Positions 1 to 64,000 of a DNA stretch of 64,000 nt are shown piece after piece; the stretch's first letter is position 1, and every line of letters begins with the position of its first letter. The stretch comes from Oryzias latipes (taxonomy: Eukaryota; Chordata; Actinopteri; Beloniformes; Adrianichthyidae). The DNA is taken from assembly GCF_002234675.1 (NCBI RefSeq), contig NC_019878.2, positions 4,280,688-4,344,687 of the forward strand. Direction: 5' to 3'. The notes under the pieces were generated by a model, which did not search any database, had not been told where the DNA came from, and was given only the letters and a program-made list of their open reading frames with translations. The position numbers were made by a program, and so were the translations under genes.

Positions 1-3000
1 ATATGCTCCAGGAGGGCGATAACGCTCATCCCAGGGCTTCCCTAGCACTGCTTGGCTGAGTTGGTCCACAGCCTCTCTCATTGAAGTTTCGAATAACCGG
101 AAGGAGGAATTTCCTTTGACAGCATCCTCCATCCGGTCATCATTCCAGCGCATCAAGCCCTCAAGGAGATATGCCTGGAAATGCGCGTCACTGGCACTGG
201 TTCCTGAGTGAAACAAACAGGGTTTGATAAGTCTCTGTTTACAAGATGTGAACCACATGAAAGCAAATGTTAGAAATGTTTACAGAAAGGTTAGGAACCC
301 AGATGTTCAGTGCACATTACCTGGTATAAAACGGTTCAGGTGGAGGTGGAAGGACTCCAAGGAGGTCGACCCACGGGCACACCTGTAGCAAGACAGCTCC
401 ACGCCGCCTTTCTTTAGTGTGCCCGTCTTCATGTAGAGTGGGAAGTTCTCGGGGTCTTGGATGCACAGCAGGTGGTTTTGCTGTTCCTTCCAAATCTGTT
501 GGATGCGTTCGTGGTCCAACAGTGGAACTCCAAGGGTGTCCTTCCCATCTGCACTGTCGAACTGATGGATGAGTGCTCCTAATAATGCTGCAGTCTCCTC
601 CACTCCCCTGGTCCTCCTCCGACAGTGGAGTGCCAACTCCCTGCGACTAATCTGAGCACTGACCGTCCTTCTGGAAACATGGCCACTTTTCTTTGCTGCC
701 AGCTCAGCCTCCTTGGCGCAGCGAAGAGCAGCCACATCTTCTGGATCCCACTCAAAAATGCACGCAGACAGACGTGCCATGAAGATCCCGTAGAGCGGAT
801 GAGCCTCTGTCGTGACACCTGCAGCGAATCGCCGCATGAAATGCCAGATGTCCAGGCGCACCTCAAGCTCATCCCACTCTGAAAACAGGGTCTTCACCAG
901 AGACCGGCCGTGTCTGCTGCAGCAGTCTCTGTCCACGTACATCACTTTTGGGGGTGCCTCTCCTGCCTCCCTGTAGCGCCTCATCAGGCCAGCCGCCATG
1001 GCGTCCAGTCCATGTCCTTCAGCGGCTGTCAGAACAGAGACCAGAACCTGGCCATGTTCATTGCCGACATTTGTGCACCAGGCAGCTGTTCCTGAAGCAG
1101 CCCCCGCAAGCTTCTTTGTGACCTATTGACAAAAAAGTAAAAACTGTTTATTATTTATGTAAGCATATTAATATCTGTTTAAAAAAGTTTTGAAAAAGTA
1201 CCTTTTTTGTGGAGTCCATCTTCAAAACACATCCAAACACAGATGTGATTTTGGCCTTCACTTCGTTGATCCGCCCCAGAACATCCCTTGCATAAACAGC
1301 TAACAGCCACTTAGGCTTAGGCAAGGCCGGCATGGGGGGGGGCTCAGCAAACACTGGTCGCTGAAGAGAGGCCCTTGTGAACGGTTCACACGCTGTGAGG
1401 TACTGTAGGACGCGCTGTGTCCATGCCTCACTGTGCTGTTCCAGTAACTTTTTATAAAGTTGTGTCACGCTGTTGCCCAGTGTCCTCTCCCTCATCATTC
1501 TCAGCACCCGCTTGTCACATGAGTACCTAAGGAAACAACAGCATAGGATAGGCATGCAAACCTTAGGTTAGGCAAAAATGAAAACACAAAGTCAGCTCAT
1601 TATGAACATGCGTCAATATGTCCCACCTGTATGTCAGCAGAGCTGGGAAATGGCTGCGATGACCCATGTCCATCTGCCCCAAAATGTCCTCTGACCAGGA
1701 TGGGTATTTTCTCTTGCAGCGTTTACATTCCAGATACTCCGTGGCGAGGTCATACCACCCATCAATGTCCAGGACTTTACGAACAGTCCTGTAAATTCCA
1801 GCCGCCGTAAGTCTGTGCTGACCACATTGTGGACGACCGCAGACAAAAAGAAATGACCACATTTTTTGTGGCATCCACAGGAACAGGGGCCGGCAGAAGA
1901 AGAGGTCTGGTGAGGCGGGAGGCTGAGTGTGAACCAGAGCGGGCTGGGGAGGATGCCACCAAAGCTTTAGCTGCGACACAAGTTCTGCCTTGCCGGTTCG
2001 TGGGTTGGCTTTGAAAAGCGTCTTTGCAATCCACTCGTGCTGGAAGCGTGGCAGTTGTTCTTTCCAGTGGACTGGAAGCTCCAGCGCTGACTTTGCTGCT
2101 GCCACAGATGGAGAGGGACCAGGACAGGCCTCTGAGGGAACAGGAACAAACAGAAGAATGACTCTTCCAGCTGCTATAGCATAAATGACACAAATGACAG
2201 TGGAGAACAGAAAGAGGATCAAATGGTAAAGATTAAAGAAATGAGGCTCAAAATTAGGCTTTTTTGCAAGCAAAAAAATGCTTTTTTATAATGCTTCTAA
2301 AAGTGTCTTTGATTAAAAAAAACAGTCTCCTAAGGTTACTGTCTGGTTAATATAACACACCTGCACTTAGCTGTGCTTCACATTGTGCTGCAGCAAGAAG
2401 CAGCTCCTCGTCATCAGCCTCCTTAGCAGGAGGAATGGAAGTGTCTAGAAGAAAGTATAAACATATTACTCTAAGAAACACATAAAGACAAACTTATGTA
2501 AAATAGAGCTTAATTACCAGCAGTAAAAAGCTGCCTTTGGGCCAAATTTTTGGCTGGAGGTTCTCCTCCTCCTCTTGGAGGAGGCAGTACAGGATCTTAA
2601 AAAAGAGCAATTGGACACTTTTACCATATTGTTAAATGCATGTGGAATTGCTCTGAGAACAAATAAATATGCATGTATACTCACGGTGCTTAGCTGGTGA
2701 TGTGAGTTTTTTGACGAGCTGGGAAGTAGGGATATTTTTGCCAAGTCCTAAGAGTGCCTTCACAGCAGCAGTCTGCTGGATGCCGGTTCGGATCTGGGTG
2801 GCAGAAGGGGTAGTGGCACGGGTGGGTGTAGTTGCACTGAAGGATGGAGTTGCAGTGGCAAGCGAAGGTGCAGCAGGAGGGGCAGTAGCACGAGATGATG
2901 CCCGTCTTTTTATGACGTATGCCTTGAAAATTGCCATGTTGGTGTTGGGCCTGGCATGTGCTGTCACCAGATACTTGATAAGGGCTTGGGCCTCCTTGCT

Positions 3001-3507
3001 CCCGTCCTCATAAACCTCCTTCATGGACCGGCCCTGGAAGTCGCCAAACTCAACCATCAAGTAGCCCTGGTCTCCAGTTGCTCGGGCTTCTGCTTGCATT
3101 TCCTGCTTTCTCTTGTACTTTTCACCTTCTTCTCCCATCTCTCTAATTTGAGAAGTGTACTGAAGGAAGAGTTGCTTGTTTTCTGACAACGGTGATGTAT
3201 GTGCTGCCTCGTCAGAGATGCTAAGCATTAAATACACAGCATAGCCCAGAGAGTTTTCCAGGAGCCATCTAAATCGTTGGCCTTGGTATTTACCAAACTG
3301 TAGTCTGCAGTGAGCCAATACCAAAAACTGGTCACTGGGGTCACCTCCGTTTGTGCTGACAAACGTCCGGGCCTCTTTAAGCACCTCCGCCTTTGGTTTC
3401 GCACGTCCAGTCTCCACATTTTCAAGGCGCTTTGCCTCGGCTGAAGGTGCCAGAAGGAGACGGGTTGATGTTGCAGATTGGCGACGGAAAACAGGATAAG
3501 CATACAT
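1..3507 (-). CDS. Transposase gene of tRNA-Ala-targeting element, copy 1 (5' part; 3' end beyond window)
   Basis: Spliced gene on the minus strand. Exons inferred from GT-AG borders and continuous frame: 3507-2685, 2595-2518, 2444-2361, 2170-1627, 1526-1202, 1122-321 and 203 to beyond position 1. The start is Met at 3507, just after a CAG acceptor, so the 5' UTR exon lies upstream. Exon 1 holds two similar modules (FGKYQGQRF and EFGDFQGRSMKEVY) resembling the small C-terminal domain of exonuclease X. Exon 4 carries CGRPQCG followed by a C-x2-C (ECKRCKRKYPSW), typical of DUF6729. Exon 5 ends with LKMDSTKK (first Asp of a DDE-like core). Exon 6 has MYVDRDCCSRHG (second Asp) and LDIWHFMRRF. I see no stop or frameshift in the part present, unlike copy 2. 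The family call (Dada-like) rests on the tRNA insertion site and remembered literature. The domain names are from memory. The copy could still be active if its 3' part is intact. Confidence 0.72.
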
Positions 3508-3596
3508 TTTCTGCAATGAAAATATAGCCATTAACAATTTGCATTTTAAGGGTGTGACAATAATTTAACAAGCTATATGTAAACAATAATCATGGG

Positions 3597-3712
3597 GTAA
3601 TAAACACTGCCATAACCCATGGCAGACAGACAGACAGACAGACAGTGAGTGAGTGAGTGAGTGAGTGAGTGAGTGAGTGAGTGAGTGAGTGAGTGAGTGA
3701 GTGTGTGTGGGG
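3597..3712. repeat. GACA / GTGA microsatellite
   Basis: Runs of CAGA/GACA pass into a long GTGA run (3645-3702), then GTGTGTGG. It lies between the first coding exon and the 5' UTR region of copy 1 and is absent from copy 2, so it is a later insertion or expansion. Confidence 0.9.
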
Positions 3713-4370
3713 GACCCCCTTCCCCAGGAGAAACCTCGACCCCACCCTCAATAGAAAACCAACCAAACAACGTTAATACAGTCCCCATTTTCTGGGTGAG
3801 ATGAACGCCGCTATGTTGGAGAGAAAGAGCCAGACACTGTCAGTCCATAAAAAACATGAACAAATTAGAATAATAAGGAGATGCCAATAAAGAGGTATCA
3901 GAGACAGAATTGTTATCTGACCAATAGAATGACTGAGTAACAGGTTTTTTCTCCATATGGTATTTTGGCTTCTTGGAGCCAGCGAGGGGGGGGGGGTCCT
4001 TCAGTCCAGTTCTCCTACAGTAAGGGCTAAAACTCTTGATGGCTGCTCACTGTACTTTTGAAACTACAGTTTCACCGAATATTTACAACTCATTCATCCA
4101 GAGTTAACTGACATCTCCACACATTTTATTACTTTATTATGAGCGTTGTTATAACTGTTGTTGTTAGAAAAACATCCCCCTTAAACCATATTGGAGGATT
4201 TACACTTTCAAAGCAATATAAATGATTATGGCGATGTTTAACGTATCTGATCAGATCTGTAGCATCATTTGATTTGTTTGTGCAGCATCGATCACAATTA
4301 AAAGTTTAACGTAATGGGGGGAAAAAGGGACTGCCGACTATCGATATTTCCCCTTTTCTAACAAATACGT

Positions 4371-4710
4371 ATCGAAGGTGAACAATCAATGTCTGATCGC
4401 TAGCAAACCGCTTTACCTGTTATTACGAAGACGTGAAAAGATGGCGGCCGCTGGCCGATCAAACGTAAACACAAGCACAGAAACGGGATGGAACAAAAGG
4501 TCGCGGATTAAATAAAAAAACTACAGACTATCATAATCATACCGAAGGTGGACAATCAATAAATAAATAAAGAATGAAACCAGTTTACCTGTGTTGTTAC
4601 GAACTCGAAGACGTGAAAATGGCGGTTGATCTGTCTGAGCGGTCGATGAGCGATCAAGCATGAACAAGAGCACAAAAACGTGGTCGAACAAAAGGTCGCA
4701 GATTAAATCC
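4371..4710 (-). promoter_or_regulatory. Duplicated 5' UTR exon and probable promoter of the transposase gene
   Basis: Two diverged tandem copies of ~170 bp (about 4371-4515 and 4545-4705) share ACGAAGACGTGAAAA, ATGGCGG, GATCAA, CACAA and AACAAAAGGTCGC. On the minus strand each ends in a good splice donor (CACAG/GTAAACTG at ~4590, AACAG/GTAAAGCGG at ~4420). The coding exon begins right after an acceptor (CATTGCAG at ~3511), so these are best read as alternative non-coding first exons. The matching region of copy 3 (20286-20416) has only one such unit. No TATA box was assigned. Confidence 0.5.
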
Positions 4711-4990
4711 AAGAAAAATGCCAGCTATAAACGAACAACCCACAGGAGGGAACAGTAAAAGTGACGAATCACTACTTGGAGCACGGCTATTTAAACATCC
4801 GCTCACAGCCGCTCACAGCAAGCTAACGCGCACGGATGATTGGTCAAGTATGAGCTAGAGAGGAACGTCATTGGCTGTAGTGTGAACTTACTTTGGATTT
4901 ACCTTACGTGATTGGCTGTAGTGAGGCAGGGATGTACTAACTTTGAACTAACTTAGATCAACTTTGGCTCAAAATCTGCGCTCCAGCAGG

Positions 4991-5030
4991 CGCAAGTGAG
5001 AGGTAGGGGGATCGACGCCCTCATTCTCCA
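4991..5030 (+). tRNA. tRNA-Ala 3' half (interrupted by transposon copy 1)
   Basis: Begins CGCAAGTGAGAGG inside the anticodon loop and continues through an intact T arm (GATCGACGC) and acceptor strand ATTCTCCA. The 5' half is missing because element copy 1 occupies the left side. The loop remnant CGCA suggests the broken gene had anticodon CGC. Non-functional fragment. Confidence 0.8.
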
Positions 5031-5333
5031 TTATCTTCACTTGTTGACTAGTGTAACTAATGCACACCTTAAAATTAAACCATTCATCAAACACATTACA
5101 TGGTTTTTAAACAATCACCATTGCTAAGTGCTTACTAAGCACTATTCAGCTGCAAGAAATCTGCAGTCTTTCAGTTGTTAATCACTAAGATCTTCTTGAG
5201 GTATCCCATTTTTAAGTGGCTTTCAGATGTTGATGTCCAAAAATAGTATTCAGTGGGTTCCGCAAAAACACAATGGCAATTCGTTGATCCCTCTTGAAAT
5301 TAAAGCTTGGCACAGTAAAAACATCTAACGGAA

Positions 5334-5407
5334 GGGGAATTAGCTCAAATGGTAGAGCGCTCGCTTCGCATGTGAGAGGTAGGGGGGATCGACACCTTCA
5401 TTCTCCA
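5334..5407 (+). tRNA. tRNA-Ala (CGC)
   Basis: Cloverleaf: acceptor GGGGAAT/ATTCTCC with the G3:U70 pair that marks alanine tRNAs, D arm GCTC/GAGC, anticodon stem CTCGC/GTGAG with loop TTCGCAT, discriminator A. It is 74 nt, one more than its neighbours, because the T-stem run has six G. T-stem pairing is weakened (CACCTTC instead of CGCCCTC), so it may be a poor gene. Confidence 0.75.
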
Positions 5408-5711
5408 AATAACTTCAGTTGTTGACTAGTGTTACTAATGTACACCTTAAAATTAAACCATTCATAAAACACATTACTTGGTTTTTAAACAATCACCATT
5501 GCTAAGTGCTTACTAAGGACTATACAGCTGCAAGAAATCTGCAGTCTTTTACTTGTTTATCACTAAAATCTTCTTGAGGTATCCCATTTTTTAGTGGCTT
5601 TCAGATGTTGATGTCCAAAAATAGTATTCAGTGGGTTCCGCAAAAACACAATGGCAATTCGTTGATCCCTCTTGAAATTAAAGCTTGGCACAGTAAAAAC
5701 ATCTAACGGAA

Positions 5712-5784
5712 GGGGAATTAGCTCAAATGGTAGAGCGCTCGCTTAGCATGTGAGAGGTAGGGGGATCGACGCCCTCATTCTCCA
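5712..5784 (+). tRNA. tRNA-Ala (AGC)
   Basis: 73 nt, all four arms pair, loop TTAGCAT gives anticodon AGC. A box TAGCTCAAATGG and B box GATCGACGC match Pol III promoter elements. G3:U70 present. Anticodon stem has a G-U pair and the T stem GGGGG/CCCTC another, where standard vertebrate tRNA-Ala has G-C. Nearest T run downstream is ~80 nt away. Confidence 0.85.
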
Positions 5785-6462
5785 TTATCTTCAGTTGTTG
5801 ACTAGTGTAACTAATGCACACCTTAAAATTAAACCATTCATCAAACACATCACGTGGTTTTTAAACAATCACCATTGCTATCTGCTTACTAAGGACTATA
5901 CAGCTGCAAGAAATCTGCAGTCTTTTACTTGTTTATCACTAAAATCTTCTTGAGGTATCCCATTTTTTAGTGGCTTTCAGATGTTGATGTCCAAGAATAG
6001 TATTCAGTGGGTTCCGCAAAAACACAATGGCAACTCGTTGATCCCTCTTGATGAGTCTAAGTTTTTGCTCACAAGGAGTGTATAACCTCAGGTAAAAAGA
6101 TGCATGCAAAATTACCATCAGGGAAAATGGACATCAGAAAGATTTGCTGGTCAGTCTCTTTTCATTCAGCACAACTACGTACATAGGTAATGAGTCACCT
6201 TTTAAATTTTTTGATTCATGTAGAAGCCCCAGGTTTTTATTTTACCTTTGTAAATAGGGCCTTGCCAACCATTCTAGCATTAGCTTGTAAACTGTGGAAA
6301 CCAAAATAGTATCTTATAGTTGTCCACCATTGGAACATGTTGAGATTTTGCAGAGAAAAACTATAAAGACAGTGTTTGGATATGCAACCACGTTAGGAAG
6401 ATTTGTCAATTCATTTCACAAAGTGAAATTAAAGCTTGGCACAGTAAAAACATCTAACGGAA

Positions 6463-6535
6463 GGGGAATTAGCTCAAATGGTAGAGCGCTCGCTTAGCAT
6501 GTGAGAGGTAGGGGGATCGACGCCCTCATTCTCCA
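6463..6535 (+). tRNA. tRNA-Ala (AGC)
   Basis: Identical in sequence to the copy at 5712, first member of the full-length 751 bp units. Confidence 0.85.
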
Positions 6536-7213
6536 TTATCTTCAGTTGTTGACTAGTGTAACTAATGTACACCTTAAAATTAAACCATTCATGAAACACA
6601 TTACATGGTTTTTAAACAATCACCATTGCTAAGTGCTTACTAAGCACTATTCAGCTGCAAGAAATCTGCAGTCTTTTACTTGTTAATCACTAAGATCTTC
6701 TTGAGGTATCCCATTTTTTAGTGGCTTTCAGATGTTGATGTCCAAGAATAGTATTCAGTGGGTTCCGCAACAACACAATGGCAACTCGTTGATCCCTCTT
6801 GATGGGTCTAAGTTTTTGCTCACAAGGAGTGTATAACCTCAGGTAAAAAGATGCATGCAAAATTACCATCAGGGAAAATGGACATCAGAAAGATTTGCTG
6901 GTCAGTCTCTTTTTATTCAGCACAACTACGTACATAGGTAATGAGTCACCTTTTAAATTTTTTGATTCATGTAGAAGCCCCAGGTTTTTATTTTACCTTT
7001 GTATATAGGGCCTTGCCAACCATTCTAGCATTAGCGTGTCAACTGTGGAAACCAAAATAGTATCTTATGGTTGTCCACCATTGGAACATGTTGAGATTTT
7101 GCAGAGAAAAACTATAAAGACAGTGTTTGGATATGCAACCACGTTAGGAAGATTTGTCAATTCATTACACAAAGTGAAATTAAAGCTTGGCACAGTAAAA
7201 ACATCTAACGGAA

Positions 7214-7286
7214 GGGGAATTAGCTCAAATGGTAGAGCGCTCGCTTAGCATGTGAGAGGTAGGGGGATCGACGCCCTCATTCTCCA
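7214..7286 (+). tRNA. tRNA-Ala (AGC)
   Basis: Identical to the copy at 6463 and exactly 751 bp downstream of it. Confidence 0.85.
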
Positions 7287-7964
7287 TTATCTTCAGTTGT
7301 TGACTAGTGTAACTAATGCACACCTTAAAATTAAACCATTCATCAAACACATTACATGGTTTTTAAACAATCACCATTGCTAAGTGCTTACTAAGGACTA
7401 TACAGCTGCAAGAAATCTGCAGTCTTTCAGTTGTTAATCACTAAGATCTTCTTGAGGTATCCCATTTTTTAGTGGCTTTCAGATGTTGATGTCCAAGAAT
7501 AGTATTCAGTGGGTTCCGCAACAACACAATGGCAACTCGTTGATCCCTCTTGATGGGTCTAAGTTTTTGCTCACAAGGAGTGTATAACCTCAGGTAAAAA
7601 GATGCATGCAAAATTACCATCAGGGAAAATGGACATCAGAAAGATTTGCTGGTCAGTCTCTTTTTACTCAGCACAACTACGGACATAGGTAATGAGTCAC
7701 CTTTTAGATTTTTTGATTCATGTAGAAGCCCCAGGTTTTTATTTTACCTTTGTATATAGGGCCTTGCCAACCATTCTAGCATTAGCGTGTCAACTGTGGA
7801 AACCAAAATAGTATCTTATGGTTGTCCACCATTGGAACATGTTGAGATTTTGCAGAGAAAAACTATAAAGACAGTGTTTGGATATGCAACCACGTTAGGA
7901 AGATTTGTCAATTCATTACACAAAGTGAAATTAAAGCTTGGCACAGTAAAAACATCTAACGGAA

Positions 7965-8037
7965 GGGGAATTAGCTCAAATGGTAGAGCGCTCGCTTCGC
8001 ATGTGAGAGGTAGGGGGATCGACGCCCTCATTCTCCA
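7965..8037 (+). tRNA. tRNA-Ala (CGC)
   Basis: Same cloverleaf but loop TTCGCAT, so anticodon CGC. Unlike the 5334 copy, the T stem is of the normal array type, making this the best CGC candidate. Confidence 0.82.
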
Positions 8038-8589
8038 TTATCTTCAGTTGTTGACTAGTGTAACTAATGTACACCTTAAAATTAAACCATTCATCAAACA
8101 CATTACATGGTTTTTAAACAATCACCATTGCTAAGTGCTTACTAAGGACTATACAGCTGCAAGAAATCTGCAGTCTTTTACTTGTTAATCACTAAAATCT
8201 TCTTGAGGTATCCCATTTTTTAGTGGCTTTCAGATGTTGATGTCCAAAAATAGTATTCAGTGGGTTCCGCAACAACACAATGGCAACTCGTTGATCCCTC
8301 TTGATGAGTCTAGGTTTGTGCTCACAGAGTGTATAACCTCAGGTAAAAAGATGCATGCAAAATTACCATCAGGGAAAATGGACATCAGAAAGATTTGCTG
8401 GTCAGTTTCTTTTTATTCAGCACAACTACGTACATAGGTAATGAGTCACCTTTTAAATTTTTTGATTCATGTAGAAGCCCCAGGTTTTTATTTTACCTTT
8501 GTAAATAGGGCCTTGCCAACCATTCTAGCATTAGCTTGTCAACTGTGGAAACCAAAATAGTATCTTATGGTTGTCCACCATTGGAACAT

Positions 8590-9589
8590 NNNNNNNNNNN
8601 NNNNNNNNNNNNNNNNNNNNNNNNNNNNNNNNNNNNNNNNNNNNNNNNNNNNNNNNNNNNNNNNNNNNNNNNNNNNNNNNNNNNNNNNNNNNNNNNNNNN
8701 NNNNNNNNNNNNNNNNNNNNNNNNNNNNNNNNNNNNNNNNNNNNNNNNNNNNNNNNNNNNNNNNNNNNNNNNNNNNNNNNNNNNNNNNNNNNNNNNNNNN
8801 NNNNNNNNNNNNNNNNNNNNNNNNNNNNNNNNNNNNNNNNNNNNNNNNNNNNNNNNNNNNNNNNNNNNNNNNNNNNNNNNNNNNNNNNNNNNNNNNNNNN
8901 NNNNNNNNNNNNNNNNNNNNNNNNNNNNNNNNNNNNNNNNNNNNNNNNNNNNNNNNNNNNNNNNNNNNNNNNNNNNNNNNNNNNNNNNNNNNNNNNNNNN
9001 NNNNNNNNNNNNNNNNNNNNNNNNNNNNNNNNNNNNNNNNNNNNNNNNNNNNNNNNNNNNNNNNNNNNNNNNNNNNNNNNNNNNNNNNNNNNNNNNNNNN
9101 NNNNNNNNNNNNNNNNNNNNNNNNNNNNNNNNNNNNNNNNNNNNNNNNNNNNNNNNNNNNNNNNNNNNNNNNNNNNNNNNNNNNNNNNNNNNNNNNNNNN
9201 NNNNNNNNNNNNNNNNNNNNNNNNNNNNNNNNNNNNNNNNNNNNNNNNNNNNNNNNNNNNNNNNNNNNNNNNNNNNNNNNNNNNNNNNNNNNNNNNNNNN
9301 NNNNNNNNNNNNNNNNNNNNNNNNNNNNNNNNNNNNNNNNNNNNNNNNNNNNNNNNNNNNNNNNNNNNNNNNNNNNNNNNNNNNNNNNNNNNNNNNNNNN
9401 NNNNNNNNNNNNNNNNNNNNNNNNNNNNNNNNNNNNNNNNNNNNNNNNNNNNNNNNNNNNNNNNNNNNNNNNNNNNNNNNNNNNNNNNNNNNNNNNNNNN
9501 NNNNNNNNNNNNNNNNNNNNNNNNNNNNNNNNNNNNNNNNNNNNNNNNNNNNNNNNNNNNNNNNNNNNNNNNNNNNNNNNNNNNNNNNN
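8590..9589. other. Assembly gap (1,000 N)
   Basis: Exactly 1,000 unknown bases inside the tRNA array. A round number suggests an arbitrary gap size. Repeat phase at the two edges implies 138 bp plus a whole number of 751 bp units is really missing. Confidence 0.97.
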
Positions 9590-9650
9590 CAAATAGTAGA
9601 GCGCTCGCTTTGCATGTGAGAGGTAGGGGGATCGACGCCCTCATTCTCCA
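9590..9650 (+). tRNA. tRNA-Ala (TGC), 5' end in gap
   Basis: Starts at the gap edge with CAAATAGTAGAGC. The loop TTTGCAT gives anticodon TGC. The D loop has ATAG where the others have ATGG, which changes the conserved GG of the D loop and may impair folding. The first ~12 nt are hidden by the gap. Confidence 0.75.
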
Positions 9651-10328
9651 TTATCTTCAGTGCTTGACTAGTGTTACTAATGTACACCTTAAAATTAAAC
9701 CATTCATCAAACACATTATGTGGTTTTTAAACAATCACCATTGCTAAGTGCTTACTAAGGACTATACAGCTGCAAGAAATCTGCAGTCTTTCAGCTGTTA
9801 ATCACTAAGATCTTCTTGAGGTATCCCATTTTTTAGTGGCTTTCAGATGTTGATGTCCAAGAATAGTATTCAGTGGGTTCCGCAACAACACAATGGCAAC
9901 TCGTTGATCCCTCTTGATGGGTCTAGGTTTGTGCTCACAAGGAGTGTACAACCTCAGGTAAAAAGATGCATGCAAAATTACCATCAGGGAAAATGGACAT
10001 CAGAAAGATTTGCTGGTCAGTTTCTTTTTATTCAGCACAACTACGGACATAGGTAATGACTCACCTTTTAGATTTTTTGATTCATGTAGAAGCCCCAGGT
10101 TTTTATTTTACCTTTGTAAATAGGGCCATGCCAACCATTCTAGCATTAGCTTGTAAACTGTGGAAACCAAAATAGTATCTTATGGTTGTCCACCATTGGA
10201 ACATGTTGAGATTTTGCAGAGAAAAACTATAAAGACAGTGTTTGGATATGCAACCAGGTTAGGAAGATTTGTCAATTCATTACACAAAGTGAAATTAAAG
10301 CTTGCCACAGTAAAAACATCTAACGGAA

Positions 10329-10401
10329 GGGGAATTAGCTCAAATGGTAGAGCGCTCGCTTAGCATGTGAGAGGTAGGGGGATCGACACCCTCATTCTCC
10401 A
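10329..10401 (+). tRNA. tRNA-Ala (AGC)
   Basis: Loop TTAGCAT. It carries CGACACCCTC in the T arm and is followed by CAAATAACTTC instead of CATTATCTTC, like the 5334 unit. Confidence 0.82.
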
Positions 10402-11081
10402 AATAACTTCAGTTGTTGACTAGTGTAACTAATGCACACCTAAAGATTAAACCTTTCATGAAATACATTATATGGTTTTTAAACAATCACCATTGCTAAG
10501 TGCTTCCTTAGGACTATACAGCTTCAAGTGCTCTGCAGTCTTTCATTTGTTAATCAGTAAGATCTTCTTGAGGTATCCCATTTTTTAGTGGCTTTCAGAT
10601 GTTGATGTCCAAGAATAGTATTCAGTGGGTTCCGCAAAAACACAATGGCAACTCGTTGATCCCTCTTGATGAGTCTAAGTTTTTGCTCACAAAGGAGTAT
10701 ATAACCTCAGGTAAAAAGATGCATGCAAAATTACCATCAGGGAAAATGGACATCAGAAAGATTTGCTGGTCAGTCTCTTTTCATTCAGCACAACTACGTA
10801 CATAGGTAATGAGTCACCTTTTAAATTCTTTGATTCATGTAGAAGCCCCAGGTTTTTATTTTACCTTTGTAAATAGGGCCTTGCCAACCATTCTAGCATT
10901 AGCGTGTCAACTGTGGAAACCAAAATAGTATCTTATGGTTGTCCACCATTGGAACATGTTGAGATTTTGCAGAGAAAAACTATAAAGACAGTGTTTGGAT
11001 ATGCAACCATGTTAGGAAGATTTGTCAATTCATTACACAAAGTGAAATTAAAGCTTGGCACAGTAAAAACATCTAATGGAA

Positions 11082-11154
11082 GGGGAATTAGCTCAAATGG
11101 TAGAGCGCTCGCTTAGCATGTGAGAGGTAGGGGGATCGACGCCCTCATTCTCCA
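11082..11154 (+). tRNA. tRNA-Ala (AGC)
   Basis: Same sequence as the 5712 copy. Last complete tRNA of the array. Confidence 0.85.
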
Positions 11155-11832
11155 TTATCTTCAGTTGTTGACTAGTGTAACTAATGCACACTTTAAAATT
11201 AAACCATTCATCAAACACATTACATGGTTTTTAAACAATCACCATTGCTAAGTGCTTACTAAAGACTATACAGCTGCAAGAAATCTGCAGTCTTTCAGTT
11301 GTTAATCACTAAGATCTTCTTGAGGTATCCCATTTTTTAGTGGCTTTCAGATGTTGATGTCCAAGAATAGTATTCAGTGGGTTCCGCAACAACACAATGG
11401 CAACTCGTTGATCCCTCTTGATGGGTCTAGGTTTGTGCTCACAAGGAGTGTACAACCTCAGGTAAAAAGATGCATGCAAAATTACCATCAGGGAAAATGG
11501 ACATCAGAAAGATTTGCTGGTCAGTCTCTTTTTATTCAGCACAACTACGGACATAGGTAATGAGTCACCTTTTAGATTTTTTGATTCATGTAAAAGCCCC
11601 AGGTTTTTATTTTACCTTTGTAAATAGGGCCTTGCCAACCATTCCAGCATTAGCTTGTAAACTGTGGAAACCAAAATAGTATCCTACGGTTGTCTACCAT
11701 TGGAACATGTTGAGATTTTGCAGGGAAAAACTATAAAGACAGTGTTTGGATATGCAACCACGTTAGGAAGATTTGTCAATTCATTACACAAAGTGAAATT
11801 AAACCTTGGCACAGTAAAAAGATCTAACGGAA

Positions 11833-11870
11833 GGGGAATTAGCTCAAATGGTAGAGCGCTCGCTTTGCAT
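11833..11870 (+). tRNA. tRNA-Ala 5' half (interrupted by transposon copy 2)
   Basis: GGGGAATTAGCTC... to CTCGCTTTGCAT, intact D arm and anticodon loop (TGC), then an abrupt switch to AAGCAGGGGG. The A box is intact but the B box and 3' acceptor strand are lost. Confidence 0.88.
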
Positions 11871-12785
11871 AAGCAGGGGGCTGATCTTCCCGCTCGCGCA
11901 CGAGGCAAAAGCACGCGCAAACCGGAAATCTACGGCGCGGTTTTCACTTTGAAAGACTCTGGATATACGTCTACATATTGTGGATTGTTTTCAGTAATAT
12001 GTGAAACGAGACTCTCTCCCGAAGCTGGACTCGAATCGAAGGTCTGTCCGTCCGCTCAGGTATCCAAGGACGCTGTTCGTCGCCGTCTTTCGGATGACGT
12101 ATTTGAAACGTAAAACGCGAAAGCTCAGACGCTCAGTCACGTTATCATGAATCTTTCTTCATTGATGAATATGCAAGCTCATGTCTTCTGCAGTTTTCAC
12201 AAGTTATTTATCGATAATAACTATCATGCCATGGATATTAATGCAAAAGAAGCATGTTAACTTGCTTATTTTGACAATAAATGAATGTTTCTTTGTGTTG
12301 ACACTTGTGTGCAGGACCTTTTTGCGGCTGTATAATTATCTATAACTGTATAATACATATGATAGTTACATATTATTTATGTATTTTATTACTTTGTTTT
12401 TACAAGTTGTCTGTGACGTGTCACAAAACCTATTTACAGCTTTCGAATTGTATTATTTTCCCAAAAAAAGAAGCCTTTGACATGTTTACATTATTAAACA
12501 TAACAGATTTAAAAAAAAATATTTTCTCCTTTTTTTCTTGAGTGGGGTGTGGAGGGGACAAATTCTGGGAAACTGAAAGCTTATTTTGTAGCTTTAATTG
12601 ACCAGACAAATGATACTTCAAATGTAAAATGTTTTATTAAAATGAAGACACAGAAAACTAACATGAATCACATTGACAAAAAGTAAATATTAGAAAATAA
12701 CAAAAAAAATTTTTTTAAATAACTAAAGAATGTACATACAACAATAATTTACTATCTACATTACGATGATATTACCGAAGAGTAC
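11871..12785. other. 3' terminal region of transposon copy 2, non-coding
   Basis: From the tRNA junction to the transposase stop. The first ~250 bp are GC-rich with CGCGCA-type words. The rest is AT-rich with long A and T runs. I see no convincing gene. Confidence 0.6.
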
Positions 12786-14404
12786 CTATGAAAGAGGAGG
12801 AGGAGGAGGTGATCTGCCTTTGTGCTGTTGGCGCTGTTCTGCCAACCAGTCATCCAATGATCGTCCATTTGAAGCCCGCGAGCAAAATGTGGCATTTTTG
12901 TAGCGACTATGCCCGTATTCTTTTGTTTTGGGCTGTCCACATTTGCTGCACGTATTATAGTTCACTCCTCGTATGTATTTTCTTTTGTGGATGCCGCTTT
13001 CTTCCTCCAAGGCCCATCTTTGCCTGTTCTTCTGTGTGGAGCGTGACACAGGGACAGTAGGGACAGCTGGGGCAGTCGCAGGTGGAACGAAGCCTGCACT
13101 GCTTGTTGTTGCTCCAGGAAATGGATAAGCGGTGGGCACAGCCATAACTGGGAAAGGAATTATGGTCCCCAACAATAATCCAGGTGCTGACACAGGTGGA
13201 ATAAAACCAGTTACACTGGTGGCAGGTGTGATGGGGCACATCATACTGTCAGTAGCAGCAGAGGAAGAGGAAGAAGCAGTAGCAGTAGCAGTAGCAGCAG
13301 CAGGCCTGCGACCTGGTCTCAGAATAGGAGCCTGTCCTGCTCTATTTAGAGGAAGAATGAATTTGAATTTGGGCCCAGATGTGGATGGTGCCTCATCCAT
13401 TTTTTGCCTTGGAGCAGGAAGGTCGCTTGCAGCTACAGCAACTGGCTCGGGGGGTGTCAATCCCTGGGCGAGGACACTCCTTTCTTGGTTTTTCTCCCGC
13501 CGCTGAAACCTGAAATGAATCAACGGTATTATGATAATGTTTTGAAAAAGTCATTGAAATAGAATAAAATAAGGCGCTGTGCTCACCATTGAATGAGTGT
13601 CCTCTGATTGAACTCAAACAGCTGGATCATTGTTTCCTCCATCAGCCTGCGACTGCTCAGCACTAAATCCCGGATATGGTGGTAATCCGTGAGGATTTTG
13701 GACCACCTTGGGGTGCTAACTCCAGCCTTCTTGGTGGGCGTCTTGTGCAAACGGCTTAGCTTAATGCAAATAGCCTCAACCAAGCGGCTGGTGCTTGGCC
13801 ACTGAGCTGGACCCCCAGGATGTCCAATGAGACACCTTTTCACACTTTCCACTCCTGGTGTCACCCCGGAGCGTTTTGGTGCCTTAAAGCGGCCGTGTGA
13901 AAGCTGAGGCTGGTGCCGAGGCTGGTAGTTGACCCGCTTTTTGTCCACCTCCAGGAGAGCTGTCCATAGTCGAATGGCCTCTGTAACTTGTGGGTCAGTG
14001 AGGTAAGGAGCCTCACGGAGTCCCACTAAGTAAGAGGCCAGATCCTGGACTTTGTCCCACCCAGCTATGCCGTCGGGTCCTACAACAGCAGACTAATAAA
14101 TGCAAATGAATGTTAGAAATGCTGAACCAGATGAGACTAAAATGAAAGGATGGTCCTTTAAAACGTCTCACCTCTGCCTCGTCTGAAGGGCTGCTTTCAC
14201 TCTCAGTTGGCTGTGACACCACCACAGAGGAAAGACGATGAGCAGAAGTTTCAGGTCCACCTGGTGATACTGAGAGTAGCGGCTGAGGTGAAGATGAGGG
14301 GCTGGCAACGACATCAAGAGGGGGGTCATCCAACACTGGTACAGTGATGTCCTCCATGTTGTCTTCCCCAAACCCCTCGTCTTGGAAGTCCTGGTCACTT
14401 TGCA

Positions 14405-15926
14405 AAAAAAGAAAAGTTCGTAGAACTTAAAATTGTAAGGCAACAAACTTCGGTAAAATTTTGAGTTAAGGACCTCAACTCAATATTTTAAGTTTTGTGT
14501 TGGAGTTTTCAAACTCATTTATCTAAATTCTTCTAACTCAGTTGTAAGTTGTATGAACTTAAAAGTTCAAGTTGGATTAACTTTGAATCGTTATTTTGAC
14601 CAACTCCAATGAAAGTTACAGTGACCTAAAATGTCACGTAATCCTAACTCTGAATCTTAACTTTTCACAACTCAGGCTTAGATGTACAAACTTAATTTTT
14701 AAGGCCGTAACAACTGTAAATTCCGATTATTGGTGACTTCACCAAGGTTGAAATAACTTAACTTTGAGATTTAAGAGCACCTCTTTTCTTGACTTTGATT
14801 TCAGCTTCATAATCACACATACTTTTTAACCTGCCACATTTCCATATTTCCACATGCAACCCAGATCTTTTCAATATCATTGGGGCACAGGTGAGCAGTT
14901 ACAGTTCACCTGCATGTGTGCAGCAGGACAAATATTTAAATTTATCCCTACTCAATCACTGCAACAACATGAGCGTCACTTCTCTTCACAGCTCTCTAAC
15001 TCAAGGTGTGGGAATCAACACTTCCCATGAGTCTTAGTTGCCATGGGCGGGGCTAAGGCCCGGTTCACCAAAGCATTGTTTACAAAATGGCTGAAGCCCT
15101 GGGGGTATTCCAGAAAGCAGGTTATAGTTATAACGGTAAGTTTGAGGCTAAGGAAGTTGATAACCTCAGCTTTCAGTTCCAGTGTTTCAGGATATGCCAA
15201 GTTGCCATAACAACTCATGCTCTGAACATAACCTGGTCTGGAGCAGGTTTAGTTGAAGGTTAGTTTGTTTACAGAGAGGTGAAGCAGCATGGCGTGTCCA
15301 TTTGAAGATGATTTAGTGGATGAAGAAGCTCAGATGATACTTTTTCCACCATGAGAGGGTGATGAGACCACATATGGATGTTGGAAAAATAAACTTTTTT
15401 ACTTTGATCTAACTTAATTATTTGCTTCAGTTAAGATAAATCATTTTTTTGTTTAGTCATCTTAAAAACAACACGTAGTTATCAGACAGTTATTTTACTT
15501 TCATTCAAATTAATTAAATTAAGTAGGTGTAACTTTGATGCTGCTGTTAGATCGGCACCGCAAGGAATTGTGGGATACAACGTACTTTATGTACTTGCTA
15601 ATACTTATGTCATTAAATAAGAGTAAAAACTTCTGCAGACGCTCCTTGACAAACCACTCAATCAGTGGACAATGCCAACTCCAAAAGTTGGAATTCTCGC
15701 ATTTCACAATTAAAAAAGATAAGTTCACATAACTTTATCACACTGTAATGAACTGCAACTTAGATATATAAGTACAGACAACTCAATAAATAATGTTGAA
15801 CTGTACGACTACCTTAACTTGCTGAACTGACTTAAATTGTTGAATTGATTACTAGAACTTAGATTATATAGTTATTACAACATAAAAGATTTTGTTAAGT
15901 CAAAAAATTTAAGTTGGATTTATTAC
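14405..15926. mobile_element. 1.5 kb AACTTA-rich insertion splitting the copy 2 transposase
   Basis: Lies between the transposase exon parts ending GIDEL and starting SDQDFQDEGFGED. Both edges are rich in AACTTAA/TTAAGTT words. The interior (15099-15250) holds a piece of the GGGGGTATTCCAGAAAGCAG MITE family also seen at 19698 and 23461. A similar AACTTA-rich stretch follows the GATA tract at 27447-27590. No coding capacity and no clear terminal repeat or target duplication, so class is unknown. Confidence 0.6.
15099..15260 (+). repeat. Harbinger-type MITE fragment
   Basis: Starts GGGGGTATTCCAGAAAGCAG and continues with a region like that of 23461-23650. This terminus style is frequent in fish PIF/Harbinger MITEs. 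Only one end is recognised. Confidence 0.5.
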
Positions 15927-18900
15927 AGTTCATCAATTCCCTCCAGCAGCCTGTCCTCCTCTTCAGGGGTCTGAAGCATGGCAGTAAATGTCTTTCCAGT
16001 CTGGCTGTACAGGTATTCTATTCCCAGCAATTCACCTACAAAAATAAAAAGAAAAGCTATAAACGCTGTCGTGACATTAGGATAGATAAATCGCAAAATA
16101 ACAAATGTATATATTTCTTACCTGTATATGCTCCAGGAGGGCGATAACGCTCATCCCAGGGCTTCCCTAGCACTGCTTGGCTGAGTTGGTCCACAGCCTC
16201 TCTCATTGAAGTTTCGAATAACCGGAAGGAGGAATTTCCTTTGACAGCATCCTCCATCCGGTCATCATTCCAGCGCATCAAGCCCTCAAGGAGATATGCC
16301 TGGAAATGCGCGTCACTGGCACTGGTTCCTGAGTGAAACAAACAGGGTTTGATAAGTCTCTGTTTACAAGATGTGAACCACATGAAAGCAAATGTTAGAA
16401 ATGTTTACAGAAAGGTTAGGAACCCAGATGTTCAGTGCACATTACCTGGTATAAAACGGTTCAGGTGGAGGTGGAAGGACTCCAAGGAGGTCGACCCACG
16501 GGCACACCTGTAGCAAGACAGCTCCACAGCTTTCTTTAGTGTTCCCGTCTTCATGTAGAGTGGGAAGTTCTCGGGGTCTTGGATGCACAGCAGGTGGTTT
16601 TGCTGTTCCTTCCAAATCTGTTGGATGTGTTCGTGGTCCAACAGTGGAACTCCAAGGGTGTCCTTCCCATTTGCACTGTCGAACTGATGGATGAGTGCTC
16701 CTAATAATGCTGCAGTCTCCTCCACTCCCCTGGTCCTCCTCCGACAGTGGAATGCCAACTCCCTGCGACTAATCTGAGCACTGACCGTCCTTCTGGAAAC
16801 ATGGCCACTTTTCTTTGCTGCCAGCTCAGCCTCCTTGGCGCAGCAAAGAGCAGCCACATCTTCTGGATCCCACTCAAAAATGCACGCAGACAGACGTGCC
16901 ATGAAGATCCCGTAGAGCGGATGAGCCTCTGTCGTGACACCTGCAGCGAATCGCCGCATGAAATGCCAGATGTCCAGGCGCACCTCAAGCTCATCCCACT
17001 CTGAAAACAGGGTCTTCACCAGAGACTGGCCGTGTCTGCTGCAGCAGTCTCTGTCGACGTACATCACTTTTGGGGGTGCCTCTCCTGCCTCTTTGTAGCG
17101 CCTCATCAGGCCAGCCGCCATGGCGTCCAGTCCATGTCCTTCAGCGGCTCTCAGGACAGAGACCAGAACCTGGCCATGTTCATTACCGACATTTGTGCAC
17201 CAGGCAGCTGTTCCTGAAGCAGCCCCCGCAAGCTTCTTTGTGACCTATTGACAAAAAAGTAAAAACTGTTTATTATTTATGTAAGCATATTAATATCTGT
17301 TTAAAAAAGTTTTTAAAAAGTACCTTTTTTGTGGAGTCCATCTTCAAAACACATCCAAACGCAGATGTGATTTTGGCCTTCACTTCGTTGATCCGCCCCA
17401 GAACATCCCTAGCATAAACAGCTAACAGCCACTTTGGCTTAGGCAAGGCAGGCATTGGGGGGGGCTCAGCAAACACTGGTCGCTGAAGAGAGGCCCTTGT
17501 GAACGGTTCACACACTGTGAGGTACTGTAGGACGCGCTGTGTCCATGCCTCACTGTGCTGTTCCAGTAACTTTTTATAAAGTTGTGTCACGCTGTTGCCC
17601 AGTGTCCTCTCCCTCATCATTCTCAGCACCCGCTTGTCACATGAGTACCTAAGGAAACAACAGCATAGGATAGGCATGCAAACCTTAGGTTAGGCAAAAA
17701 TGAAAACACAAAGTCAGCTCATTATGAACATGCGTCAATATGTCCCACCTGTATGTCAGCAGAGCTGGGAAATGGCTGCGATGACCCATGTCCATCTGCC
17801 CCAAAATGTCCTCTGACCAGGATGGGTATTTTCTCTTGCAGCGTTTACATTCCAGATACTCAGTGGCGAGGTCATACCACCCATCAATGTCCAGGACTTT
17901 ACGAACAGTCCTGTAAATTCCAGCCGCCGTAAGTCTGTGCTGACCACATTGTGGACGACCGCAGACAAAAAGAAATGACCACATTTTTTGTGGCATCCAC
18001 AGGAACAGGGGCCGGCAAAAGAAGAGGTCTGATGAGGCGGGAGGCTGAGTGTGAACCAGAGCGGGCTGAGGAGGATGCCACCAAAGCTTTAGCTGCGACA
18101 CAAGTTCTGCCTTGCCGGTTCGTGGGTTGGCTTTGAAAAGCGTCTTTGCAATCCACTCGTGCTGGAAGCGTGGCAGTTGTTCTTTCCAGTGGACTGGAAG
18201 CTCCAGCGCTGACTTTGCTGCTGCCACAGATGGAGAGGGACCAGGACAGGCCTCTGAGGGAACAGGAACAAACAGAAGAATGACTCTTCCAGCTGCTATA
18301 GCATAAATGACACAAATGACAGTGGAGAACAGAAAGAGGATCAAATGGTAAAGATTAAAGAAATGAGGCTCAAAATTAGGCTTTTTTGCAAGCAAAAAAA
18401 TGCTTTTTTATAATGCTTCTAAATGTGTTTTTGATTAAAAAAAACTGTTTCCTAACGTTCCTGTCTGGTTAATATAACACACCTGCACTTAGCTGTGCTT
18501 CACATTGTGCTGCAGCAAGAAGCAGCTCCTCGTCATCAGCCTCCTTAGCAGGAGGAATGGAAGTGTCTAGAAGAAAGTATAAACATATTACTCTAAGAAA
18601 CACATAAAGACAAACTTGTGTTAAATAGAACTTAATTACCAGCAGTAAAAAGCTGCCTCTGGGCCAAATTTTTGGCTGGAGGTTCTCCTCCTCCGCTTGG
18701 AGGAGGCAGTACAGGATCTTAAAAAAGAGCAATTGGACACTTTTACCATATTGCTAAATGCATGTGGAATTGCTCTGAGAACAAATAAATGTGCATGTAT
18801 ACTCACGGTGCTTAGCTGGTGATGTGAGTTTTTTGACGAGCTGGGAAGTAGGGATATTTTTGCCAAGTCCTAAGAGTGCCTTCACAGCAGCAGTCTGCTG

Positions 18901-19697
18901 GATGCCGGTTCGGATCTGGGTGGCAGAGGGGGTAGTGGCACGGGTGGGTGTAGTTGCACTGGAGGATGGAGTTGCAGTGGCAAGAGAATGTGCAGCCGGA
19001 GGGGCAGTAGCACGAGATGATGCCCGTCTTTTTATGACGTATGCCTTGAAAATTGCCATGTTGGTGTTGGGCCTGGCATGTGCTGTCACCAGATACTTGA
19101 TAAGGGCTTGCGCCTCCTTGCTCCCGTCCTCATAAACCTCCTTCATGGACCGGCCCTGGAAGTCACCAAACTCAACCATCAAGCAGCCCTGGTCTCCAGT
19201 TGCTCGGGCTTCTGCTTGCATTTCCTGCTTTCTCTTGTACTTTTCATCTTCTTCTCTCATCTCTCTAATTTGAGAAGTGTACTGAAGGAAGAGTTGCTTG
19301 TTTTCTGACAACGGTGATGTATGTGCTGCCTCGTCGGAGATGCTAAGCATTAAATACACAGCATAGCCCAGAGAGTTTTCCAGGAGCCATCTAAATCGTT
19401 GGCCTTGGTATTTACCAAACTGTAGTCTGCAATGATACCAGAAACTGGTCACTGGGGTCACCTCGTTTGTGCTGACAAATGTCCGGGCCTCTTTGAGCAA
19501 ATGAGTAAATTCAGTTACCATTTGGGTAACATGGGTGAGATAAACGCCGCCATGTTGGAGAGAAAAAGCCAGACACTGTCAGTCCACAAAGAATATTTTT
19601 ATAAAATTAGGATAATAAGGAGATGTTAATAAAGAGGTACCAGCCAGAAGATGATTTTTCTCCATATGGGATTTTGGCTTCTTGGAGCCAGCAGACT

Positions 19698-19813
19698 CGT
19701 AACCAGTGTTTTGGAACTGACATACATAAAGTAAGCAAGTTAAGGCTTACTTAAGCGAAGGTTCTGTGTTAAAGTCAAGGTAGTCTAACCTTGCTTTCTG
19801 GAATCCCCAAAGG
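19698..19813 (-). repeat. Harbinger-type MITE fragment
   Basis: On the minus strand starts GGGGATTCCAGAAAGCAAGG and runs through GACTTTAACACAGAAC to TCAGTTCCAAAACACTGG, matching 23461-23580. It marks the seam between transposon copy 2 and the inverted copy 3. Confidence 0.55.
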
Positions 19814-19849
19814 AGGGATCAATGATTCTCCGTTCTGTTGTTGGGGAAC

Positions 19850-20022
19850 CCACTGAATTCTATTCGTTGACATAAACATCTAAAAGCCTAGTGAGTTCAT
19901 GCAGCTGTTGAGTCCTTAGTAAGCACTTTACAATGGTGTTTGTTGAAAAACATGTAATGTGTTTCATGAAAGGTTTTGTAATTAGGTGTGCATTAGTAGC
20001 ACTAGTCAACAACTGAAGATAA
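19850..20022 (-). repeat. Inverted piece of the tRNA-array spacer
   Basis: Reverse complement matches the spacer downstream of each tRNA (TTATCTTCAGTTGTTGACTAGTG to the TTCAGTGGGTTCC stretch), with a small internal deletion. It shows copy 3 was once inserted in, or moved together with, an array unit. Confidence 0.85.
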
Positions 20023-20062
20023 TGGAGAATGAGGGGATCGACCCCCCTACCTCTCACTTGCG
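20023..20062 (-). tRNA. tRNA-Ala 3' half (interrupted by transposon copy 3)
   Basis: Minus strand reads GCAAGTGAGAGG... to CATTCTCCA, the same 3' half as at 4991, with a small shift in the T arm (GGTCGATCCCCTC). The 5' half is replaced by element sequence. Fragment only. Confidence 0.8.
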
Positions 20063-20609
20063 CCTACTGGCGTACAGATTGTGAGCCAAAGTATGCCCAC
20101 ATTAAGTCCAAGTAAGCCCACATTAGCAAATCACCTTTGACTCCTGTGGCTTACTTGTAGTGCCTAATCACGTTTGACTCCCGTGGCTTACTTTTGACCA
20201 ATCGTCTGTTCATGTTAGCCTGCTGTGGCTTACGTGTAAATAGCTGTGTCTTGAATCTTCACTTTTACAGATCACGCCTGTAGGTTGTTTTTTATAGCTG
20301 GCATTTTTCTGGGATTTAAACCACGAACTTAAACACGATCCCGTTTCTGTGCTCGTGTTTACGTTTGATCGCTCATGGACTGCCATTGTTCTCGTCTTTG
20401 GAAGAGGTAATGGTTTCCTTCTTTATCGATAAGACACTGTTTGTCCATATTCGGTCTGTATTTGTTAGATAAAGGGAATTAGTGATAGCTAATGAATATA
20501 GTTCATTTTTTTCTTAACTTTTCAAAACATTAAATCCATGCAAACCCTGTTTTTCATCACCAAACGGCAACATTAACTCCTGGCGCCGTCGGCAGAGGCA
20601 AAGCTTCTC

Positions 20610-21115
20610 GAAAATGTGGAGACCAGACAGGCCAAACCGAAGGAGGAGGTCTTTACAGGGGTCCGTATGTTTGTCAGCACAAACGGTGGTGACCCCAGTT
20701 TTTGGTATTGGCTCAGTGCAAACTATAGTTTGGTAAATACCAAGGCCAACGATTTAAATGGCTCCTGGAAAACTCTCTGGGCTATGCTGTGTATTTAACC
20801 CTTGTGCTATCCTAGGCACTTTACCATTGAGAGTGCGCTGAACCTTTTTTCTTCAATGATTTGTGATCTTCACTGGTGTCCATGGATTACATGAAATCTT
20901 TCCACCTTTATCCACGTTTGTCATGGTAGGGAGAACACGTCAATGTAAGGGTGGGGTCATCTAAGATAGCACAAGGGTTAATGCTTAGCATCTCCGACGA
21001 GGCAGCACATACATCACCGTTGTCCGAAAACAAGCAACTCTTCCTTCAGTACACTTCTCAAATTAGAGCGATGGGAGAAGAAGGTGAAAAGTACAAGAGA
21101 AAGCAGTTTTCCCAT
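20610..21115 (+). pseudogene. Transposase N-terminal fragment, copy 3 (inverted)
   Basis: Plus-strand fragment matching the N-terminal exon of copies 1 and 2. It runs from the equivalent of ENVETGRAKPK through the first exonuclease-X-like module to the equivalent of REMGEEGEKYKRKQ. It is broken by frameshifts (the frame around 20616-20798 switches between the two phases of copy 1) and by a 179 bp MITE at 20799-20977. Homology stops at ~21115, inside the exon. It lies head to head with copy 2, so the two make an imperfect palindrome. Confidence 0.75.
20799..20977 (+). mobile_element. piggyBac-type MITE with TTAA target duplication
   Basis: Perfect 13 bp terminal inverted repeats CCCTTGTGCTATC...GATAGCACAAGGG, flanked on both sides by TTAA (20795-20798 and 20978-20981). 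Removing it restores the transposase fragment it interrupts. TTAA duplication is the mark of the piggyBac superfamily. No coding capacity. Confidence 0.88.
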
Positions 21116-22914
21116 TTCTGCATGGAATAACTTTGATCTCATCAAGTTCAAAAGAGTGGCTTAGTGCTGAACTCTGAGGAGGACAGCTGTGTGCAGATGC
21201 AACTGGGGATGTCCCCAGGCTCAGTGGAGGGTCTATCCAATCGCTCAACATCTTATTCTGCTGGCTGCTAACATGGACACATGCAAAAAATGTCAGTCCT
21301 GTAAGGTGGCAGTGTATATGAAACAAGTTATACTTCATAGCCCAGGGATGAATAGGCGATGCAAAACTAAAGTAAAATTACACAAAAAAGGAATTTCACT
21401 CACAATTCAAATCAACGCCATATAACACAATTCTGGCAAAACCTGTTTTTTTCGAAATTACTCCTAGTTAAACCAACTGGCAACACATGACATCATCTTG
21501 ACAACCAATGCAGCATATTTAAAAAAAATACATCAGGTTTGACTTAGTCTAGAATTAAAATTATGTCAACAATATTATTTCACATCACCCTTTTTTTCAC
21601 TCTATATATGAAAACATGAAAACTCATTAATCACTTTACACCCCACTTCTTTAGCATGAAGGATTGTAGGTGGATGCCCTTTCCACGATCACACTCTGCA
21701 AGGTCCAGGGCGACTGGGGAGATGAAATCCACTCTAAGGTTCCTGTCAGCCTCTGAGTCTGTGGTCGGAGACTTTCACAACCCAGGTCACTGCACCAAAT
21801 ATGTTACCCACAGCATCAACAAGTATGCTACCAAATCCTCGATGTAATCCTTCTGTGTTGTGTTGTTTTCTGTTGGTGATGACTAGACCACATACTCATT
21901 CTTTTTATTGATTAATTGACATCCACTTTGCAGTCAGGCAGCTTCAGAACAGGAAAAGGGAAACTGAAGGCCAATGGCGCTTTCTTGACAAAACCACAAC
22001 CAAACTACAGTGTCTCGTCAGGCCAACTCATCACAAACACGTTAAAAAATCCTCACAGTGTTGTCACCCTTTGGCTGCAACAGCAACCTGCCCTGCAGAT
22101 ACAATGTTTTTAAGTCTTTGTAGGCCTCCCAGTGGTGATTTAAAGGGCATTTAAACAGCCATGTCACTAGTTTCTTGAAACATAAAGGTGCATCCATATC
22201 GATATCCACTGGGTATTTTTGGTCATTGAGAGCAACAGCTTCAAAATGGTTAAAATCTTGAGTGCTTTCAGTAATTAGACGTAATTTCTTTAAAAGAATT
22301 CCAAATCTAGTTAGTCATTGTATGACATCACAGAAATTGCGCCCAGCGACTATTTATGAAATTCAGGTCGTCATGCGGGCACTTCTTTAGGCCATTTGTT
22401 TGTTTTATGCCAAAGCTTAGAATAATTACCATAAAAAAAATATCAGTTTTGTCTCCAAAACTTGGATATTGTGGTGATGTGAGACAAATACTTGACCATC
22501 TAAATCTCTCATAAACAAAGTCTTGATCTTTATGAAAGTGCATATTCTCAAGTATGGTACGAAGACGAATGAAACTACATCATGTGGTATCAACAAGCTC
22601 TTCCTTCTGTTTTTGTCTAAATAATGGAAGTAATCTCCAGTCAAAAACAGTCATGACATTTTTATTTTTCTAATCTGATCACAATTGATTTTTAGTGTCT
22701 GCCAATACAGAGTCATGATCCATAAAAAAAATATCAAATGCAAAATAAACAGATCCGAGTTGACCCATATTTTTTATTTTATTCACCTAATTTTACTATT
22801 TACACCAAAACAGAGCATTTCTGTTAAGAAGCTTGAAAAAAAAAACTAACAAAACTAGCGAAACTAAGTGATTATTAGCCATGTGGGAAAGTTTAGTGAC
22901 TTTAGCTTTAGTAA
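21116..22914. other. No gene recognised
   Basis: AT-rich sequence with short ORFs only. No splice-supported exon, tRNA or familiar repeat terminus was found. Confidence 0.4.
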
Positions 22915-23123
22915 CCCTTGTGCTATCCTAGGCACTTTGACATTGGGAGTTGGGTCATCTAGACCCACCAGTCAGTGCGCTGAACCTTTTTTTTTCAATG
23001 ATTTGTGATCCTCACTGGTGTCCATGGATTACATGAAATCTTTCCACCTTTATCCACCTTTCTCATGGTAGGGAGAACACGTCCCTACATGTAAGGGTGG
23101 GGTAATTGAAAATAGCACAAGGG
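22915..23123 (+). mobile_element. piggyBac-type MITE, longer version
   Basis: Same family as 20799: starts CCCTTGTGCTATCCTAGGC and ends AATAGCACAAGGG. Flanked by GTAA on both sides (22911-22914, 23124-23127), a variant of the TTAA target. It contains ~30 bp (GTTGGGTCATCTAGACCC) that the 20799 copy lacks. Confidence 0.82.
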
Positions 23124-23460
23124 GTAATGAAACGGGGTAAATTTCTCCTAAAATCTGTGAGGTAATAGAACAGTAAGCTGATTACTGATCATGAGAAAGT
23201 TGGGTGGCTGAACTTTGAAGATGGTCCTTTGACAGCAAATTCACTTCTATCTCTCCATTGGCAGCATGGAGAGAAAAATTCTTCTTAAAAAATGTAATTT
23301 TTTCTTTGGATATGCCTTTGTATGTCGTTTATGTTAAGAATAACCAATAGGCAAACCTGATGTCACTTTTACATGTTTAAGTGAGTTATTAAAAATTCCT
23401 GTTCGATGTGTATTTTACCTGAAGTCCCACTAAACAGTTAAACTCTGTTGCTGGATCCAG

Positions 23461-23660
23461 GGGGGTATTCCATGAAGCATGTTTAAACTACCCTGACTTT
23501 AACCCAGAACTCTGGCTGAAATCCGCCTGAACTTGCTTACTCTGGGTATGTCGGTTCCAAAAGACCGGATATGAATTAGCGCAATTATGCTATGACTTGG
23601 TAACCCTGGGTTAATACACGGTACATAAAGACATTCTTAATGGATCGCCGATTTCTTGAG
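23461..23660 (+). repeat. Harbinger-type MITE fragment
   Basis: Begins GGGGGGTATTCCATGAAGCA and continues CCTGACTTTAACCCAGAACTC. It shares its layout with the fragments at 15099 and 19698. The 3' end is not found. Confidence 0.5.
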
Positions 23661-23879
23661 TCACCGTAGAAACGCGTGGAGAGCGCTATACTTCAGCAAG
23701 ACTGAGTCGGAGATTTAAATGATGGCGTATGAAGATTATACGCCCATAAAAAAAGTAATAAGGCTGCACCATCAAAAGAAAGAGTTTCTGCTTGTAGAAG
23801 AACAGACAAAGTAAACGCATGAGTTTCTGATCTTATTTTCATTGTGACACATATATATATATATATATATATGTGTATG

Positions 23880-24330
23880 TATATAAACAAACGGCCCTCC
23901 GCGGGTGGTTTCTCCTCCAAGCTCGGGTCCTCTACCAGAGGCCTGGGAGCTTGAGGGTCCTGCGCTGTATCTTAGCTGTTCGTAGCACTGCGCTTTTCTG
24001 GACTGAAAAGTCTGAGGTCTTTCCCGGTATCTGTTGTAGCCACTCCTCCAGCTTGGGGGTTACTGCCCCGAGTGCTCCAATTACCACAGGCACCAGTGTC
24101 ACCTTCACTTTCCATGCTTTCTCCAGTTCTTCTCTGAGTCCCTGGTATTTCTCCAGTTTCTCATGTTCCTTCTTCCTGATGTTCCCATCGCTTGGCAGTG
24201 CCACATCCACCACAACGGCTTTCTCAATGTCTGTTTGGTTTGCCATTACCATCCTATCAGTCTGGATCTGGAAGTCCGACAGGATCTTTGCCCTCTCATT
24301 CTCTACCACCTTCGGAGGTAGGCAACCCCG
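23880..24330 (-). mobile_element. Inverted 3' end of an R2-superclade LINE
   Basis: The minus strand codes for the end of the same LINE as 24480-27180: VVENERAKILSDFQIQ, the endonuclease Asp region and QIPGKTSDFSVQKS. It then gives the 3' UTR, whose reverse complement closely matches 27060-27170. It is followed (upstream on the plus strand) by a TA/TG microsatellite at 23850-23880. Together with the plus-strand copy it makes an inverted pair. Confidence 0.82.
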
Positions 24331-24344
24331 ACACCAGCTACAAC

Positions 24345-24475
24345 GGCTAAATGGTAAATGGCGTATACTTATATAGCGCTTTCTACCTTCTTATGAAGGC
24401 CCAAAGCGCTTTACAGTCACAGTCCAATTCACCCATGCACACACATTCACACACTGATGGCGGCTCCGCTGCCGA
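24345..24475. repeat. Fish interspersed repeat (TATATAGCGC family)
   Basis: Holds ATACTTATATAGCGCTTTCT, CCCAAAGCGCTTTACAGTCA, CACACATTCACACACTGATG and GGCGGC, a common fish repeat. It lies between the inverted LINE end and the LINE ORF, so the Met at 24457 belongs to this repeat and not to the LINE. Confidence 0.6.
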
Positions 24476-24479
24476 ACAC

Positions 24480-27178
24480 TGGCGACAACCTCCCACCAGA
24501 GGCAAGGTGGGGTTATAAGAGCAACCATGGAAGAAAACAGTACCCACCATGGAAGCAACGGTTAGAGGCCAAAATCAAGGCAACTCGGAAGGATGTGAGT
24601 AAGCTGACAGAGGCTCAAAGAGGTACAATGAAAAAGCAAGTACCTAAGAGATACAGCCAGATGCCCATACCTGAAGCACTGGAAACTGCCAAACAAAGGC
24701 TCCTAGCCTTGAGCAGCCGCCTAAAGAGGTACACAAGAGACAATGAAGCCAGACGAATAAACAGGCTGTTCGCAACTCATCCTGCAAAAGTGTACGCTCA
24801 GTGGCAGGGTCAAAACAGCCGAGCAGACCCACCAAGGCTGGAAACTGAACAGTACTGGAAAAGTATATGGGAGAAAGAGACAGCACATAACAGTAATGCC
24901 CAGTGGCTGATCTCTCTGAGAAAAGAACATAGCAACCTCCCTGAACAGAATCCAGTAACCATCACAGTGGCAGACATCCAAGAAAGAGTCTCAGGTATGA
25001 AGAACTGGACAGCACCGGGCCCTTACATGATACATGCCTACTGGCTAAAGAAACTTACTGCACTCCACGAGTGCCTGGCAGCACAAATGAACCAGCTGCT
25101 AAGAGATGGGACTCACCCCGAATGGGGAATAACGGAAGGGGGAACGATCCTAATCCAGAAGGATCCCTCAAAGGGTGCAGTCCCGTCCAACTACCGGCCA
25201 ATAACCTGTCTGTCCACAACATGGAAGCTCATGTCAGGCATCATTGCAACCAAGATAAATAGGCACATGGATCAATTCATGAGTAATACACAGAAGGGCG
25301 TTGGTAGAGACTCCAGAGGAGCCAAACACCAACTCCTGGTTGACAGAACAGTCGCTCGAGACTGCAGGTTACGACACACCAACCTGTGCACAGCCTGGAT
25401 TGATAACAAGAAAGCCTATGACTCAATGCCACACACTTGGATCACTGAATGCTTGGAGCTGTACAACATCAACAGGACTCTAAGAGCCTTCATAGGAAAC
25501 TCGATGAAGCTGTGGAAAACCACCCTTGAAGCCAATGGGAAGCCACTTGCACAAGTGTCCATCAAATGTGGGATATACCAAGGTGATGCTCTGTCCCCAC
25601 TGCTGTTCTGCATAGGTCTGAACCCCCTCAGCCAAATAATCAAAAAGACTGACTATGGATACAGACTCAGAAATGGGGCCAACATCAGTCACCTCTTCTA
25701 CATGGATGACTTCAAGCTATATGCTAAGAGCGAGCGTGACATTGACTCCCTGATCCACACCACCAGGATCTTCAGTACTGACATTGGGATGTCATTCCGG
25801 CTCGAGAAATACAACCGGATGGTGACAAACAGAGGCAAGGTAGTCCACACAGGAGGGGTCTCACTCCCAGAAGGAACAATAGCAGACATTGAGGACAGTT
25901 CCAAGTACCTTGGAATACCCCAGGCAAATGGCAACCTGGAGCAGGCAACAAGGAAAGCTGCAACAGCTAAATACCTCTGAGTAAGGCAAGTCCTGAGAAG
26001 CCAGCTCAATGGCAAAAATAAGACCTGGACAATAAACAGCTACGCACTGCCAGTTATCAGATACCCTGCAGGAATAATAAGATGGCCAAATGAAAAGATG
26101 CAGACCACGGACGTTAAGACACGAAAGCTCCTCACCAAGCATGGAGGGTTCCATCCCAAATCCAACACCCTGAGACTGTATGCTAGCCGCAAGGAAGGAG
26201 GACGAGGACTAGTGAGCGTGAAAGCCACTATCCAGGATGAAACATCCAAGATGCATGAATACATCAAGCTCAAGGCCCCAACTGACAGTGTGCTCAGTGA
26301 ATGTCTCAAGCAATGGAGAGCAGAGGATACAGTGCTGGAGAACAGATCCTCATGGGAGGACAAACCCCTGCATGGGATGTACCACCGGACCATAACTGAA
26401 GTGGCTGATATCAAGAAGTCCTACCAATGGCTAGAAAGGGCTGGCCTACAGGACAGCACCGAAGCACTCATCCTGGCAGCTCAGGAACAAGCCCTGAGCA
26501 CCAGAGCGATAGAGGCTCAGATCTACCACACCAGACAAGACCCAAGGTGTAGGCTGTGCAAAGAGGCGCCTGAAACAATCCAGCACATAACTGCAGGGTG
26601 TAAGATGCTGGCAGGGAAAGCATAATGGTGCGCCACAATGAAGTGGCTGGAATAATATACAGGAACATGTATGCAGAATATGGACTGGAAACCCCAAGGT
26701 CAAAATGGGAAACACCTCCGAAGGTAGTAGAAAATGAGAGGGCAAAAATCCTGTGGGACTTCCAGATCCAGACTGATAGGATGGTAATGGCGGACCAACC
26801 AGACATTGTAGTGATGGACAAAGAACAGAGGAAAGCCGTTGTGGTGGATGTGGCAGTGCCAAGCGATGGGAACATCAGGAAGAAGGAACATGAGAAACTG
26901 GAGAAATACCAGGGACTCAGAGAAGAACTGGGAAAGCCTGAAAAGTGAAGGTGACAGTGGTGCCTGTGGTAATTGGAGCACTCGGGGCAGTAATCCCCAA
27001 GCTGGAAGAGTGGCTACAACAGATACCGGGAAAGACCTCAGACCTCTCAGTCCAGAAAAGCGCAGTGCTAGGAACAGCTAAGATACAGTGCAGGACCCTC
27101 AAGCTCCCAGGCCTCTGGTAGAGGACCCGAGCTTGGAGGAGAAACCACCCGCGGAGGGTGAGAGGGCCGTTTTTATTT

Positions 27179-27180
<2 letters not shown>
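24480..27180 (+). mobile_element. R2-superclade LINE (R4/Dong/Rex6-like), 5' truncated and mutated
   Basis: Codes for reverse transcriptase followed by a restriction-enzyme-like endonuclease. RT blocks: PSNYRPITCLSTTWKL (~25180), AWIDNKKAYDSMPHTW (~25400), GIYQGDALSPLLFC (~25575) and the catalytic LFYMDDFKLYAKS (~25695). A TGA at 25978 after AKYL ends the first ORF. The protein resumes in other frames at ~25982-26625 and 26625-26948. The C-terminal part has a Cys/His knuckle (CRLCKEAPETIQHITAGC, ~26550). It then has the endonuclease signature PDIVV...VVVDVAVPSDG (~26800-26870). This RT-plus-endonuclease order is that of R2/R4/Rex6 clades. Clade choice is tentative. Ends at a (GATA)n tract. 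Confidence 0.8.
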
Positions 27181-27445
<265 letters not shown>

Positions 27446-27689
27446 ACTTATCCAACTTAAATTAATTCAATTGGTAACAAGTATTTGAGTAACATTTATT
27501 CAACCTAATTTTTTACGTCTCTCTAACTATCGATATTTTTTATACAACTCAAATTTACATATTTATCTAACTAAATTTAATATTACTTAAAAATCTTTGT
27601 GTCTTGTTCACGATTGAGCCTGAGATTGATAGATGGATCGGAGAAGCGTCTGTAGTTATGAGGTTGCTGTAGCGATCCGTTGTGGTGAA

Positions 27690-28165
27690 GAGAGAGCTGA
27701 GCCAGAAAGTAAAGCTCGATCTTTGTTCCAATAGTCACCTATGGTCATGAGGTCTGGGTCATGTCCTAAAGAACGAGGTCTCGGATCCAAGCAACTGAAA
27801 TGAACTTCCTCCGTTGGGTGGGTGGATGCTCCCTTAGACATAGGGGGAGGAGCTCAGTCACCCGCAGAGAGCCAGGAGTAGAAGCCCTTCTCCACGTTGA
27901 AAGGGGGCAGTTGAGGTGGCTTGGGCATTGGGTTTGGATGCCTCCCTGGGGAGGTGTTCCGGGCAGGTCCCACTGGGCGGAGTCCCCGGGAAAGACCCGG
28001 GACAAGATGGAGAGACTGCGTCTCTCGGCTGGTCTGGAATGTCTCGGGGTCCCCCAAGAGGAGCTGGAGGAAGTGGCTGGGGCGAGGGAAGTCTGGGCAT
28101 CTCTGTTTAGTGTCCTGCCCCGCAACCCGGTCCAGGATAAGCGAAAAAAGATGGATGGATGGCAT
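27690..28165 (+). mobile_element. 3' end of an RTE/Rex3-like non-LTR retrotransposon
   Basis: Encodes the typical fish LINE C-terminus in broken frames: RWLGHWVWMPPWGGVPGRS, then TRWRDCVSRLVW, then VAGAREVWASLFSVLP. It ends in AAAAAAGATGGATGGATGG. Frameshifted remnant. Assignment to Rex3/RTE is from memory of the conserved tail. Confidence 0.65.
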
Positions 28166-28169
28166 TTGC

Positions 28170-28260
28170 ATTTTCCTTAAAGCCAAAGAGCCACAATTGA
28201 GGGCCAAAGAGTTGCGTGTGGCTATGGAGCCTCAAGCTGGAACCCTCTTTTGCCCAAAGC
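28170..28260 (-). repeat. hAT-type MITE fragment (GGCTCTTT family)
   Basis: Reverse complement contains TTGTGGCTCTTTGGC and GAGGCTCCATAGCC, resembling the CAGGGGTCTGCAACCTGAGG element at 61550. Confidence 0.4.
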
Positions 28261-28639
28261 AGTAGCCGGGAAAGTGTCATCCACCCTGTGACCCCAAAAC
28301 AGAACTAAGCAGTTTTAGAAAATGGATGGATCTGTTTGCCTTATAGAGCTCAATGGTTGCAGCTCAGCTTTTGTGATTTTACGTTCAGTGCAGCTTTAGA
28401 AAATCCCAGTACGTTCTGCAGAGCCAATGGACGCCAGAGTGCTCTGGACTTTCTTTGAAAGTTTCATCCACCAAGTCAGAGCAGAGAACAGAGCGATCAA
28501 AGCAGACAAACCTGGTCCAAGGTCACAGGACTTTGGAACAAATCAAATGGTCTTAGCAAACACCTTCAAATTAAAATAACTAAATTTTCTCCAGCATGCA
28601 CTTGCAGGAAGGATAAATAGCCAGTCATGAACTTGCAAC

Positions 28640-29085
28640 AGATTATATTAAATTCATATTAAGCTTTGTTAACACATTAACAAGCATTATGATAGAATTT
28701 TCAGGGTGTTAGTAAGACATTTATTAGTAAAATAAGTCTAATAAGGTTAATTAAATTACTTAGTTAACACATTTACAAGCATTATTAGGATGTTTTTAAG
28801 ATGCTAGTGATACATTTATTGACATTATGGGTGCCTAACAAATTTGTCAGTGTTGATAAGCTTAAGATTTATAAACAACCTTTGTTAACAAATTAAGAAG
28901 TATTATTATTGTTTGGGGTTCTACTAAGACATTTATTAGCATTATAGATGTCTCACGCAAGCCTAAGTGTTAATAAGCCTATTAAGTTTTATTAACTAAC
29001 TTAACAAATTAATAGGCTTTATTAATGTTTAAGATGCTAGTAAGATATTTATTAGCATTATAGATGTCTTGCAAATACCTGAAAG
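28640..29085. repeat. Degenerate tandem repeat, ~120 bp period
   Basis: Four diverged units share TTAACA(A/C)ATTAA, AAGCATTAT, AAGATGCTAGTAAGA, CATTTATTAGCATTATAGATG and GTTAATAAGC. No gene in it. Confidence 0.65.
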
Positions 29086-29289
29086 TAGGCTGGTCGATAT
29101 GGCCTAAAAATCAAATCTCAGATTTTATTTTTTTTAATTTGATTTTTTGAATTCATTTTTCCCAATCCCCCCCCACTTAAGGAAAGCAATAAGTCCAAAC
29201 GTCTGACAACTTAAAGCAGATTTTGCTTTTATTTAGTCAAGGGCAAATGTAAACCCCCATTTCTGGGATGAATAATAAATAAAAACATC

Positions 29290-31545
29290 GTCTTCGAGGG
29301 GAAGCGCAGAAGGCTAACGCTCAAATGGCGAGACGTGTGAGGAGGAAAGCAGCAAGGTGGATAAAATATTGTCTGTTGTAATCTCCATGAAGACAGACTT
29401 CTCTACAAGGCCTGACAAACTTTTAATGGCAGTCGAAGACATAAAAAGGGAAGTGAATTATTGCGCTGAACGAGTGACACAAACGGAGGTGCGCATTTCC
29501 AACACAGAAGATGACATCAGCGTTTTGCAGGCCAAGGTGAGCGCACTGGAAACAAAAGGAAAAGGTTTGGAGGACAAAGTCTTAAATTTGGAATCAAGAT
29601 CCATGCGGAACAATTTAAGATTCGCCAACTTGCCAGAAGGAGCTGAAGGACAGGACCCGTGCCTGTACTTGGAAAAGTGGCTTACAGAGGCGCTTGGGAA
29701 CAAAATGCTTCAGACTCCGCTGATTATAGAAAGAGCGCACCGAACCGGACCGCGGAGAGACGGCAACACTCCATCTCGCACTCTCATCATGAGATTCCTC
29801 AACTACCGTATTTTCCGGACTATAAGTCGCTGTGGAGTATAAGTCACACCATCCCAAAAATGCATTATAAAGTAGAAAAAAACACAGATAAGTCGCACTG
29901 GACTGTAAGTCGCATTTTGACAGGCAATTTATTTGACAAAATCTAATACCAAGAACTAATAACTTGCACAACCTCATATGACACAATCATAGCAGACTGT
30001 TTATCTCATAATTTCACAGTAATTCTTTCTCATACTTATTTATTTATTCCTTTCATGAAGCATCATTGGCCAATTAATACTCTGTTTTCATCCTGTATTT
30101 GTAGAAACAGTTGTCAGTTTTATTGCATTTCAGTCAGACAACTCTTGCAGTAAGAAATATTTATTTGACATTTTCCACATTCTTTAAGTTGGCATTCACA
30201 TATTTTCGTTTGGCATAAGGCTCCGTTCAATTCCATGAGAAATTTCCATAACACTTTCAGGTAACAAAACCCCCCCTTTATGGAGCCCACAGGTGGAAGC
30301 CGGGGAGGAGGGTGGGGCGAAGAATGAGCGCTGAAGGTAAGAATGATAATGAACGACTGCGCACCTGGGCTTAAATAGGACGCTGAGCAGGTGAGTTAAT
30401 TGACTGAACCGTCCTAGGGTATTTACCTGTAAAACACTGCAGCGAGTATCTGCCCGAAATACGATAAATCGTCATTTCTGAATCTATGAAATCATTGGAA
30501 AATGAAAATAAAATATTATGTTGTTAGCCTTCAAGATCTTACTGTAAAACAAAGTTTGCTGATTCTCTGAGTCACTTAACATACATCAAATTGACCCAGG
30601 AACATCATCTCTGTTCCTCACAAATGAAAATAACAGGAGGGTTAACAATGTCTAATATATAAGTCGCTGCGGAGTATAAGTCGCACCCCTTGCCAAACTA
30701 TGAAAAAAAGGGCGACTTATAGTGCGGGAAATACGGTATAAGGATAAGCTGGATTTTGTCTCTGCGGCGCGGGCCAAATAACAAATCGGAATTGGGCCGT
30801 TTCAGCCTGCAGTGTGAACATAGCCTTAGACTCTCCCTACTGCTGCAAGTGTAACAGTGTAATAGGTACATATGCACACATGCTGTGGAAATGTAGTGGG
30901 ATACAAAAATACTGGACTGAAATAAAAAGATATAGTGTGGAACTCTCACCCTTTCAGTGTGTTCTTGGCACAAAAGTGAAAGGTGCTAGGTATAAACACA
31001 ACAACAAGCTAATGGAAATTCTTCTGTTTGTAGCTAGAAAAACAACATTCTGAAATTCTGGATTTCCAAGGACATTCCGACCATAGAGGACTGCTACACA
31101 GAGGTTTTGAAGATTTTCCCTCTGGAAAGACTAACGCATACCCTTCATGACATCGTTGAGGAGTTCAAAAAAATCTGGCAACCAGTTCTGGATAAGACTA
31201 ATTAATCTCTCTTTGGATTGAACTCTGTTCTGAAATGTGCAAAACTTGTACTAGACTTTTGCTGCTGGTGATGAAGGTTTTTATTTTTATTTTTTTTTAT
31301 TTTAACTTGCTGCCTGTTTATGTTCATTCATCTTCTGCCGTTTTGTCCTTTTAGGGGTCACGGGGCTGCCGGAGCCTATCCTGGCCACTTGTGGGCGAAG
31401 GCACGGGACACCCTGGACAGTTCGCCAGTCGGTCGTAGCCCGTTTATGTTGTGATGTTTAAATGAAAATATGGGTTTGTAAATATCTTGATGTTCTATTT
31501 TTCATGTTTGAGTATGTTTTCACTACCCAAATAAAAAGAGAGAGA
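29290..31545 (+). mobile_element. Internally deleted L1 retrotransposon (ORF1 start and ORF2 end)
   Basis: ORF1: coiled coil from MDKILSVVISMKTDF (29357), then the L1 ORF1p core LESRSMRNNLRFANLPEGAE and ERAHRTGPRRDG...RTLIMRFLNY. The frame continues across a MITE (29806-30736) as KDKLDFVSAARAK and stops at ~30780. The ORF2 C-terminus follows at 30827-31200 (CCKCNSVIGTYAHMLWKCSG), with stops downstream. Everything between, including RT and endonuclease, is missing. A fish GGGGTCACGGGGCTGCCGG repeat lies in the 3' part at 31320-31440. Ends in an A-rich tail near 31530. Confidence 0.78.
29806..30736. mobile_element. Tc1/mariner-type MITE inside L1 ORF1 (TA duplication)
   Basis: Ends CCGTATTTTCCGGACTATAA and its inverted match TTATAGTGCGGGAAATACGG, flanked by TA (29804-29805, 30737-30738). 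Excising it with one TA restores the L1 reading frame (LNYKDKLDFV). The inside has further TATAAGTCGC words but no transposase. Confidence 0.87.
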
Positions 31546-31820
31546 GAAAAAAGCAACTAAAGACACTTTTATTCAAAAATGCTTTTAGCTGACTGGTTTT
31601 ATTATCTTTTTGAATAATTTCTCAAATCACTTAAGGAGGCACAGTTTTATTTAAGATCAAATGTCATTTTATTTAAAGATTTGATTTAAAACAAAGCAGC
31701 GATTATAGTCTTTACCATTAAGTGTAAATGAAACCGCTCTAAACAAATGTAAATTGTCTGTGAGAACAGACACTCTTTCACCAGCAGCGGAGGAAGGAAC
31801 CAGCTGAAGCGGGAGTCCCG

Positions 31821-34800
31821 TCAGTCCATGCAGCTGTCGTCTGTCGTGAACTGCAGCAGCGATGAAGACACGCAGAGCAGCAGCTGTCCAGTAAGTCTGG
31901 TCAGACAGGTGACGCAGCGCAGCACCGACCTGATCACACACAGCAGGTTCTCTGAATGCCTCAACCCTTTCTTCAAATAAGAGAATTCTTCAGTTTCAAG
32001 AGAAAATCAAGATGTCAAAAGGTAAAAAAACAGAAAGTTGATAGTAACTGGTAAACAGCAAAACCAAATATTGGCCAGTTTGCAGACTTTGAGCAACGGA
32101 TGATTACACAACAATCAGTCATTTCAAGTTCAAAAGATCCAACAACACAACAGAAATTAACTGATTATAACCACAAATTTGAAGTTGTTCCTGCTTTAAA
32201 AAAAGATCATAACTGGAATAAGATTGGGGCGGAGTCTTACTGCCTTGACTGCATTCCAACAAGTCAAGTCTGCTTTTGCTAAGGGATGAAGCGCATAAAT
32301 ACTGCTGCTAGATTACAGCAGAGGAGGCAGGAAATATGTTGGGGCCATGGTTAAAAAAAGGCCCCCAGTCAACTCTTTAGTAAAGGAAGCAGCAGTACTA
32401 AAAGTTACTAACAGACATCATTACCTATTTGCATAACTGGGTCACCTGATCAAAATACAAATGAAGAGAATGTGTAATGAAGAGGAGTCTGACCCTATTC
32501 TTATATGTAATAAAATTGTATGCTTTGACTGGTCCTAAAACTTATTTTCCTCTGTGCTTACTCGCTACTGCAAAAGCACAGAGGGCCGGGGTCAAGGGGG
32601 CCGTCAGAACTTTAACACCCCCACTACGCACACACTGAAATAAGCATTGTTAAAAAGTTTTAAAGGATCTTTTCCCAGAATTCTTTCATAAGAGAATCTA
32701 ATTGTCCTCCGTTTCTTCAGCACAAGACTTAGACTGGATTTACGCTGGTTTGTCTGCGCTGCATCCCCCCCCCACCCCCACTCCCCCTGGCTTTCATAGA
32801 TGGGATTTCTCCTGCCACTCCTGTGTCAAGTAGTTCATCCAAAACTTTGGCACTCAGGCCCCATTTGTTAATCACGTTCTCTTCTTCCTCACAGAGAACA
32901 TACGAAATGCATGTTTTGTGTTTTAAATGATGTTTCTTGTACTTCCAAAATTAAACTTTTGTCGTCAATTGCAGATATAGATGCTGGTGTTATGCGCAGT
33001 GTTGCCGTGCATTATTTCGTGGGCACATCAGCCTAAATATAAAACTAAAATTGAATTAAATTTTACTTTAAAAGTACAACGTAAGTTTTTATTTTGAAAC
33101 TCATTTCCCTTTTCTCCCTGGCTTTTTGCAGTGAAACTGACGCATCGGCGAACTGGAAATAGAACTCTTGCATAGAACTTGTGCTTCAGAGAAAGACATC
33201 AGACGCAGACCCGACGGAGGCGATTTAAACATTCCGGTTGACTAATGAACGTTCTATTTTTTGTGTCAACGCAACAGAGCTGCACCACAGACGGATCAGT
33301 GTAATCAGCCTTTAAACTGCTTTAAAGTGCCGCTGAAAGCTTTAGGTCACTGTTCCGATATTCAAGAAGAGCTCTAGAGATTCCCTGAGGAAAAGAAAAT
33401 GACAAAGCATTAAACATTAAAACCAAAAACCAACCATTGTCCTCCACTGACAGGTCACATGGACCATACAATTTGCCCATTTCGGTGTACAGGTATTAGT
33501 TTTGACCTACTTGAAGATGTGTTTGATGCGGGTGCATTTCAAGTCGTAGGACAGCGTGTAGATCTCATACAGCGTGGCTCTGATGGTCAGGCAGCACAGC
33601 AGTTCCTTGGGGTGCACCTTGTACACGTCAATGGTCAGTTTGGCGATCCCCTTCTTTCTGTGCTCACGGAAACTCGGTAGGATCTGAATAAAATAAAATA
33701 AAAGAAGCTGTCGTGCGTTTGTAGAAGCTTTTCACATTACAATTTGCTGCCACCTACTGGCTGAAAATAATAATTGAATTGTTAGTTTTGGGAGATTTGT
33801 TTTTGACTTTAAACAAATATTGATTCATAGGTTTAGTGTGTTTGCATTTGTTTACAAAAGACTGGAAAAAAGGAGGAGCAAATGTGAAATGGAATAGGAA
33901 GAAAAGAAGGTGTTTGTTGTGACAGAAGTCCAGAAGCAGATTGAGACAAGTGACCTGCTGTGGTGAGTACTAAAGAAGCCCGAAGAACAAACCAGAGGAA
34001 GAAGATGGAGGATGAGGCCAGCTGTAAGAAGAAGAAAAAATACTTTTTTTTTAAATAGGGAAACAGGAGAAACAGAAGGAAGATATAAAGGTTGGAAGCC
34101 GACCCCACCTTGCTCGGTGTCCACAGCTCGCCTTTGTCCAGAACCATCAGGGGGGTTCTGCAAGGGAGTGACTGGAAGAACTCCTCTGAGTCCACCACAG
34201 TTCCGTCCTCCTCCAGAACCAGAATCAGGAAGTTGTAGTTGGACAACATGAAGACTTTGGCTGCCTGGAAGATAAGCAGCGGTCAGAACCAAGACAACAA
34301 CAAAAATTGAGAAAAAAAAATGATGGCATGTCCCACCTGCTCCAGAAGCTCATCCAGCGAAGACGCCAGCAGCCCTCGTCGCCGCATCCGGCTGTAGCTG
34401 CAGACCTTATAGCAGCGAGGCTGAGGGGAGGGCAGGATGCAGCGGGAGAGGCTGGTCTGGACCGTCAGCACAGATCTGTCGGGTCACAACAGAGATCTCA
34501 TGATGGTTTTTAGTCGTTTAGATTTTCTTCAATATCCAAAGCAGCGGTTCCCCACACGTTAGGTCACAAAGCAAGTGTGGTTAGATCCTGGGCCATAAAA
34601 CATTTTAAAAACATGAAGAAGAAAAAACTTTGCCGTCAGCCAATCATCATTCTCGCCGTGAATCATGTCACTTGATTGACATGCAGATCGGACAATGAAA
34701 CATTGAAACGCAAGCCAGAGCTCAGATTAGACTTTGTTTTTAAAGCCCTTGATGGTCTTCCCCCATTTTAATAAACTGAACTGTTCACAGCCATTCTGGT

Positions 34801-37800
34801 GTTTAAAGTCTCACTCCGATCATCATATGATCTAATTTCAAAGTGCTCCCAGTGGTCTTTTAATCATGATTAGGCCGTTTTTAGCCAAAATCAAAAAATA
34901 TGTTTTCTTCTAGGACATAGTTTCTGTAGAGCGGCATTAGTTAATTAGAAATTCACCTCCGAGTTGTGGACAGGACTGCTAAGTAATCCTGATCCCTCTT
35001 CCCATCATCCCTTTGTTTACACTCTCTCTTGCTAGTTCATAGCCCAGGAAAACATTGCTATAGCAGCAAAAGTGGCGAGCACTTTCAAAGCCATCCAGCC
35101 GTACAGTTTAGATCCAGATTAAAGTTCAGATGAGGAAAACAAAGACGTTCATGGATCTATTTATCAGCAAGTGGAAGCATCAGAACGGAGCAGAGCAGGG
35201 TTCGGGTGTGGGGGTGGCTGGGCGCTCCCCCTCCTTCTTTTCACATTCCACCATCCATTTTAGAAGAACATAAACATTCACCTGAGCACAGGTGTTAGCT
35301 CACCTTTGCACTAATAGTTTGCAAGATTGAATGAATGAAAGATTTCACACTAGTTGGTTTAAAGGCATAGGTATGCGTGTGTGAACACTATCTGTTTTGT
35401 GTACATGTTGACATGTGGACATTTTTGCAGCTAGCAGGGGCCTGTTTCAGAAAGGAGGTTCAACCAACTCTGAGGTTGAACTTGAACTCTGAGTTGGTCA
35501 ATCGGGAGATTAACAACTCTGAGTTTTCTGTTTCAGAGAAGCTGATCCGAGTTAGATCAATCAACTCTGAGTGGACTGATTCGGAGGTGAGCGTGCGCAC
35601 CGCGACTATAAGAAGCCATTATCAATGGAGTGCAGATATCACGAGTCACCATGGCAACCGTGAAAAAAAGAGGTCTGCGTATTTTTCGCCAGCTGAACTT
35701 GACGTGCTGCTGCAGAGTTACAGTGAATATGAGCACATATTATTCCAGAAGAAAAGCAACACCGCTGCATCTGCAAAACAGAGACAGTTAGCGTGGGAAA
35801 ACATAGCTGCTCAAGTTAATGCCTAAGTTTGCATTTAAATCATTGTTATGAAATATTGACTGTAATAACTTTTTAAATGGCGTAAGGAGTGAAATAAAAA
35901 ATGGCGATATTAAGGTGTACTTTTGAAGTGTTATTCCTGGTGTAAATGCATGAAATGCTGCATAGTGTACAGAACCAATCTGGGGGAAAAATGCATTTAA
36001 CGTCGGTAATGTTTAGAGAACTTTTTTGTTAACCTTCCCCTCTTGCAAACGTTGGTCAGTTTAATATTAATACATGCAATTGTGTTTTTAAAAGTGAGCT
36101 TTTGTCTACTGTTGAACCTTTCGCTGCGCGAAGGCTTCTCCTTTCTTTTCTCTCTTCTTTCCGACAGTGGTCAGAAGCGCAGGGGAGATTTCCTTCAGGG
36201 AATTCTCCTTCGGGGTTCACTTCCCGTTCGAAACCCTCAACCTCCAGAGCGGATTAAGAATGACTCCAAAACAGTTATTCTGGGAATGACACCTTCTCTT
36301 TATTTAAGTGCTCCGTCCTCCGAACACACAATATATTCCCCGCACACACCTCTGCTCCGTGCTCACCCCCCCCCCCCCATCTGCACCTGCAATCACCCCT
36401 CCCTTTGTCTCTCGTGGCTCGCACCCCGCTCAGCACACACACACTGCAACACTACCCTTGTATTGATCAAGGGGTATAGGTTTATACGGGATTAAGAAAG
36501 TAAGCAGTGCTAGCAAATTGTGTTTCCATAAAATAATTGTTACATTAATCTAATTCAAAGTCCCTGATTTCATTTTCACGTAGATGCAATCCTGCAGGAA
36601 TTAAAATAACATGGCAGCAGTTAAAAGTGAAAAAGAAATCGAGTCTTCTCAAAATCCTCGTACGAGGTAAATGTAATTCTCTACGAATTAATGCAGCCTC
36701 TTCGTCTATTGGGTCCTCCAAAAAAGGACAAGCCATTCTTGTCACTTAGACCGTCTCTGTGTGACGGAAATGTGGGCAATGAAGGTTAAAGCGAAAAATA
36801 CGTCGTTCGTCTTTAAAAAGGGGAGGGGACCAGCAGAAACTTCGAGTTTGGAGAATAAAACCTGCTCCCGACCAGGTTAGGTTCACAGCATAAGTAACCA
36901 TGGATACGGACTCCGAGTAGAAGTTACCTCTCTTTCAGAAACGGGTTTGACTTACTCTGCTTTCTCTGGTTTAACAAACCTCCCATTCTGAAACGGAAAA
37001 CCCAGGGTTTCCCTGATTTCAGGGTTAATGCTCTCAGAGTTTACACTTAACCTCCTTTCTGAAACAGGCCCCAGGTGTGTTGATAACATTTGAGTGTGTG
37101 TGGGGACAGGCCCCGCCCTTTTTGTACTACATTTGAACCTTACCGTAATGATAAACAACCAGTAAACTTGTTGCTTTATGATGCTTCATGGTCTTATCCG
37201 TCCCCCCTTCCCACTATCACCCTCCTACCCCCCCCCCCCCCCCCCCTCTAACATCCCTCTCTCTTCTTCCCTTCTTTCCTTTTCCGTCCGGTCCAACACC
37301 AAAGATTTTCAAACATGATTGAAATTAATAAAGTTTGGCCTCAATTACAAAAGGGGGTTTGTTCAGTCACACCTTTGGTTTGTCTGAAGATTAATAACCC
37401 CTCTTGTTAAAGCAAAATATGTCCAACACAAGAGGCCCTCAGCTCTCATCTGTCTGCCCAGCTGTTGGACAGGACAAGTTTTAAAAAAATAAAATAAAAA
37501 AGTAACTTAAAAAAAGTAGGTTTCTTTTGCAGGTAAACAAACTATTGGTTTGTAAAGATGTTTTTTTTTTACCAAACCCTTAAAAGTAGCTTTCTACCAA
37601 AGCTTTTTTGTTAAACTGTTTTCTCTCTGATGCACAAACACATTGTTATATTTCTTGTGAAACCTCTGAATCTAGGAGATTGTAAGACCTTTTTATTAGG
37701 GGCTTATTTTAGATTTTAAGAGGCTAACATTAAACCAACATTCTGACATAAGCTTCTTAGGTCAAACTCTCACCCAGCTCTGAATGTGTTGGTTTACGCA

Positions 37801-39257
37801 GAAACAACTAGTTGTTTAATTTATGCAGCAAAGTTTGAAAAGCAAGAGGATCAACTGTTTATTTTAGATTAGAAGTTCATCATGAGGTGCTTCAGCCAAT
37901 ATCCCAGGATAATCTGAAGTAATTGAGAATTGAACTTGAACTTCCCAAAATAGAATATTAAAATAATCATAACGTTCAGAACTCAGAAAGTGTAGTTTAT
38001 GAAAAAATATCACTTCAAATACTATTTGAGGTCCTTTAAAGTCCCACTGATCATCTTTTGATCCAAGTGGTGTCACCCAGTTTACAGCTCCTCACAACCC
38101 TCACAACGAGGAAAACAGAGACATTAATAGATCTAGTCGGAGTGTACTTTCTTATGTGAACATGTGCTTCTGTGTTTAACGGAGTAGTTTTTTTCTTGTA
38201 TCTACACATTGCATCAGACAGTGTTGACATACGACTTCTTTTTGTCACCAATGCCCCCCACCCTCCCCATTCGTAACCCATCTTAAGTAAGGCAGTGCAT
38301 TTATTACTGCAGCCTCATTCAACTATGAACTGTGTATGTGTATTTGTTTTATAAAATAATTTCGTGTGTCAGTGTAAATGCTGTGCATATGACAATAAAT
38401 GAATTCTGATTCTGAAAGTGGATGCACGTGAACAGAGCAGAGCAGGGAGCTTGTAGCCCATCCAGAATTTTTTCTACATTACAAACATGCATCTTTTTCA
38501 AATGGCAATTCTTGACTGCTCCTGATTCACAAGGATCTGAATGAAGAATATTTAAAAATGTTCAATTAAGTTTACTTTTATTTATTTATTAAATATCCTC
38601 AATGAGAAAAATGCCACAAGAACAAGTTAAAAACACAATTCATTGGATCTTTCAAAGCTTCCATCTTGTTAATCACATGTTCAGATTGATCCCATGCTCA
38701 CACACGTGATGTAAAACAAATGGATTTAGAGAGTGGTAGGCTCTTCTGAAGCAGAGCTTCATCATCATGTGGGGGTTTGCTGCCTGATCTGAAAGCTTTC
38801 ATTAAAATCATGTCAAGCTTCTTCCCTCAGATTGGAAACATCTCCTGCTGCTACTGCTGCTGCTCAGGACGAATTCAGTCTGAAGCCGAACTGATCCGGA
38901 CTTTGCATTTGGGTTCAGATGGTCAAAGTTTTCTTCAAATCCTTTCATAGACTTTGATTCAGTTTGTTTTCCTCATTTTCCGTTTTAGGTTGAGCTTCAT
39001 TCGAAATAAAATATAATATCACATATTCATTTTTTTTACTAAATGTTTTGCTGAAATTTGAATATTAACATGACATATTGGAGATTCTCTAAATCTGTCC
39101 TCACGGACACGCGAGGTGCCGCGAACAGGTGACCTGACTGACGCACTGAGTCCAAACCCTCCGCGCGCGCAAACTCGGAGCAGACTCACCTGAGCAGAGA
39201 ATCCGGCAGCAGCGTTTTAGCGTAACTGACTCCGGACTGGATGGAGAGCGGCGCCAT
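31821..39257 (-). CDS. CIDE-family protein (lipid-droplet fusion factor), 5 exons
   Basis: Exons 39257-39190, 34475-34337, 34264-34109, 33683-33520 and 31929-31821, all with GT-AG borders and continuous frame, give 211 residues. Human family members are ~220-240. Exons 2-3 code the CIDE-N domain (RRRGLLASSLDELLEQ, then VLEEDGTVVDSEEFFQSL and LMVLDKGELW). Exon 4 gives the CIDE-C core (KGIAKLTIDVYKVHPKELL, ATLYEIYTLSYDLKCT). The last exon supplies the hydrophobic/amphipathic end (SVLRCVTCLTRLTGQLLL) and stops after DDSCMD. CIDE proteins sit on lipid droplets and the ER, promote droplet fusion or lipoprotein lipidation, and were first described as DFF45-like apoptosis effectors. Whether it is cidea, cideb or cidec is unresolved: EEDGTVVDSEEFF looks CIDEA-like, the N-terminal DSLLRSV CIDEB-like. 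The 4.7 kb intron 1 contains a Harbinger element. Confidence 0.9.
32283..33519. other. CIDE intron 4, nothing else recognised
   Basis: AT-rich with C-rich run at 32765-32790. A TTTTCCTCAG acceptor at 33385 followed by a short open frame (33384-33342) was considered and set aside. Confidence 0.4.
34790..35260. repeat. Fish interspersed repeat, related to 45420-45790
   Basis: Shares AAAGACGTTCATGGATCTAT, GGAGCAGAGCAGG-type words and CATCCCTTTGTTTACACT with the inverted 45420-45790 copy and with 38420-38460. It lies in CIDE intron 1. Confidence 0.5.
35651..35826 (+). pseudogene. Harbinger Myb/SANT-like protein, frameshifted
   Basis: The natural start is probably ATG at 35651 (MATVKKRG), but one base lost or gained in the following A run puts it out of frame with the conserved part. 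That part (YFSPAELDVLLQSYSEYEHI, then KSNTAASAKQRQLAWENIAA) ends at TAA 35824-35826. This is the start of the trihelix/Myb DNA-binding protein of Harbinger elements, about 55 residues, so truncated. Confidence 0.75.
36545..36736 (-). pseudogene. Harbinger transposase N-terminus, truncated
   Basis: Minus-strand MACPFLEDPIDEEAALIRRE matches the start of fish HARBI1-like transposases. After ILRR the similarity ends and a stop follows. The DDE core is missing. Confidence 0.7.
37860..38420. repeat. Diverged fish repeat, LINE/SINE-like tail
   Basis: Ends GACAATAAATGAATTCTGAT, a tail type common to fish retroposons, after TGCATATGACAATAAATG. The preceding part (37860-38110) shares short words with 34790-35260. 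Confidence 0.4.
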
Positions 39258-41073
39258 GCTCGCGCCAGTCAACAAAGAGGAGGAGGAGGAGAGATGAAGG
39301 TCCGAAGGCACGCCAGCACTTTATGTAAAACGGCGGCTTGTCATTGGACAGAGAACCAATCAACCTCATGCGCATGCGTCAGGTTAACCTTCAGCAGATG
39401 ACTCATGCCTGAAGATAAAGATGAATTGAGCTCCAAGAAGAAGAAAAAGATTCCTAATCTGAAACACACAGTTGTACCTCAGCCAGCAGCTTCCAACCCT
39501 TTACTCCAGCCTGTTTCAAACAGAAACTGCAGCTTCTTAAGAGGATTAATCAGACAGGAAACAAAGAGCTCTCTCATGGAGGTTTTCTTTTTACCAGTCT
39601 GCCCTCAGAGTGAAAATGTTTGACCTTCTTCAGATGATAAGACCAAACATGGTGTCCAACGTGCTGAAGTTTGAGTTCTGGGTAAAGAGGACTGAGCCTT
39701 TCTCTAATCACCCACAAAGACCTGCTGTTTCACCTATGACCATTTTTTTCTTTTTAAACAAATGCAGCAAATATTTAAAAGAAAGAAGGGAAAGAAGATC
39801 TGCAGTGAAATATTTCTGCAGTCAGAAACCTTTGGATCTATTTGTCTGACATCAGGATGGAGCAGAATGTGGCTTTACTTATTCAATTTACTTTAGTTAC
39901 TGACGACTTACAGTCCATCTGTTCCTTCCGTTCACTGAACTCAAGCATCACACAAATCTATCTTGAAGGACCAAAGTTTTGAAGGTTTCAGGTGAAACAA
40001 ACAGCCAGAGGAGCCAGGACTTGTAGATCATGAACCTTGTGTGATCATTGTGCCGTTTACATGGAATTCTTTAGTGATTTGTGCGCCAATAAAGTAATTT
40101 TAACGTGATATGTGCGCCGTAGACGTGATATAAAAGTTATACATGCGTGAAAAGTCTGTTAGACATACGTGGAATGGTCGTGCAAAGCCACAAAATTGCA
40201 TATACATCTCACAAAAATCACACACAATTGCGTAAGAATAATTGCGTGTAAACTATGCAAAATACACGTAAACTGTGTAATTTTCAACAAACTAAAAATT
40301 TTGAACAGCTCAAAACCAAATTCCCACACAGACCTGTCGTCCAAAACTCTCAACGGTTCTGTACTGAGTTTGACCTTTCTAACCTTTATCATAACCACAA
40401 CACACGGGAATGCACCTGTGTCTCTGAAGGACCACAGCTGACATTTTTAATCATCTATTAGACATGAGGAGCAGATCATTTGCTGTTCAACTAAACTTGT
40501 TAGTTCTGAGAGGGTTTTATAACTTACTGAGTCTGTTAATTAGATTTGGGATTTCATTACTGCTGCAGGCTATTAAAGTTTGACATTGTGTTTATTTATT
40601 TTTTGACAATCAGTTCAACTTTTGACCTATTCCTTTTCTTCCTGTGTGAGAAGTTTTTTTTGTTAATTTCTTTTAAGATTTTTAACATTTTTAGACTTGA
40701 TTTTATCTTTATTTTTTTGTTTGTTGATGTGGGCGTAGGTGTGTATAAATTTTGCAACATTATTTTTAACCATTGACTATATAGTCACACTTTTAATGCA
40801 CTTTGAGCTGCATACAGTGCTGTATAAATAAAGATTGATTTATCCTTTTAATACCAAGTCTAATTCGTTTCAGTTTTTACAACAACTTTCGAATATTCTG
40901 GATTTATAAGTTATGTATCTGTTCAGACAGGAACTATTATTGTTTTGTTTCCGGGGAACATTTTACGCAGACGGACCTAACCAAGACAGAGCGCTTTAAT
41001 GGTTTCCCGCCTGCGTTTGATGCGCAGAAGCTGTGTTTAGCAGAAAACCTCAGTATTTGGTCTCAGAGTCCAG
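39258..41073. promoter_or_regulatory. CIDE - hus1 divergent intergenic region
   Basis: 1.8 kb between the two start codons, transcribed outward in both directions. It holds the MITE fragment at 40020-40425 and a retroposon tail ending AAATAAAGATTGATTT (~40840). No TATA box or CpG-dense island assigned. Confidence 0.45.
40020..40425. repeat. GTCACACA-family MITE fragment (internal part)
   Basis: Aligns with 53525-53845 (CGTGAAAAGTC, AAAGCCACAAAATTGC, AAACTCTCAACGG) and, inverted, with 49800-50160. Termini are missing. Located between the CIDE and hus1 promoters. Confidence 0.65.
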
Positions 41074-44000
41074 ATGAAGTTTCGGGGGAAGATCGTGGAC
41101 GTGGCGTGTCTGAACCACTTCACCCGTGAGTCACTTCAAACAGCAAAAAAAAAAAAAAAAAAAAACTACCGAAAACTGAGAGCCGACGATGTCACATTCA
41201 GTTATCTACGAGCCACTTTCATTCACATTATAAATTTCGTATGTGTAAAAATTCACTTCAATCTGATCAGCAAATAAATCTAATATGATTCTCTTAAATG
41301 ACGACTTTGAAAAACTTAAAACGTTTGTCGTGTCGCGTTGCATGTTGGGAATAGGAGTTCTGTAAATATATTTTTAAAGGGCTTTTAACCTCAGGTGTGC
41401 ATTTCTGTTGTTTCTGTACCTGAAATGTATGAGTAAGCCCTTCAATTATGTTCAATTAAATTATTTTTGACGAACATTTTAAAATATTTTAACATTTAAT
41501 TGATAATGTGACCAATAATAGCAACCAGAGACTGACTTTAGAAACTAGTAGTTTGAAACAAACGAAAATGTATTAAAAGAGAAAACTGCAGTTGGCTTAA
41601 ACAACCTGACTTCACTTATCTGGTAAACCCAGTGAGTGCAGATATAAAAAAATACTAAATAAACATAAATAAATGTGCCTGTTTTGAGGAGAAATGTGTT
41701 AATCTGCCGTATTATTATCGAATAATTGGTGTTATTTGGTAAAGGAAATCTCATTTTGCTGTCCAACTGTTGACTGAAAACATCCAGTAACAGGGCTCCA
41801 GATTAACTTTTTTCACTAGGAGCACTGTTGCCCCCAACTGAAAATTTTAGGGCCACAACCAGAAAATTTAGGGGCGCATATTGTAAATCAACATGCTAAC
41901 CAAATCTATTAATTTCCACTGTATTACTAATAAATACTTTTATAATAGATGCCGAAATTACAACGTGCTGTTTCAAATTCAGTGTCATATTTTATTCTGC
42001 ACTTTTGAAGATGCAACAAGGTAAACTGACAGCACCATCGCTGTCATGACAGTACAAATAGTAAACAAAATACCATACATTAAAAAAAAGTTTTTAGTAA
42101 CAAGTGAATACCGTAGTAACCTTTCGGTCATTTCACAGTTTCAAACAATACTTAAATGTATGTAAACATTAGGGGATGGAAATTCATGTTGGCGACACCA
42201 AATAGGTGCAGCCAAGATGCACAATAATTTGAGATCACCCAGATGGACGCAACGCTGCACAGATCACCTGGTGTGAGACATATTTTTGTTTTTCCTCAAC
42301 ATCACCTGTCAATCAAAACAAAAATATCACCAGAAAGGGGCGGAAGCAAGACCTCAACCTGAGCGAACGCAGCTAGAAATTTAGCACTGAACTGACTGAA
42401 AGCTGCCCTACAGACTACAAAACGATGCATTATGGGACATGCTTCCTGATGGGTTTTTTGTAGTTCACTGATCAATTAAAATAATTTAAAATACCAACTG
42501 ATTAAAAAAAGCTACATACATTCCAAAACATTAAAATAATTATAAAAGATGTAATATCACAGATCATACTTAAGGGGAGAGGCATGTTAAAACTAAATTG
42601 AATGTTAAGGACTACAACTTCCTGCTCTCCTTCAGTCTCGCTGCAGCTTCGCCTTCATGCCCCCCCCCCCCCCCCCCCCCCCCAGGGCGCTGGTTTATCG
42701 TAAACCCGACTATTGTTGCATTTTCCACACGTGTTTTAAGTGCGTCTAAGACTAAATCGTCTCATTGTTTATTTCATTGCTCATTTCATTGATCATTGAC
42801 GTGCCCCTTCCACGTTTAATGTATAAAAAATACGGAGGGTGGGGGAGGCAAATTTACTGGTAGATATCTAGCACATGCTAGATGTAAAATTCAGTCGCAC
42901 ACTCTCAAATTTTGGTCGCAAAATGCAACCAAATGGTCGCAGTCTGGAGCCCTGAGTAACAGGAAATGGTGAACATGTGGAGTAAACGGGTTCAGTGTGT
43001 GCTCAGGACTGACAGTGGTTGCTAACTTCCTCCAGGAGTCGTCACCACCATCTCCAAGCTGACCAAGACGTGCGTGCTGCGGCTCAACCCGGACAACCTT
43101 TTCTTTGTCCTGTCAGGGAAAGTGGCCAATGGAGGAGTCAGCATGTGGTGTGAGCTGTCACAGGTGAGCAACGCCACCTTTTGGTTTGGATTTGGCATTG
43201 CAGGAAGAATATTTTAAGCAATTTTAAACCTACTGCAGGCTAACTTCTTCGACGAGTACCAGATGGAGGGCGTTTCTCCAGAGAACAATGAGATTTGTCT
43301 GGAGTTGGCTCCAGAGAACCTGTCCAGAGCCCTGAAGACGATCCAGAATGCCAAATCTGTTAAAGTCAAACTTACCAAGAAGCATTGCCCCTGTCTGACT
43401 GTCTGCGCCGAGCTGGTAAGTCCTGCTCTGAGCACTTGACCCCTCAGCTTAGGAGAAACTGTCTTCAGGGAAGATCTGTGATTTTCATAAAAGCTTACTA
43501 ACAATCTCCCAGTCTCAGGGTTCAGGTTGGTTCTTCTGGGTTTAGATAATTTTACGGTATAGATGATCTCGGTTCTCATAATCATGATATCCCATTGGGT
43601 TTATTTGAAGCTTTGAGCAACACCTGCTGTCCACACTTGTGAGCATTCTGTTCTCTGTTTTGGCCCGGATCTTGGCGTTTGGGCCGCTCATCAGAACCGT
43701 GACTGGCTGACGTGGATCAGTGGGATGTGAGCTAGCTGCTACCTTGAGCTGCATTCACACCAAACATCTTTTCACGCAGCGACGGAGCAGTTTCAAATCA
43801 ATTCAATTCAATTCAATTCAATTTTATTTGTATAGCCCAAATTCACAACAACAGTCGTCTCAGTGGGCTTCGTACCGGTAATTGTAAGGTAAACATACAA
43901 TAGAAAAGGATCATAAGGGCATAGAATTCAATAGGATAATACTAGACTTTAACCAAACAGACTAAGCTAAACTGGCATCCCTGTCCTTAGACCCCCCTTG

Positions 44001-46610
44001 GCGGTAAGGAAAAACTCCTTAAATAAACAGATTCCGGAAAAAACAAATAAACCTCAGGGGTGCCCACATGAAGGAGGGATCCTCCCCCAGGACAGACAGG
44101 CAATGTACCAGAACTCTTAGAGAGAATTAGCTTATCTCACTCTTCAACTACAAGTTTACATAGTCCAGTAAATGATCTTCATCCAGATAAAGTTGGGGAA
44201 TGGCTGGGAGCGCGAGACGAGCGGAGGCAGGATCCACAGCTTGGTGTAGGAGCAGTAGTAGAGGCAAGCCAGAGACGAGGTACACGGCCAGGTACAGGAG
44301 CATGGGTGAGCCAACTGGAATCTGGAAGCGAGGGACAGTACATGAATGGCACTGCACCAAACATTGGCATGGAAAAACTAAATGATGAATAAATGATCAA
44401 GAATACGGGAGAAGAGAAGTAGATGAGAAAAGAGGACAGAACCCCAGTGCACCATAGTTTCCCCAGCTTCAAACTTCTAGCAGCCTAGTAACAACTTTCA
44501 ATGTCAAGTCTAAGTGCAGACGCATTGAGAGGCCTGCGGAGCGATTTGAGCCGTGTCTGCAGCTCCTGCAGTGGATGGTGAAGCTCACCGTGCTGGGAGA
44601 GTCCCTGAATGATCTCATGGAGACGTGATTTCTGATGCTTTTGTAGAGCTCTCTAAAATGAATCAACCTGATCCCTCTGGACGCGTATTTGCCGCACAAA
44701 TTGCGTTCGGTGTGAACGCAGCATTAGTCTTCCTATTAGTTTTTTTGGTGGGCTCGCTCAGATCTCACAGATAGGTGTTCATCTTCAGATCTTTGTACTT
44801 TATCTGTTTCTTCTCCTCGCTTTGTCCCATGCAGCCCACTCTGTCTAGCATCAGCAGGGTGGTCACTCATGATGTTCCCGTGGACGTGATCCCCAAAAGA
44901 CTCTGGCACGAGTTTAAGGAACCAAGTGTGCCGGACTATGATGTGAGAACCCCGTTTGTTTGCTTCAAAGTTTCCTTCTGCTCAAAGTCGTGATGTAAAT
45001 AAAGAAAGTCCTCCCACAGGTCAGCATCTACCTGCCGCCTCTGAAGACCATAAAGAACGTAGTGGACAGAATGAAGAACCTCTCCAACTTTCTGGTAGGA
45101 TTCAGCGTTCTCATTACGATGAATCTAAAATATTCATTTAGGATCTATCCATGGTGATGCTTCCTCTGACTTAAGACAAAGACATGAGCAGGCTCGGTTC
45201 TGGTTTGATCCATAACTGGTGTCCTTTGACAAATCATTAGATTTGGCTGGTATGAAAGCTCTCCATGGATTAGACAGGAGAACTCTGTCACTGCAGGTAA
45301 AGACCCACTGCCATGTAAACACTGGTTTTGGAGTTTTTAACATGTTCTTATGGGGTTTTTCTTTTGGTAGACGACATGTACAAAGACAATTAGGATCAGA
45401 ATAGCATTTCTGAGTATTTCTTTATTCAAATTGTTGTGAATCAGGAGCAGAGGAATAACTGCAGTTGGAAAAAGATCATATTTGTGACGTAGAAAATCTG
45501 CTGCTCCATTCTGATGCATAGATCCATGAATGTTTTTGTTTGTTCTCGTCTCAGCTGGAATCTGGATCTGAACTGGACTGCTCCAAATAGTTCTGAGGTG
45601 TGAGGGGCTGTAAGCTAGCAGGACAAAGTGTAAACAGAAGGGTGACCAGGGATCAGACAAACAGTCCTGCCCACAACTCAGCAGCACAACTTCTGCCCAC
45701 TGCCGCTTTGCAGAAACTGTCCCAGAAATGACATAAATGAGGCCGAGGACTAGCAGGACCTGCCTTTTCATTCGTGCTCCTCCTTGTCAGAGCTTTTTTC
45801 TCAAAATGAACGTTTTGTTGTTATTTTCAGTTCTGCTTCAGCCTTGGTTCTCTTCTTAGCAAAATGGGGTGGAGCCAAAGTGTTTTTATTTGGAGCTGTT
45901 GCACAGTTCCATAATGGTTGATAGGTGTTGTTTTCTTCAGACCAAGCAGGAAGTGAAAATGTTTTTCCTCTGACGGCCTCTGAATGAAAACACCTGGAAC
46001 GGATGTTTGTTAGGCTCCTCCTCTGGCGTCCAGCTGGATCATGTGACTGAAGTCAATCCCTGTTGATGACTGTGTCAACTTGCCAGCTTCATCTTCTGGA
46101 GATAGTTTCAGCTCTCATTTGCGTTTCAGGTAATTGAGGCCAACATGAACGGAGAGATGAACCTGAAGATCGAGACCGACCTGGTTTCTGTCACCACCTA
46201 CTTCAAAGATTTAGGAAACCCTCCTTGGGGTAAAAGCGGTTTAAGCGTTGACCACATTTATGTTTCTCATCTGAGGGGGGAGTCGCTGATGACTTTATGC
46301 GACCCTGCAGGCGATGGCGCCTCTCAGGACGGCGGCCCAACCCAGAGCAGGGACCCGGACAGCATGGCTGAGGCCCGGGTGGACGTCAGGAAGCTACAGC
46401 AGTTCCTGGTGGGACAGCAGGTCAACCCCAGCAAGTCCATGTGCAGTGAGTTCATCTGCACGTCTTCAACGTCTGTTACAAAGGTTTCTCCTAAAGCTGG
46501 GGGTGCTTGTCCGTCCCTCCATCCCAGATATCGTCCATCAGAGTGTCCTCCACCTGATTCTGCTGCATGAAGACGTGTCCCTGCAGTATTTCATCCCCGC
46601 CGTGGCGTAG
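41074..46610 (+). CDS. hus1: HUS1 checkpoint clamp component, complete
   Basis: Eight exons: 41074-41125, 43036-43163, 43239-43415, 44835-44942, 45020-45094, 46130-46229, 46311-46445, 46528-46610. All have GT-AG borders and open phase, giving 285 residues (human 280). It starts [18 protein letters not shown] and contains [73 protein letters not shown] and [12 protein letters not shown]. It ends [19 protein letters not shown]1 is one subunit of the PCNA-like RAD9-RAD1-HUS1 ring loaded at damaged DNA to activate ATR-CHK1 signalling in the nucleus. Conservation runs over the whole length with no defect seen. Introns 1 and 3 host transposons. A possible poly(A) signal ATTAAA lies near 46956. Confidence 0.97.
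41791..42954. mobile_element. hAT-type DNA transposon derivative in hus1 intron 1
   Basis: Termini CAGGGCTCCAGA and TCTGGAGCCCTG are inverted repeats. Both sides carry AGTAA (41786-41790, 42955-42959), an apparent 5 bp target duplication. Sub-terminal GGTCGCA-type words (TTTGGTCGCAAAATGC) are typical of this fish family. No transposase ORF. A long C run sits at 42660-42682. Confidence 0.82.
43748..44727. mobile_element. MITE with nested retroposon in hus1 intron 3
   Basis: Outer ends GCTGCATTCACACCAAAC and GTTCGGTGTGAACGCAGC are inverted repeats of a common fish MITE. Inside, from a run of CAATTCAATTCAATT (43797) to ~44480, sits a different repeat with TTTATTTGTATAGCCCAAAT and CCTTAGACCCCCCTTGG. 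Neither part codes for protein. Confidence 0.72.
45420..45800. repeat. Fish interspersed repeat in hus1 intron 5
   Basis: Reverse complement resembles 34900-35210 (GATCCATGAATGTTTTTGTT, GTGTAAACAGAAGGGTGACC). No terminal structure found. Confidence 0.5.
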
Positions 46611-49430
46611 AGGCGTGCGGTTAGCCTGAAATGATCCAGATCCTGAGGAAGACGAGGACATCCGGGCTGGAGGAGTCTCTCTGGACCGAGGAGACGTATG
46701 TTTGAGTTCAGCAGTAAACACAGGACTTCTGGAGTCTGGAATGACGGGAACAAAGTGAAAACTGAGGACTTTCCGACCAGCATCTGAAGGGGAGACGGAT
46801 GAGAAACGGAGAGGGAAGTTTGTTCCGGAGATGTTTACGTCCAAGATCCTGTCTTCTGAAGATGAAGGTTGTTCTTATGTTCTCCATCATCTGGAACCAG
46901 ATCTTACAGTTCTGGATTACGGTTTCACACAGTCACAGAGGTTGACGGTGAAACATTAAAAAACCATTCTAAGATGTTCTGGTTCTTTTTGAGTTGATGC
47001 TGAAGTTAGAGTTGAATCATCAGAAGAGCAGTCCAGGACTGGAACAGTGCTGAAGTCCTTGAAAAAATCGCAAAAGGCAAAGTAAAACAAATGAAGTTCA
47101 GAAGTGGGACTGGATTATACAGTCCTGAGGTGATGGGATGCGTGTTTTAGGGGGGAGGAGCTAAATGAGAGGTCATCAGGTGGGCACCCTCCTTCAACCC
47201 TGGTTTGATGCTGGACCCTCTACATCTCCAGAGGGCTCACTGGCTCCACCTGGTGTCACAAGTTTGCCCTCTGTGGATCTCCTCCCTCCTCTGCTGCTGC
47301 TGAGGAGTCCATCTGGGTCTGCTCCTCATCCCGGGGAGTGGTTCGCCTCTTCTGCTGAGCTCAGTCCACAGATCCTCAGGCTGATGGTTGACCTGCACAC
47401 AAAACCTCCACAGTCCACCTTCAGTTCAGTCACAGAGTGTGTTGAGACAGAACACTCCAGAGGAACCCTGCAGACATTTCAGCTGTTTCTTTAAACTCTG
47501 ATGTAGAATTTTATTAAAAAAAATAATAATGGTAAAATTGTGTGACTGGTTGCTGTCCTCTTTTCTAAGCTTCTTTGATGGCTCATAACTGTGTGGAAGA
47601 CCAGAAGTGCACCTACAAAATCAGTTTTTTAAAATATATACATACTACATTCTGATAAGATTCTTTTGACGTTTTATGTACTGACTTTTTCTAGACCATA
47701 AATCCTGTCATTCTCACAGAAATCACCAGTTGGTCTTACTGGTTGGAGCCTCTTACAGGCTATGAATTCTGGTTGTGCTCACCAACTACAAGAGATTTTC
47801 TGTGGTACACGCCGCTCAAAAAGCATTCCAAATGCTTTTTGTTTGACTTCCATCAACTAAAAACTTCTCATTCATACTAGGTGATGGTAGACTACTGATG
47901 TAGCCACATCTGCCCTGGGGCAGACTGGCAGAGGCGTGGCTGCCAGTAAGTGCCTACAGCCCCTCTGACCATCACCGGGGCATTCATTCACGTACCAGCG
48001 GGGCCTGGAGGCAGGGAAGGTGCCCAACCAGCCAACTGTTTGATCATTGGCCAACCTGCTCAACCACCGGAGCCACTGATGTGTTTTCGTTCCAGGCTCT
48101 CTGTACCTGCTGTTCGCTGTGTTTCTCTGGGGTAGACGCTGCTCTGGAGTGAAACCGTGTGGTGCTGCATGGAACTGTGTTTTGCTGCTTACTGGAGTAA
48201 AGGTGCAGAACTCGATTCTCCTCTCTCTAGTTGTTTTTCTGCGAACTGGCTGGGTTCTCAGTATTAGCTAACAAAAAACCAGCATCCTCCAGTTTAGCTT
48301 CAAACCTGCCGCCCGGTGGACGGCGTAGCTAGCTCTGCCGGACCCAGCCCACCGAGTGCCCACTTAAAGTGCAGCTTAAGGCCGCGTCACACAGCAAACA
48401 CAGGTTGGGTCGCCACAGAAACTGCGAACAAACCCATTCAAGGTCCACATTTTCTGCCCACTTTTAGACCAAATGGAGCCCACTTGGCCTTGCAGGCTGG
48501 GAGTGTTGTCTTTCAAACCAGACCACATGTGGTTTACTAGTTACTCACTAGTTACTTTACTTACTCACTTGAAGTTGTGTGTGAAGAAGCACTGACCTAA
48601 GCATGGATCTCAACACGGATGCTCTCAAAATGAAAAATGACGAAAGGTTGTCTTCACTTCACAGTGTGTCGCTCATTTGCATCAATCCACAATGTTAATA
48701 AACTCTGTGGTTAATCCAAGTCCTAACCTTCTGCTATTACAAAGTCCAAGTAATCCTGGAAGTCCTTACTGCAGTTCCTTTAGTGACCACTAGAAGGTTA
48801 CAAATGTAAATTCTTAGCAACAAAATGTATTTGCTGTCAGGGGTTGGGGTCAAAAACAGATCTTTATCCATTAAAAAATGCGTGTGTGTGTGTGTGTGGG
48901 GGGGGGGGGGGGGTGTCTTAAAAAGAAACAAAATGGAATGTGGGGGTTTGGAGGAATAAAAATGTTACCAGAACATCCGAAAAATATTTGATATTTTCTA
49001 AAGACAGACTAAACTCTGTGTACATAAATGAAACTTTTATTTTCTCACCTTTGCAAACACGAACAGTTCTAACATTTTTATTTTGATAAGCCACAGCCAT
49101 GCAGGCATTCTCTAGCTAAATCTAATACAGTCAAAGTTTACAGCAGGAGCCATTCAGACTGAGCTTCAGTGTTCTTCACTTCACCCTTTCCAAGGTGGAG
49201 TTTTGAGGTGGGGCTCGAAGCGCCGAACATTTCTAGTAGTTTCAATGTTTTTCTTTTAAACATTTCTTATGAATTCAAGCTCTAAAAAGATGTCAACTTT
49301 TTTGAAACATTGAGCAAAAGTTGAGCAGGTATTGTGGAAAATAGTTGTTTGATGAAGCAGCCTCTTTTTCTATCGTTTGCAGCACAACTCTGTGGGAAAT
49401 GCCCCATGACTCGTTTGTGTGTTGAAACCA
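46611..49430. other. Intergenic, hus1 3' flank; only repeats seen
   Basis: No supported exon. 47900-48070 holds a fish repeat with GCCCTGGGGCAGACTGGCAG and CAGAGGCGTGGCTGCCA. A GT/G microsatellite is at 48882-48914. Confidence 0.45.
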
Positions 49431-49650
49431 TCGACTGTATCTGAGAACTGGACCGAGTGAGTGTGACGACGCCCATAGATGACGGATGACGTTCACTACG
49501 CAGTGATTGGTCCGACTCCGTCTTAGTCAACGCTTCTATGGCAACCACTTTCGCCAATCAGTAGTGAGCTCTTTGGAAGGCCACACCCCTGTGATTTGAC
49601 AATCAAACATTTAGAATGTTTGACAGGAGACCACATACTTTTCTTGAGGC
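49430..49650 (+). repeat. Fish repeat, GACTGTAT-AGAACTGGAC family
   Basis: Starts ATCGACTGTATCTGAGAACT and is shared with 55490-55700 and 59745-59915. Contains CTATGGCAACCA and GGCCACACCCCTGTG, as in the 56040-56130 part of the second copy. Confidence 0.6.
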
Positions 49651-49664
49651 ATCTGATTGGTCAG

Positions 49665-50475
49665 TTTGTAAAGGTTGTGTCACACAGCCACTATGTACAT
49701 TTTGAACATTTCCAACTCATGAAATTTCCGTCTTTTGAGATACACTAGTGACATCCCTAAGTGTTTCTTGCGTACGTCATTCGTCAATGCACTCAAAAAT
49801 GCGCATGTCCGTTGAGGGTTTCGGCCGACGGGTTGTTACCTGAATTCGGTTTTGAACTGTTCAAAGTTTTGGGTTGGTTGATAATTACACAGTTTACACG
49901 TTTTTTTACGTACTTTATATGCAATTATTAGGTCATTCGTACATGTGCACACGCAAATTTGTGGCTTTCCACAACCGTTCCACACGTCTAACAGACTGTT
50001 TAAAACTTTTGGTCGGTTGAGAATAACATAGTCTAAGCGTATTTTTGTTTATAGTTTATGCGCAGTTATTACGTAAATCTTACGCAATTGTGTGTGATTT
50101 TTGCATACGCAAATTTGTGGCTTTACATGACTGTTCCACATCACGCATTTACCATTGATGTATATTTTTTATACTGCATATAATGCCCACATGGCACTTT
50201 AAAATTATGTAACTGACGCATGAATTCCTAATAAATTGCAAAAAAACTTCGCAATAGTCACTCACAGTTCATGTTCTACAATGATTTACATGTTTTTTGC
50301 GTGGTTTATTCGTGCTTCTCCCATGGTCTTTACGTGGTTTATTCATGATACATCAGTAAAAATTTCACCTGAAGACCACAACTTTTCACACATTTTCCAA
50401 GTATATTCACATATGACCATTGTTTATCTTTTCATATGTGCATAATGTATGTTGTGTCTGTTTGACACGGCCTTA
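49665..50475. mobile_element. GTCACACA-family MITE, near full length
   Basis: Begins GTGTCACACAGCCACTATGT and closes with GTTTGACACGGCC. The inside contains words inverted relative to 40020 and 53525 (TTGTGGCTTTCCACAACCGT). Candidate ~0.8 kb non-autonomous DNA element. Superfamily unknown. Confidence 0.6.
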
Positions 50476-51236
50476 AATTTAGTAAGTTGCACTACAGAAA
50501 TAATAAAAACATTTGCTTTAACATGAAAATGTTAAAAAAAAGGTAGCAGATTAAGTATGGTGAACGGGCTCTCAGTCCAGTTTTCATTTACAGTCAATGG
50601 TTGAAGTATGCTTTCTTGCTGGGAATCCATTTACTTCTTTTATACGGGTCCAGTTTTCTCTATGCAGATGTCCACGTCTTGTCTTTAAGCATCTTTCGGC
50701 TGTCTTTGGAGGTTCATGTCCATCTGACCTGATTTCTGCAGGTCTTGGTTCCTTCCATCTTCAACTTTTACACATTTTGAAAAACCCTAAAGGGAAACTA
50801 TTCCCTCCCGACACATTTCTGAACAGTTTTTTTAATTAAATCTTCTCCTGTTTCCAACATGTCAAACCATAACTTCACCCTGTCTTAACTTTCTTTAAGC
50901 ACGTGAACAGCAGCGGTATGGTATCAGAGGCTTGAAGGACAGCTCTGAAATCAGTCCTTTCATGACCTTATCGAACATGAGTTGTGTCTGTGTGGAGCTG
51001 GAAGGTAATACATGTCTGAAACCCACAAACGGTAGAAACTCCAGGGCTTGAGGAGTCTTCTGGATCATCTGGGTGTTCTGTTGGTTCTGTGTCCTTCATG
51101 TTCTTCAATCACATCCTTTAGTTAAACTCAAACAAACTTGGTTCCTGCAGCTGATCAGAAGCAGATCCTGCAGAACCCCTTTGAATCTTTCTATGTGGTC
51201 TTTCAGGTCCAAAGGAAATTTCTCAGACCTGGTGGT

Positions 51237-54200
51237 TCAAGACAGCTGCTTCATGTCGTACATTGGCACCTCTGACTCTTCACTCTTGCCCTCGTCATCG
51301 GCTGGCCTGGCGGCGCGTGGGCTGGTCTTGCGGCCCTTTGGGGGGGGGACTGGCATGGCTCCCTCGGAGGCTCCCTCCTGGCCCTCCGCCACAGTCCTCT
51401 CCTTTCTCAAATTGAGCTTTGCCGGAACGGTCTTGGTGATGCTTTCCTTCAGCCTCTCTCCAGACTGCTTCAGCCTCTCTCCAGACTGACGGATCTTCTC
51501 GCGCCTCTCTGCAGTGACGATACGCTCTCCCAGTTTGTTGACTTTACTGCTCATGTTCTCCTTAGAAAAGGTGGCTTTGAAGCTCTCTATGCGGGTCAGC
51601 CCCGTCTTCTTGGCTCTGCCAGCTGCTGAGGAGTCCGCCTCCTCCACCACCATGTACTCCTCATCAGACTCTGGGGGGAGCTCGAACTTGTCCGGTTCCA
51701 TTTCAGCTCTGGCTGCTGCAGCCCCACTGGACTCAGCAGGCTCTCTTCCTGGTGTGACAGCTTTCACTTCCTGGTCACCCTGGGGGAAACCACATGAAAG
51801 AAGGTGAACACTGCTGTTCTCCACAAGCAGGAAGATCCCACAACTGCAGCATTTTATGAAGTTCCTGGACAAAGTAGAAGCTGATGTAAGGTTTAAATAT
51901 GTCCATGGGTAAAGTGTGTCACGCAGACCCGGTTTGTGTGCAGGTTTTGATCCTGGCTCCACAAATAAACAGCAGCACCTGTTTTTGCTGCTCAGTGCTG
52001 GACTGCAGGAGGCTAAACATATCGTGGCTGCATCAAGAGTGCATCTGCCAGTAACCCCGATATCAGCTTTCAAAAAAATGTTGAGGCTGTAGAGAGGGTT
52101 AAACCAGGTTCAAACCCTTAATGCCCTCATTCCTATATTGGTGGATTTGAGCTGTTCAGCCACAGCCTTACAATGGAGTAAGTTAAAGGAAGAAACCTTT
52201 GACCTGCTGTCTCAGTTGTTCCCCAAACTCTTTATAAACCTGAAACAGAAAATAACAAGCTCACGGTGTTCCTAGATGAAGCCTCCATAACCAAGAAAAG
52301 ATAAAAACATGATGATGAATACAAAACATGTCCAAATGTCTGTAAGCTGTCCCATTATAACACTTGAAGGAAGTCCCAATACTTTCTCCTAGTAACTCCA
52401 CTGAAGCATTAGTCCCCACAGTATGTGACACTTGAGATGATGATATTTCCAAAGCACCTTAGCAGGAGATGAGGCAGAGTCTGCAAACAGGCAGTAAGTG
52501 ACTAACCATCAAAATCTCTCTTACAAATGTAAAGATTAAATACTTTAAAAGCATTGGGTTAACCTTTTTAATACTGAATCTTTAGCTCTGGTGTTTATGC
52601 TTATCTGAACTACCGAAACTCAAGGACTTGTTTGCTTAGTTAATGGAATGGATTCTGAAGCGGATTCTTTGCGCCACTATACAACACTTCCCTGCTGTAA
52701 AGTTCCTCCTTTTTTCTGCTCCGGGATCCTTAGGAATTACATTACTTGCATAAACGGTCAAAGAGTTACGGTAATCCAAAAAGCATGGGTTATTGCCTGT
52801 CGTCGACGACATCTCCAGTTTTAAAGGTTTAAAATCTGTTCCTGTTTGGCTGCTTTTGGTCAGCACTAACTCAAGAATCACTTTTACTGTCGAATTTAAG
52901 AACAAGTAGATTTTCTGGGTTTTCAAACTGAGAAAAAGCCTCTAGCTTCATGTTAGATTTAGCTAGGCTAATCTGACTTTCTTTGGGTGTTGGATTGATA
53001 TGCAAATCTGTAAAATGTACACAGTTGAAAGAGGCTTGGTGTAAACCGCTGCAAATCTTAAATAGACGTTTTGACCCTTGTTCTATCCTAGGCACTTTGA
53101 CATTGGGAGTGAGGTCATCTAGACCCCACTAGACAGTGCGCTGAACTTTTTTCTTCAATGATTTGTGATCTTCACTGGTGTCCATGCATTCTCCCTTTTA
53201 AAAATGCTCTAGAATGGTTTGAACATGTTTAAGGTTTCAGTGACACAAAATTTTACACTTGGAAAATCCTCCTCAGTTCGTCTTTATCTTTCAGAGCATC
53301 GAGGGTAACTGCAGCTTAAAGACTGTGTCACACAACCACTGCATACAATTTGCGCATATTAGGATGCAAATAGGTTATACATAAATATGCGTGGAAAAAG
53401 TGAGAGAAGCTGCGGTCTGAAATTTTCACAGATCTATCACAAATGAACCACGCTAAAAGCACAAAAGAAGTACGAATAAACCACGCAAAAAACACGTAAA
53501 TCAAAGTAGAACATGAACCGTGCGTGATTATGGTGCTCTTTACATATATGTAATTCATTTCGTAATTTTAGTGTAATATGTGCAGAGTATACATGATATA
53601 AAAGTTATATTTCGGGGGTACCTGCGTGAAAAGTCCGTTAGATAGGGAACGGTCATGGAAAGCCACAAAATTGCCTATGCATCTTGCAAAAATCCCGTAA
53701 AATTGAGTAAGCTTGATTTAATAATTGCGTATAAACTAGGAAAAATACGCTTAAACTGTGTAACTCTCAACCGACCAAAAGTTTTGAACAGCCCAAAACC
53801 GTATTCACGTAAAGATCCGTCGACCGAAACCCTCAACGGACGTCTGTGCACATCGACTAATGTCGAATACACGAAACACTCATAAATTACTAATTTCACG
53901 CATGGATCACAAAAGACCAAAATTTCATTTGTTGAGCATGTGCAAAATGTACATAGTGGCTGTGTGACATGGCCTTCAAATACTGCAATTGACAACAACT
54001 GGTCTGAGGTGTAATGCTAGGTGGTAGATTTGCAGTGCATTGGTCTCCTCTAGGCTTAGACGACAGATGATGGATTATTTTTACTTGCAAAGGAGAAAGT
54101 GGATATGTTGGAGAAGTGCTGCCAAAGAATGATATTTATGACTGTAATGAAAGTGTAAGAGATGTAGATGCAGAAAACAGGGACAGATGGAAGCAGTTGA

Positions 54201-57200
54201 TGTACAGCATGAATCCATGAAGTGACCAACAAGAGCTTTGTCTCAAACTGACAATTCCTCCATGAGTCAAACCTAAAACTAGCATCAGAGCAGGTTGCAG
54301 CAAACAAAGTGACTGGATCAGGGTTGCTAGTGGACAGGCACACATCTATATTAGGAGATGGTGAAGGTTCGTACTCAGAATAACCCTTGTGTCAGTGCTC
54401 AGCTGGCCCAGTCACTTACAGAACAGCAGCCTTACCTCAGGTCTGACAGCTCAGCACATGCTGCCTGATAATCGGGCTAAAGAATAAGACAAGAAATGTT
54501 TGGATGAGGTTTGTTGTCTTGTTTGGTTGATTTTTTTAAATTTTAAACAAAGAAAGGGAGCAATAGTGAAAAAAATGGATGAAACCTTTGACAATGATTT
54601 CTGTTGTGTTGACAATGAGGCACGTTTGGGGCAAAAACTGGTCACTTTTTCTATTTTTGGTAAAATGTCATTCTTGGCAAGTGCCACAAATAACATATAA
54701 ATTCTAATATGCCTGACATACTGCAAGCGTAGTACAAGTCAGATATCTACCAGGTGCCAAGATCCATGCCATCTTTGGCTTAAATCAAATGTCATAAGCC
54801 AAGCCCGGCAGAAATAACCACGAGTTTAGAGACAGTCTACTAACAGCACAACTGGACTGTTACAGAGCCCATCTGATCCCAAAGTATGCTTTGGTAGCTG
54901 TGATGACTCTGGTGCTGTTCTCAAGCACAAATCGTTCTGTATTCTTACAGAGGTATGGCATGGCGCCGGCCACTGGACTCAACCATTCTTTAAACAAGAA
55001 AAATGGAGAAGATGAACAGAAACAAATGATTTGAACCTGAAAGTGATTAGCTGTTGGGGTTTATTGCTTAATAACAAAGGAGTTGTGGTTTATTTCCAGT
55101 CATCTTTATGTGCCAGAGTTACATCTGAGTCTTGGAGATGTTCAAACCCAGTTTAAGTTCAAAGTTGGGATAAACTGTGGTTCCAAATGATTCACCTCTG
55201 CTCTGACAAGGACTCTTTAACTCTTGATACATTTTTAGAAAATCACTGCATCCTGACATTAATGTTATGGCTACAGTGTAAACTCCTACCTCCGTTACAA
55301 ATCTGATAATGTTCATGCTAGGTCATGTGAATTGGGTATTTCAGCAACAACACTGCTTATTTTGACTTTTTTAAATCTGAATTTCAATAACATGAAAAAG
55401 AGGAAACTCAAACCAAAAGCTCAAACATCAGCACAAATTTTAAAGTTTGTCCAGGAATATGAACCCTGTTACCTTTACAGGTTGTGTACATTGACTGTAT
55501 ATGAGAACTGGACTGAGTGACCAATCCCCACTGGAGTTCCAAACAGGAAGTACCTGCTGGTTCTAAAAAGTCCAAAATCCCATAGACGTCTATAGAGAAA
55601 GAAGCAGCTGTTGTTCAGTCGTTCTATGGGTCAGAATAACCATGCTTACTCTGACAACTTTTCAACATATTCTTGCTAATCCTAATCTCTTTTTTCGTTT
55701 TATTTGCCTTTCTTGAGTGGGGGCCGGTTTAGCTCGTGCTGGTTTGCAGCGCCCTCCATCTGTGAAACCAGGGTTCAATTCCAGGCTGCTCCCTATTCCC
55801 TTCTCTGCTGCTTTGCCAGTCCCAAGCCCAGTTGGATTGAGAGGGTTGTGTCAGGTAGGGCATCTGGCATAAAACATTGCTAAGTTAACCATGCAACTCA
55901 TCCTCAAGGGAGGGTTGTTTTGCTGTGGCAACCCCTGATGGGAGAAGTGAAAGAAGATTTGTCTTTCTTGAATTTTTAAGTCATAAACTGACCAATCAGA
56001 TGTCTCAATAAAAAATATGACACATTTTCCTGAGCCCACTCAGGAGGGGGTCGGAGGGGTGTGCCCGTCCAACAAGCTCAGTCCTGATTGATGAGATTGG
56101 TCGCCATAGAAACAATGACTCACAGGGACTTGGACCAATCACTGCTAACTAATTTCTGGTTCCAACAAGATGACATCCGTGTCACAAAATAATGTCGACG
56201 GAATTGACTTCATAGTCGGAGGTATTCATTTTCTGAGGGCGACATCACACTCGCTCAGTCCATTTCTGATATACTGGCAATGGTTGTGTTATAAAGAGAT
56301 GGGAACTCAGCAGAAGGAAAACCTAAGGTGTGTGGCCAAAAAAACAACTAAGGAATACACTGCTTCTGGAGCTTCAACAGTTTTTGTTGCTCTACTAATC
56401 AATGTTCTGTGATCTTAAAAACCCTGATTGGACAGTTACGGTCTTAAAATACAAAAATAATACAGAAGCTTGTGTCACAATGACAATAAATAAAAGATAA
56501 GAGCACAGCACATTTACATCAGGCTCAACAACGTGCGTTCACGGGTTCACTTCCAATGAAGATTGTATATAAACGCGTGTTTCGGGGGTTCAGAATTCAA
56601 TACTCTAACATTCAAACGTGGCTACGCAGGTTTTTAAGTCTGTTTTTGGGTTCTACTTACAAAATGCACAGCAATTCAACGCGTGTTAAAAGTTAAACCA
56701 GTTGAACTTTGACCAATCAGGGGGTCGGATTGGTAGTGATGTATGGATGGGGTCCTTTTTTATTCACGTAAGTGCCAATTGTTTGACCATTTTTCATGGA
56801 GGAGAAATGAATAATTGCAGTTTGTACCCATCCAGAATTTTATTACACCAAGTCTTTTATATATCGGAAATATGTGGAAGAAAAAGCCTGAAGCAAAATT
56901 CACCAGATTTGCACCAATTCACACCAAACCTCTTTTAACTGCATGCTTATTTTGGTCAGGAACACAACGCCATATGCTAAAAGTGCGTTCAAGAAATAAT
57001 GCATTTTTGAACGCTCCCACACATGCCCAGTGTGAATCCTTCCACTCAGATCAATCATCTGATGATCTTATGAATAAATGTTTCACCTGAAAGTCTGAAA
57101 AGAACAATTTCACCCTTTTAATTGTTACAATCCAAACCTTATACTGTGTGTGTTTTAAAATATTTTATGAAATTAAACGAACCATTTCAAATTGTCTTGA

Positions 57201-58930
57201 ATTGTGAAGACTGGTCATTAAATTGAGTACAGAGCAATGGAGGGTTGAACAGTGTCAAAAGCTGGTCAGTGGTTCAAATCCTTGACTTTCCACTCACTGT
57301 CTCCCCAAGACTCCAACCCCAGATCTTTTTCCATTAGAAGAAACCTGTAAGTTGCAGTTAGTTACCATATAACTAACTGTAAATGTGAGTGTCTTCCAGA
57401 TTTTGACCACTAGATGTTTGCATTTTCTCCTTCTAGTTAAGATGAATGTAAGTGCCCCCTCTTTTTGAAGTACTTGAATGTTAAAAATTCACACACCTAG
57501 ATCTTGTTTATTAATGGAGACTTAAAGACAATAAGATCTTGAATTCTTAGATTAAAAACCCTGCTTTGCTTCTCTGATTCTTGGAGAATGGTCTTTTCAT
57601 GTAGTGCTTGGATTCGACGGCTAACCTTTCAGCCTGCTGACGGCTATGCAGAGCTAAAATAACCAGATCACCATCGCTTTGGCAGCTGAGAACGCTGAAG
57701 GCCAAAGGAGTAAAATGAACCTTGATGAGTGTATGTGTCTATGAGTGTGTGTGTGTGAGTTGAACAGAGATTTTTCGATGAATTTTCAAAGTACTCATAG
57801 CCAAAAAAAATCATAAATCTGACTGATATGCTGGATTTTGGAGAAAAAATTGGGTTTTAGTTACTTAAACAACAGGAGAGGAAGAAGTTCTCAGTTCTGT
57901 CCTTTATTTTTAGAAGCTTTCACAAATGCTGGTTCGTCAATCACTAGAGTAAACTAAAAATGTAGCTGATAATTCAACCTCCTTCAAGTATTTTAACTCA
58001 GCCTGTTGATTATTTTACATGAACTTGACCAAAAACGATTATCCAACCTTATTACTCCTCGTTATAAGGAAGATGGCCTCTTCAATTCACATCTTCATTC
58101 CCTTTTCTGCAAGGGCAAGCTATTTTGACACTAATGTTTTCATCTTTAACTTCCTGGTTGTTTTACTTTAACTGTTTCACTCACTGAAGGGTAAAAACTC
58201 AGATTAAGTATTTGTTTTTTCCGCAAATTTTCTTAGTCTGCCAATCTGCCAAATCTCTGGAACCACATCATTATTTGCCTGTGTTTTAAATGAATGCAAT
58301 CTAGACTGCACATAGATTATAACTGCCTGATTTTTAGATCTTTATGACCGCTTTAGCAGATACCAAGGTCCTGGGAGGAAGTACTGAGATATTTTGAAAA
58401 GTCTATATGAAGAAACCCTGAGATCTGAATCAAGAACCCTCTTGGTTTGAAGAGAAAAACCTTCATGTTGGCCATTCTGAACACTTCCCATGTTTGACAC
58501 TGAGACGTCAGAGGGGAACCAGAGATCACACAAGAGCAGTTGATCAAGTGTGTGTTTGCAGCCTCACCTGGTAAATGACCACCCTGAACTTGTTCTTGGC
58601 GAGCAGGTCTCCCTGGGTGGCTTCCACCTTCTTCACCCTGACGTTCTGGTTCTCCACTCGCACCCTCACATCCTTGATGTGGCGGCTGACCTTTCGGGTC
58701 TTCTCCAGCAGCCTGTCGACGGTGGAGCTGGTATTGGCGTGGTCGTTGGTTAGCTTGATGATGTCGGTCTGGATGGTCTTCACCGTGTTCTCCAGCTCCA
58801 GCTGACGCTCCTCCATGCGCTGCTGTGTGGTCTGGACGCTGTCCATGAGGCCTGCCACGCGCTCCAACAGCGCCATGATGCCGCCCGCATCGTCTCCTCC
58901 ACCTGTTGGCAAACCCGGCTTGTCTGCCAT
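51237..58930 (-). CDS. cavin4: Cavin-4 (muscle caveolae coat protein), 2 exons
   Basis: Exon 1 58930-58568 and exon 2 51779-51237 join in phase 0 (VVIYQ/GDQEV) to give 301 residues (human CAVIN4 364). The start MADKPGLP is preferred. An in-frame Met six codons upstream (58948) is possible. Exon 1 is the cavin HR1 coiled coil: [20 protein letters not shown] and [20 protein letters not shown]. Exon 2 has an acidic patch ([13 protein letters not shown]), then [14 protein letters not shown] and [15 protein letters not shown] near-repeat [18 protein letters not shown] and the tail RTVAEGQEG follow, both typical of cavin-4 rather than cavin-1, -2 or -3. Cavins coat caveolae at the plasma membrane. 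Cavin-4 is muscle-specific and binds other cavins through HR1. Neighbouring tmeff1 supports orthology. Paralogue (4a or 4b) not decided. Intron is 6.8 kb. Confidence 0.93.
53075..53188 (+). repeat. piggyBac-type MITE, 3' truncated
   Basis: CCCTTGTTCTATCCTAGGCA and following bases match the 22915 copy up to CACTGGTGTCCATG, then end. In the cavin4 intron. Confidence 0.75.
53322..53980. mobile_element. GTCACACA-family MITE, full length, in cavin4 intron
   Basis: Terminal inverted repeats: left GTGTCACACAACCACTGCAT, right (inverted) ATGTCACACAGCCACTATGT, 659 bp apart. Best-defined member of the family seen at 40020 and 49665. Target duplication unclear, no coding capacity. Confidence 0.68.
55490..55700 (+). 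repeat. Fish repeat, GACTGTAT-AGAACTGGAC family
   Basis: CATTGACTGTATATGAGAAC, TTCCAAACAGGAAGTACCTG and ATAGACGTCTATAGAGAAA match 59745-59915. The family resumes at ~55975 after the SINE, so the SINE is nested in it. Confidence 0.65.
55718..55965 (+). mobile_element. tRNA-derived SINE
   Basis: tRNA-like head with A box (GGTTTAGCTCGTGCTGG) and B box (GGGTTCAATTCC). It is followed by GGTAGGGCATCTGGCATAAA and the fish SINE tail GCTGTGGCAACCCCTGATGG GAGAAG. Nested in the repeat of 55490-56130, within the cavin4 intron. Confidence 0.78.
56170..58330. other. cavin4 intron, nothing recognised
   Basis: Mostly AT-rich unique-looking sequence. I found no exon-like ORF with splice sites, RNA gene or terminal repeats. 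Confidence 0.4.
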
Positions 58931-59744
58931 GCTGGTCTCTTTGGTCACTATGCAGTCTGTTGGGTGGATGGTTTAAGTCCGGTGATCCAAATGAGACGAG
59001 ATGAGGTTAATCAAATCCAGCACAATAGTTAGTGGTGATGTTTGGCCATAAAGAGGTGCCACAGTTCAAGAGGTCTAACGAAACCAGAGTGGAGGTCTGT
59101 ATCAGCCCCCCTAAAACTGGAAACTGACCCTGTAAGAGCCTGGATGGGTTGATAGCCTCCACCCTGCTGGGTGAGGGGGGGCGGAGATGGTGAGAAGAAG
59201 GGAGGAGAGGGAGGGATGGGGTCAAGTAACTGGACTGCTAAAGAAGAAATGCCCAAGTGAGGATCTCCTTCCATGCTTATGTTGTTCAGATGCGGCCCTC
59301 CTCAAGGTCCAGTAGACCCCCACCTTTGAAGCATTTTCAAATGGACATGTGGATCTTTAATCGGTGAATGTGAAACAACGAGTGACGCAGATCCTAACAT
59401 ATCTTTGATGCTAAAAATACTTTCCTGGTAAAGTGACTCTCTCCTCTTCTCTGGGGAACGAGTCTATTACAGGGTTTGGAAACCCCCTCCCATCTACCCC
59501 TCCATCATCTACTCATCAGGTGTCACTTTTTCACTTCTGTCATAGGGATTTGTCCATTTGGGTCCCCACCTGCCCCCACAGCTGTTGCTACAGCTGTCTG
59601 TGTAGATTCAGCTAGCTCAAACAAAAAAATCTGTTGAAGCCCTGGTAATGCGACTGTATGGAAACTGCATTTCCCACAATGCCAGAGCCACCTAGTCTGC
59701 TCATCTTCATGATTAATACAGTTGAGATGTACAGCCCTTGACTG

Positions 59745-59915
59745 TATATAAGAACTGGACTGAGTGACTCCTCCCCCCTGTCGTTCCAAACAGGAAGAAC
59801 CCGCTGGCTCCAAGAATCCCATAGACTTCTATAGAGAAATAAACAGCTGTTACTAAGTCATTCTATTGGTCAGAATAACCATTCTTGCTCTGATACCTTT
59901 TTAAACATGTTCTGT
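59745..59915 (+). repeat. Fish repeat, GACTGTAT-AGAACTGGAC family
   Basis: TGACTGTATATAAGAACTGG, TCGTTCCAAACAGGAAGAAC and AATCCCATAGACTTCTATAG. Lies upstream of the cavin4 start. Confidence 0.65.
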
Positions 59916-60039
59916 TTGTGTGATAGCAAACAGCAAAAAACCCATCTAAGTTCTATAGAAACTGCTAAAAGCTGTATATGTGGTGACTGTGGGGTAACTT
60001 TCTGTGCTTCTATGAGGCTGGATTCAAACAATGCAATAA

Positions 60040-60210
60040 CCCTTCTGCTATCCTATGACCCCACCCTTACATTGACGTGTTCTCCCTACCATGACAAAGG
60101 TGGATAAAGGTGGAAAGATTTCATCCATGGACACCAGTGAAGATCACAAATCATTGAAGAAAAAAGTTTCAGTGCACTGTCTAGTGGGTCTAGATGACCC
60201 CCAAACCTTT
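60040..60210 (-). repeat. piggyBac-type MITE, inverted and partial
   Basis: Keeps CCCTTCTGCTATC at the left and the internal CATGGACACCAGTGAAGATC in the opposite orientation to the 22915 copy. The right terminal repeat is lost. Confidence 0.72.
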
Positions 60211-62334
60211 GGGTTTCTTTACCCTCCATTGTTTCTTTCTAAAAGAAAAGTTTTTGAGTGCTGATAATTGTGCAACTCTTGAGTCCCTGTCCACATCTTC
60301 TAATGGGAGCCATTTGCATCACTGCTCTGAGCAAACGTCTAGCGCCCTGGACCAGCTGAGGAAGAAACCTTAGAGGAAGGTGCTGGCACAAGAGAAAGAC
60401 AGGAGGTTAGAATTCAAATGAATGAAGGGGACTCCCAGCAGTTAAAAGCCCCCCACCAGCTGCTCCCTATTATTATCCTACAAGCATTGCTATATTTACC
60501 ACCCGCCTCTGTGACAGACACAAGGTCAGGTTTGGAAGGTTTTACATTGAAGGAAATGACTCTGAAGATGTGAAGAAGAGAGAAGACACTTCTTCAGCCA
60601 TTGTTTTAAACCTGAAGGAGTGGAAACGACTCAGATCAAACCGGCCAATGAAAAAGAGGCAGATGACGAGTGAATGGTTTGGGGTAAAATGACAAATAGC
60701 AAACAAAATAAGCTATTATTGTCTGGTTCTGTCAGAGGAACTAATAACTGATGAAGTTGATTGACATCAGGCCAGTAAGATGATCATCTACAATAGGACA
60801 TTTTAGGGCAGAATGATCGCTCAGCAAGACAATACCTTAAATCATTTTTATTTTTTCTTCATCGTCAAACTGCAGGCTTTACAAATCTCATTGTCTACAC
60901 TAGGGAACATGAAAACTTTCAGAGACGATGTAACAGTGGTGTGAATGTTGAAATTCTCTGTCAAAAGAAAAAAACTTTCAGAGAAACTGGAAAATTCAGT
61001 TTCATGTAGAAGTTAAAGAAATGATCAAACTTTATACATCCTTTCCTAATTATTATAGATCTGAGGAAGTTAACCAAAAATTTAGTTGGAGCAAAAAGTA
61101 ATTCAGTAATTCATATAATGAGTAATTCCTTAAAGACTGACTCTGATGAAAATGGTGTTTTTAACATTTTCTTGTGATACTTTTCTGATGATGGAGAACA
61201 TATAAGAAAAAGAGTATTTTTCTTAAATATTTGATTATTTCTCTAATGATATGAATCAGGAGTAGACAAAAAAGGTCGTTTGAAAATAATTGCTTCAGAG
61301 AAACAAGAAAAAAAAACGGCGAAGAAGACTCCTCATGTCTGCAGAGGATGAAGTCACACTTCATCATGATCTTCATCAAAAGTAGTCTATTTAACTGTAT
61401 TACAAGTATATTTAGTCTATGCTTATGGTGAAGCAGTTGACTTGAAACAAATTTTTGTACACTATGTATGTATTTTTAACTTATTCCAATGTAGTCTGAA
61501 GAACTGTTGAGATGGTATACGTCCTGCACTACACATACCTGGTCTGTATCAGGGGTCTGCAACCTGAGGCTCAGAGCCACATCTGGCTCTTTTACTCCTC
61601 CATTGTGACCCTTTTCCTCTCTCTTTTTTTTTTTTTTTAGAAAAAAATCCAGTTTAACCGTAAAGCCGACCACCTCAAAGAATTGACAGAAAATTATCAT
61701 TATTTTTATTTAAATGGTATTTAAACCATTGTAAGTCAGGCAGAAAAAAAACGTTTTTTTACGACATAATATCACTATAGATAACATCAATTAACATACG
61801 TTGGATGATGTTTGCTCACAGCAATGCTAAATTACCAAAATAATGACATGAAAGTTTAGGGGAAAAAAACATTTTTTTACCCACTGATTCAAGTTTGTTT
61901 CACACATTTTCACCATGGTGTAACTGTATTGTTAAAGAATTAACACATTTAGCTTTCTTTTAATACAGCATGTATTCATTTAAAAATAAATAATACATGG
62001 GTTATTCCTACCATAAAATTTCAAAAATTAGCTAAACATTTTTCCACCAAAAGTGTTTTTTCGAGATTTAATGGAAGCAACCATTTTGAAAATGTGCAGG
62101 AAAAGCCCTTTTACTGCCTCTAGTGGAACGATGATGAACTACAGGGCAGAAAACATGAACCAAGCTATAAACAAGCAAAGTTTGAATCATGCTAATGAGA
62201 GAGAGGTCTCAGAAATGCCTGTACCAAAAATTATACAAAGTGTCATAAAGTAATAAGAGAAGATGAGTCTAATCTTTATGTCATTTGTTTAGGATTTCAT
62301 GAACAGAGACAAAGACACAGGGGTTCAAATGTCA

Positions 62335-63533
62335 TAATTTAATTCTACTTTGGCTACAGCACAGACTACACAACAACATCACGGTATCATGCAGTACGCA
62401 ACACCTACGGTGAGGTCAGGCTGCACTCCTGCATGGGCGCCCTCGTCCCCACCCCCGACCTTCTACTTCTTCTACCACGAAACAACAACCAACAGGAACA
62501 AGTCGTACCATCGATACACATCATAATAAAAAACACACCCCCTTCCTCCAAAAAAAACAAAAACCTGCTGAAATGCATTTCCATTATGGCATCATGGGGG
62601 AAAAAAGCAACAACTCATTCTAACCTGTACAGTTTGTGAAGCAGTAAAAAAACAGCATTTTGGTTTTCAGGTGCATTTCATCCACAACCAACACTCAAAT
62701 AAAAACGACGTGACTTCCACCCTGTGAAAGGCAACCAGCACGGCCCTGCCAGAGCGCCCTCTGGGGGCCAAAGGCGTAATGACAAATGAGGTGAGCCGAA
62801 GCAAAGCCAGCAGCAATGCTTCATTGGAATCCTCTGGAAGTTTCATTTTCGTGTTTATGGTTCAGTTTGTAGAGAATCATGAACAATCAGGATTTGAGAG
62901 TTTCATGTTTTTTTTCCTGTGAGGTTCTGATGAGGCCCGTCTGGGTTCTGAATCAACCTTACGCCACATTCGGCTATATCTGCAGAAGTGTGCCAATGCT
63001 CCGGATCTGGGCTAAAGGAGGAGCAGCTTCCTCCAGCCTCAGCTGGTTCCAGCTCTGAAACCAGACATGTTCTTCAATGACACACATCCAGATCCAGAAT
63101 CTGACACAGTCCTGTAGATGACGAACCAGAACTTTCTATAATCATATCAGCAACACCTGGGAATCCACATAAAATCTGTTTTGGCCCTCAAACCTGAACC
63201 ACTAATTTCCTGGGTTGTTTGGGTTGCTGATCGGTTGGCTGATGGGTTTGGATCATCCAGACCAGAGAAGTGGAGTTTGAGCTTCAAAAGGTGACCTTCG
63301 CAGGGCGAACATCAAAGACAGCTCTGGAAGCCAGTTGAAGGTTCTGTTCCTGTCGGAGAGGATGGACCGGATCGAGTCGCCTACCCAGACCTAACAGAAC
63401 CCAAATAAGGCCCCTTCAGAACTGTCAGATCCAGCTTTAAAGAAGGGAAACGTAAATAGGCACCAGAGAGGCGATAAAAAACTGCAGTCAGTCTGTGCGG
63501 TACCAAAACTGGAGTTTATAAAAAGAGCAGAAA
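62335..63533 (-). other. Probable tmeff1 3' UTR
   Basis: About 1.2 kb of non-coding minus-strand sequence after the stop. An ATTAAA at ~62340 just before the repeat-like flank could be the poly(A) signal. The extent is inferred. Confidence 0.5.
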
Positions 63534-63618
63534 CTACATCATCCTGGAGGAAGTTCCTGAAGGAAAGTGGCCCAGGTGCTGCTTCTGTCTGCGGCCGCGC
63601 TTCGCCTTGTTGCACCTC
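63534..63618 (-). CDS. tmeff1: TMEFF1 (tomoregulin-1), last coding exon
   Basis: After the acceptor TCCTGCAG the minus strand reads RCNKAKRGRRQKQHLGHF, then GTSSRMM and a stop (63534-63536). This is the cytoplasmic tail of TMEFF1 (human ends RGRRQKQNLGHFTSDTSSRMV, from memory). The EGF-like, follistatin and transmembrane exons are upstream, beyond the window. TMEFF1 is a single-pass membrane protein with follistatin modules that modulates TGF-beta/Nodal signalling. Adjacent to cavin4 as in mammals. Confidence 0.88.
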
Positions 63619-63789
63619 CTGCAGGAGACAGAGTAGAGCGTCACTGATGGGAGAAAGGAGCAGCAAACTCCACAGATAATCAGGTCCAGAATCCGAACAT
63701 CACAGGACACAGTAGCCGTCTTCTGTGTCGAGCACATATGAAGAATTGACAATAAAGTTGACTTTAACAATGTGTTATGTTTATGACAT

Positions 63790-64000
63790 GATCCTTTTTA
63801 TGATACGATCACATGTTAATAATACAATCACATGTTAATGATACAATCACGTTTGTGATACGGCCACATGCTTATGATACGATCACATGTTTATGATACG
63901 ATCACATGCTTATGATACGATCACATGTTTATGATACGATCACGTTAATGATACAATCACATGTTTATGATACGATCACATGCTCATGATACGATTACAT
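63790..64000. repeat. 19 bp minisatellite
   Basis: About eleven units of TGATACGATCACATGTTTA with substitutions (CAATCACATG, CACGTT). Runs off the window edge, within a tmeff1 intron. Confidence 0.93.

Follow-up and report, generated by a model that had tools for sequence, protein, structure and literature searches.

A tRNA-Ala array broken by a DNA transposon

The window, by which we mean the whole 64,000-nucleotide stretch of Oryzias latipes contig NC_019878.2 (C20 below) that was analysed, holds a tandem array of tRNA-Ala genes interrupted by copies of a DNA transposon. We identify this element, with a probability of about 0.93, as Dada-tA of medaka, which inserts site-specifically in tRNA-Ala genes, at a fixed hexamer of their anticodon loop. 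The identification rests on the motifs of the transposase, its DUF6729 domain, the insertion site, the orientation opposite to the tRNA, and the GCGCAA flank. The features, in window coordinates, are these:

1..4989, minus strand: 5' part of Dada-tA copy A, whose left end lies outside the window at C20:4277943
4990..4995, plus strand: right flank of copy A, GCGCAA replacing TAGCAT
4996..5030, plus strand: 3' half of the tRNA-Ala gene that copy A interrupts
4996..11870, plus strand: tRNA-Ala tandem array of 751-bp units and 376-378-bp variants, with an N gap at 8590-9589
11833..11870, plus strand: interrupted 5' half of a tRNA-Ala gene (anticodon TGC), identical to the intact array copies except at one anticodon base
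11865..11870, plus strand: native target hexamer TTGCAT, left side of copy B
11871..19692, minus strand: Dada-tA copy B, with its 3' end at 11871 and its 5' end lost
18253-17749, 17648-17324, 17244-16446 and 16328-16122, minus strand: exons 1-4 of the copy B transposase
16035-15927, 14397-14172, 14092-13587 and 13509-12786, minus strand: exons 5-8 of the copy B transposase
20058..20063, minus strand: GCGCAA adjoining fragment C (TTGCGC on the plus strand)
20064..21106, plus strand: fragment C, an older inverted Dada-tA piece with the element's 5' end and a small repeat inside

At the junction, the tRNA-Ala sequence runs through TTTGCAT up to 11870 and the 3' end of the transposon begins at 11871; the same anticodon region reads TTAGCAT or TTCGCAT in intact copies of the array. 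The first-pass annotation, made from the letters alone, had described a perfect tRNA gene that turns into the 3' end of a DDE-transposase element, and this is confirmed by the match of 11833-11870 to the array copies and by the element running on from 11871. It had also placed the insertion within the anticodon loop of tRNA-Ala; the tRNA-Ala site stands, while the position is refined to the 3' edge of the 7-nt loop.

The copies differ in completeness. Copy A is whole, at 7,734 bp with both ends present and no N, and copy D spans 9,488 bp, also with both ends and with an insert of about 1.7 kb. Copy B has lost its 5' end and with it a right flank, and of copy E a stub of some 130 bp remains. 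From 11871, copy B is 98.2% identical to the copy at the window start (copy A) over 3,383 bp, and 98% identity to copy A continues up to 19499, followed by a weak match at 19532-19692. A and B are separated by 105 substitutions over alignments of 3,583 and 2,548 columns, a third weak piece of 194 columns being left out, and A and D by 67 substitutions over 6,666 and 1,111 columns (79 gap columns). Fragment C is more diverged than the other copies, and an inverted tRNA-Ala 3' half with its spacer lies at 20057-19813, next to the GCGCAA of this fragment.

Several other repeats were seen in and around these copies. Copy B has an intron insert of about 1.5 kb (14398-15929) that is absent from copy A, and the insert of copy D (element positions 1088-2836) differs from it. 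The small repeat inside fragment C (20832-20941) has a second copy at 22974-23083 that is 96% identical to it; both have CCCTTGTGCTAT-like ends with TTAA at the borders, as judged by eye, and look like a piggyBac-type MITE. Farther to the right, reverse transcriptase open reading frames of a non-LTR element lie at 24397-26948 and 27181-27445 (RVT_1, E 1.4e-25), directly before a perfect (ATAG)66 repeat. We take this element to be R4-like, and it is possibly one that targets microsatellites.

The transposase

The eight exons of copy B (12786..18253) have AG/GT borders and join into a partial protein of 1,132 residues with no stop. The Pfam domain DUF6729 was recognised on the first two exons (E 3.7e-58 and 9.4e-30). 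The catalytic residues and DxxH motif that define Dada transposases are present as D272, D340, E531 and DIWH at 367, and so are the two zinc fingers, an N-terminal C-x4-C-x32-C-x2-C at 97 and a C-terminal C-x2-C-x9-H-x8-C at 1079. The first-pass annotation had named Dada as the described case of a DNA transposon choosing small RNA genes; that lead proved correct, all of these protein features agreeing with it, as do the tRNA-Ala site, the opposite orientation and the GCGCAA flank. Compared with Dada-U6_DR, as given in PMC3706591, the distance between the two D residues (68) and the spacing of the C-terminal finger are identical, whereas the N-terminal finger has x34 there and x32 in copy B, and the second D stands 176 residues before the E there and 191 in copy B.

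In the protein search, 7,987 candidates were scored and 333 relatives were found at E <= 0.001. Among the best 120 of these 333, the named ones are mostly fish; the closest relative is a protein of 1,343 aa at 98% identity, and the next named ones are fish proteins. Within the same 120, of which many are partial models, the first D is present in 106, the second in 93, DxxH in 112 and E in 109, with the CCHC finger in 72 and the CCCC finger in 87. One relative (P0021) was modelled from 42 aligned rows, with a mean pLDDT of 68 and a pTM of 0.52, to look for the RNase H-like fold expected of a Dada transposase. The first D sits on a strand and the second where a strand ends; the helix with E378 falls in a region of pLDDT below 50. 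A Foldseek search with this model ranked the ISCth4 transposase first and second and the PFV (foamy virus) integrase core third, at E 3.4e-3 to 5.2e-3, which is weak, and with no match at E <= 0.001. The ISCth4 transposase presumably belongs to the IS256 family. The ranking agrees with the weak similarity of Dada to retroviral integrases and IS256 reported in 2013 (PMC3706591). A PDB search by sequence gave a single match, at E 0.84. Relatives of Dada were also sought in viral contigs, where 128 stretches fitted the pattern and none was confirmed.

Insertion sites in the genome

The medaka genome itself (734,051,031 bases in 25 contigs) was searched with both ends of the element, the counts of matches being lower bounds. 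The left-junction query gave at least 35 matches. Four extend to the left terminus, three of them in C20 tRNA-Ala genes (copies A, B and D) and the fourth, which is decayed, on C13 outside any tRNA. The right-end query gave at least 28 matches, of which the four that reach the terminus (A, D, E and C) are all in the C20 tRNA-Ala array; the remaining matches to the end queries are internal pieces or tRNA units. Counting also a decayed right end on C14, there are nine termini, and seven of them (three left, four right) fall at the same tRNA-Ala base within one array at C20 4.25-4.30 Mb, whereas the two decayed ones lie outside tRNA genes. The C14 end falls short of the terminus and stops, by eye, about 55 bp before an intact tRNA-Ala. 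The C14 copy (positions 2095-6972 of C14:3337800-3347799) is a mosaic relative to copy A, with 95.6% identity over 2,566 middle columns and 68-90% in its other pieces. The site and orientation characteristic of Dada-tA, namely TAGCAT of tRNA-Ala with the transposase opposite to the tRNA, are thus found at seven of nine termini; A, B, D and E sit in one array in one orientation, and C is inverted.

The comparison of left ends across the genome, proposed in the first-pass annotation, therefore speaks for the tRNA-Ala site: three of the four left termini lie in tRNA-Ala genes, and the outcome named there as fatal, left ends found mainly outside such genes, did not show among these matches. Misassembly, the other danger it had named, might be suspected from the 1,000-base N gap within the array, which at 8590-9589 is the sole N run in C20:4249640-4344687 and lies 2.3 kb from the junction. 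Yet two further near-identical elements (C20:4251310 and C20:4277943) and four right ends share the junction base, which makes chance or misassembly unlikely, and three left and four right junctions at one base are in line with published insertions; we consider an assembly error extremely improbable.

Flanking hexamers and the history of the array

Six of the seven array ends are flanked by GCGCAA: the left ends of A and D, the right ends of A, C and E, and the right end of D, where GCGCAA is followed by an extra T. The sole exception is the left end of copy B, with the native hexamer TTGCAT. Copy A has GCGCAA instead of TAGCAT on both sides, and copy D has a T before GCGCAA on the left and a T after it on the right, so that the 6-7 bp target site duplication typical of Dada is seen in A and likewise, but for one extra T at the right, in D. 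In C20:4249640-4344687, 18 units are intact and have exact flanks; they carry TAGCAT (11), TCGCAT (6) or TTGCAT (1), and never GCGCAA.

The exception at copy B admits another account, in which its left flank was originally GCGCAA and gene conversion, with a nearby TGC unit as donor, made it TTGCAT. A TGC unit does stand at 9590 beside the N gap, gene conversion is active in the array, and B departs from A and D at two of the five element bases next to the junction. Such a tract, however, must have stopped exactly at the element border, where homology ends on one side, and one-sided replacement is published for Dada-tA (PMC8869645), so that we hold conversion to be unlikely. A broader alternative is that unequal exchange spread copies of a single old insertion, the shared position then recording one event rather than repeated targeting. 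Copies A, B, D and E do share one array and one orientation, and the array units swap sequence, as is shown by homoplasy among spacer columns. The flanks tell against it: over 330 bp, the left flank of A has two differences from at least five intact units, that of D has two from another unit, and the two differ from each other at seven positions, from which we conclude that A and D are likely separate insertions, judging by these sequences. Two things limit this reading of the flanks: on its right side, D is followed by array sequence for some 74 bp only, and flanks may have been blurred by gene conversion. For copy B, the nearest unit is at 11 differences. Fragment C, inverted and with 72-80% similarity in its end, and the same insertion site published for other fish (PMC8869645), also point away from a single event. 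Multiplication of one insertion is accordingly quite improbable, and repeated insertion at one tRNA-Ala base is preferred.

The tRNA genes of the array vary in their own right. The 5' side of the site is present in nine copies in the window; two of these carry TGC, namely the one at the junction and another that borders the N gap. Array units (window 4996-11870; C20:4249640-4292552) carry AGC, CGC or TGC anticodons, and the wobble base that varies occupies position 2 in the hexamer that Dada targets. Switching of anticodons by Dada was considered and rejected. On the spacer tree, the anticodon needs three changes among 15 main-type units (10 A, 5 C), and other two-state columns (minor count 4-7) need one to four; since its homoplasy is within the range of these columns and not exceptional, ordinary gene conversion suffices.

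Phylogeny of the transposase

A quick tree with 55 rows places copy B and a near twin in an 18-row clade that adjoins the cypriniform rows; its other members are transposases of unnamed target from gobies, Acanthopagrus, Paralichthys, Alosa, Neoarius and cyprinids or loaches. The grouping with cypriniform rows has an SH-aLRT of 98 in the quick tree and 94/99, not starred, in a more careful tree of 20 rows, in which a single clade of the seven percomorph rows is rejected (p-AU 2.6e-11), this group having been named after the first tree was seen. The transposase tree thus conflicts with the host tree, the medaka copy grouping with cypriniform and not with other percomorph transposases. The two-exon cavin4b gene in the window (PTRF_SDPR, 51237-58972, minus strand) follows the usual host order; its 96% identity to a cluster of five members headed by Oryzias melastigma places the host in Oryzias. 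The conflict might stem from horizontal transfer or from old sister lineages, and we offer it as a lead only. We do not claim transfer, since ancient sister lineages with loss fit equally well; the 2022 paper reports no obvious case of transfer (PMC8869645).

A proposed mechanism of targeting and flank replacement

The replacement of TAGCAT by GCGCAA was described in 2013 and its mechanism was called unknown (PMC3706591). By a speculation in the 2022 paper, TTGCGC would be an ancestral flank moving with the element; the same paper argues that the Dada protein binds mainly downstream of the site (PMC8869645). In the model that we propose, the transposase would recognise its target through the likeness of the tRNA to the element's own 5' end and would make a staggered cut of 6 or 7 nt at the fixed hexamer. 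The excised element would keep a 6-nt overhang of donor flank, GCGCAA, which would usually be ligated into the 6-nt gap of the target instead of the gap being filled from the target, and each side would be resolved separately, towards donor or target. Each insertion disables a single tRNA gene out of a large array. We regard the overhang step, in which GCGCAA is joined into the target gap, as unlikely, and would equally bet against the fuller scheme, in which Dada-tA overwrites its target by its own overhang together with a 7-nt cut of TTAGCAT (a native T on each side) and mimicry of the A-box. The T-GCGCAA and GCGCAA-T borders of copy D fit a 7-nt cut of TTAGCAT; a chance insertion of T fits them too.

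The choice of target may rest on A-box mimicry by the element's 5' end. TTTGAGC stands at positions 17-23 inwards from the hexamer in both the element's 5' end and the tRNA. For the right end of copy A, such a match in register arose in 1 of 2,000 shuffles (p 0.0005), which becomes about 0.014 when corrected for 27 tests (the best of nine comparisons with three measures each); the other two measures for the same pair gave p 0.02 and 0.16, and fragment C has a 5-base run in register (p 0.024). The match lies downstream of the site, which is the side argued for protein binding (PMC8869645). The left end, taken from copy B, gave no convincing match to the tRNA. Two related ideas were tried with the same end and rejected, there being no significant local match either for inverted repeats at the two ends (p 0.19) or for mimicry of the tRNA's 3' half by the left end (p 0.30).

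Comparison with known systems

Few DDE transposons are site-specific, and among them Dada is known for targeting small RNA genes. As a discovery the locus is ordinary; its value is that of a clean and well-formed example of a published lineage, offering in one array a complete copy, a second two-ended copy, a left end that retains the native target, and numerous empty units. With it, the exchange of TAGCAT for GCGCAA could be put to the test, and the mechanism proposed for this exchange is the part worth testing. The locus also bears on the use of Dada for targeted insertion raised in PMC8869645 and PMC3706591.

Among DNA transposons, Pokey, of the piggyBac type, also prefers a multicopy RNA gene, the 28S rRNA genes (cited in PMC8869645). 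It differs in its transposase superfamily and in its target. The integrase of Tn916-like elements is a tyrosine recombinase. These elements resemble the proposed mechanism in the inferred step only, six flanking donor bases travelling along through a mismatched junction (PMC4321634), and they differ in having a circular intermediate and coupling sequences that change, while GCGCAA does not. Closer at hand are Dada-U6 and Dada-U1, of the same superfamily, whose targets are snRNA genes; their sub-terminal repeats also occur in the target at equal distance, as printed in PMC3706591, whereas here this holds at one end, and they have an inverted copy at the other end, of which none was found in the medaka element with the left end of copy B.

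Closest of all is Dada-tA itself, published in 2013 with Dada-tA_OL of medaka (Kojima and Jurka; PMC3706591) and extended in 2022, with a record for Adrianichthyidae (Kojima; PMC8869645). Dada-tA_OL and Dada-tA_DR of zebrafish share the same site in the tRNA-Ala anticodon loop, the orientation opposite to the tRNA and the DDE/DxxH transposase; GCGCAA replaces TAGCAT in them, as printed in PMC3706591, and the replacement can be one-sided (PMC8869645). Nothing was found to separate the window element from Dada-tA, the comparison with Dada-tA_OL being by published description. The case is already known, as a published lineage in the host group where it was published, and is new only in detail: GCGCAA with an extra T at copy D, TTGCAT at copy B, and the A-box match.
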